Shown: positions 1-64,000 of the stretch, piece after piece
Numbering within the stretch: the stretch's first letter is position 1
Layout: the number at the start of each line of letters is the position of its first letter
From: Branchiostoma lanceolatum
Lineage: Eukaryota; Chordata; Leptocardii; Amphioxiformes; Branchiostomatidae
Direction of reading: 5' to 3'
DNA: 64,000 nt
Assembly (NCBI RefSeq): GCF_035083965.1
Contig: NC_089725.1
Coordinates: 29,645,925-29,709,924, forward strand
Position numbers and translations under genes: made by a program
Notes under the pieces: generated by a model
Seen by the model: only the letters and a program-made list of their open reading frames with translations
Database searches by the model: none
Told to the model about the DNA's origin: nothing

Positions 1-375
1 GCTGTATAACAGGGCTAAAGTTTTACGTTATGTTTTAGATCAGTCATATCAATGCAATATTAGTGGACTGAAAGTCATTGTTTTATGTGATTGTAATGCA
101 TAGACCATGTAATAAGGACGTAATTCGGGCGAGTTCCTTACGAATAAAATCATTCATACAAGATTTCCAATGACATAAAACACAATTCTAATAATAGAAA
201 TTAAAGTAGTGGACAAATTATCGAGGGAAATTTCGGTATTTTAATCTTGAGACCAACTCCGAGTGCGACCGTAGCAAATGGAGGTATCCGATTGCCAAGA
301 GTACTAAAGTAGGTTTACCATGATATATACTGCTTGCCTTTGTTTACAAATAAAACACATGATATCAATGCAAGT

Positions 376-381
376 TTTATT
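376..381 (-). promoter_or_regulatory. Candidate poly(A) signal of the Roc/COR death-domain gene
   Basis: An AATAAA hexamer reads on the minus strand about 1.2 kb past the stop codon at 1571. It is a reasonable but unproven end for a long 3' UTR. The interval 382-1184 is AT-rich and shows no open frame or repeat I recognise. Confidence 0.3.
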
Positions 382-1184
382 TAACCACCAAGCAGAATTA
401 TAGTGTCACAGGTATATGCTAAGGATGAATATCAACAGGCATGTGACAACCCAAATTACATTCTATTCGCTGTAATACACTAAATGTTATTAAATCATCA
501 AAATTGCAGAGTAGCTTGAATAACTCATTAACGTTTTAAAAACATACCAGCTCCTTCATTACCAATAGAAAAAAAATACAGTAGATAGCAGTACAACACA
601 TTTCTGGAAGTTGTCTACTTATGTTTACAAGGACATCACAACATCTAAAAGAAACATATTTACAAGGACCTCACAAACTATTAAAAAAGAACAACACTAG
701 CCATGACAAACTTCCTTGTTGTATGTTACAATACAGATATCATGATCAACCATACAGGAAAGTCTTCTAATCTATTCCGTTGAAGGCTCATGTTCTACAA
801 TAGATTCAAGAAGCCCAGAAGCATCTGGCATATCAATGTCTATTAAGGTTCTGCGTACTTGTTGCACTTTTTTTCCATGATACAACAAAAACATGGACTG
901 AAAGCTTGTTTATAGCCACAGGGGCTGAATTACACAGCTTTCTTATTACAAGATTGTTAACTACAACTTATACTACTTTAGGAAAGCACGGCTTACAAAT
1001 GCACACCATATAAGTCAAAATGCGTTTCTTTTAAAAACTATTCATATTTGAGTTTTTACATTATCTTGTTGGAAATATACTGTGGAGAATTATTTACAAT
1101 GTCCAATAAAAGGTACAAAGACCAAGTATACTGTTCATAAATGTAAAAAAATTTCTGGGTTACAGCTAAATTTGAATACAATTT

Positions 1185-1365
1185 TTGTAGTATACATGTT
1201 CAGAACCATCTTAGCCGGGTTCTGTTCGGTGCTGTTCAGAATGTTTCATTCACATGGCAATGACATACATATTGCAGACATTCTGTACCCGCAACTGACT
1301 AAGAACTGTACAACTCTAAGGGCTCTCAGGTGTCTTACGATGTTAGGACTTGTCCACCACCAGTT
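1185..1365 (-). pseudogene. Decayed duplicate of the death-domain exon
   Basis: Read on the minus strand, this stretch aligns almost without gaps to the intact death-domain exon at 1571-1872. It keeps RHLRAL where the gene has RHLSIL, and NPAKMVLNMY where the gene has NPTEMVLDMY. The spacing between these blocks is 43 residues against 44 in the intact exon. There is one in-frame TGA and much divergence between the blocks. It lies in the probable 3' UTR or flank of the same gene, so it is best read as an old tandem exon duplication that no longer codes. Confidence 0.65.
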
Positions 1366-1570
1366 ATGCGGTGGTAATTCTAATCTCTCGCTATGTACAG
1401 CAACAAGTAAACCCTTCCAACATTTTTAGCTCAGACGCATCATAGTGAGGTCAGCTCTTCATTTCTACAAAATTAACGTTAACACGACTGTACCATTACG
1501 CACCACAGAATACGGTCATAGAAACAATGGTACAAGCAAGTACACGATAATGTTTTGATTTTCAATATGT

Positions 1571-4500
1571 TCATTCAGTTGTTTCTTGTGATTCGACACT
1601 AGCAGGTTGAATCACGTCAGCAGCGTCCAGTCTGTCTTTGTCTAACAAAGCCCTGTGGATTTGGTCTATGTTAGCTGTTGGTGTATTCTTACTGTACATG
1701 TCCAGAACCATCTCTGTCGGGTTGAGCCTGGTCTCGATGTAGCAGACGTCCTGGAAGCACAGCCCAAGTTCGTCAGCCAGCGCCCTCCAGTTGTTCCCAA
1801 AGATGGGTGCGGGAGGGTCCAGGAGGATGGAAAGGTGTCTGATGGTCTTGGGGTCCACGAGACCACTGCCACCTGTGTAGAGGAACGATAACCTCTTTAT
1901 TTTCATCTAGGAAGACACACTGAGACATGAAATGGGCAAACAGTCTTCTCTTGATGTCATCATCATTACTCTTTATGTAGGACATAAAAAGAGGTTTAAG
2001 CAGAACATGCCAACTTACTTTTGTGCTCAGACGTTTTGCTGTAGCTCCCTTTCGTCTCCATTGGTTGGACAACATCCCAAGTTGGTTGCTGTTAAAATGA
2101 AAGTTTGTTCATCAGTGAGATGTGCTCTATTACAAAGAAAGTGAAAAGAAGAGGTGCTTACCAATGGTGAACTGACACCTGCATCAAACTATATGCATCG
2201 GAATTTTAGCTACAACAAAATGGTCATAGTACAATGGCATAGTAAAAACGCTGAGTACTCACATGTTCTCCCAAGTCCACCTCAAAGGCTTTTCCTCGGC
2301 ACATCAGAGTTGCTTTCTCCCCGGGTCGTGGGAGCTCTTCGTCATGTCCTGCTACCCTCAGGATGTGTGGAGGAGGACGGTCTCTCTCTCCTTCGTGGTC
2401 GTTGAATGTGCTGCATGCCGGACATGGAAGCCCCACTGTGTAGTTCAGGTAAGGGAAGTCCCTGTCTCGGATCTGCTGCAAGTCCTTGTGAAGTCTGGAC
2501 AGTAGGGAATGAGGACCTCTGTTTCTAGCACACTTGACAGTGACCTGGATCATGTTCTGCTCCAAGGATTGACACATGAGCTCCACTTTGTAGTAGAAAT
2601 CATGTCCCTGGTAGAATCTGCCCACATTTCTGTAGACATCTCGGTCAGCACCACGACCAAGGTCATGGGTTTTCTGTGATATTGACAAACATCGGGCCAG
2701 CAGACGGAGAAAGATGGCTTCGGGATGAAACTTGTAGAACTTAAAGTAGAGGACCGTGTCCGATTCTGCGGTTTCCCAAAATGGCAGAGGACCTTGGTTT
2801 ATCTCCTGACCGCATCTCGTGGCTATAGGCTCATCGGTAGTGTCGAGAAGCAAGGGCACGAGATACTGCTCTTTTGAGATCGAACAGAGAATGTCGAATC
2901 TCTCGAAAAGGGCGATAGTGGAGACAAAATTCTCTACCGACAGGAATTTCCATACTCGGCGCAAAGAACTGACGTGGACGATTCCAAGCTCATGATCATC
3001 ACAGTCAAGCTCCACAAGCTGTACGACAAGCTGAACCAAAGCTTTCAGATTCAAGACTACAACATCACCCATGACCTTGACTTCCCCGATTTCGTCGTAA
3101 AATTTCAGCATCTGCTCAAAGACTTCTCCCTCGTCTTCTGCCTCAACAGCATCTTCCTGTCTCAGCTTGTCGAACAAGGTCCGTTTGTCCAGGAGGCACG
3201 TGTCTGTAGAACTGGATTTGCACTTGTCGACGAAATCACTGACTTTGAGCCACTTGATAGGGATGTGTCTCTTGGATTGGAAGGACAAAGAGGCAACGTC
3301 TCTGATCGTGTTTCGAAGGAGTCGGGCCTGTGCATCGTTCCGAAGGGGCACGGAATTTTCCACGCAGAACACAACATCGTTTTCGATGCCTGGTTTCCCC
3401 ACAATTGACTGAGTAAATTTCTCATTGCTAAGCAAGGCCTTGCTTACTTTACTGGATAGAAACTTTCTTCTGTCTACTGACAAGCTGTTTGAGTGTGTTC
3501 CAACAATGAAGATGTGAGGATTGGGGTTTTTCACGTGGACAACCACAGACTGAACCCAGTAGCAAATACGCCTGATGTAGTCTGGCTCCTGTTCTAATCG
3601 TTCCATGTTGAAGACAATCAGGTGAATTGAGAGATTCGATAAAAACAAATGGTGTGTGCAGTGATAGAACGTATCTCCAGCAAAATCAATCAGGGTAATC
3701 TCGAAAGGCAGATCCTTGACTTCCTTTAAGGTTTTGACGCTCCTGTTAACAAGAAGGTTGGGGTAGCTTCTCAGTTCTTGAGATGCCCAATACATCCTTT
3801 GCCTTTCTTCTTGTACAATAATTAATATGGCGACTATGTTTGGCACCATATAATAAGCGTCTTTCCATGTTGATGGTAACATTATCTGCCAGCCGAATAA
3901 CCAACCGAGTCCAATGGCGTAAATAAAACCTATTGGACCCATAAAGACCTGCAATTGAAGACTGCATCGATAGGAAGTACAAAGTTTTTGCATGACATCA
4001 TTGGTCACATCAGTTATTGCTCCTATCATAAATCCACCGATCAAACTGAGCACGTATTCCTGGACCAACGTTTCACTGGCGCTATCAGCAGCGTCTGTTA
4101 TACAGCAAGCTGCTAGTAGCACCACCAGTGATGCCGGTGCCAAACGCTTGCTAGATGACGTTAAGATGGCACCAACAGTGGCGGCAACTATGAGGCATTG
4201 AGACCCACTTATGGTCAAATGAAGACTTGAAGCCAAGTCGTCAAAATGTGGCTGAGAAGGTGAGCACATGACGCAACCGGCCAGGGCAATTCCTTGTCCG
4301 CCGCCCACATAGAATGGTATCGTCACAACAAACGTGATTAGGACTATAGTCAGAGCAAACATGACGTACTGGAAGTAAGGGTACCCAGTCGACTGTTCGT
4401 TTCCAAATGCCGAGAAGATACCTAATAAGCCATAGCTTATCAAGAAGTCGATGAAGGCATGCGCTATCGTTGCGTTGAGGCCATACATTCTAGCAACGTC

Positions 4501-5052
4501 GTAGCTCTGACCGAACAGCTTGAAAATCCCCATCGTTAATAAAAACGCAACACCAAAGCCCAACTGAAAACCGACTGACCCCGTAACAATGACATTCACC
4601 ACAAGTGGTAATGTGAAGATCAACAACGCAGTCACGGCCGGTCCTGTAAAAAGGTTGCCCACGAGCCCAGCCTCTCTCAACATTTCCTTGACAACATAGT
4701 GTGCGCGTCCGGTGTCATATTTACTGTAAGGCCCCTGATGTGCTGTTTGCCAACTTTCATTGAACTCCGTTACATCTGTTTGCACTACATCGAACTCAAG
4801 TCCTTTAGTCGCTACTTCAGCGGAATCAAACGACTTCTCGAGAAGGTGTTTTTCGAGACTTGTCTTACCGGCTCTGGCATCTCCGAGGAACGAAACGGTG
4901 CTGTGTCGGGCTGGTAAGGTTCCTTTGGGGGCTTCGTGTTGAAAGACGTCCCTCACAGCAGAGGAACCTGCCAGATTAACTGGAAAGTGGAGGCTCAGGT
5001 AGAGCTCACCTCTGGTTATTATGCCAGGCTGTACATTTGTGCTTTTGAACAC
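1571..5052 (-). CDS. Roc/COR-type GTPase-like protein with internal multi-pass membrane segment and C-terminal death domain (5' end incomplete)
   Basis: Exons read 5052..2263 (large), 2088..2019 and 1872..1571. Their phases match (0, then 1), giving about 1,050 residues. In large-exon numbering: P-loop GDARAGKTS at 57-65; a switch-I-like TKGLE near 82; nine or ten hydrophobic segments at about 118-420; a G3-like DFAGD near 454; a G4-like GTHSN near 515; then a COR-like region. The last exon encodes a death domain (NNWRALADELGL, ending at NPTEMVLDMY). Roc-COR-death proteins are usually intracellular signalling scaffolds. Here the membrane helices sit inside the GTPase fold, between switch I and G3. 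G3 has Asp where Gln is usual and G4 has Asn for Asp, so GTP handling may be altered. The open frame begins at a GTG behind an in-frame stop, so 5052 is not a start. At least one upstream exon must exist (candidate at 5678-5748). The function is inferred. Confidence 0.8.
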
Positions 5053-5677
5053 GACTGTTTAAACAGGCTGCGATCCGTTGCAGTTACGCTCGATGCACAC
5101 ATATGAATGGAACGAACGGTTTGTTTACCATTGGCATTGATTCATTGTCAGCGCAGAAAAACTGAGTCACGCACAGGTGCATCTGTTGGATCTGAACACT
5201 TAAACATGGAGCCAAGTTCATTTAGTTTTACGCATTGTACGCTATCTCCTTTATAAGACGATATTACATTTTTGCACTGCTGCTATTCCATAAACGTAGC
5301 TAAGTGTGATGAAGTGGAATGTTGGAATTGAATGGGAAGGAAATCTTATTGGCATCGCGTAGTGAAACTCGATACCCCATGGCAGCTAAGAGGCTCTGTT
5401 ACAACTTTCAAATTGGTAGTTGTGTGTCTAGAAATATGGCTTGATGTTGTGGTGTCTACTTGTAGTCTGTAGAACTGCATATGAGCCGACATTACTGGGC
5501 AGAATATGGCAGGATAGTGCTGTCATTACTTTATTCATATTCTGAATTAGCTAAAGTTTATTTAACGTTACTACTTCTTTATGTGCAACTATTCTTCAAC
5601 TATTCGCCTCACTTGCTGCCAATCCCTGTAGCTGTGTTACTTATGTCGTGACGTGACGTATATCGTCGAAAACTTAC

Positions 5678-5748
5678 TTGTGATCTTCTGTTTTCGGAGC
5701 CTTGGGCGTCTTTTCAACTCGATCAGCAGTTCTAACTTCGGCAGCCAT
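5678..5748 (-). CDS. Candidate first coding exon of the Roc/COR death-domain gene
   Basis: On the minus strand an ATG in good context (caaaATGGC) opens MAAEVRTADRVEKTPKAPK and runs to a strong donor, CACAA|GTAAGT, leaving phase 2. A phase-2 acceptor in the large exon at 4952-4953 (tcctctgctgtgAG) would join it in frame just before DVFQHEAPKG, upstream of the P-loop. That acceptor is only moderate and intermediate exons are possible, so the link is tentative. The 5053-5677 interval would then be mostly intron. Confidence 0.35.
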
Positions 5749-5786
5749 TTTGAAACGAAATGTGTCAAAGCAAAAGGCGTTACTAA

Positions 5787-6658
5787 AGCCTAGGTTACAC
5801 ATAGCCGAACATGGCATCCCGACTCTCCCCCGACCATGGTTAGAGTGATTCGGGAGTGATGCGGGAGCTAGGTCGGCTGGCGTTCGGCTGAGTCGGGTGG
5901 CGTTCGGCTGAGTCGGTGGGTGTTCGGCTGCGCCAGCCGAATGTTTTGAAAATTTCAAAACATTCGGCTCTGGACGGAGGGTCTGAAATGGGTCGGCTGG
6001 TGTTCGGCTGGTGTTCGGCGCGGTCGGCTAGTGTTCGGCTGGTATTCGGGAGTGAGTCAGCAGTAAAATTAGAACCTTAACCACTCCAGAAACACTACTG
6101 ACTTACTCCCAACTAGTTTCCAACCTACCCATAACTAACCCCAAGGCCGTAGACAAATCTCTGCTAACTAATTCTCAACCAAGTGGCTACTATCGAAACG
6201 TGGGCGAATCACCCCCGACCTTCACACGACCGAAAACAAAGACGAACACTAAACGCAGTTTAAAAGCTAGCCATGATCCGAATTCGTTCTCTCGGTGATG
6301 TTAACAACATAATAGAATGGATTATTTTAATTAAAAACGAAAATGGCCCCTCTTTTGAAAGTCGCTGAATATGTCCATTTCAATGCGTGAGAGGGTCTGC
6401 AATCGGTCGGGGATTAGTCAGGAGAGATTCGGCAGTCTGCGGCTAGAGGTCGGGATGGTTGGGAGTAGGGTAGAAAGCATTCGGGGCCCATTCAGGAGTA
6501 ATTCGTGTACTGGTTAGGAGATGATCGGTGCATCTTCGGCGCATGTTCGGCACCAAAGATAGGCGTGGCCCAAAAACTGGTCAGAATGCTCCCGAACTAC
6601 CGCCGACCTGAGTCGGCTAGCGTTCGGGAGCCATGTTCGGCTATGTGTAACCTAGGCT
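5787..6658. mobile_element. Non-autonomous DNA transposon (872 bp) with terminal inverted repeats and TAA target duplication
   Basis: The ends AGCCTAGGTTACACATAGCC and its reverse complement match over about 29 bp. The element is flanked by TAA at 5784-5786 and 6659-6661. The 3-bp TWA target duplication fits PIF/Harbinger-type transposition. The inner part is built from short GTTCGGCTG/GTCGGCTG subrepeats near both ends around an AT-rich middle. No transposase frame is present. It sits just upstream of the candidate first exon at 5678-5748, so it may affect that promoter. Confidence 0.75.
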
Positions 6659-6927
6659 TAAGGGGGCGTCGTGCTGTTTGGTTGGACCGATCCACCTCAA
6701 CGTAAAAGGGGCGGGCATCTTATATCTACATGCCCAAAGTCTGTCCAACCAAATGTGATGGTTGGCTTGAACTAAGGTTGTTTTTCAAGGCGAACACTAC
6801 ATGATGCCCTCGCACTCATATTGTCTAACTTAGGATAGTGACTATTGTTCACAACAGCATGTTATAGAAGAAAAAACGGCGGCAACCACGAGGGGTCTAC
6901 GCACCAGTTTAGCAGGTATTTGAATTT

Positions 6928-6985
6928 ACCTTTACCTTTATCTAGTCCCATCCTCATGCCTGAGGGTCGGGGACCATGATGGTAG
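6928..6985. repeat. Interspersed repeat fragment shared with 54449-54494
   Basis: The block tagtcccatcctcat, then gagggtcggggaccatg, occurs here and again near 54460-54492. This shows a dispersed repeat. The rest of 6659-8168 holds no gene I can support. Confidence 0.5.
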
Positions 6986-7514
6986 CTTCCAGTATCAGCC
7001 TCCTCCACTTTCTCCTGTCTCTGGCTCTGTGGGTGCACTCCGCTAGTTGAATAAGGATACTAAATTACCTGCTAAATTAGCATCTGATCAATCATAACAG
7101 CTTGCGTTTCTCCTGATCTTCCTTTACTCGATGGAAAAAAAAAGACGTTATCATGAAAGTCGTTATGGGTTGGACCAGCCTCTTTGGTTGCAAACGCATT
7201 TTGTCGCCATGTATCTCTATCCAGTTCAGTGCAACTTCGCATTAAATGAAGGATGAACGAACTGCGTACAGCTTATTTGGGTCATCAGGCAGACTCTCAC
7301 TTCCGGGTCAACAGGTTTTGCGGTCAAAGGTTGCTGGAGGTCACACTGGCGTGTATGAAAGTGAGTCGTTGACTTATTCATGCGGTATTTTAACGCTTTA
7401 CGTCACATATCTGTGCTTTCTGTTTTCGTCCTGTACGTGCGCATGGGTAAGGGAGGTTTCTTGCCGACGAGGGCTAAAGGACTGTCAGAAACTGACGTCA
7501 GCGTCATGAAAGTC

Positions 7515-7695
7515 ATTTTTCTCTCTCTTCTCTCTCTCTCCCTCTCTCTCTCTGCCTCTCTTCTCCCTCTCCGTGTGTGTGTGTGTGCGTGCGTGTGTGT
7601 GTGTGTGTGTGTTTGTGTGTGTTTGTGTGAGTGTGTGTGTGTGTTTGTCTGTGTGTGTGTATATCTGTATGTGTGTGTATCTGTGTGTGTGTTTC
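7515..7695. repeat. CT-rich then GT microsatellite
   Basis: A pyrimidine (CTCT) run at about 7518-7575 passes directly into an interrupted (GT)n run to about 7695. Open frames across it are low-complexity translations of the repeat. Confidence 0.9.
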
Positions 7696-8168
7696 ACTCC
7701 AGTGATCAACTGGAGCTACATGTAGATGAGAGAATTCAGTGAGAATTCCGTTGATGCAAATTCCTGCAAACACCTCATCACCTCACCAACAAGGCACCGT
7801 CACGCCCCTCAAGATTTTAAGTCCTGGACATGCCTGTCAAGTCACGTCAGTGCAAATAACCAATGCACGATGTAGTGTTACGAACATTTGTAAGACCTAT
7901 TTGTAACTGATGTGTTTACTAAGTATGCAAGTGTTTGTAATCTGGCCCAGTATTGCCAACTTTGTGATACTTCATTACTTTGTTTATTTCTTCATTTAAC
8001 TGTTCTGCTGCAGTACTGTAGTAAATAAGCAGCCCACAATTAGATTTGTCCTTCGTTTTGCTGATGCCTACCCACATTCCAAATACATCATACAAATCCA
8101 TCCACAACTTCACAAGTTATGCTGTCCAGAAAAATAAATCTACACAAACTTAATCAAAACAAAAACAC

Positions 8169-8391
8169 ACTGTAAATGCAGAAATGTTCGCGGTGGATTT
8201 ATGTTTGGGGTTTTCGCGGCAACCGTTTCACCATGTACTTAAAAATCACCGCAAACATTTTTATCCAATACTGTAGCAGTATGTGACAATAGAGTATAGT
8301 GCTGCCGTGAACCTAAAACTAGCGCGAACACTTCATTTTCGCCTTAGCGTGAAATAAAACCCACACGATCTTAGCTGCATTTACAGTACTT
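8169..8391. mobile_element. Small inverted-repeat element (about 220 bp)
   Basis: The left end reads cactgtaaatgcagaa. The right end reads agctgcatttacagta, its near reverse complement. There are internal inverted matches around the words 'ttcgcggtgg' and 'cgccttagcgtgaa'. No coding capacity. It lies just 5' of the first recognised ASB-like exon. The exact target duplication is not clear. Confidence 0.55.
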
Positions 8392-8443
8392 GTAACCTCC
8401 TTGGTAATGGTAAAAAGACAATCATGCTTGCGTCTCCCCCAGT

Positions 8444-11400
8444 ATGCAGGGTGTAAGCGAATCCCCAGAGGGAGCTGCTTTGCTGGAGGCCGTCAGACGC
8501 GGCGACCCGGCCGCAGTGCAGGAATGTCTCCAGCAGGCGTCGCAGCAGCAGGCTATCGACGGGAAGACTGGCCGTGCGCCTCTGCACGTGGCGGCAGCCA
8601 CAGGCCATGCTGACATCATCAGGCTTCTATTAGAAACTGGTATGTAGAATCACCAAGCGGATGTTGGGGGCAATGTCCTTACCTTTTCCAAGCTGCCCAT
8701 TTCTGTCACAAACTGCCTCCCTGGCAAAGGGAACGATTTTGCCTCCCAACATTTGGTAAGGGATTAGGTTTTTTGTGTTGGACATGAGTGTAACACATCA
8801 ATAGGAATGTAGGGTTCTTAAACACAACCTTAAAAAGATTTAAGTTGCCAACATTGTGGGAGCTGCTCAACTATGCTAATGTTACACCATGTTGTCATAA
8901 TCTCAACTACTACCAGATACCCAGGGCCTGAATGGACTGTATAACGTCTTGCCACACTGCATTTGACAGTCCATCCAGACAGTGAAAATGCTATCCAGGT
9001 AAAAGAAAAAAGAAGAAAACATTGGCAGGTGAAAAAGATTTGCTGTGTGTAAAGAATTTATTAACCACTTTTTCACAGACAGTTCCATGGTCGACCCTCG
9101 TGACAGAGAAGGTGACACACCCCTGCTGACAGCAGTGTTTAAGGGCCATGAGGAGTGTGTGAAGGTTCTGCTGGACTCAGGGGCTGATCCGAACGTCTTC
9201 AACAGGAACGAAGTCACGCCACTGTGGAGAGGTATCTACAGTTTAGCTCAGTCAGAGTAACGCTGGACCATTCTGTTCCATGTTCAAAAGCACAAATGTA
9301 CAGCCTGGCATAATAAGCCAGTCTAGCATAATTAGCCAGTTCACAGTTTGAAGTGTACATGCGCAGTGCGATGAATCATGATCTAATGTAAAAGATTAGA
9401 TAGGCCCTGGCATGTAAATAAAGAATGGTCAGGGCCCTCTTGAACTTTGACCTTAATGCACTTGAAACTGAAAATGTGATCACTTGAAAGCTATAGAGGA
9501 TAGGGAGGGTCATGAACATCTGTGAAACCTTCATGACAAGATGTGTCTGAGCTAATTATTGGTGACTGTGTATACTTTTAAGTTAATCGTACCCAGTGAT
9601 TTACTGACTCGATAAATGACACAAAATCAGTTGTTTATGTTCCTTAGTACTTACTTACTAAGGCCTACCGCCCATCCTTGAGCATAGGCCAGTTCCTTCC
9701 ATCCCGTGCGGTGGTCCTTAGTGTCTTTCCTTTATTCTTGTTTATTTGTTCCGGGCACTTGTGTTCTAACTAACCGGCATGCATAATCTCAGATATATGA
9801 GACTAGGCAGTAAGGAAGAAGAAGATTAATCTTTTCACAACCTTTACAGCTGTCCAAAAGGGCCACTGGAGGATCTCCCAGCTGCTGATAGACCGCGGTG
9901 CCGGGATAGGCCAGCTCTACGTGAACGGCTGGGTCATGCTGGCTCACAGGCTCCTCGCTGAGGGACATCGGGAGATGTTGTCGGCGTTCTTCCCTCACGC
10001 GGACACAGCTCAGACTGGGGACAAACACGGGCTGCTGACGGCTGCACAGTGCGGCAGGCAGCAGGAGATGGAGACTCTCTTAAGACAAGGTTTGTTAAAC
10101 CTCCTTTATTGATCTTTATTGATCTTAGGTTGGTCCCTTCAGTTAACAAGGTAACTGATTTCCAAGGGAGCCCTTACGTTACATGACAAGTCATAACAAA
10201 TCAGGACACAAAAGGAATAACTTAACATAAACACTGCCAGGTGTACCAACAAGTTATCATCAAACAATGATGGCACTGTGTCTGTATATCAAAATATTGC
10301 ATATCACTGCAGATGTAGATGTGAACTGGCAGGCCTCAGATGGCTGCACAGCCCTGCACCTGGCAGCCCAGCACAACCAGGACTGGTGGACTGTCTGTGG
10401 TCATATAATCATGTTATTGTGTCTATTTCTTCAGGTGTAGATGTGGACTGGCAAGCATCTGACGGCTGCACAGCCCTGCACCTGGCAGCCCAGTACAACC
10501 AGGTGGACTGTCTGCAGGTGCTGCTGAAGGGTGGGGCAGACGCCAACAGGACTACAGCTGGGGGACAGCTGCCCCTGCACCTGGCAGCCGAGGCAGGCCA
10601 TGACAGGTCTGGACAGATGCATGTGATTGTATAAAAATATTATCTTGCACCCAGTGCAGTGACCTAGTGGGTAGAGTGCTTGCCTTGCACACGGTAGGTC
10701 GTGAGTTCGATCCCAGCCGGTCATACCAAAGACTTTTAGAATGACACATAACTGCTTTCTCTGCTTAGCACTAAGCATTTGGGAAAGATAATGGTGGTTG
10801 AACACACGCCACTACCGGTGGACTAGCCCCTTGCCTCAATCATGGCACAAAGTTTTGTGGCCCAAGGGCTATTGAAATGGAGATGGGTGCGGCCCTATGC
10901 ACCATCTGGTGCGAGAAGGACTTAACTTAAATGATCTTGTCAGTTTACAAAGAAGTGATGAACCAATGGAAGTAGAACCAGTCAGTATTGCTCAAAGTAG
11001 AAGGACTACTGAAACGTTGCCAGGTAAAGATCTCTTGGAAACGAGTGTGTGAGTACAGAACTTTTGAATACTTCATAAATTCCTGTAAGCACACAATATA
11101 GTTGAGGCCAAACGAGTTTGACCATTCAGTCAAAATCCCAAGTTTATGCATAATGTACACCAAAAATAGTTACTCAAGCAACTTGATAAAATTTTGAAAC
11201 AGTCAGACGTTTCAGACAGCATCCGCTATCTTTTGTGAGTAACTAAGGAAAGATCTGGCAGAACTCGGTTTTATACCAAAACTCTGAATAGATATGTTAA
11301 TGAAGTGAAGACAATTTCATCAACGTATCATGTATGATGTGTCGTACCTCTTCCAGGTGTGTTGAGCTCCTCTGTCGTGCCACCTGTAAAGATGCCGTCG

Positions 11401-14400
11401 ACAAGTGCCCGGAGAGCCCTTTCCACTCTGCTGTGTCTGGCCGCCACGCCGGATGTATAAAGCTACTGGCCGCGGCGGGATTCGACCCAAACACGCTCCC
11501 CGTGGACGGGAAAGGGAAAAGGGGAAACTCTGCTCTGCATGGAGCTATTGTCAGGAAGGAGAGAGACTGTGTTGAAGAGTTAGTCGAGTCTGGGGCGGAT
11601 CCCAACTTGGACCACCCCAGCGTTCTTTGCGAAGCCATCAAGCAAAGAGACGTGGAACTCATGAGGTTGCTCATTCAGCACGGGGCTGACGTGAATTATC
11701 GGTACACCCCCCACAAATCAGTGGTGCAGTCCACTCTCCTCTTCATACTACAGCAACCGAATCAGGTCAGTTTTATTTCTATTTGAGCAACTGCTGTACT
11801 TGAGAGCAGGCTTTCAGCTAGGCATGCGTCCATGCGTCTTTTGGACGCATGATACTAGAATAACAAGGAAATATTAAATTGGACGCCCTCTTTTTCAGAT
11901 AGACGCACAGAAGACCCCCTGTTCCCCCGGTAACTTGACATACACATGTTACTGTGTTACTGCTTTTTTAGTTCTATCAGACACTGGGACAGCATGGAAA
12001 CTGACATGCAAAGCTACCAGGAAATTGTTAATCCATAGAGCCCATTGGGAGACAGAGAGGGAACCAGCACTTTTTACTGCTTAAAATGGTCTGCTAAAAG
12101 TATGATAAGACTAGAACACACCTAAACCCCAGCATCATGGCACCCCCCCCCCCCATTTTTGGACCCCTTGTCTATAAATCCTAGCTAAAAGCCTGCTTGA
12201 GAGGCACGTGTGCAAGTTAAAGGGATGTATTGCAGTAGTGTCATACCAATCAAAAGATGAAAACAAAGTCAATGCGACATTGTTGTGTGATCGATGGTGC
12301 AAAGTTCTGTTTGTTTATTTGTGGGGATATTGCTGTGATGCTCGATCTCTGACCACAACAGTTGATTCCGGTATCTCTTAGCGCTCTACGCGTTCTACGG
12401 CTGGCTTATTTCTGGTAGGCGAGCAGAAATAAGGATGATTTTGCATGGCTTGCTCTTGCGTTGTTTATTACAAACAACTAACCAAGTTTCCCCCCTCACA
12501 GGTGCGAGGATTGGCTGACCCGCAGTTCTCGCGCTGGAGTCGGCAGGACATGCTGAAGCTGCTGCTGGACACGGGGCTGGAGCCGGACTGCTGCTTCAGG
12601 TGCGACTGTGACGAGTCAACGACCATCATACCCCAGCACAAGCCAGGTGGGGCATAGACATACAGATTTGATGGGTTCTTGATATTTTAGTGGATGAAGG
12701 AATGAATTGGGGCCTGCATTCCCACTTACATAGTGCGTAATCAGCCGTTATTTACGTGTAATTTGTAGCTGGATGTATCGTGATTGGTGCCTGAATTTAG
12801 TGTAAAGCGAAGTGAGCCTGTCAAATCTAACGTAATAAGTAGGCACTGCTTTGATTTATGAATTCGATGTAGAGCATTGACAAAACCCCATGCAGGCCCC
12901 CATGAAATGAACATCATACCCCAACACAAGTCAGGTGCATGCCTATAACCTTCTCTTGTAATTTTATCATGTACAGACGTTTTCGTTAACGCTGTCAGCT
13001 TTATGCTGGCTAAGGATTGTTAAAGATGTATTGAATAAAGCGATATTCAAAATCTTTCTTCTGAAAATACTTGTATTGTTAAGTTTTTACAGAATCACAA
13101 CATCATAAACAGATATTCTATAAAATAGCATTAACTTGACAATGTTTGCTTGTTTAGTATTTCTTCTTCATGTAAATACATGCCTGTTGTCTAAATCAGG
13201 AGAGTCAGTGTTCTAGAGGAGAAAGAATCCGATTCCGTTACTGTCAGGTATTTCCTTTACATGGTGTAACCAGTTTTCTTACAGCTAAATTTACCATACA
13301 GATTGCTGAGTGTGTCCGCCTGTGTATAGAAATGTTCATCTGTTTCAGTCTCAACCCATACTCAACAATGCAAACTGTTATGCCAAGTATGAGTTTCTCA
13401 AAGTAACAACAACTGCAACACATCTAAATCTAATTTCACTTTACATGCTAAGTTGCTTCAATTTCTATGGACACTATAAGCATAGTTATTCAAAATCAGT
13501 TAGTGATAAAGTCAATTTGACTCGGTCAATAGATGCTTGAGCAAGTGATGGGTAAGTGGTGAATCACTTGTAATGTTATACTTAAAGTTGAACTGTTTCA
13601 GTAATGGAAAGTTTTCGGTTCTGCAAAGATGTCAATCACCAGTCTCTGGCTGACATGTACAGTGCTAATCAATGATAATAATGTAATTTTTGATTAAAAT
13701 CTTACTGCTGCCATTAAAGTTGGCTTTGCTCCCACTTTAACAGCAATGGAACATTAGATGCATACAGTAATTACAACTTTCACAGCCATATAATATGACA
13801 AGATGGATACAATACATCCATTGATAGTAATTCCTACTGTTAGTAACACTACCTTGATACAGAATACAGATACTACAGTTACGTAGCAGTATACGTAGAT
13901 GGGAATGTACAATATTAAGTACTGCTCTAGAAAGTTTTTAATTGCCAGTTACTTTCCTGAACTGTTCAGTGAAGTGTTCTGCCAACATGTCAGGTCAGTA
14001 CACAGATTTGACTGGAGTTTGACCCTGCAAAATTATATTAGTGCGAAACAGTTGGACTTATTTTCACCAGTTAGATTCAAGGGGCATTAAGTTGCAAGCA
14101 AATTGGTTTAACATTAGAGAAGTTATTTTTCATAGAAATGTGAATGAAATGTATATTAATTTGTGAATCTCTAAGAAGGGTGTTTGATCTTCAGGATTCT
14201 ATTCAAGATCTTTATTTTCATAGAAGTGCAGGTTGTCATGAGATTCTGCTGACTTCTCAGACTGAGCATCAGTACATTTGCTGTGGGGGGAGTGGGGGAG
14301 GCTCTTTGGGAGGTTTCGTTTCTTGCACCATTCGGTTTGGGGCTCTTTGTGGACATCTTTGTGCAAATGAGGATCTGAAAAAGTGGTGGGGCTCATCTTT

Positions 14401-17400
14401 AGTTTTTTTTTTTTCTAATCTAAAGGTCTTTTTCTCAGCAAATTACCTTTAACTGCACCTTTTGATTTGAGTTTCTTCTGTAGTGCATCATGTTAGAATT
14501 GACCAATAGGATCAATCATAGAGAATTTCTCTGAAGGAAGTGACCCTTGACCTCCATTCGTGCAACATCCGCCGCCCAGGCGGCTGGACTCGCTTTTTGC
14601 TTATGATTTTGCCATCAATTTTCACCTTTTACGCTACCATCAACAGTTTCAACCAAGCAGGCGGCCTTCTATGACTACCAAGGCGTGCGAACTTGCCTGC
14701 TAACTTGTGGGACTGCGCAAGAAAAGTATCAGCTCATCTTCCTGCAGGTGAGGCTGTGAGACAGCTGGCAGGCTATCAGGTTCTTTACGGGGTGGGGTGT
14801 GGGGGAGGCTCAACTTCAGGAGGTTTGTTTTGGAGATCAAGAGGTCCTTTTTTCAGCTGACTCCTTAGACTGGGCATCAGTACACTTGCCGTGGGGGGAG
14901 TGGGGGAGTTCCCTGTCTGATCATGACCACTAATTATTCCAGTATCTGTGGTTCTTGTGTAGGATTCAGTGTTGGCCTGAGACCTACCCTGTCTGATCAT
15001 GTTGGGTGTTATTTTCATACTAGTGGTCACCATCACTGGTCATTGCAGCAGTTGTGGTGTTTGTGTTGGATTTATTGATGGCCTGATACTGGCCCATAAC
15101 TTTGTACAGAGATTTCAGCTTTGAAGTTGAGGCAGTTGGCCTTGTGTCATATGACAGACTTTCAGTGTCCAAGGATTGAGTGATAGCCTGATACACTGTC
15201 TGACAATGACCACTGACTGTTGCAGTATCTGTGGTGTTTGTGTTAGACTCAGTGATGGCCTGGGGCTGAACCTGCCCCATCTGATCATGACCACTAGCCA
15301 CTACAGCAGGTGTGGTGTTTGTGTTGGATTCAGTGATGGCCTGAGACTGAACCTGCCCTGTCTTATCATGACCACTGGTAGATGTTGTGTCCTCTGGTGG
15401 TGTTCCTACACCTGCATACATAGGATTTGCTTTTATGTTTTGTGATATGTTTCCAACTTTCAGAGGTTGAGTGTTAGCCTGAGACTGGCCCTGCCCTGTT
15501 TGATCATGACCACTAGCCACTAGTGTGGTGTTTGTGTTGGATTCAACGATGGCCTGAGACTGAACCTGCCCTGTCTGATGATGACCATTGGTAGAAGTTT
15601 TGTCCTCTGGTGGTGTTCCCACACCTGCATACATAGGATTTGGCTGTAAGGCAGCTAGCACTTTGCTATGTGATAGATTTCCAACTTTCAGAGATTGAGC
15701 GTTAGCCTGAGACTGACCCTGCCCAGTTTGATTGTGAAGGTTGTCAATATCTTCATACTGGTGATCATGACCATGGGTCATTACAGAACCTGCTGTGTTT
15801 GTGTTGCTACCAACAACATTGGGGTTTATTCCTAAAGGAGGATGCCTGGTCCTCCTCTTGCACCAGATTGTGAGAATGATGCTGCCAAACAGGACAATGC
15901 CAGCCACTGGACCACAGATAGAGCCAATGAGATCAGGCAAGGGGGAACTGGGAGCAGATTCATTGGAGCTGTCTGAAGTGATTGCAATGGGTGTAGTTAG
16001 TGGTGCTGTTGTTTTACCTGTAGGACGTGCTGTTGAGCCAGCACTGGTTTTGAAGTACCAGTGATAGTTATTAGCATTTTCCAATTGGTTACCAAGGGGC
16101 CGTGTGGCAGATGTGGAGCCTACAGGATGTGCTGTTGGTCTAGTGTTGTGTTCTGTGTTTCCAAATGAAGAAGATGTTGACACTGCAGATGAGGGGAATG
16201 TGCCCTGGATGTCAAAAGACTGTGTGTCAGTTGTGGAGCCTACAGGATATGCTGTTGGGCTAGTATTGCTTTCTGTGTTGCCAAATGAAGAAGATGTTGA
16301 CACTGCAGATGAGGGGAATGTGGCATGAATGTCAGAGGTCAGTGTTGATACGGTGTTCTCGTTGCAGATCAGGTCTTCAGGATTGATATCTTTAAGCTTT
16401 TGTCCACGGAATATGGCAGGTTGGGCGCAAGTTATCTGTTTTTCGAATTTAGCAGACCCGCCCATTTTCATCCTGAAGGGAACCATCCCACAGTCGCACT
16501 GCCAGGGGTTATTGTAAATTCTTACTATTAAAATTGCTGACAACATGCCGTGAGCAGACTCAGGAAGGACAGATATCTGGTTTGTGTTCAGGAACAAATT
16601 TATGAGATTGGGTAGATTATTGAATGTACCTGGCCAGATAGAAGTTATCTGGTTTGAGTTCAGTCTTATCGCAAGGAGTTTAGGTACATTAGCGAATGCA
16701 CCTGGCTGGATAGAACTTATCTGGTTGCCCTCCAAATACAATGTTTTGACCTTATGTAGATTAGAGAATGCACCAGTTCGGAGGTCTGTTATCTTGTTAG
16801 AAGCCAGGTACACCAGCCGCAACTCATAATGATTTGAGAACAGACCAGGCTTAATCTGAATTATCCCATTTTGTTTCAAGTTCAATATTTCAAGCTGGGG
16901 TAGGTTTGACAAAGCCCCTGGCCAAATGCTAGTTATCTGATTACTTTGCAAATCCAAGTGAACGATGGATTTTGGGAGGTTCTGTGGGAAGCTGGTGATA
17001 TGATTATCACATACGTATAATCCAGCGATTTTGGGGGGGAGGTCCTCGGGGACGCTAGTGAGGCCCCGCCCTTTGCAGATGCAGCAAGGTGTTCGTTTTA
17101 TAGTCCACCTCCCGGGGATGCAGGGAAAGGATATTGAACATTTGCATACGGCGTCCGGCAATTCGGGCTCCTTCAGGATGATGAGAAGGAAAATCAGCAG
17201 GTATCTCAGTCTTCTTCCCATGGTGTTCTGCCACCTAAACAGGACAAGGAGCAGAAATAGGTTGGTTTGCGGTTTAAATTGCGCGTGCATGAGGTCAACT
17301 TGTAAACAGTTGTTGTCTAGACCATGCTTTACACATGTCCAGACATGTTTTGTTTATTTATTAGGGGCCTTCAACTTTGACAATTTTTTATTACTAACAA

Positions 17401-20400
17401 TGAATCATCATCATCATCGTCATGACTGCATGGCAATGGTTAGAACATGCATCACACTGTACAATGTACAATCTAAACTGTGAACCAGCTTATCAATAAT
17501 CAATAGTTTCTGCAAATGAGGTCTTGAATTTCATGATATTCCTTTCTTTCTCAGTCACATGCTTGAGAATCATGAAAGGCAGTATATTTGTAAAATGTCC
17601 TCATTAATTATGCAAATAGATCCTGATTTGCAGAATTATCATTATATCATGGCAAGAATCAGTTAAGGTATGTTCATACTAAAGATCATGATCTACCCCT
17701 TCTCTTTCAACGTCTCAAACAAAATTGTCTCCTTAAGTTAAAAAAAGCTGCTGTTTTGACACCCCGTTCAGTAAATCTAAGGTAACAGTAAGCAATTAAT
17801 ACAAATAAACACCGAGCTGCTAGAAGTCTTACCATAAAATGAGAAAATAAAATAAACAGTGGGCTAAATTGATGGTGAAAAATAAAGCTGGTGTACAGAA
17901 AACACAAGTTTGATACACAGAATGTTGGCAAGTAAAGTCGAGATTGGTGTTGACTATTTGACAATTACTAGTGGTATGGTAAAATGTTAGTTTGCATCAT
18001 TTTTCAGGGCGTAAAATATTCACATTTTGTGAAATTTCCTGCCAGCACCCAAGGAGGTTAAAAAGGGACTTGCAAAACACAAGACCACATGAAATCACTT
18101 TAACCATCAAAATGAAGTGAGCCAAGTTTTAGCGATTCTTAAAAAAACTGCTACCACTTGAGACATTTTGAAATTCATAGAAACATGGTGCACATATTTA
18201 CTGAATTTTTATTGACTTCTTTGAATTTCGCATGGATTTCTTGCTTTTAAGGTCAGAACTTGCCTTGGTGCTTTTGGGACAGTTAAAATGCCTCACTGAT
18301 ACGGCTTTTAAAATAAATGCTATGAATAATCAAAGGAATCCTCCTCCCCCTTGTGAGTATGTTCATACTAATAGGCCCATGATGTACCTCTGTTACCTAC
18401 GGAGAAGACTTACCTTTAAGGTTTATCCAAACTTACCTTTCAGTCTAGTCAGAATGTTTTCAGTTGGTAGCTCCTTACCAGGAAGTTACGAAGGCCTTGT
18501 TCTCTTGTTGCTGTTTTGCTGGAAGGATACGTGCCTCAGTAGCTGATCCGCAATGCAGTGTGGCAAACAGTTTTAGATTCGTCTTACGTATAGGGTGGGG
18601 TTGATTGTCTGAAGCCGGGTATTTGAATATTACAATTTGTAATGATGAATAATCATGGCTGGTTTGTTCCTCAAAATTTCACGGACTAAATGCAATTTGG
18701 CCTTGCTTTGGGGTGTGAATTGTTCTGCTATCTTCAACTGCTTCCCAGCATTGGAAAAGAAATAAACACAGCGTGTGTAGGTTGAAATCTGTATTATTGA
18801 ATGCGACTAAACATTTGTTAAGAAATACACTTGTGAGACTCACTACAATACCTAATATATCATGAATATTGATTGTCTGACTCTGCCAAGAAACTGAATA
18901 TGATTTTTTAATATTATTAAGATAGAGCAGGGTGTGTACTCCCTTTTGCCTTTTACATCTAATGTTGGTCATCTTGGCACCCTTTAAACTGATGCGAACA
19001 ATAGATTCTTCATTTTTGTTCTTTCACATCTACTTTTACTTTGGCATTCTATGACAATAGTAAATGTTTTCTGATATTTTTCTGCAATTTATGGCATATA
19101 ATTTTATTACAGTCAAACCTGCCTAGGCGACCACCTTTTCAACGCGACCACCTGGCCATGGCGACCGCTTTTTCTCGGTCCCGAAAATTTTCCCCATAGG
19201 CACAAGCATTAAGCTGCCTGCCCAAGGCGACCACCCGTCCAACGCGACCGCGACCGCCACGAATTGGGACCACACAGAGCACAATCCCTGCCCATGGCGG
19301 CCGCCTAATTTTCAAGCGTGTGGTGACATCGGATCATTTTGCTGTCGGATTTCACGGAAATGTTTTAAAGACTTTGAAGGACAAAATAAGGACAAAAATA
19401 TATGGAATAGCAATATTATAGCATCGATTCCTCCATGAAGTGTTTTAATAAAACGTTCCCCCTATAAACATTGTAAAGACAAATGTTTGTGATGTTGTTG
19501 TGCATCTTATAGTTTACCGCAAACTCAGTTCGGTTTAAACTCAATTTTCAAAACGAATACGTAGCGCATGGCGTCAAAAAGTCAGATTTCCCAGAAATTA
19601 CTATCTATTTCTTGTATTTTCAACAAGAATATGTCTGTGTCTTACTAAATTCCGCCGAAAAATGACTTCGCGGCGGGCAAAACATCGGGCGAGAAATGTT
19701 GTTCCTTGGTCCCGACGCCATCTTGGATTTGGCGGGGCCCGGATTTGGCGTACCGCTGACCTTTCTTAAACACGATGCTTTTGTGTATGAACATTTACAA
19801 ATACTCTAGCTATTGATGAAAATTAATATTCTTATTTTCTTTTTATTGCCATGAATCTCACAAACCTTTATTGGACGTTGTGCGTTCTGCTGCACTGACT
19901 CATACCTTTCGATGCAGTCGCACAGAGCTTGGCGGTGTGGCGCGGCGCGACGAAATCACACCGTTCCGTTTTCATCTTAAGTTGTCAGATTGAAAACTTT
20001 TTGACCCTTTTATCCAGCGGTCGGCGTCCCAAAAAAGGCTGGGGCCAGCAGGTGTTTTCTAGGGATTTGTCTGAGGCCTTAAAACTTCGATGATGTGCGT
20101 GTGTGTGTGTACGCGGGAGGGCGCTGCGAGATCCGATCGAGGCAACCATTGTTTTGTAGTCAAAATTATGACGAAAATTTGTACACGATGTATACAATTA
20201 TTACAACAATAACGGAAAATGTAATTTTTGTAGGATCTTTCTGTCAATGAGAATGGAATCTGGTGGGGGTCATGCTGTCTAAATTCACATAATTATCCAT
20301 CCTTTTACGTACTGTATTTGAAAACCTCGACCTGGAAACATGTGAGTGGAATCCTTCTTCATGGCGACCACCTGTCCATCGCGACCGTTATTGCTCGGTC

Positions 20401-23400
20401 CGCCGGGTGGTCGCCTTGGGCAGGTTTGACTGTATTATATTTTCTCATTTTGCAGCTGCTTTCTGTGATTTACAGTATGGTTCAAAACTTTTGTTTGAGG
20501 TTATATGGATGGAAATTTTGTAGCGTGCAGATATCATCCATATAAACAAATCAACATGGCCTGATCAGAGACATAATTAATGCAAAAATATTCAATTTGG
20601 TCCATTGGATGTGACATTAAGGCATGGTCCAGAAGGGCTATAGAAACAGAGATGGGCACTGCTCCTATACACTGGAAGGTGTTGGAAGGATTTTAGCTAC
20701 CTTTTAACTTTAATGCCTAAGTCCTGAACAGTTTAATGCTAGTCCTGCTAGTCCAGCACTCTAAAACATTGCAGAAAAGAATAAGTCAGTCAAAGCAGTT
20801 AATGTTACAGTAATTTTCCCCAGTTTTATTAATTGCTTTACGAAAAGCTGTCTTTCTCTTGAATTAACCAATTAGTAGTTTCTTTTTACTCCAAACCTGG
20901 GACAATACAGTCTCCAATACATTCTCAAAGTCTTCAAAAAAAGCTTTGAAAATAAACATAGAATAGTACACTTAGTAAGTTACTATGTATAGTTCATCTC
21001 TATTTTGAATTAATATCCACTACATGTATACTTTCCATATACATGTACTCTGTGCTTATTATTCACAAAGTTTTGCAGTTAGACCTCAAAGACATGCATG
21101 AATTTGCAATAAAGATATTTCATGATGACAAATTCATTGCATTTCACTTTCTACTACATTTGTTGTACAATATCAACTTCAGCACATCCTTTCATTTACA
21201 AACAGTTTTTTGTATCAATTTTTTCCAATGGACCTAAAACAATCCGTTAAGCTCTCATAAAGCTGAGTGGTATTCAAAATCTTTTTTTGTGAAAATACTT
21301 GACATGTATTACTTTCAGTTTTTCAGAATCCTAACATCATAAACAGATTTTCCATGAAATAGAATTGACATGCATGTACGTTTATATGGGGGTTAGCATT
21401 CTTCTTTATAAGGCTGCACCAAGTAATTTTTATGGATGACGTCCTTAGGAAAACCCTAAATCTAATGCGAGAGCGCAAAAAAAAAAAAAAAGGGCCGAAA
21501 AAAAGACATGGCTACTGTCTAAATCAGGAGGGTATACGAGTCAGTGTTCCAGAGGAGAAAGTATCGGATTCTGTTACTGTCAGGTATTTCATTTACATGG
21601 TGTAACCAGCTTTCTTCTGGTTAAATCACTGACAGGTACAGAATGCTGAGTGTGTTTGCCTGTGTGTAGAGACATCTGTTTCAGTCTCAACCAGTATTCA
21701 ACAATGAAACCATTTTGCCAAATATGTCAAAGGCACAACAGCAACAACACGACATCTATATCTAATTTCGCTTTACATGTTAAGTTGCTTCAGCCTCAGC
21801 TTCAGCTTCAGCTTCTAGGGATGCATATGTTTGAAAAATTGGTTTGTGATAAATTAATGTCAATTTGACTAAATGAAGTATAGACACTTTATAAACAACT
21901 GATGATTAAGTGAGGAATCCCTTCTAATGTTAGCATTCTCCTTTATAAATTGTGTACAGACATGGCTACCGTCTAAATCAGGAGAGCCTAAGTCAGTGTT
22001 CCAGAGGAGAAAGTATTGAATGCCATTCCTGTCAGGTATTTCATTTACATTATGTAGACTGTAACAAATGGTACTCATTTCAGAGGGAATGCAATTGTGT
22101 TCTCCCTGCTTATGTACATTTGACAAAGAAATGAGTAATAAATAATGTAAACTTTTAAGTCATAAGAGCAGACTGAATAAGATGAACATTTCTTTGAGAA
22201 ATAAGACTTATACATTTACATGGTGTAACCAGCTTTCTTCTGGTTAAATTACTGTACAGAATGCTGAGTGTGCCTGTCTGTGTTTGTAAGTGTTCATATG
22301 TTTCAGTCTCGACCACTATTCAGCAATGAAACCAATATGCCAAATATGTCAAAGGCACAACTGTTACAGCAACAACATTACTCATCTAGATCTAATTTCG
22401 GTTTACATGTTAAGTTGCTTCAGCTTCTAGGGAATAATTTGCATGTTTGAAAAATTGGTATGTGATGATTAAAATGAATGTCAATTTGACTAATTAAGTA
22501 TAGACACTTATTAGCATTAGTAATGATTAAGTGAGGAATCTCTTCTAATGTTATGCTTTAACTGTTACAGTAATAGAATGTTTTTAGTTCTGCAAATGTG
22601 TCAATCAAATGCATGTATGAATAGAGCTTAAGCTGATCTTTACAGAACTAATCAATGATAAAAGAATTCTGACTATTTTCTATACATGTACAGTCAAACC
22701 TGTATTAGCGGTCACCTTTGCATAGCGGCCAACTGCCCATAGTGGTCACTTTTTGTCGGTCCCTTGGATTTTTCCCATTGACGTAAGCATTAAGAATTCG
22801 TCTATAGCGGTCACTGTCCAACGCGGTCGCGGCCACACGGTTTTCGGTCCCGCGGGTCTGGAAATACTGCCGATAACGGTCCCGGCGCATGGTCGCCGCA
22901 AGATTTCTTTCAAATCTCGGCAGAAAAATATTGTCATTATACTTTTTTTATAGCAGTGTTACCCATGAAAATGTTGCCTATGGTTTTATTTTGCCCCTGG
23001 TGAGGGTTTTGAATTTCCAAAACCACTAAGACACCAGAAATTTACAGACAAAGAGAGTCTTTTGCGCGCGGTACATGTTGCCGACGCTTTGTTTACTTGG
23101 GTTACTTCACTAGTAGTAGCATGGGCGAGCAGTTTGTTATAAATTATACAGACGCCTTTTATCCTCCACAAAAAGGTTTTTAAGTCATCAATTCTTTGTT
23201 TATGTGTTCTTTCCATTCAAAGAACTTTTTTGACGAAATAAGTTTACATACTGTACTATTTAAACGTAGAGTAAAATCATAACCCACACCTACATTACAG
23301 TAGACTATCCCAATGACCCTATGACCTCATGCGCCATTTTGTTTTTTCCCCGCCGTCAAGGAATCCAACCCAAACAGGCTGATCTTACCGTGGTATTCCG

Positions 23401-26400
23401 CAGTTTTTTGCCGATAAATAATGTCACCGCGCAATTGAAAATGACACGGTTGTCTTCGGCAACATTTTAAGTCGCATGTGCTCCGGTTTGGGGGCGGATC
23501 GATGGATTGACTTGGACTTTAATAATATGCCTGTGGAAAAATCGAGACCGACCGAAAGCAGTCATCTTGTCGGCGATCGTCGTCTTGTGGAAGTGGTCGG
23601 TAGACCAAGTTTGACTGTACACTGTACATGTATAGCATGTGAATAAATTGTTTCTCAGTGTGGCACTTATTGCTCGTGGTCAAAATCAACCGTTTCTATA
23701 GAGCGGCCACCTGTCCATAGCGGTCGATTTTGGCCAGTCCCTTGAGTGACCGCTATAGGCAGGTTTGACTGTACTTTCAAATTACCCCAATATTACAGTG
23801 CCATTCAAGTAGGCTTTGCTCAACTTTCACAGAAATGTTCCAAGTTGGATACAATACATCCATTGATAGTAATTACTCATCATCATCATCATCATCTGGT
23901 CGTGAGGGGGTCACGTCACAGATTACTACTAACAGTACTGTCACAGTGATACAGAAACTGATACTACGGTTAGCATTCATATGGGAATGTACAGAACTGT
24001 TCTAGGAAGTTTTCAATTGATGCGCCAATCTATAAAATCTAAAAGTGTTTAGTACAACCCTGAACTGTTCGGGGGGGGGGGGGGGGGTAAGTGTTCTGCA
24101 AACATGTGAGGTCAGTACACAGATTTGACTGGAGTTTGATACTACAGAATTATATTAGTACGAAACAATTGGACTTAATTTCAACGTTTAGATCCAAGGG
24201 GCATGAAGATGCAAACATTATGCAAGTTGGTGTAACAGTAGGGAAGTTATTTTTTATAGAAATGTGAATAAATCATATTTATATCTATCAATTTGTAAAC
24301 CTTTAAGAAGGTTTTTTTTGCTTCAACCTATTCAAGGTCTTTATTTTCATAGACGTGCAGATTGTCATGAGCCTTTGCTGTCTCCTCAGACAGGGCATCG
24401 GTACATTTGCCCTGTGGGGGGAGTGGGGGAGGCTCTTTATGAGTTTTATGTCGATTGGCCGTTCCAAGGGCCTCGTTCTTAGCAAATTGCCCTAGAAATT
24501 TACCTTTCGATTTGGGTTTCTTCTGTGGTGCATCCACATCTTCATATAGGTGAGGCTCTGAGAAAGGTGACAGGGCATTGGGACCTCTACGAGGTGGGGG
24601 AAGTGGTGGGGGCTCATCTTTTGTTGGTTTGTTTTTGTTGGCTATCCCAAGGGCCTTGTTCTTAGCAAATCGGCTTAGAACTGTACCTTTTGGTTTGGGT
24701 CTCTTCTGTGGTGCGTCCACATCTTCATACAGGTGTGGCTGGGAGACAGCTGCACCTGTATGGCGTGGGGGGAGAAGGGGAGGCTCATCTTCAGGGGGTT
24801 TGATTTGATCAAGAGGTCCAGAGGTCTTTTTTTCAGCTGGACATGGACCTTTAGATTTTGGGTTGCTTGGTGATGATTCCACACCTGTGTACAGAACATT
24901 TGGCTGGGAAGCAGGTAACCTTGTGTTATATGATATATTTCTAACATCCAAGGATTGAGTGTCAGCCTGAGACTGGCCCTGCCCTGTCTGATCATGACCA
25001 CTGGTCACTGCAGTAGCTGTGAGGTGATGACAATCACTAATCATTGCAGCAGTTTTGGTGGATTTAATGATGGCCTGATACTGGCCTGCAACTTTGTACA
25101 GAGAATTCAGATTTGAGTTCAGCCCTGTTTGATCATGACCACTAGCCCCTACAGCAGGTGTGGTGTTTGTGTTGGATTCAGTGATGGCCTGAGACTTACC
25201 CTGCCCTGTCTGATCATGAACACTTGTAGAAGTTGGGTCCTTTGGTGGTGTTCCTACACCTGCATACATAGGATTTACTTTTAAGGCAGCTAGCACTTTG
25301 TTATCTGATAGATTTCCAACTTTCAGAGAATGAGTGTTAGCCTGAGACTGACCCTGCCCAGTTTGATTGTGAAGGTTGTCAATATCCTCATACTGGTGAT
25401 CATGACCACTGGTCATTACAGAACCTGATGTGTTTGTGTTGCTACGAACAACATTCGGATTTATTCCTAAAAGAGGATGCCTGGTCCTCCTCTTGTACCA
25501 GATTGTGAGAATGATGCTGCCAAACAGGACAATGCCAGTTACTGGGCCACAGATAGAGCCAGTAAGACCAGGTAGGGGGAAGCTGGGAGCAGATTCATTG
25601 GAGCTGTCTGAAGTGATTGCAATGGGTGTAGTTAGTGGTGCTGTTGTTATGCCTGTAGGATGTGCTTTTGAGCCAGCATTGGTTTTGAAGTACCAGTGAT
25701 AGTTATTAGCATTTTCAAATTGGTTACCAAGGGGCTGTGTGGCAGATGTGGAGCCTACAGGATGTGCTGACACTGTAGATGAGGAGAAAGGGGCATGAAT
25801 ATCAAAAGGCAGTGTTGATATGGTGTTCCTGTTACAGATCAGGTCAGGATTAATATCTTTAAGCTTTTGTCCACGGAGGTTGGCAGGTTCGGCGCAAGTT
25901 ATCTGGTAATCAAATGAAGGAAACCCGGTCATTTTCATTCTGAAGGGAACCATCGCACAGTTACACTGCCAGGGGTTGTTGTCAATTCGTAAACTTCTAG
26001 TAATTACTGCCAACATGCTGTGAGCAGACTCGGGAAGGACAGATATCTGGTTTGCCTGCAGCCCCAAACATTGTAGCTTTGGTATTGGTAGATTAGTGAA
26101 TGGCAGGATAGAAGTTATTCGGTTTGAGCTCAGGTCCAAATATTGGAAATTGGGTAGATTATTGAATGTACCTGGCAGGATAGAAGTTATCCGGTTTGCT
26201 AGAAGTTGCAAATTTTGGAGCTTGGGTAGATTAGAGAATGCACCAGTTTGAAGATCTGTTATCTTGTTATAAGTCAGGCCCACCAGCCTCAACTCATAAT
26301 GATTTGAGAACACACCTGGCTGAATGTGAGTTATCCTGTTTTCGTTCAGGTTCAATTTCTCAAGCTGGGGTAGATTTGACAATGCACCTGGCTGAATACT

Positions 26401-29400
26401 TGTTATCTGATTTCTTTGCAAATTCAAGTGAGTGATGGATTCTTGGAGGTTCTTGGGGAAGCTTGTGATCTGATTATATCCCAAATATAAGAGAGAGATG
26501 TTTTTTGGGAGGTTCTGGGGGATGCTAGTGAGCCCCAGCCTCCAACAATTGCAGCAAGGGGTTTCTGGTGGAGCCCGCCTAGATGTTATTTTGCAGGGAG
26601 AGGATATTGAACACCTGCATCCAGCTTCTGGCATGTCAGGCTCCTTCAGGATGATGAGAAGGAAAATCAGCAGGTGTCTCAGTCTTCCTCCCATGGTGTT
26701 CTACCACCTAAACAGGACAAGGAGCAGAAATAGGTTGGTTTGCGGTTTAAATTGCATGTGCATGAGGTCAACTTGTAAACTTGTCTAGACCATGCTTTAC
26801 ACATGTCCAGACGTGTTTTTTTAATTTATTAGGGCCCTTCAACTCTGACATATTACTCACAATGAATGATGAACATGATGATCATGACTGCATGGCAATG
26901 GTTAGCACCTGCATCACACTGTGCATGTGCAATTTAAGCCGTAAACCAACTTATTACTAGTCGATAAATTATGCAAATTAGATCTTCAATTGTGTAATTG
27001 ATATTCAAACAATATTCTTGACTCTTTCTCAGTTTCACATTTCACATGTTTGAGAATCATGGAATGATCATGTTATCATTTCCATGTCTCATCAAGACCT
27101 ACCCACATACCATTAGTACATGACATTGTATCAATACAATATAGAATCCATTCCGGCCTTCCCAAGTTATGCTGTTCATCCACACATAGACACACCCACA
27201 AATGCTACGGATAATATAACCTTTTTGGCAAAGGTAATAGTGTCATGAGGTGAAACAAAATGCTGGTGTACAAAAGTTAGATAAACAGCATGTTGGCAAA
27301 ATAAAGTTGAAAATGGTGTCGAATATTTGACAATTACTATTGTGCCATAGAAGTATATTGCATCACTTTCCAGGGCATGAAATACATTTTAGTAAAATTT
27401 CCTGCCAACACCTGAGGAGTTTAAAAAGGGACTTGCAAGACACAAAACCATGATTATGATATCACTACTTAAGAATCCAAATCAAGTTTTAGTGATCCAT
27501 ACAAAAAGCTGCTGCCCTTCTGGACATTTGAAATTCATAAAAACATGGTGCACATTTTTACTGACTTCTTTGAATTTTGTATGAATTTTGTGCTTTTAAA
27601 AATGTCAGATTCTTGTGTGTGTGACCAAACTTGCCTTGGTGCTTTTGTGAAGGTTGAAATGCCTCTCTGATACGGCATTTACAATAAACGCTATGAATTC
27701 AAAGGAATCCTCCTCCCCCTTGTGAGTATGTATATACTAAGGACCATGATGTATTTCTGCTACCAATAGGGGAGACTTACCTTTAGTTGATCCAAACCTA
27801 CCTTTCAGTCTAGTCAGAATATTTTCAGTTGGTAGCTCCTTGCAAGGAAGTTACGAAGGCCTTGTTGTTCTCTTGTTGCTGTTTTGCTGGAAGGATACGT
27901 GCGTGCCTCAGTAGCTGATCCGCAATGCAGTGTGACAAACAGTTTTAGATTAGTCTTACTTATAGGGTGGGGTTGATTGTCTGAAGCTGGGTATTTGAAT
28001 ATTACAATTTATAATGATAAATAATCATTGTTTGTTTGTTGCTCAAAATTTCACAGACTTGGATGGCCTTGCTTGGGGTGTGGATAATATTCTTCCATCT
28101 TCAATAATATTGCTTCCCAACATTTAAGAAGAAATATACACAAAGTGTGTTGGTTGAAATCTGCATTAAAATCAAGGGTACAACCTCAACGGGACAAATC
28201 GGGGAACCCTGGATTCGAACCAGGTATCTCTGGGTTCTGGGACCAAACACCCTGCCACTTTGCAACCGCGACGCCGGTGTGTCTGTTGGGCAACAAGATA
28301 ACTCAAGAATGACTGGATGGATTGGTTTCATATTTGGTAGGGTGTGACAAAAACTGGAAATGATTTAGATTTTGGTTCCCCTAGCGGCTTCCCTAGGTAC
28401 TGCAGCGGAACTTCCGGTTTTGATATCTCATGTTCTGGACATTCTATGGTTACGATTTTTGTTTGGTAGATAGCCCTTGTGCTTGAAAACAAGACTTAGT
28501 GACATAAGTGGCTAGTTCTGGAATTGCAGACTGGGGCATTTTTGTCAAATATTTCCAAAGAGGATAACTCAAGAAAGGATCATGATCTTTGGTATGTTGG
28601 TAGCTTAGACAAAGATGTACAAAATGAAATACAAATCATGCAAAATAGATGGTCATTTACATGATTAATGAGAAAATCTTGTTATTATATTATATAGCAG
28701 TTTTGTCAATGTACTGGTATATCTTTTACCGGACATGATATGGTCTTGACATTTGGGCAGCAGGCAGCTTTTGACGTCATTACAGGTTTGGGCCCCCTAA
28801 CATTTTATTTTGAAACTGCCAATGCTCTTTTGTCAAAACATTCCAAAGAGGATAACCGAAGAAAGAAAAGACAGATTTCCATCATTTTAGGCATGCAGGT
28901 AGCTTAGGCAGAGATGTACTTGATAAGATACATGTTATGCAAATAAGAACTTAATTTGCATAATTTATCAGGAGACTCTATGATTCCATTGTTTTCCATA
29001 GTGGACTTCAATAAATGTAACACATGTAGTTTAAACATGCAAATGAGGAGCTTATTTGCATAATTAGTACAACCATGGCAGAACTGCTTAGTAATAGATG
29101 ATTGGAATGTTATACTTGTGAGTGTACAATCATGTATGTGTAAGTTAGCCGGAGGTGAACATCACCATGCACACATCATAGAATTTACAAAAGCTGTGAC
29201 ATTTCATGGAGGTTTGAGGTCACCACTCTTTAAGTTACATCTTTTTCTTATATTCTGCTCTACTAGCAATAAGAAAAAGGATGTAATGATAAAATGGTAA
29301 TTTAAAAAAAAAACAGTTGGAGGGAGTCTGCAACTGAGGCTACCAGCTCACTGTTATCATTAAGTTTAGCAACATATAAACATACTATTTTCTTTGGACA

Positions 29401-32400
29401 TAGTTAAAGCATGAGACACTGAACAGTACTGCTTTGTGATAGGAATCAAGGAGACCATGTACATCAGGGCACTCCAACCCTCACTCAACAGAACACAGCA
29501 CATTGTTTGTTGTTTGTTTATTTTTGCACATAAACAAACAATCAAACAGAAAATGATAATACAGGAGAAAGAAAAACATGCAGGGGGGAGCAGAAACCTA
29601 TGTCGCCTCTCATGGGCGTCCCCCACGAAATTTAGTGATATGAATGGTTGAAATTATACATAATCCTAAGCTAAACAAAATCAACAAACTAAGAAAGAAG
29701 CACAAAAATGGCCATATTTGGTTTTCTCTAAATAGAAGTTGGCCTAGACCACTCCGAATCCACCATCAATCACTTGTAAACACCTATTTTGATGGTCTTT
29801 GTTTTGTTTTAAAGAAAAAGTTGGAAAACCATGATTATAGAAGTATACTGATTGTATTCAGTTTTTACCTGACAATGTTTTTACCAACAGTTTTGCATGA
29901 AACCACTGCATAGCAACCATCCAAGCCCATGGCAAGTGGAATAGATTTAAATTTGTTTTTTATATGTATACTGTTAGGTGTGCACGTCATCTAATCTTTA
30001 AATCATAAATGTTCTTATTGTTTGGGGTAGCAACTTGTAAAGGTGTGTCACATGTTTAGCCATCATGTAATTTTTTCATGCATGGTAAATCCAAGTAAAT
30101 GATAAACAAGTAACATAAACAAAATAAATCTGCTCAAAGTCTAACCATAAAGCAACAATGATGACACAATTTTGAAAACAAAACCAAGAACTTAAGACAT
30201 TATGGTGCTACATAAAGTTGGAGTACAGAAAATACAATTTGAATGAAGCAGAATGTTGTTTAAGTCGAAAACTGTGTTCAATCAGTGTAATTGTACGGTA
30301 GAGTGATGTTGCATCATTCCGGGGCATGAAATATATTCAGTTTGCTAAGATATCCTGCCAACAACCAAGACCATATAATATAAAAGTAAGAATCAAGTGA
30401 GGCAAATCTTAGTGATTCATAGAAATACTGTACAGTAGATATTTTGACATCCATAAAAACATGATACACAGTCATATTTACTGTCTTCTTTTAATTTTCA
30501 TACACCGTTTGCAGGAATTTCTTGCTTTCAAAAAGATAAGATTCTTATGTGGGACCAAACGAGCCTTCAAGTTGATAATCAACAGACTACCTGTGCTTTT
30601 GGGAAGATTGAAAAGTTCCTCTGATGCCTTGTTTACAATTGATGTTCAAGGCTATGAAGGAATCCTCCCCCTTGTGGGGCACATATTTACATGACATATT
30701 GACATGTCCATGATGTATCTCTGCTACCTATGGAGGAAAATTACCTTAAAGGTTGATCCAAACTTACCTTTCAGTGTACTAGTAGTCAGAATATTTTCAG
30801 ATGGTAGCTCCTTGCCAGGAAGTTGTGAAGGCCGTTTTGTTGTCTTGTTGCTGTTCTGCTGGAAGGATACGTGCCTCAATAGCTGATCCGCAATGCAGTG
30901 TGGCAAACAGTTTTAGATTAGTCATACTTATAGGGTGGGGTTGATTGTCTGGAGCTGGGTATTTGAATATTGCAATTTAAAATGATAAATAATCATTGAT
31001 TGTTTGTTGCTCAACATTTCACAGATTTGCATAGTATTATTTGAGCAGTGAATTGTTCTGCTATCTTCAGCTGCTTCCCAACATTTGAAAAGAAATAAAC
31101 ACAAAGTGTGCAGGTTGAAATCTGCATCGCAATCTGAACATCATTGGATGCGACTAAACGTTGGTTGAAAAATACACTTATAACCAAGGAGGTTAAATAT
31201 TTAACCTCCGTGTCATAACTATATGCTTGATATACTGATTGTCTGAATGTAGCACTTTGAATATTAACATTGAGCAGGTTGTTTACTCCCTGTTGTCTTT
31301 TACACCTTGTGCTACTCTGACCTTACTGCTCAGATTAGCAGAAAAAAGTAAGATAACTTTTTCAGTATGATCATTGTGAAAATGTGGATGGGATGATAAG
31401 GCATGGTTATACTGATGATGCCTTCACTTTGTTGAGATGCAGGTTCTTCTGTGAGCACGCGTGAGTATTTAGAGTGAAGATTGCCCCAGTAGCATCTCTT
31501 AAAAGCAACCAAAGCAATATTAGGGCCCAAAAAAAGGAAATAACAAAAATGCTGAAATCTTTATGGTAGTGACATTTACTAACACTGTTTAGCACATTTG
31601 CGTAATAACTTCGTACTTTTGATCATTTTAAAACCGCACAAAAACGTGCCGCACGATGATCTCCTTAGTTTTGCAAGCCTACGAAAACCCTGGCGACGAT
31701 TTTCAGTTAATTCTCACATCATAAGATGTGGTATTTTTGCATAATGGACTTTGCTATACATCGTGATAGTGCTCTTTGAACTAATGATCTATAGAAATGA
31801 CTGAAAAAATTGACTTTCAAAATTCAATTATCAGGCCCTAATATTGCTTGGGTTTCCTTGGGTGACGTAAAACTGAATCATTTTCACTTTCTTGTGATGT
31901 ACTTCTGCGAGCATGCTCCAGTGCTCCGCGTGAAGATCGCGCCGGTGGTTCGTCTCCTGCTGGAGTACTGCAGGGAGGTGCCCCTCTGCACACGCCTTTT
32001 CTGTGACCTAAGACCTTGATTTCTTAATTTCTCGAACTGCAGGTAAGAGGCGGATGTACTTCTGCGAGCATGCACGAGTGCTCCGCGTGAAGATCGTGCC
32101 GGTGGTTCGTCTCCTGCTGGAGTACTGCAGGGAGGTGACCCTCTGTACGCCCCTGACCCTGGTGCTGTGACCTAAGGAAGACTTAATCATGCTCTTAATT
32201 CACTTTCACTTTCTTGAACTGCAGGTAAGAGGGGGATGTACTTCTGCGAGCATGCGCGAGTGTTACGCGTGAAGATAGCACCAGTGGTTCGTCTCCTGCT
32301 GGAGTACTGCAGGGAGGTGACCCAATACTTCAACAATACTTCTGTGACCTAAGAAAGACTTGATTTCTTAATTTCTTGAACTGCAGGTAAGAGGCTGATG

Positions 32401-33862
32401 TACTTCTGCGAGCATGCGCGCGTGCTCCGCGTGAAGATCGCGCCGGTGGTGCGTCTCCTGCTGGAGTACTGTAGGGAGGTGACCCTCTGCACGCGCCTGA
32501 CCCTGGTACTGGAGGACATGTGTGAGTGGGACAGGATCATCACCATGATAGGTGACTGCAACTTTTTGTTACCTATTGCCAAGAACAGCGTTTGTGTATG
32601 TGTGTGTGTCAACATGATAACTCGAGAATGCGCTCCCGCTGGTAATGGCTGACCTACAAAAAAATATTCTCATATACGTTATCCTCAAACAAAATTTAAA
32701 AAAAACAAACAGCCAACACACTTATTGAGAAAAGTACAATTTAGGGGGGATAGGGGGGAAATGTTGTGCTTACAGGCTATAGCAAAGCTGAAGTGCAGTT
32801 CTGGCAAACAAAAAAGCATCATGCTTTGTCCTGTTGGCCGCCTCACCTTTTCTTAGACCCTGTTCATACTAAGCCTTGCAAACCAGTTCTGGGCAAAATT
32901 ACCTGTCAAGTGAGTCTTCACATCAGGGGTATAATTTGCCAAAACCACATTGAAACTACCTCCAGGAGGTGGTTTCATGTGGATCAGGGGGGTTTCAATG
33001 TGACTTTCAATGTGACTTGGAGCGTTCAAACTTGGCCACATTAATCCTGCTTACTACAGTAGGTGATTTTGGCCCTGAATCCGATATGCCAGGCTTAGTA
33101 TGAACGATGAATGGACTCAGAGTCATAATGTTTGTGCCTCACCAGGGAGTAAGTCAGACATCAGGGACGATGCGGTCGCTGCCCCATCTCTGTTGACTGC
33201 ACCATGCTTTGTCCTATTCCACCTTTTCTTAACCTTCTCCCTGCTGCCTAACTCTGTAACCAATAGGGAATTGGGTGCCAAACGGCTACTTCAGTGTGCT
33301 GCAGGTTAATGTTTGTGCCTCTCCAGGGAGTAAGTCAGACACCAGGGAGGATGCGGTCGCTGCCTCATCTCTGTTGACTGCACTATGCTTCGTCCTGTTG
33401 GCCGCCTAACCTTCTCCCTGCTGCCTAACTCTGTAACCAATAGGGAATCTGGTGCCAAACGGCTACTTCGGTGTGCTAAAGGTTAATGTTTGTGCCTCTC
33501 CAGGGAGTAAGTCAGACACCAGGGAGGATGCGGTCGCTGCCTCATCTCTGTTGACTGCACTATGCTTCGTCCTGTTGGCCGCCTAACCTTCTCCCTGCTG
33601 CCTAACTCTGTAACCAATAGGGAATCTGGTGCCAAACGGCTACTTCGGTGTGCTAAAGGTTAATGTTTGTGCCTCCCCAGGGAGGATGCGGTCGCTGCCG
33701 CATCTCTGCCGACTATCCGTGAGGAGAGCGGCGGGGTCGAGGCGGCTGGCGCAGGAGAACTGGGCCGACAGCCTGCCGGTGCCGCAGAAGGTCCAGGACT
33801 TCATCCAGTTCAGGAACAGGATACGGGGGATCGGCCTCAGCAGGGCGGAGCAGCCCATGTAG
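8444..33862 (+). CDS. Ankyrin repeat and SOCS box (ASB) family protein, 8 coding exons
   Basis: Coding exons: 8444-8639, 9079-9231, 9850-10089, 10435-10606, 11357-11765, 12502-12646, 32387-32551, 33681-33862. All junctions have GT/AG, phases agree, and the sum is 1,662 bases (553 aa plus stop). The protein has about ten ankyrin-like units (for example APLHVAAATGHADIIRLLL, TALHLAAQYNQVDCLQVLL) and a linker VRLLLEYCREVTLCTRL typical of the ASB2/14/15 group. A C-terminal SOCS box has BC-box SLPHLCRLSV and Cul5-box LPVP. ASB proteins are substrate receptors of Elongin B/C-Cullin5 ubiquitin ligases; the target here cannot be read. The ATG lies two bases after an AG preceded by cgtctccccc, so an upstream 5' exon is likely and the N terminus could be longer. 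Intron 6 is about 19.7 kb and contains two antisense LRR genes. Exons 4, 6, 7 and 8 have broken neighbours. Confidence 0.85.
10300..10405 (+). pseudogene. Truncated duplicate of ASB exon 4 with its acceptor
   Basis: An acceptor (catatcactgcag) and a frame DVNWQASDGCTALHLAAQHNQ closely match the intact exon that starts at 10435. After AACCAG the copy carries a small insertion, then loses the homology near ggtcatataatc. It has no donor. It is a partial tandem duplication placed just 5' of the working exon. Confidence 0.7.
10645..10935 (+). mobile_element. tRNA-derived SINE in ASB intron 4
   Basis: The 5' part has pol III promoter-like boxes: gtgacctagtgggtagagtg (A box region) and gtgagttcgatccc (B box). 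It is followed by a unique body ending near gcaccatctggtgcgagaag. It cannot fold as a true tRNA because the acceptor stem is missing. Confidence 0.7.
12900..12936 (+). pseudogene. Fragment of ASB exon 6 end plus donor
   Basis: The words aacatcatacccca and cacaagtcaggtgcatg repeat the end of the intact exon 6 and its donor (catcataccccagcacaagccaggtgg, 12623-12650). Only about 30 bases are shared, so this is a short relic. It is unlikely to be used because it lacks an acceptor-side exon body. Confidence 0.5.
13000..14170. repeat. 3' flank of LRR unit 1, duplicated at about 21.2-24.3 kb
   Basis: Ordered blocks match the second unit: tattcaaaatctttcttctg (about 13047 and 21270), aacatcataaacagat, gtctaaatcaggagag, tcatttacatggtgtaacca-like and gatttgactggagtttga. 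The second unit is longer because the block with gtctaaatcagga is itself repeated there (near 21518, 21972 and, partly, 22214). This supports a tandem segmental duplication covering the LRR gene and both flanks. Confidence 0.7.
14171..15019 (-). pseudogene. Decayed C-terminal tail region of LRR receptor 1
   Basis: Downstream of the stop at 15020, minus-strand sequence still matches the tail of the paralogue at 24328 in pieces and in other frames. One example is SEKSAESHDNLHFYENKDLE at the end, against a similar ending in the paralogue. Near 15020 the alignment shifts frame and a TAG ends the open frame. An unrelated stretch at about 14460-14780 interrupts it. LRR receptor 1 has therefore lost the proline-rich, tyrosine-bearing tail kept by its sister. 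Confidence 0.65.
15020..17221 (-). CDS. Leucine-rich repeat single-pass membrane receptor 1 (733 aa)
   Basis: One long coding exon. The ATG at 17221 is chosen because a strong acceptor (cttgtcctgtttAG) lies 12 bases upstream and the paralogue starts at the same place; the open frame continues to 17290 but that part would be intron. Order: signal peptide (LLIFLLIILK), a Cys-rich LRRNT, seven LRRs, an LRRCT starting NPWQCDCGMVPF, a Ser/Thr stalk with a duplicated 40-residue block, a membrane helix at about 427-452 followed by CKRRTR, and a cytoplasmic tail. The tail repeats GHDQTGQGQSQA-like units and has tyrosine motifs HQYEDIDN and two NPMYAGVGTPPED. It lacks a TIR domain, so it is not a Toll receptor. 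Ligand and signalling are unknown; phosphotyrosine docking is inferred. The tail is shorter than that of its neighbour through a frameshift. Confidence 0.8.
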   Translation of the reverse strand: MGRRLRYLLIFLLIILKEPELPDAVCKCSISFPCIPGRWTIKRTPCCICKGRGLTSVPEDLPPKIAGLYVCDNHITSFPQNLPKSIVHLDLQSNQITSIWPGALSNLPQLEILNLKQNGIIQIKPGLFSNHYELRLVYLASNKITDLRTGAFSNLHKVKTLYLEGNQISSIQPGAFANVPKLLAIRLNSNQITSIWPGTFNNLPNLINLFLNTNQISVLPESAHGMLSAILIVRIYNNPWQCDCGMVPFRMKMGGSAKFEKQITCAQPAIFRGQKLKDINPEDLICNENTVSTLTSDIHATFPSSAVSTSSSFGNTESNTSPTAYPVGSTTDTQSFDIQGTFPSSAVSTSSSFGNTEHNTRPTAHPVGSTSATRPLGNQLENANNYHWYFKTSAGSTARPTGKTTAPLTTPIAITSDSSNESAPSSPLPDLIGSICGPVAGIVLFGSIILTIWCKRRTRHPPLGINPNVVGSNTNTAGSVMTHGHDHQYEDIDNLHNQTGQGQSQANAQSLKVGNLSHSKVLAALQPNPMYAGVGTPPEDKTSTNGHHQTGQVQSQAIVESNTNTTLVASGHDQTGQGQSQANTQPLKVGNISQNIKANPMYAGVGTPPEDTTSTSGHDKTGQVQSQAITESNTNTTPAVVASGHDQMGQVQPQAITESNTNTTDTATVSGHCQTVYQAITQSLDTESLSYDTRPTASTSKLKSLYKVMGQYQAINKSNTNTTTAAMTSDGDH
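18408..18560 (-). promoter_or_regulatory. Probable noncoding first exon and promoter area of LRR receptor 1
   Basis: Two donor-like sites read on the minus strand: AAAG|GTAAGT with GT at 18436-18435 and another with GT at 18413-18412. They follow a block that is conserved in the second unit (about 27775-27930) and in an orphan copy (about 30760-30910). Its position about 1.2 kb before the 5' acceptor of the coding exon fits a 5' UTR exon. 17300-18400 otherwise shows only intron-like AT-rich sequence. Confidence 0.45.
19108..20434. mobile_element. 1.3-kb inverted-repeat element (TACAGTCAAACC ends) with TTAT target duplication
   Basis: Ends TACAGTCAAACCTGCC and GGCAGGTTTGACTGTA are inverted repeats, extended by degenerate GGCGACCACC / GGTGGTCGCC motifs inside both ends. 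TTAT flanks it at 19104-19107 and 20435-20438. No transposase frame. It interrupts an older element whose right part (20439-20562) matches 54825-54970. The same end motifs recur at 22689, 33892 and in decayed form near 40780, 49382 and 56305. Confidence 0.7.
20435..22680. other. Intronic region without a supported gene
   Basis: After the right part of an older element (to about 20562) this interval is AT-rich. It carries the duplicated 3'-flank blocks of LRR unit 2 (from about 21250), including an A-run at 21478-21492. Short open frames here show no family resemblance. Confidence 0.6.
22689..23773. mobile_element. Second copy of the TACAGTCAAACC inverted-repeat family
   Basis: The left end TACAGTCAAACCTG at 22689 is followed by gcggtcacc motifs. 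Right-end sequences TTTGACTGTA occur twice, at about 23610-23619 and 23764-23773, so the copy is compound or rearranged. No clear target duplication and no coding frame. Confidence 0.6.
24071..24087. repeat. Homopolymer G17 tract
   Basis: Seventeen consecutive G residues. Length is likely to vary between alleles or between sequencing reads. Confidence 0.9.
24328..26694 (-). CDS. Leucine-rich repeat single-pass membrane receptor 2 (788 aa), paralogue of the gene at 15020
   Basis: A single coding exon with the same start (MGGRLRHLLIFLL) and the same upstream acceptor (cttgtcctgtttAG, 26708-26709) as its neighbour. Signal peptide, Cys-rich LRRNT, seven LRRs, LRRCT (NPWQCNCAMVPF), a shorter stalk that lacks one copy of the duplicated Ser/Thr block, a membrane helix at about 375-400, then WYKRRTR. 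The tail keeps HQYEDIDN and NPMYAGV and adds Pro-rich stretches (PPPLPPPR, PPLPPQGK) and repeated PHLYEDVDAPQKK. These suggest SH3 and phosphotyrosine docking, as in adaptor-recruiting receptors. It is antisense inside the giant ASB intron. No Toll/TIR or kinase domain is present. Ligand unknown. Confidence 0.82.
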   Translation of the reverse strand: MGGRLRHLLIFLLIILKEPDMPEAGCRCSISSPCKITSRRAPPETPCCNCWRLGLTSIPQNLPKNISLLYLGYNQITSFPKNLQESITHLNLQRNQITSIQPGALSNLPQLEKLNLNENRITHIQPGVFSNHYELRLVGLTYNKITDLQTGAFSNLPKLQNLQLLANRITSILPGTFNNLPNFQYLDLSSNRITSILPFTNLPIPKLQCLGLQANQISVLPESAHSMLAVITRSLRIDNNPWQCNCAMVPFRMKMTGFPSFDYQITCAEPANLRGQKLKDINPDLICNRNTISTLPFDIHAPFSSSTVSAHPVGSTSATQPLGNQFENANNYHWYFKTNAGSKAHPTGITTAPLTTPIAITSDSSNESAPSFPLPGLTGSICGPVTGIVLFGSIILTIWYKRRTRHPLLGINPNVVRSNTNTSGSVMTSGHDHQYEDIDNLHNQTGQGQSQANTHSLKVGNLSDNKVLAALKVNPMYAGVGTPPKDPTSTSVHDQTGQGKSQAITESNTNTTPAVGASGHDQTGLNSNLNSLYKVAGQYQAIIKSTKTAAMISDCHHLTATAVTSGHDQTGQGQSQADTQSLDVRNISYNTRLPASQPNVLYTGVESSPSNPKSKGPCPAEKKTSGPLDQIKPPEDEPPLLPPRHTGAAVSQPHLYEDVDAPQKRPKPKGTVLSRFAKNKALGIANKNKPTKDEPPPLPPPRRGPNALSPFSEPHLYEDVDAPQKKPKSKGKFLGQFAKNEALGTANRHKTHKEPPPLPPQGKCTDALSEETAKAHDNLHVYENKDLE
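27775..27935 (-). promoter_or_regulatory. Probable noncoding first exon and promoter area of LRR receptor 2
   Basis: This block matches 18408-18560 closely, including gatccgcaatgcagtgtg and the donor AAAG|GTAAGTCTCC on the minus strand (GT at 27780-27779). Its distance from the coding exon is similar to that in unit 1. 26800-27770 between them has no supported gene. Confidence 0.45.
28185..28290 (-). mobile_element. tRNA-derived SINE fragment
   Basis: On the minus strand it reads like a degenerate tRNA: a D-arm-like GGTTGCAAAGTGGCAGGG, then CCTGGTTCGAATCCAGG as T-arm and B box. There is no matching acceptor stem, so it is not a tRNA gene. Related copies lie at 37690, 39310, 46500 and 53231. 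Confidence 0.6.
28286..29095. repeat. Diverged tandem repeat of about 280-bp units
   Basis: Units start with ataactcaagaatg (28291), ataactcaagaaagg (28563) and ataaccgaagaaag (28852). The last two also share ggtagcttag followed by agatgtac. Spacing is about 270-290 bases. AT-rich tails (ttgcataattt) end the later unit. No gene. Confidence 0.5.
29100..30400. other. No supported gene
   Basis: AT-rich intronic DNA. Open frames are short and lack family resemblance. This is where a third LRR coding exon would be expected if the orphan 5' block at 30400-31300 belonged to a complete unit; none is present. Confidence 0.5.
30400..31310 (-). repeat. Orphan third copy of the LRR-unit 5' region
   Basis: The block with ggaaggatacgtgcctca and gatccgcaatgcagtg, the two donor-like sites (near 30744 and 30764) and the flanking sequence to about 31310 match the 5' regions of both LRR genes. 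No LRR body follows on its downstream (lower-coordinate) side. It is either a remnant of a deleted third gene or an extra upstream promoter for receptor 2. Confidence 0.6.
31438..31505 (+). pseudogene. Highly decayed copy of ASB exon 7
   Basis: The words cttctgtgagcacgcg, gtgaagattgccccagtagc and tctctta follow the order of the intact exon 7 (cttctgcgagcatgcg, gtgaagatcgcgccggtggt). The copy is short and has no usable frame. Confidence 0.55.
31895..32005 (+). pseudogene. ASB exon 7 copy lacking its acceptor
   Basis: It is nearly identical to exon 7 from ATGTACTTCTGCGAGC to CTCTGCACACGCC. The aactgcaggtaagaggc segment that holds the acceptor in other copies is missing. It cannot be spliced in the normal way. 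Confidence 0.65.
32043..32170 (+). pseudogene. ASB exon 7 copy with intact acceptor and early stop (possible alternative last exon)
   Basis: The acceptor (gaactgcAG) and phase-1 start are the same as in the working exon 7. The frame is open through MYFCEHARVLRV and VTLCTPLTLVL, then ends at TGA (32168). If used it would give a protein that lacks the SOCS box. Whether it is spliced is unknown. Confidence 0.55.
32225..32352 (+). pseudogene. Second ASB exon 7 copy with intact acceptor and early stop
   Basis: The acceptor at 32223-32224 and the phase are kept. The frame runs to CREVTQYFNNTSVT and a TAA at 32350, at the same codon position as the stop in the copy at 32043. Like that copy it could act as a terminal exon without a SOCS box, or simply be decaying. 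Confidence 0.55.
33140..33660 (+). pseudogene. Three tandem broken copies of the ASB SOCS-box exon
   Basis: About 175-bp units begin near 33130, 33305 and 33483. Each has an acceptor-like ccagggagtaagtcagac and then a second ccag/cagg followed by gaggatgcggtcgctgcc, as in the intact exon at 33681. Read in the intact frame each copy meets a stop (CTCTGTTGA) within the BC box. The copies are close to identical, so the duplication looks recent. Confidence 0.65.
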
Positions 33863-33891
33863 TGCAGTGTTCTGCCTAAACGTTTCAAGAA

Positions 33892-34709
33892 TACAGTCAA
33901 ACCTGTACAAGTGATCACATCTACATGAGGTTCTGCATGGAGATATGGGGGGTCCGGACATATAGAATACAACACGGGGTATTCCGTATCACCCGAGGTA
34001 CCAGCCCGACCGCGGGAGGGCTGGGACCGAGGGTGATGCGGAATACAACGTGTTGTACTTTATTTATGTCATACCTTGGTCATACGCATCCGAGAAAACA
34101 CACATTTCGATGCGGAATGCGCCAGAAGTTGAGGGAGTTTTGTGTCCTCGAACAAGAAACTGTAGCAACATTGATTCCAATCTCCGAATCCGGTATTCAA
34201 ATTTCCGATGGCCGCGCAACCGGCGCGCTCGAAATTCATTCAAAATATTCTATGGAAGACTGTGTGATAACACTCCCAAACCCTATGTGATCCAGATAGT
34301 TATCACACGGTCCGGAACACCCGTATCAGGCCCAGGCATGACATAAAAGGCTTTACGCTGAATTCAGAAGAACCCCCTACATATTTTGCTAAAATCAAGG
34401 CAATTACGTAAAATTTGGTCGTCTCGCTACGAATTACGTGACTAAGACGGCTTTCCCTGCGAATTACGGGAAAGAGAAATAGGCTTCCTACGCCCAAGGA
34501 GGTTAAACTCCTTGCTACGCCTTAGGCCCATGCAGGCCCTCCTACATAAGGACCACCAGGCCAATGTGACCACTTTTTGGCGGTCCCTTAGATAATGTTT
34601 CCCATTGACACATTGTCAAGTACTAAGAATCCTGTCTACAGTGACCACCTGTCCACATAGACCAGATTTTATTGGTCCTATGTGGTCGCCTTGAACAGTT
34701 TTGACTGTA
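33892..34709. mobile_element. TACAGTCAAACC element with a nested fold-back insertion
   Basis: The left end TACAGTCAAACCTG and right end AGTTTTGACTGTA resemble the 19108 family, as do the inner gaccacctgtcc motifs. Inside, 33957-34060 is a separate fold-back: tacaacacggggtattccg and cggaatacaacgtgttgta flank accagccc and gggctggg. That insertion extends to about 34335, where cggtccggaaca recalls the left ggtccggaca. No coding frame. Confidence 0.55.
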
Positions 34710-34714
34710 CTTTT

Positions 34715-35619
<905 letters not shown>

Positions 35620-35730
35620 TAACTCATGAGTGTAAGATACTTTTATCATTCTTGAGAAATCTTGTTAACCTCAAGTTTGTAAAGTTGTACGAAAAGAAAA
35701 CAAGACCCCATATGTACAGTAAATGCAATA

Positions 35731-35736
35731 TTTATT
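35731..35736 (-). promoter_or_regulatory. Candidate CPSF2 poly(A) signal
   Basis: AATAAA on the minus strand about 460 bases after the CPSF2 stop at 36193. It is the first good hexamer that I see downstream. Confidence 0.4.
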
Positions 35737-36192
35737 TACAACACTTTTTACAAAAGCTAAATCAATTTCTTTTAAAACACATAAGTGTTAACACTATCTG
35801 AACAATGTTCTCAAGGAAGTTTAGAGGTTTTGTTGTCAAAATAAAACAGATGTTTCGAATTCACTATCAGTCTCTTGAATGTGTTTTTCTTTTTTCTGAG
35901 TCATTTCCTTGTACCCCATTTCCATATACACATACATTTGTATCCACCTGGTTTTATACATGTATATCTGCCACTTTGAAAGGCAGTGTGTTTCAGAGAT
36001 CTCTAGTGCAGCAGCCTCAGGTATGCACAGTTTAGATATGCAGGAGTGCATTATCCTTGGGGATGTTGCATTGGAGATCTCTTTAGATCACTTTTTTCAG
36101 GGTGGCAAACTTATGTGACCTGGCAGAATCATGTCACATATTTCTTGAATGTTGAAGTAGTGGAATTTCTTCAGCACCACAAAGGAGTAGAA

Positions 36193-36558
36193 TCAGACGA
36201 TGGCATACTGTTCATACAGCAGTTTGCGTACTTTGTAGTAGTCCTCACATATGCAGCCCTCCATTCCGATCCTCCCAGATTCATTCTGTTGGAGAAAGAC
36301 AGCTCACTGTTAGTGATACACCAGTCCTGATATGGCTTTGTGAATGAAAATCAAAGGAAAACATGCAAAAGCTGAAAGGCTCAAACTTGACTTTTGTCTT
36401 TCCAAGACATATCCTCAAAACAAATACAGTATCACAATCCATCCTTCCATCATAAGTTACTGCTGGCTTAAGTATGCAGGAACAGACACACACATACACA
36501 CACACACAAATTATAATGTCTTTGTGTGGATGGTGTTCAGCACCAAGGACAGGTAATG

Positions 36559-36594
<36 letters not shown>

Positions 36595-39500
36595 ATGGTG
36601 TTCAGCAACAGGGACAGGTCATATGTGTGAGTGTGTCTGTGTGTGATGATGGTGTTCAGCACCAAGGACAGGTCGTGTGTGTGTGTGTGTGTGTGTGTGT
36701 GAGGATGGTGTTCAGCACCAAGGACAGGTCATGCTGTGTGTGTGTGTGTGTGTGTGGATGGTGTTCAGCATCAAGGACATGTCCTCACCCTTTTGAGCGC
36801 CACGACGTTGTTACAGATGAGCACCCCTCCTGAGAACTCCGCCTGGATGCCTTCCTTCTGCAGAACCTGCTTGATGTCCGACAGTCGCGGTTTGTTGATG
36901 AACACGGCTTCGTGGCCTGGGATCTGAAAAATTCATAAATCAACATTGTGACAATGTAGTATATAGTAGTTACTGTAGTAGTATTCAGGTTTTGATTATA
37001 TTGATGCCGGGGTCCCTGACACGGGTGGGCACCAGTCGGCTAGTCTTCACCCGGCGGTTCCAGTACCACGAAATGTCACAAATACTGTTGGGTAATTATA
37101 TCTATCAATGTTCAAAGCCAATACAATGTATTATGTACATGTATGTTGGCTTTGAAAAGGTGGTAAAACCTATTCCACCGTACACTCCATTGTTATTGTG
37201 AAGCACAATAAGTAAAAATGAAGAAATCAATAAATATTTCTAACATTCACCAGTAGTTTAAAGAAGAACAAAACAACTACTTACATAATGTGACAGAGAG
37301 TAATGAGGGGTATGAATAATTTTGTAGTTAACTATATACATAGTGAGAACATGTCCATACCTGGCTGACAGGTAGTGCCTCCAGGGTAGGAACTGTCTCT
37401 CTTGACTCCTCTGCAGCTGACTTAGCAGACTTGCCTGCAACAAACAGAACATTCATTGTACATTAGATTATCATGTACATTGCACTTTGAATTCCTATAA
37501 ATTACACATGGTCCTTTTAAACATCTACCAACTTCAACTTGCCGAAGAATCTGTAGCCTATATTGACTGTACGTTTTGGACCATCGCACACTGGATTTTT
37601 TTTCAACGTGCGTGGGGTGTGGCTCTTTCCAAACACGGGACCTCCATTTAACGTCCTATCCAAGGAATGTCCCTAACCTAGGCTACGTACTCATTTACAC
37701 CTGAGTGAAGTGAGGAAGTGAGGAAGGTTGAATAAAGTGCCTTTCCCAAAGGCACAAGATTGATACCATGGCAGGATTCAAACCCGGATCCACTTGGTTC
37801 TGAGCTGAACACTTTGCCATTGCGCCACCTGACCCCACGTACTGTACTGTAAGGCCACACCAAATTAATCTTATGGATGACATCCGCGCGCGCATTGATT
37901 TTCGCCTGTTGTAAAAAAAAAAAAATCACCTCCTCCAAAGCTACACGGAACTCCGGAACTTGCTGACTTAAATTGCCGCAAAAGGCTAGCATTGTGCCAG
38001 CTTATCGGAAAACTGGGGCGTATTTGTGGATTGGTATGCCATTGACGTTGGCTAGGGGGATTTTGCGTTTGCACAGTTGTACGAGAGGATCGCGGCGGCC
38101 AGCGAGTATCGCCCAGACAATTTCAAACACGACCTATCTAGGGTGGCTCTCACACGTTTCTTTTGCAATAATGAGAGACATGGGAGGGATTGGCAGAGGT
38201 CTCACAGTGAGATTTGTGAGCGTAAACCATGGAATGCTTAATATGGAGTTCAATGCCATGTATGTTGAAACTGCCCTTATGGGTGTATATGAGTACTAGT
38301 ATTCTCATCACAGTCATATATCATCCACAGTCCTTGGAGCCAAATACCTTCTAATAGTATACTTCTTTGGTCGGTCTTGTCAATATATTAAAAACCAATC
38401 ACTTGCGCTGAGTCTGCTATGATGAACAAGACAACCTACGTGTACGCAATACCAGTATTGTTCGCAATACCAGCTTTGTACTAGTAGTCCTGTGGTTTAG
38501 CAGCATTTTTTTTGTGCTGGATTTTCTTTCTTTTCGCCCGTGCGCATTAGTTTTGGGGTCTCCAGAGGATGTCATCCATAAAATCAAGTTGGTGTGGCCT
38601 AATGAAATAAACCAGTCACATATCATACCCTTCTTCTTCTGCTCCTCCTCCTCCTCCATCTCTTGGACCTCCCCCTCCTCCAGGAGAGCGGAGGTGTCGG
38701 TGGCGGGCGTGGTCAGGTCCAGCTGGCCGTCCACCCAGGCCAGCTCCGTGTCCCGCGCCTTGAAGAACTGCAGGGAGCTCACTAAGGAGTCCTTCAGCTT
38801 CACCTGGACAGGGCAGAAGGGTGTAAAAAGGGTGTAAGGTCCTGGACACTTTGTAACATCATAGAAAACAAAATGTCTTGAAGAACTGCAGGGAGCTAAC
38901 TAAGGAGTCCTTCAGCTTCACCTGGACAGGGCAGAAGGGTGTAAAAAGGGTGTAAGGTCCTGGACACTTTGCAACATCATAGAAAACAAAATGTCTTGAA
39001 GAACTGCAGGGAGCTAACTAAGGAGTCCTTCAGCTTCACCTGGACAGGGCAGAAGGGTGTAAAAAGGGTGTAAGGTCCTGGACACTTTGCAACATCATAG
39101 AAAACAAAATGTCTTGAAGAACTGCAGGGAGCTAACTAAGGAGTCCTTCAGCTTCACCTGGACAGGGCAGAAGGGTGTGCAAAAGGTTGGTTAAGTTAGT
39201 CTTGTTGAGGCCGTAGGGGCAGTGAGTTACCATCCACTGTGTTTAGGGCACAAAATTGAAAGGTGGAGCCCAATCCTCTTCTTCCACTGCTGACCCAACC
39301 TCAGTCAGGTATCGATTTTCACACCTGGGTGGCGTGAGAAAAGTTTTGTAGTAAAGTGCCTTTGCCAAGAGCACAACATCGGAGGGATGTCACAGGATTC
39401 GAATCCAGGACCTCTGGGTCCTGGGTCAAACACCCTGTTGTTACTATATATAATGCTCGGCAGCTGCCTACAGCACTACCATTTCTTATCAATAAGATCC

Positions 39501-42500
39501 TGGACACTTAACTTTCAGCCTGCATTTGGCACAACATTTTTCATGGTTTAGGAGTTAGGCAGCAGGGACAAAATCGAACAGAAAAGTTAGTCAGGAAGAT
39601 GGCAGGGAAAAGTATAATAATGCAGTTCTTTGAGATTGCAGGAGGCTTTCTCTGCAAAAAAAGCACAACCCTGGATCAGATTGTACCATTATAGAAAACG
39701 AAATGTCTTGAAGAACTGCAGGAAGCTCACCAACTTCACCTGGACAGGACAGAAGGGTGTAAAAAAAGGTAGGTAAAAGGTAAGGTAGTCTCTCCATTTT
39801 TCAGGGTGTAGGGGGAGTGGGTTGTTATCTTCTGTGTTTAGGTATGTGCATGGTATTGGAAGGTGGAGCCCGACCCTTTCCTTCCACCGCCTTTTACCTC
39901 CCCAACCTTGCTCAGGGCTTGGAGTTGGAAAAACGTAACAGTCTGAAATCCCACCTGGTAGATGTGGCTCTCCATAGTGGCATCGACAGTCTCGTTCAGC
40001 TTTGGTGTGAAGACTTTCCCCTGGACCATCCCGGCTGTGGAACGGCACACTTCAGCAAGCAGCAGGGTGGACTCACTGTTCCCGTGGACTATAACCTGGG
40101 CACAGGAGAAACAACACACTAGTCAGCAGGGTGGACTCACTGTTACCGTGGACTATAACCTGGCCACAAAAGGAACAAAACATACTAACATGGTGACAAA
40201 TGCTACAGAGGGACCTTAACAAACTGGGGATTAACCTGAGGACAGCAGAATTCCTGACCCAAAACCGTACTGAATGGAGACAGCTTGCTGCCCGATGTGC
40301 CTCTAGGCATGGACTATCTAAGTCTAATCAAGTCCATATACACCTGATTTTAGGGACAACGTCTGGATATTCATTGATTTTGGCTTTTTTCTTTGCCTAG
40401 AAAGCTCCCTGCCTTTGGCAGACTATTTCATGAATGTCAAGTCTACACAATTCTGAATAATGTGTCTGCGAAGTTGAAGAAGAAAGATCGATTGACTGAC
40501 TGACTGATTGATCGACTGACTGAGAGATTGATAAATTGCAAGAGTTCGTAACATTTTCTTACCAGCTGTCTTGGCTTCAGCTGGGACATGATTTTCTTCA
40601 TGGACTCTCCATCTGACCTGCCCTCAAAGTCAATGTACACCACGCGGCATCTAGGGAAACAGAGAAGAAATGTTAGTGCGATATCCAACTATTAAAAAGT
40701 TGGAAGGGGCCACAAGTGTGAACTTCTGTGAAGCACTATCAAGCCTGTCATGTGACAACCAGTTAACCACTACAGAAGGACCATCTAGCTATTGACGTAT
40801 TGTGGCCAATTTTGGTGGTCCCTTAGATTATTTTTTCCATTGACACAAGCTTTAAGAATCCTGTCTACAGTGACCACCTGTCTACCGTGATCCTTTTCTT
40901 CAAGTTTCTTGAGTGGTCACTATAGACAGATTCTACTGTGACATAAATGTGCTACATGTATCACAAATCACTATATAGGCAATCAGAGCATTACTCTATC
41001 TACAATTTTTCACAATATATACAAGGTTGGCACTTGTCCAGGTGGCTGGGTTAAGACGTTGGGTGCATTTGGACGCTCCCCAAACACCTTGGCATCGGGA
41101 GGATCTATATATGCAAATAATATTCTACTGACAAACAACAAAGTGACTTACTTGATGTCCAGTGTCAGCTCCTGTACAATACTCTTAGTTGGGACATCTG
41201 TCAGTTCTGAAAAGGGGAGGAGCAGTTCACAGTTGTCATCATCACAGTGGCACTTGTTGACACCAAGAATTGCAGTGGCATCCTCACCATGCAGATAGCT
41301 TTAAACAACACTTACAGTTAGATGTGAAAGGGTTGGGTGTGACTGGCGTGTGTTTCGCCGAAGTGCAGTTATACCGGTTATATAGATACAGATACGTGAG
41401 AATGACCCACCTTCTGCAAATTCTTCCTGAGCAGCAGCTTCTCCTTCCTACAGAAAATAGCACAGAAAATATGACTTATCAAATTCCATAACAGACTGAC
41501 TAGAAAATCTTTTTTTTCAGCAAACTTACACACAAAATGCTAGGTTAAAGAACTCCTTTGTAGAAAAAGTAACCTTTAGGCCACACCAACTTAATTTTAT
41601 GGATGACATCCGCGCGCGCATTGATTTTCGCCTGTTCTCCAAAAAAAAAAAAAAAAAAAAAATCACCTCCGAAGAGGCTCCGAAACTTGTAGACTCATAT
41701 TGCCGCAAAGGGGCAGAATTGAGCCGGCTTGTCGTAATACACTATATACACTCACATTGTCCAACACAACTGTTATGTATGTGACTTTGAGTGATTTGAA
41801 GAGGGCGCCGCCCCTCATGAGCCCAGTAGTATTTTGTTAATGATATGACAATACTATAAGCGTACATGTCTGTATTGAACTGAATGATATTATCTCTGGC
41901 CGGGTTGCCTATAGAGTTTGATGTTTTGCTCTGACTGAAGGCGTGATGTTGTGAACACAGCCAAACACATTTTGTTTTGTTTTTCTTTGAACGGCCAAAT
42001 GTTACATATGGGTCTTTAAACCAGGCATCATCCATGTTAAAAGCACTTTGATATGAGCTAATTCCAACAAGTTTGTTACACTGTGTTCTGTGGTTTAATT
42101 TGCAATTCCAGCTATGTAGTCCTCCGGTTTATCATCTTTTTTTTTTTTTTGCTAGATTTTTTTTTTTTTGCCCTCTCGCATTAGTTTTGGGGACTCCAGA
42201 GGATGTCATCCATAAAATTAAGTTGGTGTGGCCTTAGTTACACTCACTGCTTTAGCTTTCTCCTCTTCTGCTTGTGTCATTTCTACAACCATGAAGTCCT
42301 CTGGCCTGGAGGAAAATACAAACAAGTCAATGGAAAAGTATCTTGGAGCTTCAAAACCATTTGTATACGTCACAACACGTCAGGATCAAGTAAGACCACC
42401 AAGCGTTAATAGGGAAAGTCTGCACATTGATATAAACAGTATCAGGGATGAATGTAGCCAGTCAAGTTTTCCTTAATTCATGCGCCCTGCTCTAGAAGCT

Positions 42501-45500
42501 AAGAAACTAACTTGCCGTGGCTTTGTGTGTTAATATTTTCTTTTTCAGGGTTAAGCAAAGAAAGAAGCGAACACGATTGATAGTCTCCCTGTAGATTTTG
42601 TTTAATATGTTTCCTTATTCGTGCAAACAAACATACTTGATGATCCCCCCTCTCCGTAGTTTTTTTTTGGAAATATGTGAATAGTTTCTTCATTTATGCA
42701 AAAAAAATCAACAAACAAACAAGCAGAGAAACCCACTTGATGATCTCCCCGTAGTCGTCCCACTTGATCCGCTCCTCGGGTGCGGGGAACATGGGATACG
42801 CCTTCTTGGCCTGCTTGAAGAAGCCGCCCTTCCTGCCCCCCTCCCCCTTCATCATCAGGTCGTGCTTCGCCACGCCCTTCGCCCCCGCCGGGAAGCTGGA
42901 CCCCTCCACCTCCATCTCATCCTCACTCTCACTGGTGTCCGACTCATCTCTGGAACACAGGTGAGAGGAAAGTGAAAACAGGTGAGAAGAAAAGTGAAAT
43001 CTTCTCTAGCCAGTGAAAGTAAAAGTGACACCTCCATCTCATCCTCACTCTCACTGGTGTCCGACTCATCTCTGCAACACAGGTGAGAAGAAAGTTAATT
43101 CAAACAAGTGAACACAGGTGAGAGGAAAGTGAGAGTGAATTTAAACAAGTGAACGTGACCCCTCCACCTCCATCTCATCATCACTCTCACTGGTGTCCGA
43201 CTCATCTCTGCAACACAGGTGAGAGGAAAATGAAAGTGATATCTAGCCAGTGAAAGTAAAAGTGACCCTCCATCTCATCTTCACTCTCACTTGTGTCAGA
43301 CTCATCACTGAGAACACAGTGAAAATAATGAAAGGCACCCTTCACCATCATCTCCTTGGGAGTCATACTTTCACCGGTGTCTGACTTATCACTGGGAATA
43401 CAGGTGAAAAGAAAGGAAAGTAATCTTGAACCAGTTTAGCTCACTGAAAAGTACAAAACATTTTATTTTTTATTTTGATACGTGATAACTCGCTCAGTGC
43501 AAGGCCGTAGGGGGCCACTCATCGAAGCACTGAACTAATTCTTACTGAAGCAGCATCTCTTCACCCTAGGCCAGAAACACCAATGCTCAAGACAAGCATG
43601 ACTTCACTGACCCATAAGGAGAAGCAGGGGTTACGAAGGCTGCTCCGGAAATTCCCTACCTCATTTAGACTGGAACGGTTTAACGGAACTTACCCCTTTG
43701 CTTTCGATTCCCTTCTCTTTTTCTCCTCCTTTTCTTTCTTCTCTTCCTGCAAGTATTCTTCCAGCTCTGGTCCCTCAAGTCGAACTCTTTTTCTTGCCTA
43801 AAACAGCAGAGGTTGAAATACTGCATGTATCACTTTCAAAATGGAGAGAGATTCTCTACTTTAATTTCTTTCTATTACATTTCCCAAAAGTTCACGCCTT
43901 TAAAAGTTACTCATGGCAAGCACTCAGTCTGTGATTATGCATCTACTAGCCCTATAATACACACATTCAGGACCTCTCCACACCAAGGTCGACACTGGAT
44001 TGGGAGTAGCCTGGAATCTATCTCAATCTAGCTCCAGTTTGCTCCTCTGATCGCATCCAAGAAGAATATGACTTTCCTGACTTCGATTTTTCGAACTGTA
44101 CAGTTGACTGGCGCAGTTAACTTTTCAAAGACTGGTAGGCAACCTTGCCGACCAAGAAGACCATGGTCAGCTACAAGTACAATGTATGTGTGACAGCTTT
44201 AGCGAGCCAAGATCTACCTGTAGACCAGTCAGCAGTAAGACTGAACTCCTCACCTGTAAGGTGAATGTCTTCATCTTGGGGTTTTCGATGAGCATCCTCC
44301 CCAGCGTGCCGGGGCCGGGACGTGACGTCAGCACCACGGTGTTCTTCGGACTGTGACACCACTGCACGAACAGTTCCCGGGAGAAACCTGACTCCAGGTC
44401 AGGCACTGATGCAAGAACAACCTAAATACAACAATAACACATACATAAAGGTGATGTACAGTGCCTTATGGCTGGATCATAATGTTAGAAATAATGTTTT
44501 CTTCTGATTCTGACACCACTGCACAAACAACTCCCGCGAGAACCCTGTCAGACACTGATGCAAGGACAACCTAAACACAACAATAACATATAACATGAGT
44601 GACACGTACTACAAGACTCCAGGCTAGGCCGAGACGTCAGTACAGCTATGTTCTTCTGGTTCTGACACCATAGCACAAACAACTCTCAACTTTATACACT
44701 TATTAATGGACAAATTCACATTTCTTATGCGTTCAGACAATCCTTTCTTCACATGACCTGGTCCGTTCTTACATTTCCATCATTACAAAGAAGCAAGATG
44801 AAGTTAGATTATAGTACATATACTTAAGAAATAAAGCAATCATCCTTAATTGAGGTGAAGCATGATGCTTTTTCAAGTAGCCAGTGGTAGCGCAATGCGG
44901 CTTCGCCACGGCTCACGTTTTTGACCAAGCATACCAAGTCAACCCTACTTTTCTCCATAAGTGTGTTGGGTTCTTTTACGTGCAGAGGTTTGATGTTTCA
45001 GGCTTGTGCCCGAAGCTCCCTCATACACGGGGCCGCCGACTTTGTACATGTATTTGTAAACTCTTCTTTTTTTCTGACCTGCATTTAGCCAAGTGGGGCA
45101 AAATGGAAAATACATTCATCTATTCATTTAATATTGCTTACCTTGGGGTCAGGGACCTTGTGCAGCTCGCTGAGACTGTGGCACAGCTTCAGGTGTTTGA
45201 ACTGGAAAGGGTTGTTCCTGTTGTCCTCAAACACTCGCATGATCTTGTCACTCATCCACTCCACCTGGACATGGTCAAAGACATGGCAAATATCAATATT
45301 TTCTTTTAGTGTCAGCATCAACTTACATGTACAGGGATTTTTTGTTTGTTTGAACCTTTGTTTATTCATGAGAAGCTCAAATTGGCATGCAGGTCATGAG
45401 GAAAGAGGTAATGGTCAGATACAATATGCTCTAAATATTTTTCCACATACCTTGGCTGGTGCTGGTAACATTGAAGATTACCCGCATCGGGCAAATTTTA

Positions 45501-48500
45501 CCTGCAACACTCATTTTCTAACCTGTAATCTGCTGTATAGCTGGATGCTACTTTGGACCAGTGCAGGATAGGGGCAGGCAGACATCAGAAATGCCCGATC
45601 TGTTCTAATCTTACCAGCACTGACCTGTATAGAAATGTTCTATGACTGTATTCTACACTAACATGCTAAACTCTCAGTGTGTTTACAGGTATTCTATAAG
45701 AACATGATATTGTGCCTAATTTCAGTTACAGCAAACATGTATTTTTTTTCACATCATTCTCAGCCCTCACCTGTGACTTTGCAAACTCCACCACATTGTA
45801 GGCCACGTTGTTCAACAGGCACAGGTTGTAGGCCTGCAGGCCTGTCTCGGCATTCTGCCAGTATTGCTCCTGGGAGGTGAATATATAAATCTTTAAGAAC
45901 ATGGCATTCAGAGGCAAACATTCATTAACAAGAAGAATCAAGAAGTAAAAATGTTTCCCTCTGGTAAAAAGCGAGTGATACAATGTGCTGTGAATCTTTT
46001 TTATGACACTGCAAATACGTGTTTTTCCATTGCTACTGTATTACAGCGTTCTTTCAACTGAGAACTTGCCACAATTTTGAAAACCTCCTTTCCCTTGCAA
46101 CTGCAAAATTAAGTCCCATTAATAAATGAATTTACAGTATACAGTTCTCTTCTAAAATCTACACCGTAAAACGAATGTTATGATTACTATAAAGACACAA
46201 GTGAGTATAGTGTACAGAGTTCTGACTCACCAGAAGTTGTGACAGTTCCATCAAAAATAAATGTCATAATATTCAGACCTTTTCTAAAATCTACTTTGTA
46301 AAATGAATCTTATCATTACTGTGAAGATACATGTACAACAGCATAGTACATAAAGTTCAGACTCACCAGAAGCTGTGACAATTCCAGCACTCTCCCTGCA
46401 GTATCGATGGACACTAACACGTTCCCATCATCTCGTACGGTGTTGAAAATCTCAGCTGGAAACAAACAAAAAGACAATAATGAACACCTGGCGTTCAAAA
46501 GCAATCTGCGCAAAACCGGGCTCGAACCTTCCACCTCTGGGTCCATTGAATTTGACCCATATAGTGAGCTTCGAGGTCAATAATCTGCTATTGTCATACT
46601 GCCACCTCTCTACTAGATTACTGAGCTACTGATGAGCAACCAAAATTGCATTTGTGTGATATATATACCCTCGACTTTATAATTGGAATATGACGCATGA
46701 TGCAAAAGTATGATAACAGCAAAACACACAAAATGCTTAAAAAAAGCAATTCTTTGTCTATGATTATGAAATTTGTGGTGAGATCTGTCAAATATTTGGT
46801 CGTTCATTGGTCAAGCATAATCACTCTTCATCATACACTCAGAGGTCTATGCAACAGAAACTACATTCAGCATAGACTGCAGCAATGACTTACTGAAGAG
46901 CTGTTCGTCTCTTCAGAGTTTTCTTCTGAGCTGGACATCTTTGTTAAATGTCAAGAATAGCCTGTGACATGAATACTAGTGTACAATTATAGAACATTTA
47001 CATACGTAAACCTGCACAGCTCCTATTTTGGGTGCACAAAAGTGCGTATGCACCCAGTATCTCAGACCCTGTACATTCAGGTTGGATGGCAGCCATGACT
47101 TACTGAGGAGCTCTTCGTCTCTTCAGAGTTTTCTTCTGAGCTGGGCATCTTTGTTAAATGTCAAGAATAGCCTGTGTCATGCATACTAGTGTACAATTAG
47201 TACATAAGTAAACCTGCACAGTCCCTTTTTTGGGTGCACAAAAGTGCGTATGCACCCAGTATCTCAGACCGTGTACATTCAGCTTGGATTACAGCCATGA
47301 CTTACTGAGGAGTTGTTCGTCCCTGAGCTTCCTTCTGAGCTGGACGTAGTTGGCGTTGTAGGCGTCCGTGATGAGGAGACAAGGTCTGTTTATACCCTCT
47401 AACACACAGCCATTCAGATGTCTGAAGGAAACACAGCATTAGTCAGCAAATTTGGTTTAATTCAATCTTTGCTGTGAGTTGGATATTATAGCCTAAATGA
47501 TAATAAATCTGCTTCAGAATAAGACAGTAACGCTGAATATGGTAGTCCTTGCAGGTCACATGTTACAACGAACAAACAGGAAGACTACAATGTGATTCTC
47601 TGGACTCTTGCTCCTAAAAGAAGAATCTGAAACAGACTTAGTCTGAGAGGATCTGACTGAAGGCATAAATGACAAAATGTACTGGAGGATAAACCCCTAT
47701 AAAGAGGATGGATAATGATGATAAAATATGGCACAGAAGGCCTCCTTTTTTTTTCTTAAAATGTTATTTGTCTTCTCCATAGTATAAGGTACATGTGCAT
47801 ATCACAATAAGAATGTTTCACCTTTCTTTCTTGTGATTATAGTCCACAGCATACACCACATCCTCCTCCCCTTCCTTCACGATTCTCCAGACGGTTCCAC
47901 CGATCATGTGGCCGGCTGGCAGGGGGGTGATGGTCAGGCCATGGCCCTTTCCTAAAAACACAGCAAGAGACATTAAAAAAAAAATCTTAGAAATGTCTGC
48001 AGTGATTTTATTTTGCATTTTTTGCAGTGATCTCTCCACTGTCAAATTATGACACCGCAAAAATGCATTTCCATTACATTACTATTATACTACAGAAATG
48101 TTTCCACAGCAAATTTAAATTAAGTTAAAACACTACAAAAACCTTCTTTCCCCCCACCTTGAAATGGAGTAGCTGTGAAAAGAAAAGAATTTACAGCAAC
48201 AAGTTCTCTAGTTTAACATGAAGTAAATGGATTGAAGGTAAGCCAGGATATACATTTGGTCCGTTTATGAAGGTTAGACATTCAGGTAGTAAGATACGTC
48301 AAAAATTGTTACTGTATTCAAGCAACTGTTTATCCAGTTGCTTGAGTAATTATTTTTGGCGTTTACATTTATCATATTTTGGTCATTACCTCATGGACAG
48401 TAGCTACAGCATTACTGTTGATCCTTTTACTGCAGATCAACCACTCACCTTTCATGGGGACATTCTGGGAATATTTCAGCTGCACGATCTTGTCAAAAGC

Positions 48501-49712
48501 CGCGTCCACATCGTCCAGGGTGAAGATGGTGAAGTCTTCTGTGTTCTGTCGAGACTGTGAACAAACAAACAAACCAGAACATTGATGAAAACCACTGAGT
48601 TTATATAAGGAATCTTTCAACACATTCAACTGCTATATGTGTTTGTACAAGCCATGGCTTACTTGAAATGTACCCATGTTTCATCAACAATGCAATTTGT
48701 TTGAAAAAATCACTTTCCCTAGAAATAACATGATGATGATTCATATGATTATAATAACATTATATCAAATCTAATGCATTATTCAATATATAGTCAAACA
48801 TTAAGGGAAGAGTGATTGAATTGCTGTAAATCTTGAAATATTTGTGGTGGTTTTATATGTATGTTTTACATTTTTTTCATTACAAAGTTATCATACTGCA
48901 AACAATATAGATTTTCTGTCAGTGATGTATTCCAGGTACCCACCACAAACTGTAACTTTTCTCCCTTACTGTGAAACTAGGTCCATTTGAACTTAACTGA
49001 ATTTACAATATCAAAAAAAAACAACTGTGTCCTGACCTGGTAGATGTCATACATGAACATCTGCCCCATCTTGTAGACCGGGATGGTTGTGTAGATGGGA
49101 CAGTTTAACCCACACTTCCCCACCATGTAGGGCAGCGCACCCAGGTGGAGGGGGTCAGGGTGGGAGATCAGCACTGCATCTATCTGGTGGGCGTACCTGG
49201 GGAATAACATTCCTCTTTCTTAATCAATGTTGATCTACATTTTCTACCTTTAATAGCATCAGTTAGACTCAAAAGAATAAAGAAACCAACCTTATCCTGG
49301 CCATCTATTTATGTATAAAGTGATCCACTAATACTTTATCTCAGAGTCAGAAGCATTACCACAGATCACAAGGTACAAAGTGTACAGTCAAAACTGCCAT
49401 CCTTAACTCGAAAACCATTAAGTTTCTGTCATGTTGTAAGTTGGTTCGCATTTCTGTAACCTGTCCAAATAAATTAGATTCTATTGGTATCCTGAGGGGT
49501 CTTCTTTGACAGTTTTGAGTGTCAAATAATGTTCAAAAGTTAGTCTGCTGGAAGGAATCTTACTTCTTCATGTTCTCCACATAACTCATGGTGAACTTCT
49601 CGTCCCAGCCACAGTCCAGCAGGAAGCGGAATTCATCAAACTGGAGCAGGTAGCAGAGGGGGTTCTCATCGTGGACACCGCACAGGGGGGTCAGCTTCAG
49701 GATGGACGTCAT
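36193..49712 (-). CDS. CPSF2: Cleavage and polyadenylation specificity factor subunit 2 (CPSF100), 20 coding exons
   Basis: Exons (minus): 49712-49564, 49196-49037, 48554-48449, 47951-47822, 47421-47306, 46455-46367, 45869-45771, 45264-45142, 44421-44254, 43797-43694, 42949-42737, 42305-42248, 41447-41411, 41206-41152, 40650-40563, 40095-39955, 38803-38629, 37434-37361, 36923-36789, 36285-36193. Phases match at every junction; total 770 aa plus stop, close to vertebrate CPSF100. It starts [13 protein letters not shown] and ends LLYEQYAIV, both diagnostic. The N-terminal metallo-beta-lactamase fold has [13 protein letters not shown], lacking the full zinc ligand set, so it is the non-catalytic partner of CPSF73 in pre-mRNA 3' processing and histone mRNA cleavage. 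A beta-CASP region, an acidic exon ([16 protein letters not shown]), the conserved [14 protein letters not shown] and a C-terminal partner-binding domain follow. The ATG lies ten bases after an acceptor, so exon 1 is noncoding. Confidence 0.95.
36525..36782. repeat. Minisatellite with GT tracts in CPSF2 intron 19
   Basis: Five units carry gatggtgttcagca followed by a variant of ccaaggacaggt; (GT)n runs of varying length separate most of them. It ends at the donor side of exon 19 (36789). Confidence 0.8.
37685..37845 (-). mobile_element. tRNA-derived SINE in CPSF2 intron 17
   Basis: Reads on the minus strand: ggtggcgcaatggcaaagtg (A box region), then gggtttgaatcctg (B box), then a body with tgcctttgggaaaggcactt and an end at cactcaggtg. 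The same body words occur at 53320-53362 on the plus strand. Confidence 0.65.
37853..38599. mobile_element. 747-bp MITE-like element, TAA target duplication, in CPSF2 intron 17
   Basis: Ends GGCCACACCAAATTAATC and the near-complement of it at the right (aatcaagttggtgtggcc) are followed inside by atggatgacatcc and ggatgtcatccat. TAA flanks both sides (37850-37852, 38600-38602). This fits PIF/Harbinger-type targets. Related elements lie at 41579-42233 and 54553-54970. The right end is only about 20 bases from the donor of exon 17. Confidence 0.75.
38871..39180 (-). pseudogene. Tandem copies of the 5' edge of CPSF2 exon 17
   Basis: Three units of about 122 bp repeat the acceptor (cttctgccctgtccAG) and the first 15 or so codons ([15 protein letters not shown]). 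They then read TFCFL and a stop or leave homology. A more decayed piece lies at 39704-39765. They precede the real exon on the minus strand and could compete as decoy acceptors. Confidence 0.75.
39310..39450 (-). mobile_element. tRNA-derived SINE in CPSF2 intron 16
   Basis: On the minus strand caacagggtgtttgaccc, then ggattcgaatcctg-like T-arm sequence and the body word aaggcacttt are seen. Same family as the copies at 37685 and 53231. Confidence 0.6.
40119..40166 (-). pseudogene. Fragment of CPSF2 exon 16 start and acceptor
   Basis: The block agcagggtggactcactgtt to ggactataacctgg, lying before the exon on the minus strand, repeats 40060-40100 almost exactly. It is a direct duplication of about 47 bases that includes the splice acceptor. 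Confidence 0.65.
40775..40945. repeat. Decayed copy of the TACAGTCAAACC family
   Basis: Contains ggtcccttagatta, ttgacacaagctttaagaatcctgtctacagtgaccacctgtc-like order and sgtggtcactatagacag. These match the inside of 34550-34650. Ends are eroded. Confidence 0.45.
41579..42233. mobile_element. 655-bp MITE-like element, TTA target duplication, in CPSF2 intron 12
   Basis: Inverted ends GGCCACACCAACTTAATT and aattaagttggtgtggcc are flanked by TTA (41576-41578 and 42234-42236). It shares internal words atggatgacatccgcgcgcg with 37853-38599. An A22-like run lies at about 41641-41662. Its right end lies just 8 bases from the donor hexamer of exon 12 (42242-42247). Confidence 0.75.
43030..43395 (-). 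pseudogene. Four diverged copies of the acidic start of CPSF2 exon 11
   Basis: Copies near 43030-43080, 43153-43215, 43266-43312 and 43345-43395 carry the acceptor (cacctgtgttgcAG or similar) and the codons [13 protein letters not shown] in decreasing quality with distance from the real exon (42949-42737). None has the rest of the exon. Confidence 0.65.
44501..44695 (-). pseudogene. Two broken copies of part of CPSF2 exon 9
   Basis: At 44501-44575 and 44636-44695 the words ctgacaccactgcac and aacaactccc, and in the first copy gcaaggacaacctaaa, repeat the exon 9 acceptor side and the QWCHSP coding area. Both carry deletions and frame loss. Confidence 0.6.
46884..47155 (-). pseudogene. Two broken copies of the 3' edge of CPSF2 exon 5 with donor
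   Basis: Copies at 46884-46945 and 47093-47155 repeat atgacttactga and the adjacent codons of exon 5 (ctgttcgtctcttcagag, cttctgagctgga). They include the donor GTAAGTCAT on the minus strand. A roughly 205-bp unit is thus repeated twice downstream of the real exon. Confidence 0.6.
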
Positions 49713-50077
49713 ACTGGATACCTGGGGGGGGGGTAGTTGTGTTATATACAGGTGAACTTGAGCAGGTAGCAGAGGGGGTCTCATATTTTATAATTATCAA
49801 AATGAACAGATCACCATGATAAGCGCTTTCGCACATTCGAGTACGCATGTGCGGTGTCATTATGTGAAGGCCCCTGGCTTGTAAAGAGTTCTTGTCTCAA
49901 CATTGTCTCGATTATGTAACAATGCCCAGGCAGGTCTCTCAGGGGCCTTCACCTTTGACACTGAACATGCGTACTCGGATGTGCAACACCACTTATAGTT
50001 ATATAACAAGATGAGAGGGAAACAACAGGAAAGGAATGCCGATGATCAAACGTTCAGAGACATGAACAGAGAACAGC

Positions 50078-50162
50078 ACTCTCCAAGCAGAGGTTGGAAG
50101 GGTCAGCTCACAGAAATGTGTAACAAATTTCTTCTTAAAGTTCAACTTCTGCTTGGAGAGTG
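50078..50162. mobile_element. 85-bp fold-back element with 8-bp target duplication
   Basis: Ends CACTCTCCAAGCAGAGGTTG and CAACTTCTGCTTGGAGAGTG are near-perfect inverted repeats. GAGAACAG lies directly on both sides (50070-50077, 50163-50170). The related element at 63677-63791 shares TCTCCAAGCAGAGGTT. It sits in the CPSF2 5' UTR intron. Confidence 0.7.
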
Positions 50163-50486
50163 GAGAACAGGCCTATTAAAGCTGTATCTGCTTCCTTGGC
50201 TTTGAAACACATTTAGCAAGGAAAATAGATACATCTTAAGTGTTAAGACCAGGGAGGTTTTCCAGCTGCTTTGACAAGCGAAAAGATTTCTGCAGGATTG
50301 CATTCCTTCCCGGAAATTGTGATAGCGATTCGTGGTGCATGCTTTTCAAATTATTTCGGTGAAAGACCGCCTCTTCGCGGGGAAAATGCATGTGGGAGGG
50401 GGGCATGTATGCAAAGTAAAGAAACGACACAAAAAGTAAACCATATGTATCTCTAGACATTTCAGTTCAGTCCGGGAATAACTTAC

Positions 50487-50600
50487 CTTACCGTAGGAGG
50501 TCTCGCGCTATAATCGATTCTTAAAACAATCAAATGAGAGTCGTTTTTGTTCAGCACGCAAAAAATATCAACAGCAAGTCGCCATTTTTTTCTTCGAGAA
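50487..50600 (-). promoter_or_regulatory. Probable CPSF2 noncoding first exon and promoter
   Basis: A perfect donor (AAG|GTAAGT, GT at 50486-50485) on the minus strand pairs with the acceptor just before the ATG at 49712. The 5' boundary of the exon is not visible; 50600 is approximate. Confidence 0.45.
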
Positions 50601-51730
50601 GTCCCAAGGGGATACTGGGTAGCAGCGACGCCTTGCGATTCACCACAGAAGTGCCCTTATTGGCATGATATATGTACATGTATGTTTAATCGTTTGAAAT
50701 CTGTTTTACACAATCACGAGTATGTAAGTTAAAACTAGCATGATTATCTGCAAATTGGAATTATTTTGCATAGTTAATGAGAAAAATTCATAGTCATTCG
50801 AATTCGCTAAAAAGACGGTCCCAAATAAGACATATGGGTATAGCTCGGGAGTACATGTAATCAAGCAGTAGATGTGTTTTTTTTTTACGTTTCGGATGCA
50901 GACATAAGAAGACCTTTAGTAGAAAGGATTTTATGTACTTATATGTAGCCTTTTGTTGGCATGTTTGGCCCAAACTGTATATTTTTCGCCCCTGTCTCTT
51001 AACACTAAGTCCAAATAGCCTGCAATTTATTGTGTGGGCAACTAATTAACTAGTATACATAATGAAGCATGCGTGGCGCGACGTGGGAGCTTCTAAGTCT
51101 TAAGTCATGGTGTGCGTTGGGATTTTAGGCTATTCCATTTCCAGGCGGTGATATTGGATAAAGGAGGGGTGGAGAGAGACAAGAATCGACTGCACTTTCA
51201 AGCATCAACACACACTTCGATGCAGTTGTACTCTGAATAAAGTTGCTAAAAAAAGAGACATTGTCGGGGTCTGTTCAGGGTAACAGACTTATCACTTTAG
51301 CATATGAATGCTGTAAATGTGCTTGAGATATACATGTACTATTTTTCTTCCTCTAGACTATTACTAAATCAGCACTTGCAGACAACAGAAGCTTTTGGAA
51401 ATCAAATGACACAAAATGATTTTTTTAATTCAAAAAGTTTTTAAAATGTAATTTTCTCTTTTTCTTCAGAAAAAAGAAACAAAAAAAACACTGAAAATTT
51501 TTGTTTTTCATCAATGTGCAATTGGAAGTTCACTTATCATTCCAAGATATTTGAGACAGTTAATTAGATATGCTGAAAACGTCTGGAAAGTTTGAAAAAC
51601 TGTGTTGGGGTCCACGTTGATAAATTGGTCTGTCCGGGAAGGTACACTAACTGTTGAGGGTTAAAACAGAGCAGTACAGCACTCTCCGCCCACCCTAATA
51701 AGACAATACAGTCGTTTGGTGTTCAGAATC
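50601..51730. other. Intergenic spacer between CPSF2 and the UGT gene
   Basis: AT-rich; no open frame with family resemblance, no clear repeat ends. It should hold the CPSF2 promoter side (left) and the UGT 3' end (right). Confidence 0.6.
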
Positions 51731-51738
51731 CAGCCGTA

Positions 51739-51744
51739 TTTATT
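51739..51744 (-). promoter_or_regulatory. UGT poly(A) signal
   Basis: AATAAA on the minus strand 23 bases after the stop. A second AATAAA overlaps the UGT stop codon itself. Such a short 3' UTR is notable. Confidence 0.5.
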
Positions 51745-51766
51745 CATTTTGTTCGTCTATATCTGT

Positions 51767-54700
51767 TTATTGAGATTTTATTTTCCCCACACGCCGACAT
51801 TTCCTACAACATAGCAAGCAGCTGAACCAAACGACCCCCATGGCGACTGAACACACGGCCATGAGGAACGCAGCCACGTCCAGAAGGTAGTACTGGTACC
51901 ACGGCAGCTCCACGGCGCGTGCGCGGAGATGGGGCAGTCCGCCATGTTTGATGACGTGTTCTATCCACCAGACTGCTCTTCCCATGGGCGGCTGGGGCTG
52001 GTCACGGTGCAGACTGGACAGGCGTGCTGCAGCTGCTCGGTACCTACGGAGGAAAGACTCTCAATAAAAGTCATATCCTTCCATTTTCTAAAAATTGCAA
52101 ATACAACAAAACAATTGCACACCACATTGGCATGACACAGTGTACATGTGTGGTGGGTCCTGAAGTACGTTCCATGTTCAGCTTTACTTGCACTTGTATT
52201 CAGGGGTGATCCGATCCGACAACACCTCAACTTTCCCCGTTACAACTTTCATGTCACATAACGTCTGAACGACTTGTAAGCTTGAACCATAAAACTTGGT
52301 GACTTTCCCTATTAAATTTATCTGGCAACATGTCAATCATAATGAATCAAGTTAATTATTTTTGTGTTGCTATGGCAACGGGTTTCTAACAGGCGTATCT
52401 TATACAAAATTGAGTACATTCCAGTTTTGTTCTTGGCATATCACACTTGTCTCCTTACATTGTTAATAGCATGTATTACATGTATATTTTAATGCAACTA
52501 CATTATGTATTATGATTCATAATTGGTACTTGTAGTTTATGCTAATTTGATGACATTGGTCAAAATCCAAGACGGCGATCCACATTGTTAGCTCAGGCAT
52601 AACCACGCTATTATGGTAGCAGAACACAGTATTTCGCCTGTGATGATTTACATGGTTAAGGATCATAAAGTGACAGACATACATCGACGCGGTTGATCCG
52701 TGAAATTACAGTAGAGTTCAAAGAGAAGTAGCGCAAACGAATATGTTGGAGCTTAGGTTGATTAGAGCAATTGAAGACGCGGATAATTAAAACAATTGAA
52801 GACAAAAGATTTGTTGGTTTTATATGCGTCCAGGGGAGGTCAACGGAACTGCAACCGGCGACTCGCACCGACTGCCAGTCACGACATCGACACGCATTTC
52901 TATGTGAACCAAAATCGGAGCTCTCACCAGAAATAAGACGAGTAAAAGCTACATCCAAGCACACGGAAAAGTAGCTCACCTTTCGTCGGTGATGACCGTG
53001 ACGATGGCCTGATACAGCTCCTCGACTGTGACCGTGCGGTAGTTCAGACTTATCCCCGCGCCTCTGGCGACAAGCCGTGCGGCGTTGGCGGGCTGATCCA
53101 GACACGTCGGTAGGCAGACCACGGGTACTCCGTGGTGCAAGGCCTCGTACACGCTACTTCTCCCCGCGTGTGTGACGAAAAGTCGGGTCTTCTCGTGGCC
53201 TGCGGGATAAGTAAATGACCAGTAAGCCTGTTGTGGGGTCGCGGCGCAGCGTCAGGGTGTTCGGCCCAGAACACAGCAGTCCCGGGTTCGAATCCCCTGA
53301 CGCCACCTATAGTGTGCTCTCGAGAAAGGCACTTAACACGACTTTCTTCATTCCACCCAGGTGTAGAAATGGCTATGTTGTTCTCTGTACGTGGCACTGT
53401 TAGAAATAAGTCATGAAAAACTTGAAGTAAAAAAGTTAGCCTGGTAACCATCCCATCGGGAGGTCCTCGGTACGGTACTGGCAGGAGTTGCCCGTTCTCC
53501 CAGATCAATTTACCCTGGGAGACCAGTCACCGTATATCGGCGCGCTACCGAGCGCCGCACGCGCACCCAAGCTTTCCCGGCCCACCCTCCATATTCAGCT
53601 AGCGGAGCTTGGGTTTACAGCGGAGATTGGAGTGGGGTCGGTCTTCGGGGGCAGCGGGAGGGTGGGCCGGGAAAGCTTGGGCGCGCGCGCGGCGCTCGGT
53701 AGCGCGCCGATATACGGTGTCTGGTCTCCCAGGGTAAGGTCAATTAGCCCAAGCCGGGAACTTACTTCACGGGGAAGTACTTATATAATCGGAAAGGCCG
53801 GCCGCTGGAAAAACAGGCTGTCAGAATATGTCAAAATTTGAATATCCCGACGATTTGGCAAAAGGACGTCGCTTTGTACGGTGTAATCTGCCACCAGAAA
53901 ATCAAGACCATAGCATGTTCAGGATAAAAGATACAAAGTTCGAAAGTTCTGTTGCGGTAGCATGGTCGCACATGGGGGCCCAAATTTTTCATCTTCCCAA
54001 GGCATATCCACCTACACAATATAATCACAACCCACCCAGCCGCTCTTAAGTTGTGCTGACCATAATTATCCGGAAACACAAACAAGCAAGCAAACACATC
54101 ACATACGTAACATGCCAGAAACCATACCTCCAATTTTCATGGAGGTAATAAGCTAACCTAGGAGGTCATTTTGTGGCAGCCAATTCATCAGTTTAGTATT
54201 GCTGCCCAGGCTGGCCGGTTTTTCTCCCCCGTGCCGCCACAACACCTTCTGCGGGAGCAGGGCGAAGACCGTCGCGAGGACCTCTGCCTGCTGGGTCGGT
54301 ACGGAGTTCATAAACGCCCCGAAGCTGACCACAACAACCCCATCGTCTCCGGAACTTCGCATGAACGTCTCCAACTCCTGCGAGGAAAGGGACAACGAGA
54401 GAACTGTCAGAACCATCGGGTTGATTAAATATGTTAATTTCTAACCTCACCTCACCTAGTCCCATCCTCATCTTGAGGGTCGGGGACCATGGTCCCTTTC
54501 AGCACACGCTTTCTAACATCTATCTATAAACAAATATATGACCTTGGCATAAGGCTATATTGATTTGCTAATATAAACGACATCCTCTGGCGACCCAAAA
54601 ATTGATGCAAACGTGCGAACAAAAAAAAAAATTGGCAAAATAAAAGTTGCCTTCATAATGAAACCTACATGGCCAGCAGGAAGGACGGACAAAACTAAAC

Positions 54701-56227
54701 ACACAGACTATGGTATACCGAAATAAAGATTTTTTATTTATTTCAGTTCTTTCAAAACTTCTTTGACTTTGGCATTCTTTAATAGCATCCGTTTTCTGAA
54801 GTATCTTTTGGTAATTTAGAGCATGATTTCCTTATTTTGCAGCTGCTTTTTGCGATTTGCGGTATGACCGAAAACCTTTTTTTTTCTATTCTTGGACGAA
54901 AATTGATGCGCGTGCGGATTTCATCCATACAATCAAATAAAAAAGATTTTAAAAAAATATCAGCATGGCCTAATAAATGACACTGCCACCTCCAGCCATC
55001 CTCGTTCACCAGGACCCTTCCGCTCCACGTTACATCGCTCGCAGAAAGGCCCTTTCTGCGAGCGATGTAACGTGGAGCGGAAGGGTCCTGGTGAACGAGG
55101 ATGCCTCCAGCCAGCAAGGATTTTGATTCTAGGCGTGTCCACTTCGAAACGGTTTCGCGAAGTGAGTGCGCCTCAAGCGGACTGTTTGTGCGTTAGACGA
55201 TCTTAGACATTTTAGAAATTAAACGTTAGAAATTTTAAATAACGACACAAATATGTTGAAAAGAAGTAGTAAATGTGAATTACATCAATATATCTTATAT
55301 CTAGAATATCTCAAATATTAAAGACAAACGATCATACATCTTTGATCATCTTTAGGGTTATGATACCTCTGAAAGACTCCCAGGCTGCTTTACATGGAAT
55401 CCTCCAATATTCACCATATTTGGCATGGACGGCTGGGGAAAATCCAACAAAGGATCGGACACGTATAGCCAAACGTCGGTGTGAGACATCGCGGTCAGGG
55501 CTGTCTCCCCCTTGCCGAGGTACCTGTGGGTAACACTGTCGTGTGCCCTTGCCCACAGCCAGAACACTGCCATTTGTTTACAGACGACGAAAGCGTTCTC
55601 TAACCGTTGTAGAAAAGGCATGCGATCATCGAAGGTAGAAAACACCGACGGTACGTACGAGCAAGGGAAGGGAACCCCCGTGGCTCTTGTGTCGTGTTCT
55701 AAGGGTGCCACCAACGCGACATTAGGGACGTCCAGGTGTCTGCCGACTATTGCTCCACAGTGAAACAGGGCGTCGGTTACGATGACATCGTACCGCGACG
55801 CCTTCATGCGGTCTGTCAAGGTACTGTTTCTCAGCAGCAGGTCACAATGTTTTGCCATTTCTTGGCCCCACATTTGGCGCAGTTGTAACAGCCGGGGGAG
55901 GAAGATTTGACCATCCTCCCCCGCTTCCTCCCTCTCCAGGTTGTTAAGTTCTTCAAGGCGTGCCCAAGTTCCTTGGTCCTGGAATGTCTCGAACTGAAAA
56001 TCAGGCCTGTCCTTTTGCCGTTTTGTCAGAACGCGCTCTGGAAAGACTACCGCCACATCGTGCCCCCTGTCCGACAAGACTTGTCCGATCTTTGCCATTT
56101 CGAACCAGTAGCTTTCTATGACCGGGGTTGGCACCAGCAGTACCTTTCCACCGTGGACATTGAATCTTTCATCGGACAGGAGGTGCAGAAAAATCGCTAC
56201 AGAAACTGCGAGTGTGATCGCCCGCAT
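51767..56227 (-). CDS. UDP-glucuronosyltransferase family (UGT), 4 coding exons, 525 aa
   Basis: Exons (minus): 56227-55367, 54377-54158, 53199-52980, 52043-51767; phases 0, 1, 2 match and the sum is 1,578 bases. The usual UGT plan is complete: signal peptide (MRAITLAVSVAIFLHLL), N-terminal acceptor domain, UDP-sugar domain with VSFGAF, QKVLWRHGG, WLPQNDLLGH, FVTHAGRSSVYEAL and DQPANA, then a membrane helix and basic cytosolic tail CCRKCRRVGKIKSQ. Such enzymes act in the ER lumen and join sugars to lipophilic compounds. The ATG at 56227 is chosen because the open frame upstream has only a TTG. At residue 40 the usual catalytic His (SHW in vertebrate enzymes) is Tyr (SYW); the partner Asp (VTDALFHCG) is kept. 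Substrates are therefore uncertain. The UGT gene is common and expanded in lancelets, so no symbol is given. Confidence 0.88.
53231..53370 (+). mobile_element. tRNA-derived SINE in UGT intron 2
   Basis: gcagcgtcagggtgttcggc, then cccgggttcgaatcccctga (B box and T arm), then a body with gaaaggcacttaacacgac and an end at ttccacccaggtg. It is the best-preserved member of the family in the window. Confidence 0.7.
53510..53737. mobile_element. Fold-back element (about 228 bp) in UGT intron 2
   Basis: Arms of about 80 bases (taccctgggagaccag to cggcccaccctcc, and its complement to ctggtctcccagggta) surround a spacer of about 60. Arms differ by a few bases. Target duplication is unclear; tcaatt occurs near both ends. 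Confidence 0.65.
54553..54970. mobile_element. 418-bp MITE-like element, TAA target duplication, in UGT intron 1
   Basis: TAA flanks it (54550-54552 and 54971-54973). The left end GGCTATATTGATTTGC and the right end with catccatacaatcaaat and atggcc are degenerate relatives of the GGCCACACC family. Its inner part matches 19030-19107 plus 20439-20562, which shows where the 19108 element landed in a sister copy. Confidence 0.6.
54997..55103. mobile_element. 107-bp perfect palindrome with 8-bp target duplication
   Basis: Two 53-base arms with a single central base; I see no mismatch. The outer ends read CATCCTCGTTCACCAGG. CCTCCAGC lies on both sides (54989-54996, 55104-55111), an 8-bp duplication as in hAT-type insertion. 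Any transcript, including the UGT pre-mRNA, would form a long hairpin. Confidence 0.75.
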
Positions 56228-57170
56228 CTCCGCCCCACAACACACCAACCAGCAGTTCCCAGCTGAAGGGTCAAAGGTCGGTGGTTGGTGACGTAAATTT
56301 CAATCATACCTGCCAAGCGACGACCTGTTCAAGCCGACCACATTTTTTCCCTCGGTACCGGTGGGTGCCATCCTGTTACTACCGGTGCTCCTAAAGTCGC
56401 CTCCCTAAAAATTTCCCCCAGTTTTTTTTCCGGAACTGAAGACTTGCCCAAGAGGACCACCTGTTTAACGCGACCGCGGTGCAGTTGAAGTTTGGTCCAA
56501 TGGATTCATTCATGCATTAAAAGTTTCTGTACAGCTGAAGCATGCTAAGCTTGTACCTCATTACATAATTGTGTTACATTCAACTCCGTATACGAAGGCA
56601 TTACTGGCTCTATGTAATAAAAGAAGTGTGTGTCCGCAATTCGGCATTTGGCTAGGGTGATCTCTGAGTACTATTAGGGTAACGCTAGGAACTTCGGCAC
56701 CAACCCGGGCAGTTCTACGGGCGATTCAATGAAAATTTCCAGCCTCCGTAGCAGGCTCTCTGTGACTTTTTCTTTTGGCACATAATACATTTTTAAAAAT
56801 CTTTTTCTTGTTCTTTCTTTTGTTCTTTTGCTGGGGACGAGCGACAACACGGTTTCCCCAGCAAAAGAACCTGGCCACAATCCCAAAATCGAGAATCAGC
56901 GAAGATTAACTCCGGAATCGCCCTGAAGACATGCAGGAGGCTAGCCCAGGTGCGGTAGTGCGGCGGTACTCAATGAGGTTTAAATAAATATATTTGATCA
57001 TATTTAACCTCCTTGTTTGAAGACAACGTTCTCCCGCGCTCGACATACAGCTCAAAATTTTCCGAAGACAGACTCGGTACCCATATGTTTTCCGACAACT
57101 TCCTTATTTGGGAAGCGTTTCTGTCATGCGCAGAGATAGGCATCTTTGAAAGCGGGAAGTTTGCCGACAA
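56228..57170. other. UGT 5' flank and intergenic region
   Basis: 56305-56490 is a decayed TACAGTCAAACC-family piece (gccaagcgacgacctg, gaggaccacctg, aacgcgaccgcgg). The rest has no supported gene; the UGT promoter should lie in the first few hundred bases. About 56780-56880 holds a small inverted repeat (ttcttttgctgggg / ccccagcaaaagaa). Confidence 0.5.
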
Positions 57171-57176
57171 ATTTTG

Positions 57177-57207
57177 ATGTTTGGTCGTCGTTGTAAGAGC
57201 AAAATGG
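57177..57207 (+). CDS. Candidate first exon of the RAG1-N-like gene
   Basis: An ATG opens MFGRRCKSKM and reaches a donor ATGG|GTGAGT in phase 1, which fits the phase-1 acceptors of exons A, B and C (58135, 59169, 60784). The 3' part and the following intron resemble the end of exon B (AACAAAATGG|GTGAGT, then acagtcattttcgtt). It may therefore be a true first exon, or the tail of a lost upstream unit. RNA data would decide. Confidence 0.4.
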
Positions 57208-58134
57208 GTGAGTCTACAGTCATTTTCGTTTCTAGAATATGTAAGAAACTGCATAGATGTATGCTGCTATAACATAGATGTATGAGTTTCCCTGTTTACT
57301 GTGGGGGCTATGCTAGTCCCTCGAGCAGCTGGTTAATTCGCTTCGGGGCAAATCGCTAGGAGCCCCGGCTAAGCCCTGCCGTACTCAGTCTGGGACATCT
57401 GGGCTTCCAGAAAATATACATAAATGCAAAATTTGTTTGAATCTGATTGCTGAGCTCAAGCATAATTTGCATACTGTTTACGTTGCTAATAAAAGTATTA
57501 GCCCCAGAGATAGGAGAGATCGCCCTTTTCTTTGATTTTTTGGCGACGACTTAGAGGCGAGCCTATTGTCTTCATTTCAGTAGACCCACTGACAGAAATT
57601 CGCCACACACTGTTAATTAGACTGTAATCACAGAGTCAAGTTCTTATTTATTGTAGGAATATTACCAGCGAAGAACAGAATTTACTTCATTCCATTGACT
57701 CCCAGATCTTAGGTCCATGCTGTAACAAAATATTATGTTGTTGTTATTTATTTCCTAATACATTTAGCCCATGTTGCCATGTTGGGCATGAACATGCAAT
57801 AAAATTCATTGTCATTGTCATTAAACCGATAGCATTATGTAAAGTGCATATGATAATGTAAATTTAGGAGGTTGAAACCTCCATGAATAGATCATATATG
57901 ATATGTTTATTCCATACTTTACAACATTCATATTTTGGCTAACTCATGTGAAGAAAAATCAGGCAATAATTAAGTTATTGCAGAAAATGACAAGTGCGCT
58001 TGTCTACATCCTGTTTTGTTTTGTTTTAATGTTTATAAGATTTTTAATTAAACTATGGTGTGTTTACTTTCTTGGTATACTTTTTTGGGCCTGTCTGCCA
58101 ACACCAGATTCACAATGTTTCTCTTTTATTCCAG

Positions 58135-58745
58135 ACCACAAAGGAAATCTTGCAAAAGTTTGCAGGACGTGCGGTATTCGCTTCCGACTGAAGAAAGGCA
58201 ACCCAAAACCAGTGACAGCCTTTAGAGAAGTCATTTTGTATCTGTTTAATGGTTCTGATGTCACTCAGGATGAAGAGGACATTCATCCACCATTCGTGTG
58301 TGACAAATGCCGGTGTGTCCTGAGAAATGCTCAAGCTACGATGAAAACGGGAAAAGCACCAATAACAATGTTAGGTGACAGGCTGCCAGATTTTCAGCCA
58401 CACTTAGAAGACAACTGTTTCATATGCAATTACAAGCCAACTGGTAGGCCAGTAAAAAAGAATCCCCGCTCCTTGAAGGGGTCATCCCCAGCTGACATTG
58501 CAACCCTCCAAACCCCAGGTATGTCTCGAGAGGATGCACCTCTCCAGACCTCCAGTACATCTCAAGAGCACACAGCCCTCCAAACCCCAGCCTCTGCATC
58601 TCAAGAGGACGCACCCCTCCAAACCCCAGGTACTACATACCGAGAGGACCCACCCCTTGATTTAAGCCTCCTAACAACAAAAACGACTGTAAACTCACCT
58701 ATTTTGCTCGTACCAAGGACTCCTTGGTACGAGCAAAATAGGTGA
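58135..58745 (+). CDS. RAG1 N-terminal-domain-like exon A (end altered by an inverted duplication)
   Basis: After the acceptor ctcttttattccAG the frame reads DHKGNLAKVCRTCGIRF. It continues with the spaced ligands IHPPFVCDKC and PHLEDNCFICNY: the CxxC ... HPxxxCxxC ... PHxxxxCxxC order of the zinc-binding N-terminal region of RAG1. A basic stretch (GRPVKKNPR), a short repeat (EDAPLQT) and PLDLSLL follow; PxDLS is the classical CtBP-binding motif. At the 3' end a 91-bp palindrome has copied and inverted the exon end, so the frame stops at 58745 and the donor (AATAG|GTGAGT) is out of phase with exons B and C. No RING finger and no catalytic core are present. It may be a truncated or non-functional member. 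Confidence 0.65.
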
Positions 58746-58765
58746 GTTAACAGTCGTTTTTGTTG
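58675..58765. repeat. 91-bp palindrome from an inverted duplication of the exon A end
   Basis: Arms of 45 bases with one central base and one mismatch. The right arm matches the end of exon B and its donor (ccttggcacaaac, ggtgagtttacagtc) in order; the left arm is the same in reverse. Sister exon B has no such left arm, so the inversion is derived in this copy. Confidence 0.75.
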
Positions 58766-59168
58766 AAATCTCTTAATGTTTTCGTCTGTAGAATATGTAA
58801 GAAAATGCATAGATTTATGCTGCTATAACATAGTTACATGAGTTTCCCTGGTCAAGTGAAAACTTTTCTATGAACTTACGGACCCTTTTCTTGCATAATT
58901 TGTTTGAATCTGACTGCTGTCGTTTTTCCTGATCGCTGAGCTCAAATATTGCACCTTGCAGTCGTACGGCGAACCAGGTCCGTACTTTCGGTGTTGTTTG
59001 GGAAGCCAAGCTTATAATCTTAGCAAAATTCCATAGATGGCCTTTCACGGCCAACCAACAAAGTGGTGGGAGGGGGGTAACTTACAATTGGTGTCTGGAC
59101 ATTCATCCTAATGTACATGTGGCTACATGCAGGTTCTCAAATCTTATCAAGTCCATTTCTTTTTACAG

Positions 59169-59933
59169 ATCACAAACAAAAGCTTGCAAGAATGTGTAGA
59201 ATTTGTGGGATTCCAAATAAACCGAAGAAACACCGAAACCCAGCGCCAGTGTGTACATTCAGAGAAACCATAGCGTACTTGTATGATGGATATGATGTCC
59301 AACATGATACAGAACACATCCATCCACCATCTGTGTGCTGGAAATGCCAGTGTGCCCTCAAAAGGGTGCAAGAAAAGATCAGTAAGGGCGAGGCCCCGAA
59401 TACTCTGCTACCCAGCAAGCTTGCAGATTTTGTTCCACATGGAGATAGTTGCAACATCTGTACGTTCAAGAAAGCTGGAAGGCCAGTTAAAAAACACCCC
59501 GGATTGCGAGTAAAATCAAAAGTGTCCATAGAGGACGTGCCTTCCACATCTGAGCCCTACCCTGATACACCTGAGCCCTCCACATGGCAGTCCTCTGTAC
59601 CTGAGCAGACCACATCAGACTCCTCTGTACCTAAGCCCTGCACTTCGCAGTCTTCTCTACCTGAACCTTACACATCGCAGTCCTCTGTACCTGAGCCCTC
59701 CACATCACAGTCTTCTGTACCTGAGCAGACCATGCCAGACTCCTCAGTACCTGCTCCCTCCACATTGCAGTCCTCTGTACCTGAGCAGACCACATTGCAG
59801 TCCACAGCTGACGTTGCAACCCTCCAAAGCCCCGCCTCTACATCTCAAGAGGACGCACCCCTCCAAACCCCAGGTACTACATATCGAGAGGAAGCACCCC
59901 TTGATTTAAGCCTCCTTGGCACAAACAAAATGG
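59169..59933 (+). CDS. RAG1 N-terminal-domain-like exon B (phase-symmetric)
   Basis: The acceptor tttctttttacAG and a phase-1 start give DHKQKLARMCRICGIPN, then HIHPPSVCWKC and PHGDSCNICTF, the same zinc ligand order as in exon A, with GRPVKKHPG. Next come variants of a 12-residue repeat (PEPSTSQSSV), the block ADVATLQSPASTSQ and PLDLSLL (CtBP-type motif). It ends NKMG|GTGAGT in phase 1. Both ends are phase 1 over 765 bases, so the exon can be included or skipped without a frameshift. Joined to exon C it would give two zinc domains in one chain. Alternatively the frame runs on to a stop at 59995. DNA binding or dimerisation is only inferred from RAG1. Confidence 0.7.
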
Positions 59934-60783
59934 GTGAGTTTACAGTCATTTTCGTTGAAATCTCTCTTAATGTTTTCGTCTGTAGAATATATTAAAAAGT
60001 ATGTAACTTAGATTGATGCTTCTATAACGTTAACATAGTTACGAAAACTTTTCTAATAATGATTATGGAATTACGGACCCTTGTCAGGTTTTGAATTCAT
60101 TCCTGCATAAATTTGTTTGAATCTGATGACTGTTGATTTTTTCTTATCACCGATTGCACACATTCTATCGATGGTCTCGCAAGGCGAACCAACAGAGGGT
60201 GGTAGGAGGGGAGGCAGGTCCATACTTTTGGTGTTGTTTTTGAAGCCAAGCTTATAATTTTAGCAAAATCCCATGAATGGCCTAAACATAGAAAAATTGG
60301 ATGTAACGTTAACGTACGTTACAAGTTTAACTTAATTACTGTAAGTTATTTGTTTAAGATATTATGACCCTTCTGGTTATACAGTACTAAATACTACTTA
60401 TATTTAGAGGTTGGATAATGTTTGTGTATTCTTATATAGACTTACCCATGTTTATACAGAATGGTATAGATCGGATCAAGTTGATACTTGTTAGATCAAG
60501 GACTTGGTTAGATGATGTACTGTAATTCACTTTAAGTTCATGGTAGCAAAATTTCACGGTGTAAGAAAAATGGACATTTTCACTGAACTTTAACTTCACG
60601 GTGGTAGCAAGTGACTTGCAGAAAAGATGTGTGAAGGAATCATAAATAGGTTTTTGACTGTGATGATAAGTTCACGGTCCAGCGATGACAGTGAAAACAG
60701 TGAACTTAAAGTTACAGTGAAAGAAACAAGAACTACAGTACTTCATAGACATGTTGTTGACAATCCTATTTGTATAGTTTCAG
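59934..60783 (+). other. Spacer/intron before exon C
   Basis: Its first part repeats the sequence after exon A (gtttacagtc, ttcgtctgtagaatat, gaagccaagcttataat). This confirms a duplicated exon-plus-intron unit. An open frame from an ATG at 60627 runs into exon C and could serve as an alternative N terminus (MCEGIINRFLTV). Confidence 0.5.
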
Positions 60784-63386
60784 ATCACAAGATAAAGCTG
60801 CTTGGAGTCTGCAGAGTGTGTGGACTTCGTTTCAAGTGTAAGAAAGGTCGAAATCCAAAACCAGCACACGCTTTCAGAGAGCCCATCTCGTACTTATACG
60901 AGGGTTTTGATGTTGGATGCGACAAAGAAGACATCCACCCTTCCCACGTGTGTGATAAATGTAGAAATGCCTTGTGGAAGGTGCAAACTGCCATCACAGA
61001 GGGTAAAGCGCCCAAAACCATGCTACCTGGAAAGCTTCCAGATTTTTCCCCACACACAGAAGACAACTGCAGCATCTGCAATTACAAGGAAACTGGGAGG
61101 CCAGTGAAGAAAAACATCGGATCAAAAGGACGAGTACAGGAAGTCACACCCTTCACAGCTATCTTGCCTGCATCACATGAAGACGTGTCAGAGTCCTTCG
61201 GACCTCAGCAGAACATGCCAGAGTTCTTTGTACCTGAGCCCGCCACATTTAAGTTCTCTGTACCTGAGCCTTACACATCAGAGTCCTCCGTACCTGAGCC
61301 TTACACACTGAAGTCCTCTGTACCTGAGCCATGTACTTCGCAGTTCTCTGTACCTGAGCCTTCCACATTTCAGTCCTCTGTTCCTGAGCCTTCCACATCA
61401 CAGTCCTCTGTACCTGAGCCTTCCACATCACAGTCCTCTGTTCCTGAGCCTTCCACATCACAGTCCTCTGTACCTGAACCTTTCACGTTAAGCTGGTGTG
61501 TAATGCCAAATGGCGGTTTATACCGGCTATATCGATATGGATACACATCGCAGTCCTCTGTACCTGAGCCCTCCACATCAAAGTCCTTCGTACCTGAGCC
61601 GTCAACATCACAGTCCTCTGTACCAGAACCATCAACATCACAGTCCTCCGTACCTGAGCCCTCCACATCAAAGTCCTCTGTACCTGAGCCCTCCATATCA
61701 AAGTCCTCTGTACCTGAGCTATCGACATCGCAGTCCTCAGGCTCTTTACCTCAGTCCTTTGTACCTGAGCCGTCAACATCACAGTCCTCTGTAACTGAGC
61801 GCTCCACATCGCAGTCCTATGTACCTGAGCCCTTCACATCACAGTCCTCTGTACCTGAGCCGTCAACATCACAGTCCCCCATACCTGCACCCTCCACATC
61901 GCAGTCCTCTGTACCTGCACCCTCCACATCGCAGTCCTCTGTACCTGAGCCCTCCTCATCGCAGCCCTCTGTACCTGAGCCGTCAACATCACAGTCCTCT
62001 GTACCTGGGTTCTCCACATCACAGTCCTCTGTACCTGAGCCCTCCTCATCGCAGCCCTCTGTACCTGAGTCCTCCTCATCGCAGCCCTCTGTACCTGAGT
62101 CCTCCACAGCACAGTCCTATGTACCTGGGCCCTCCACATTGCAGTCCTCTGTACCTGAGTCCTCCACATCACAGTCCTCTGTACCTGAGCCCTCCTCATC
62201 GCAGCCCTCTGTACCTGAGCCCTCCTCATCGCAGCCCTCTGTACCTGGGTCCTCCACATCACAGTCCTCTGTACCTGAGCCCTCCTCATCGCAGCCCTCT
62301 GTACCTGAGTCCTCCTCATCGCAGCCCTCTGTACCTGAGTCCTCCACAGCACAGTCCTATGTACCTGAGCCCTCCTCATCGCAGCCCTCTGTACCTGGGT
62401 CCTCCACATCACAGTCCTCTGTACCTGAGCCCTCCTCATCGCAGCCCTCTGTACCTGCATCCTCCACATCAAAGTCCTCTGTACCTGAGCCCTCTACGTC
62501 GCAGTCCTATGTACCTGAGTCCTCAGTACGTGAGCCCTCCACATCACAGTCCTCTGTACCTGAGCAATCCACAACTAAGCCCTTCTTGCCTGGGCCTCAC
62601 ACATGTGTGCTGAAAAGTGAAGAAATCGTGGCAGAAGCAGGTAGACATGGGTTCATCCTCGCTGGAACCAAGAAAACTGGAACTCTTGTCCTTGTCAAGT
62701 TTCGGAACATAAATGAAGAGCACATGTCAGTATCTATGACAGTCGACGTCGAAGCAGACAGAACGTGGCAGCTCCACGTTCAGAACAAGTCTCTGTCGCC
62801 CTCCAGTCCCCAGTTATCCGAAGCAAATCTGCCTGCTGTACTTTCAAAGTCAACCTGCAAAGATTTTTTCTGGTACCTGTCGTACTGCTTCATTTGCATT
62901 GGGAACATCGGTTATGATTCCCTACTTGACGCCAGGAGAGAGGGGATAGAGACAGTGACGTTGTCAAAACTGGATGGCACTGTCGCTGCAAGGGAGGAGG
63001 TCGGAACATTCAAGGAGGGACGTACTACGTACACGAGGACAATCAGACACACAGACTGTCATGTACTACTTCCACCCACCAGGAGGTCTGCACGATGTGA
63101 GTGCTGTGTGAAGTATGCCTCTTCCTTGCGCAGTGCACTAGCTAAAAGCAAAGTAAAATCAGACCCGAACATTTCTGCCAGTTCCACAGTTCCTCACAAG
63201 TACCTATCAAAGGAGCAGCTGATTGCAAAACTAGCTGAGGCACAAAGGGAGAGGAATGATCTCAGGGTACAGGCAGACACACTCAAAAGACGCTACTGTG
63301 AAGCCTTCAGTACGGAAGGGTTCACCCTGAATGGAAGCCAGCATAACCACCCACAGATTGTGGAAAACACCCCATTGCAGGGATGA
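60784..63386 (+). CDS. RAG1 N-terminal-domain-like protein, terminal exon C with long Ser/Pro repeat and C-terminal domain
   Basis: After atagtttcAG (phase 1) the frame reads DHKIKLLGVCRVCGLRF, then DIHPSHVCDKC and PHTEDNCSICNY, and GRPVKKN: the third and best-kept copy of the RAG1-N-like zinc domain. Then about 450 residues of a 12-residue repeat (SVPEPSTSQSS type; Ser to Ser and Pro to Ala/Gly changes) follow. The last 270 residues hold a globular part (HTCVLKSEEIVAEAGRHGF onward), a Cys pair (CECC) after PPTRRSAR, and a terminal coiled coil (SKEQLIAKLAEAQRER). With the candidate first exon the protein is 877 aa. Without it, an ATG at 60627 gives 919 aa. The similar N-terminal domain is known from vertebrate RAG1 and from RAG1-N-like sequences reported in invertebrates and mobile elements. 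No RAG1 core, transposase catalytic triad or RAG2 is seen here. Function unknown; nuclear DNA binding is a guess. Confidence 0.75.
61240..62580 (+). repeat. 36-bp coding minisatellite in exon C
   Basis: Units like cctgagccctccacatcacagtcctctgta repeat with 36-bp period, roughly 37 units by length. Third positions and single codons vary. Long open frames on the other strand and in other frames (for example 61819-62613) are by-products of the periodic sequence. Some blocks of several units recur, showing recent expansion. Confidence 0.85.
61488..61548 (+). repeat. In-frame insertion of a dispersed repeat in the minisatellite
   Basis: LSWCVMPNGGLYRLYRYGY interrupts the PEPSTSQ series without breaking the frame. 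Its DNA (gtttataccggctatat, gatatggatac) resembles 41345-41397 in CPSF2 intron 13 (ttataccggttatatagata, agatacg). It is an exonised fragment of an interspersed repeat. Confidence 0.6.
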
Positions 63387-64000
63387 GATAGAAAATGTAT
63401 AATGCCCTTGTATATATTTATGCTGTATATGTATAAAGTGTCATTGTACAGACTGGCTAGTTATGAAGAGTTTGTAAGCATTTAGAATATCATTTTACCA
63501 AGGTAACATTGCATTCTGCAGGGTTTATATTCACTTTGAAGCTCAGCCAGTAGGTACCCTAGTCAGAGTAATGAGGCTGTTCCTAGGTTGTAGTGATGAT
63601 AAGGTGCAGTAGCTAGTTTCATAGAGTGGGAATCTCACCCGGATAGCTAGTCTTGATTCTTACGGGGAAGAAGTTATATTCTCCAAGCAGAGGTTTCGAT
63701 CGTGGGGGTTAGTAGTGGCCAGGATTTTCAAAGACATTCAAAATCCCGGCCACTACTAACCCCCCTGATCGAAACCTCTGCTTGGAGAATAAAGAAGTTA
63801 GCCCTCGGACCTTTGGAGTTCTGGACATGGTACTTGTAGGAATGTCCCCTTGTGCTGGGCACAAACATAACATTGCCCTGTTGCACTGGTCGTAATGGTT
63901 GGAAGATCTAAGTGTGCTCTTGTACAGTAAGATCACATCGGCTCTTTTCCTTCGGAAGAGAAGGGTAGGTAACTAACACCTGGAGCCTTTGCGAGTATGG
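63387..64000. other. 3' flank of the RAG1-N-like gene
   Basis: Contains the 63677-63791 fold-back element. No coding frame; a clear AATAAA soon after the stop is not visible. Confidence 0.5.
63677..63791. mobile_element. 115-bp fold-back element with 9-bp target duplication
   Basis: Arms of about 50 bases (TATTCTCCAAGCAGAGGTTT inward to ggccaggatttt, and the complement) surround a short loop (caaagacattc). AAGAAGTTA lies on both sides (63668-63676, 63792-63800). The outer motif matches the element at 50078. Confidence 0.75.

Follow-up and report, generated by a model that had tools for sequence, protein, structure and literature searches.

The gene and its three zinc domains

The stretch of DNA analysed here (the window, 64 kb in length) carries at 57204-63386 a single gene of four exons, and not three separate genes, according to the model of P0001, which NCBI describes as "uncharacterized protein [Branchiostoma lanceolatum]". 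The exons listed in Table 1, once spliced, translate exactly to P0001 (1290 aa). The window stops 614 bases past the stop codon, so that catalytic exons could lie further downstream, although P0001 likewise ends at that stop.

Table 1. Features of the locus, with strand and the basis of each assignment
Feature	Position	Strand	Basis
Exon 1 (ATG G), then GT donor, phase 1	57204..57207	+	Required for exact P0001 match
Exon A: CND 1 and Ser/Thr/Pro linker	58135..58629	+	Motif; PF12560 2.3e-11; P0001 exon ends
Cys/His motif, CND-A	58161-58427	+	Pattern scan
Unit junction ahead of exon B: end of linker, ATAG resembling exon 1, 5' intron	58720..59043	+	Homology
Exon B: CND 2 and Ser/Pro repeat linker	59169..59933	+	PF12560 6.7e-10; P0001 exon ends
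Cys/His motif, CND-B	59195-59461	+	Pattern scan
Unit junction ahead of exon C: end of linker, ATGG donor, 5' intron	59912..60283	+	Homology
Exon C: CND 3, Ser/Pro repeats, precatalytic domain, stop	60778..63386	+	PF12560 2.4e-7; P0001
Cys/His motif, CND-C	60810-61079	+	Pattern scan; predicted fold, mean pLDDT 89.1
Ser/Pro linker, 43.7 repeats of 30 bp (10 residues)	61222..62524	+	Tandem repeats
P-type transposase precatalytic domain: alpha/beta part, CxxC, long helix	62598..63383	+	Identity to relatives
Long helix, model residues 205-240, likely coiled-coil dimerization segment	63210..63317	+	Predicted model

A six-frame pattern scan for CxxC..H....CxxC..H..CxxC gave three matches in the whole window, every one of them on the forward strand, and a rescan of stop-free frames with overlaps allowed again gave three. 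DHK marks the start of each domain and GRPVKK its end, and all three are above the 23.3-bit cut-off of Pfam PF12560 (RAG1_imp_bd), with scores of 44.3, 39.4 and 31.0 bits. These results agree with the earlier note, which had described three CxxC/H zinc domains in the order of the RAG1 N-terminal region, with this conserved start and end. The PF12560 match is lost in all three domains when the residues other than Cys and His are shuffled, and also when Cys and His are masked, and therefore the Cys and His residues are necessary for the match and insufficient alone.

A profile of the domain family matches RAG1 over the whole of its central non-core domain (CND) at 3.8e-16. RAG1 scores 63.8 bits against this profile, and none of 1000 shuffles with Cys and His held fixed reaches that score (maximum 26.1); when the six lancelet rows are removed from the profile, RAG1 still scores 60.0 bits. 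With Cys and His masked, RAG1 scores 12.4 bits, compared with at most 1.9 for masked shuffles, of which 588 out of 1000 were scored. Exon B also matches RAG1 (21wb) at 2.1e-4 in a single-sequence search. The pairs C110/113, C175/178 and C210/213 of murine RAG1 (numbering from an excerpt of PMC3124419) are aligned in register with the window CNDs. In alignment A1, residues H2, C10, C13, C57, C60, H91, C96 and C99 are invariant in 19 rows, mostly picked for a complete motif, and all eight positions are present in the three window domains. A1 holds 19 of 26 cut domains; it omits P0006, P0008, P0010, P0014, P0017, P0027 and P0067, in most cases for an altered or missing Cys or His, and so the invariance is partly by choice. 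When the predicted CND model was searched with Foldseek, nothing matched at E≤0.001, and the RAG1 N-terminal chain 21wb was absent from the list.

It is concluded from these sequence comparisons that each of the three exons A, B and C encodes a homologue of the RAG1 CND. The link to the RAG1 N-terminal zinc region that the earlier note drew thus has significant profile matches across the whole CND behind it, and the sequence profiles do not place the domain in an unrelated zinc-finger family, which the note had set as one of its refutations. That the domain is an unrelated Cys/His-rich finger merely resembling RAG1 is hardly credible: the effect of masking Cys and His on the Pfam match and a weaker profile match to Fin, a zinc protein of bacteria (7.9e-4), point that way, but the match is equally lost when everything except Cys and His is shuffled, and RAG1 exceeds its shuffled controls both with Cys and His masked and with them fixed.

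The window domains share with the RAG1 CND the match over the whole domain, the three CxxC pairs and the HP/PH histidines. RAG1 differs in having about 19 extra residues past the first CxxC, one CND instead of three, and a RING/ZDD and a core, both of which the window gene lacks. It had also been claimed that no RING, RAG1 core or RAG2 lies nearby. For the gene itself this holds as to RING and core, neither RING/ZDD nor the RAG1 catalytic core having been found in P0001 by Pfam at E≤1; for the rest of the window the absence of a RAG1 core and RAG2 is provisional, the Pfam check having covered 7 of its 104 open reading frames at least 90 aa long.

P-type transposase relatives and the missing catalytic domains

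The nearest one-copy relatives found are transposases of the P-element/THAP9 type, and most of those from lancelets have a single CND. In P0002, P0003 and P0005, Pfam finds PF12560 joined to TNP-like RNase H and GBD, the two domains that P-element/THAP9 transposases have. P0003 aligns with 6p5a, the transposase of the P element, at 3.2e-12, and DEMK, SD and QD..E are in register; these we take to be the DDE positions of 6p5a. P0002, P0003 and P0004 have the DDE motifs. In P0005, the only further relative found in B. lanceolatum, the third of these motifs is missing, and the deposited end of the protein diverges from P0003 there. P-element/THAP9 transposases carry THAP at the N terminus, whereas in P0001, P0002, P0003 and P0005 THAP is absent and CND occupies its place.

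A tree of the catalytic region was made from the 76 of 83 proteins that cover at least 330 query residues. All 18 CND rows fall in one clade with support 96/98 (one of them, P0026, being a partial weak match at 5.4e-5), and the six THAP rows lie outside it. Seven of the 25 CND-bearing proteins were dropped from this tree, namely P0029, P0038, P0048, P0049, P0051, P0052 and P0067. The named members of the clade are hydrozoans, echinoderms and lancelets, which belong to three animal phyla.

The window gene has the precatalytic region in common with these transposases. It is 39.8-49.6% identical to P0002, P0003, P0004 and P0005 (all four other lancelet transposases), and its predicted fold has a mean pLDDT of 86.0. 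In the model it ends in a long helix, which likely forms a coiled coil for dimerization. After the helix, comparison of the window with P0002-P0005 shows no catalytic similarity, the RNase H and GTP-binding domains that come next in the relatives being absent, and Pfam and a motif check of P0001 found no TNP-like RNase H, GBD or DDE motifs. By these comparisons, the window gene is a derivative of a P-element/THAP9-type transposase and not itself a transposase. The earlier note overlooked the precatalytic domain, which lies 3' of the repeats.

History of the three-domain array

In a tree of the domains, CND-A groups with P0003/P0005 (support 91/86), and CND-C with P0002 (support 96/93). The two thus group with different transposase lineages, and the array looks like a mosaic. 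The flanks between the units share segments of 86-97% identity. The two unit junctions are 67.6% identical over 386 gapped columns, with ungapped segments at 86-93%, and the first is also homologous, in part, to 57200-57294. Between the three domains dN is 0.27-0.34, and dS is 1.39 (A/B), 2.81 (B/C) and saturated (A/C). The low dN/dS may have arisen while the domains were still parts of active transposases.

The locus could be a decaying or young transposon relic, in which the N-terminal ends of CND-type P elements lie in tandem without a function, are open by chance and were joined by gene prediction. This would fit the missing catalytic part, the palindromes and repeats inside the units, and the isolation of P0001, which is the sole member sequence of its own entry and for which two protein searches found no second tandem-CND protein. 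Against it, 1290 codons are open, the splice sites are in phase across the four exons of P0001, and the eight Cys/His positions are kept in every domain. We consider a relic unlikely, though well worth bearing in mind.

A mobile element of RAG1-N-like sequence alone with RSS-like ends, as in Aplysia, is highly improbable; the original N-RAG-TP paper is said to describe such ends. The window protein is indeed RAG1-N-like without the RAG1 core, as is N-RAG-TP, which by its description in part of PMC8355894 is made wholly of RAG1 N-terminal-like sequence. However, the relatives have a P-type catalytic domain, and between 55 and 64 kb, up to the window end, no inverted-repeat pair of at least 20 nt links the two flanks.

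The independent host gene family proposed earlier, with RAG1-N-type domains and no tie to transposons, would suit the three domains, the absent catalytic core and the annotated host gene model. It is scarcely tenable. The C-terminal part is that of a transposase family, which largely refutes the idea; moreover, domains A and C cluster with domains of transposases, and the closest relatives found are transposases of the P-element type. The note's other suggestion, a domesticated RAG1-N-like mobile sequence, came nearer, although domestication is putative; the mobile element belongs to the P superfamily, a point that the note had missed.

Possible function and the origin of the RAG1 N terminus

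Origin of the window gene from a transposase is close to certain. By its sequence the gene derives from a P-element/THAP9-type transposase with a RAG1-type CND in the place of THAP. Its N-terminal exon stands in triplicate, with copies that group with different branches of the lancelet CND family; the precatalytic domain and long helix are retained, and within the window the RNase H and GTP-binding domains are lost. Most probably it makes a non-cutting protein that would dimerize via the helix, and whose three zinc modules would bind either DNA, at transposon ends or at host sites, or other proteins as partners. Such a protein might act on CND transposases of the P0002/P0003 type by competition or silencing, like truncated P-element proteins. 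The latter (66 kDa, and KP of 207 aa) are repressors, according to an excerpt of PMC7776569. They are truncated transposases that keep an N-terminal module, as does the window gene together with its likely dimerization part; the window gene differs in having three zinc modules of another kind, and any repression by it is putative.

The protein is probably a transposase derivative without catalytic activity which, in the manner of P-element repressors, would bind DNA or partners; a role in binding DNA or protein without catalysis is likely. Repression of related transposases in particular is doubtful. The RAG1 CND binds two zinc ions and DNA, and is described in the same excerpt of PMC3124419 as monomeric and as binding DNA without sequence preference, which counts against site-specific binding by CND alone. 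As P0005 lacks the third catalytic motif, an intact target in the same species is hypothetical.

According to a 2015 paper, the Transib/Chapaev group contains the only transposable elements with this domain. We argue against this restriction because CND is found on P-type transposases; its presence on P-superfamily transposases of three phyla removes the Transib/Chapaev-only premise, if the Chapa domain is CND. Chapa, found in Chapaev/TransibSU, is the RAG1 N-terminal zinc region according to section 6 of PMC4411706, as excerpted; by description it is the same region as CND, on a different catalytic superfamily. In the open-licence literature (titles and abstract openings, among the matches listed), no paper was found that names a P-type transposase with a RAG1-type N-terminal domain.

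Unrelated jumping genes appear to have exchanged this part of RAG1. We suggest tentatively that the RAG1 N-terminal zinc domain is a mobile module on a ZAD-like fold, exchanged among at least two transposase superfamilies (three with Chapaev); that one possible donor of the RAG1 N terminus is the P-type CND transposase, found in cnidarians, echinoderms and lancelets; and that the lancelet gene is a cassette-like multiplication of CND variants into a new regulator. The presence of CND on P-superfamily transposases makes domain exchange between superfamilies a testable alternative for the origin of the RAG1 N terminus, and offers simple proteins for learning CND function.

These proteins also offer a possible link between CND and ZAD. 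ZAD is a domain of many insect DNA-binding proteins, and the resemblance of part of CND to the insect ZAD fold is a lead. Against zf-AD (PF07776, cut-off 28 bits), exon C scores 14.4 bits, exons A and B are unlisted at E≤10, and RAG1 scores 17.5 bits. Among the relatives, P0009 scores 25.3 bits, though the precomputed domain list assigns zf-AD to it.

Gene structure and kinship to RAG1

A pattern scan of the window in six frames found three occurrences of the Cys/His motif, each on the + strand, which confirms the motif described in the earlier note. The three exons said to encode it, here called A, B and C, also stand, except that they belong to one gene, which has in addition a very short first exon (Table). 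Spliced together, exons 1, A, B and C reproduce exactly P0001, an uncharacterized protein of 1290 aa from Branchiostoma lanceolatum. In this model the exon A donor is located 5' of the second palindrome, and the exon C acceptor lies six bases ahead of a site of the cag/AT type, which is the type used by exons A and B.

Table. Exons of the window gene and nearby palindromes
Feature	Position	Strand	Basis
Exon 1, four bases	57204-57207	+	Splice match to P0001
Exon A	58135-58629	+	Splice match to P0001
Exon B	59169-59933	+	Splice match to P0001
Exon C	60778-63386	+	Splice match to P0001
First palindrome, near-perfect	54984-55116		
Second palindrome, near-perfect	58672-58768		
Third palindrome, near-perfect	63677-63791		

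The likeness to RAG1 proposed for these domains was upheld by Pfam, PDB and profile searches. All three score above the curated cut-off for PF12560 (RAG1_imp_bd), the RAG1 central non-core domain (CND). In a single-sequence search of the PDB, the top match in each case was RAG1 chain 21wb, with E-values of 0.012 (CND-A), 2.1e-4 (CND-B) and 0.0028 (CND-C). A family profile built from 19 CND members matched RAG1 across the whole domain, with E-values of 3.8e-16 for 21wb and 2e-12 for the full-length protein. Residues identical to RAG1 over the aligned length number 28/106 for CND-A, 30/107 for CND-B and 27/107 for CND-C. Without its six lancelet rows, the profile still gave 77.5-84.3 bits for CND-A, -B and -C and 60.0 bits for RAG1.

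The Pfam match was lost in all three domains when Cys/His were masked, and also when all residues except Cys/His were shuffled. RAG1 scored 63.8 bits against the profile, and none of 1000 shuffles with Cys/His fixed exceeded 26.1. When Cys/His were masked, RAG1 still scored 12.4 bits, compared with a maximum of 1.9 for masked shuffles (588 of 1000 yielded a score). As described in a published account (PMC3124419), the RAG1 CND contains the Cys pairs 110/113, 175/178 and 210/213, binds two zinc ions, has nuclear localization as one of its roles, and binds DNA with no detectable sequence preference. By profile and predicted fold, its first part resembles ZAD (zf-AD) of insect zinc-finger proteins, an observation that bears also on the CND at 58135-58427 and on the other CNDs.

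CND on P-type transposases

The closest single-CND protein is P0002, a lancelet hybrid of 1178 aa, in which the CND is followed by TNP-like RNase H and GTP-binding domains (GBD). When residues 395-1178 of P0002 were used as the query, 83 proteins were retrieved, 25 of which carry a CND at E<1e-4 by profile, each beginning inside the first 60 residues. Profile members were each left out in turn for this count, which is 26/84 with P0001. THAP takes the place of CND in six of the 83 (precomputed Pfam). CND carriers with a named source come from lancelets, hydrozoans (Hydra, Hydractinia, Clytia) and echinoderms (sea stars, sea cucumber, urchins, crinoids, brittle star); the sampling is uneven, since a lancelet CND protein served as the seed. 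The lancelet relative P0003 matches 6p5a, the P-element transposase of Drosophila, with an E-value of 3.2e-12 and three catalytic motifs in register, and relatives from other lancelets have complete DDE motifs. P0005, from B. lanceolatum and labelled THAP9 by its source, has CND, RNase H and GBD. Its third catalytic motif is missing, and at that point the end of the deposited sequence diverges from P0003.

In a 76-row tree of catalytic regions, all 18 CND rows fall within one 27-row clade (support 96/98), and all six THAP rows lie outside it. The tree tool counted four changes of CND label, which arise because nine rows of the clade have no CND at the cut-off. Eight of these have fewer than 70 residues ahead of their first long alignment to P0003, which is too short to hold a CND; the remaining row, P0019, matches the CND weakly. 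Such rows may be partial gene models or real losses. The simplest reading is a single swap of the N-terminal module for CND within one P-type lineage. A 2015 paper restricted the Chapa domain, among transposable elements, to the Transib/Chapaev group. If Chapa, known here by description, is the CND, then CND-bearing P-type transposases contradict this. A literature search of limited coverage found no description of CND on P-type transposases.

Loss of catalysis within the window and proposed function

Exon C contains about 44 in-frame 30-bp repeats (61222-62524), which encode a Ser/Pro-rich linker; short repeats ahead of the precatalytic part also occur in P0002 and in P0004, another lancelet relative. 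Beyond these repeats, exon C encodes the precatalytic part of such a P-type transposase (42.6% identity to P0002, 49.6% to P0004), whose predicted model (mean pLDDT 86.0) combines an alpha/beta part with a CxxC and a long helix. The relatives continue with a segment that matches HTH weakly and then with RNase H and GBD, whereas the window gene ends earlier. A search of the window with P0002-P0005 for catalytic similarity gave no match better than E 1.6. Such is the domain content of the gene, and catalysis is lost within the window.

In the best-supported model, the gene derives from a transposase, is catalytically dead, and encodes three zinc modules together with a helix for dimerization. 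Its protein would bind DNA and dimerize, and by P-element precedent might repress transposition: a published account (PMC7776569) describes two P-element products as repressors, one of 66 kDa that is missing the C-terminal third and the other the KP protein of 207 aa. It is rather unlikely that the gene is instead a relic without function.

Apparent mosaic array, palindromes and neighbours

In the CND tree, CND-A clusters with P0003 (91/86) and then, one fork deeper, with P0005 (92/97); CND-C clusters with P0002 (96/93), and CND-B is alone. P0002 and P0004 are sister rows in the catalytic tree (99/89), in agreement with the exon C CND and its body. Among the three CNDs dN is 0.27-0.34, and dS is 1.39 for A/B, 2.81 for B/C and past correction for A/C. 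At the DNA level an alignment was obtained for the CND exons A/C (68%) but for neither A/B nor B/C.

The unit junctions consist of a linker end, then ATGG or ATAG with donor and 5' intron. They have common ungapped segments at 86-97% identity and further segments at 67-79%; a gapped alignment of the junctions preceding exons B and C has 67.6% identity over 386 columns. The intron starts (57208-57294, 58744-58850, 59934-60000) have common segments of up to 90-97% identity, and those between units adjoin coding domains close to synonymous saturation. The A/B linker ends are 93% identical over 100 nt. Set against the diverged CND exons, the junction segments make the flanks look younger than the adjoining domains, most clearly for A/B, in a contrast that is uneven. 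CND exons may have been swapped between family members via similar introns; alternatively, conversion of the flanks or constraint on them might give the same pattern.

The three palindromes in the Table have arms of ~48-66 nt and spacers of 1-5 nt, and two shuffled versions of the window (first-order) contained none such; a fourth, 35482-35625, is a TA repeat. The second, which adjoins the exon A end, repeats the exon-1/intron start in inverted orientation. Candidate sources are template switching, short inverted elements or assembly.

Neighbouring features, all on the - strand, are an adjoining UDP-glucuronosyltransferase exon (55361-56299, PF00201, 2.3e-37), an exon matching the C-terminal domain of the mRNA 3'-end factor CPSF100 (38420-38899, PF13299, 9.3e-10), two long leucine-rich-repeat open frames, perhaps tandem genes (15023-17353 and 24331-26700), and a long open frame (2230-5058) that matches Roc and, below threshold, COR-A.
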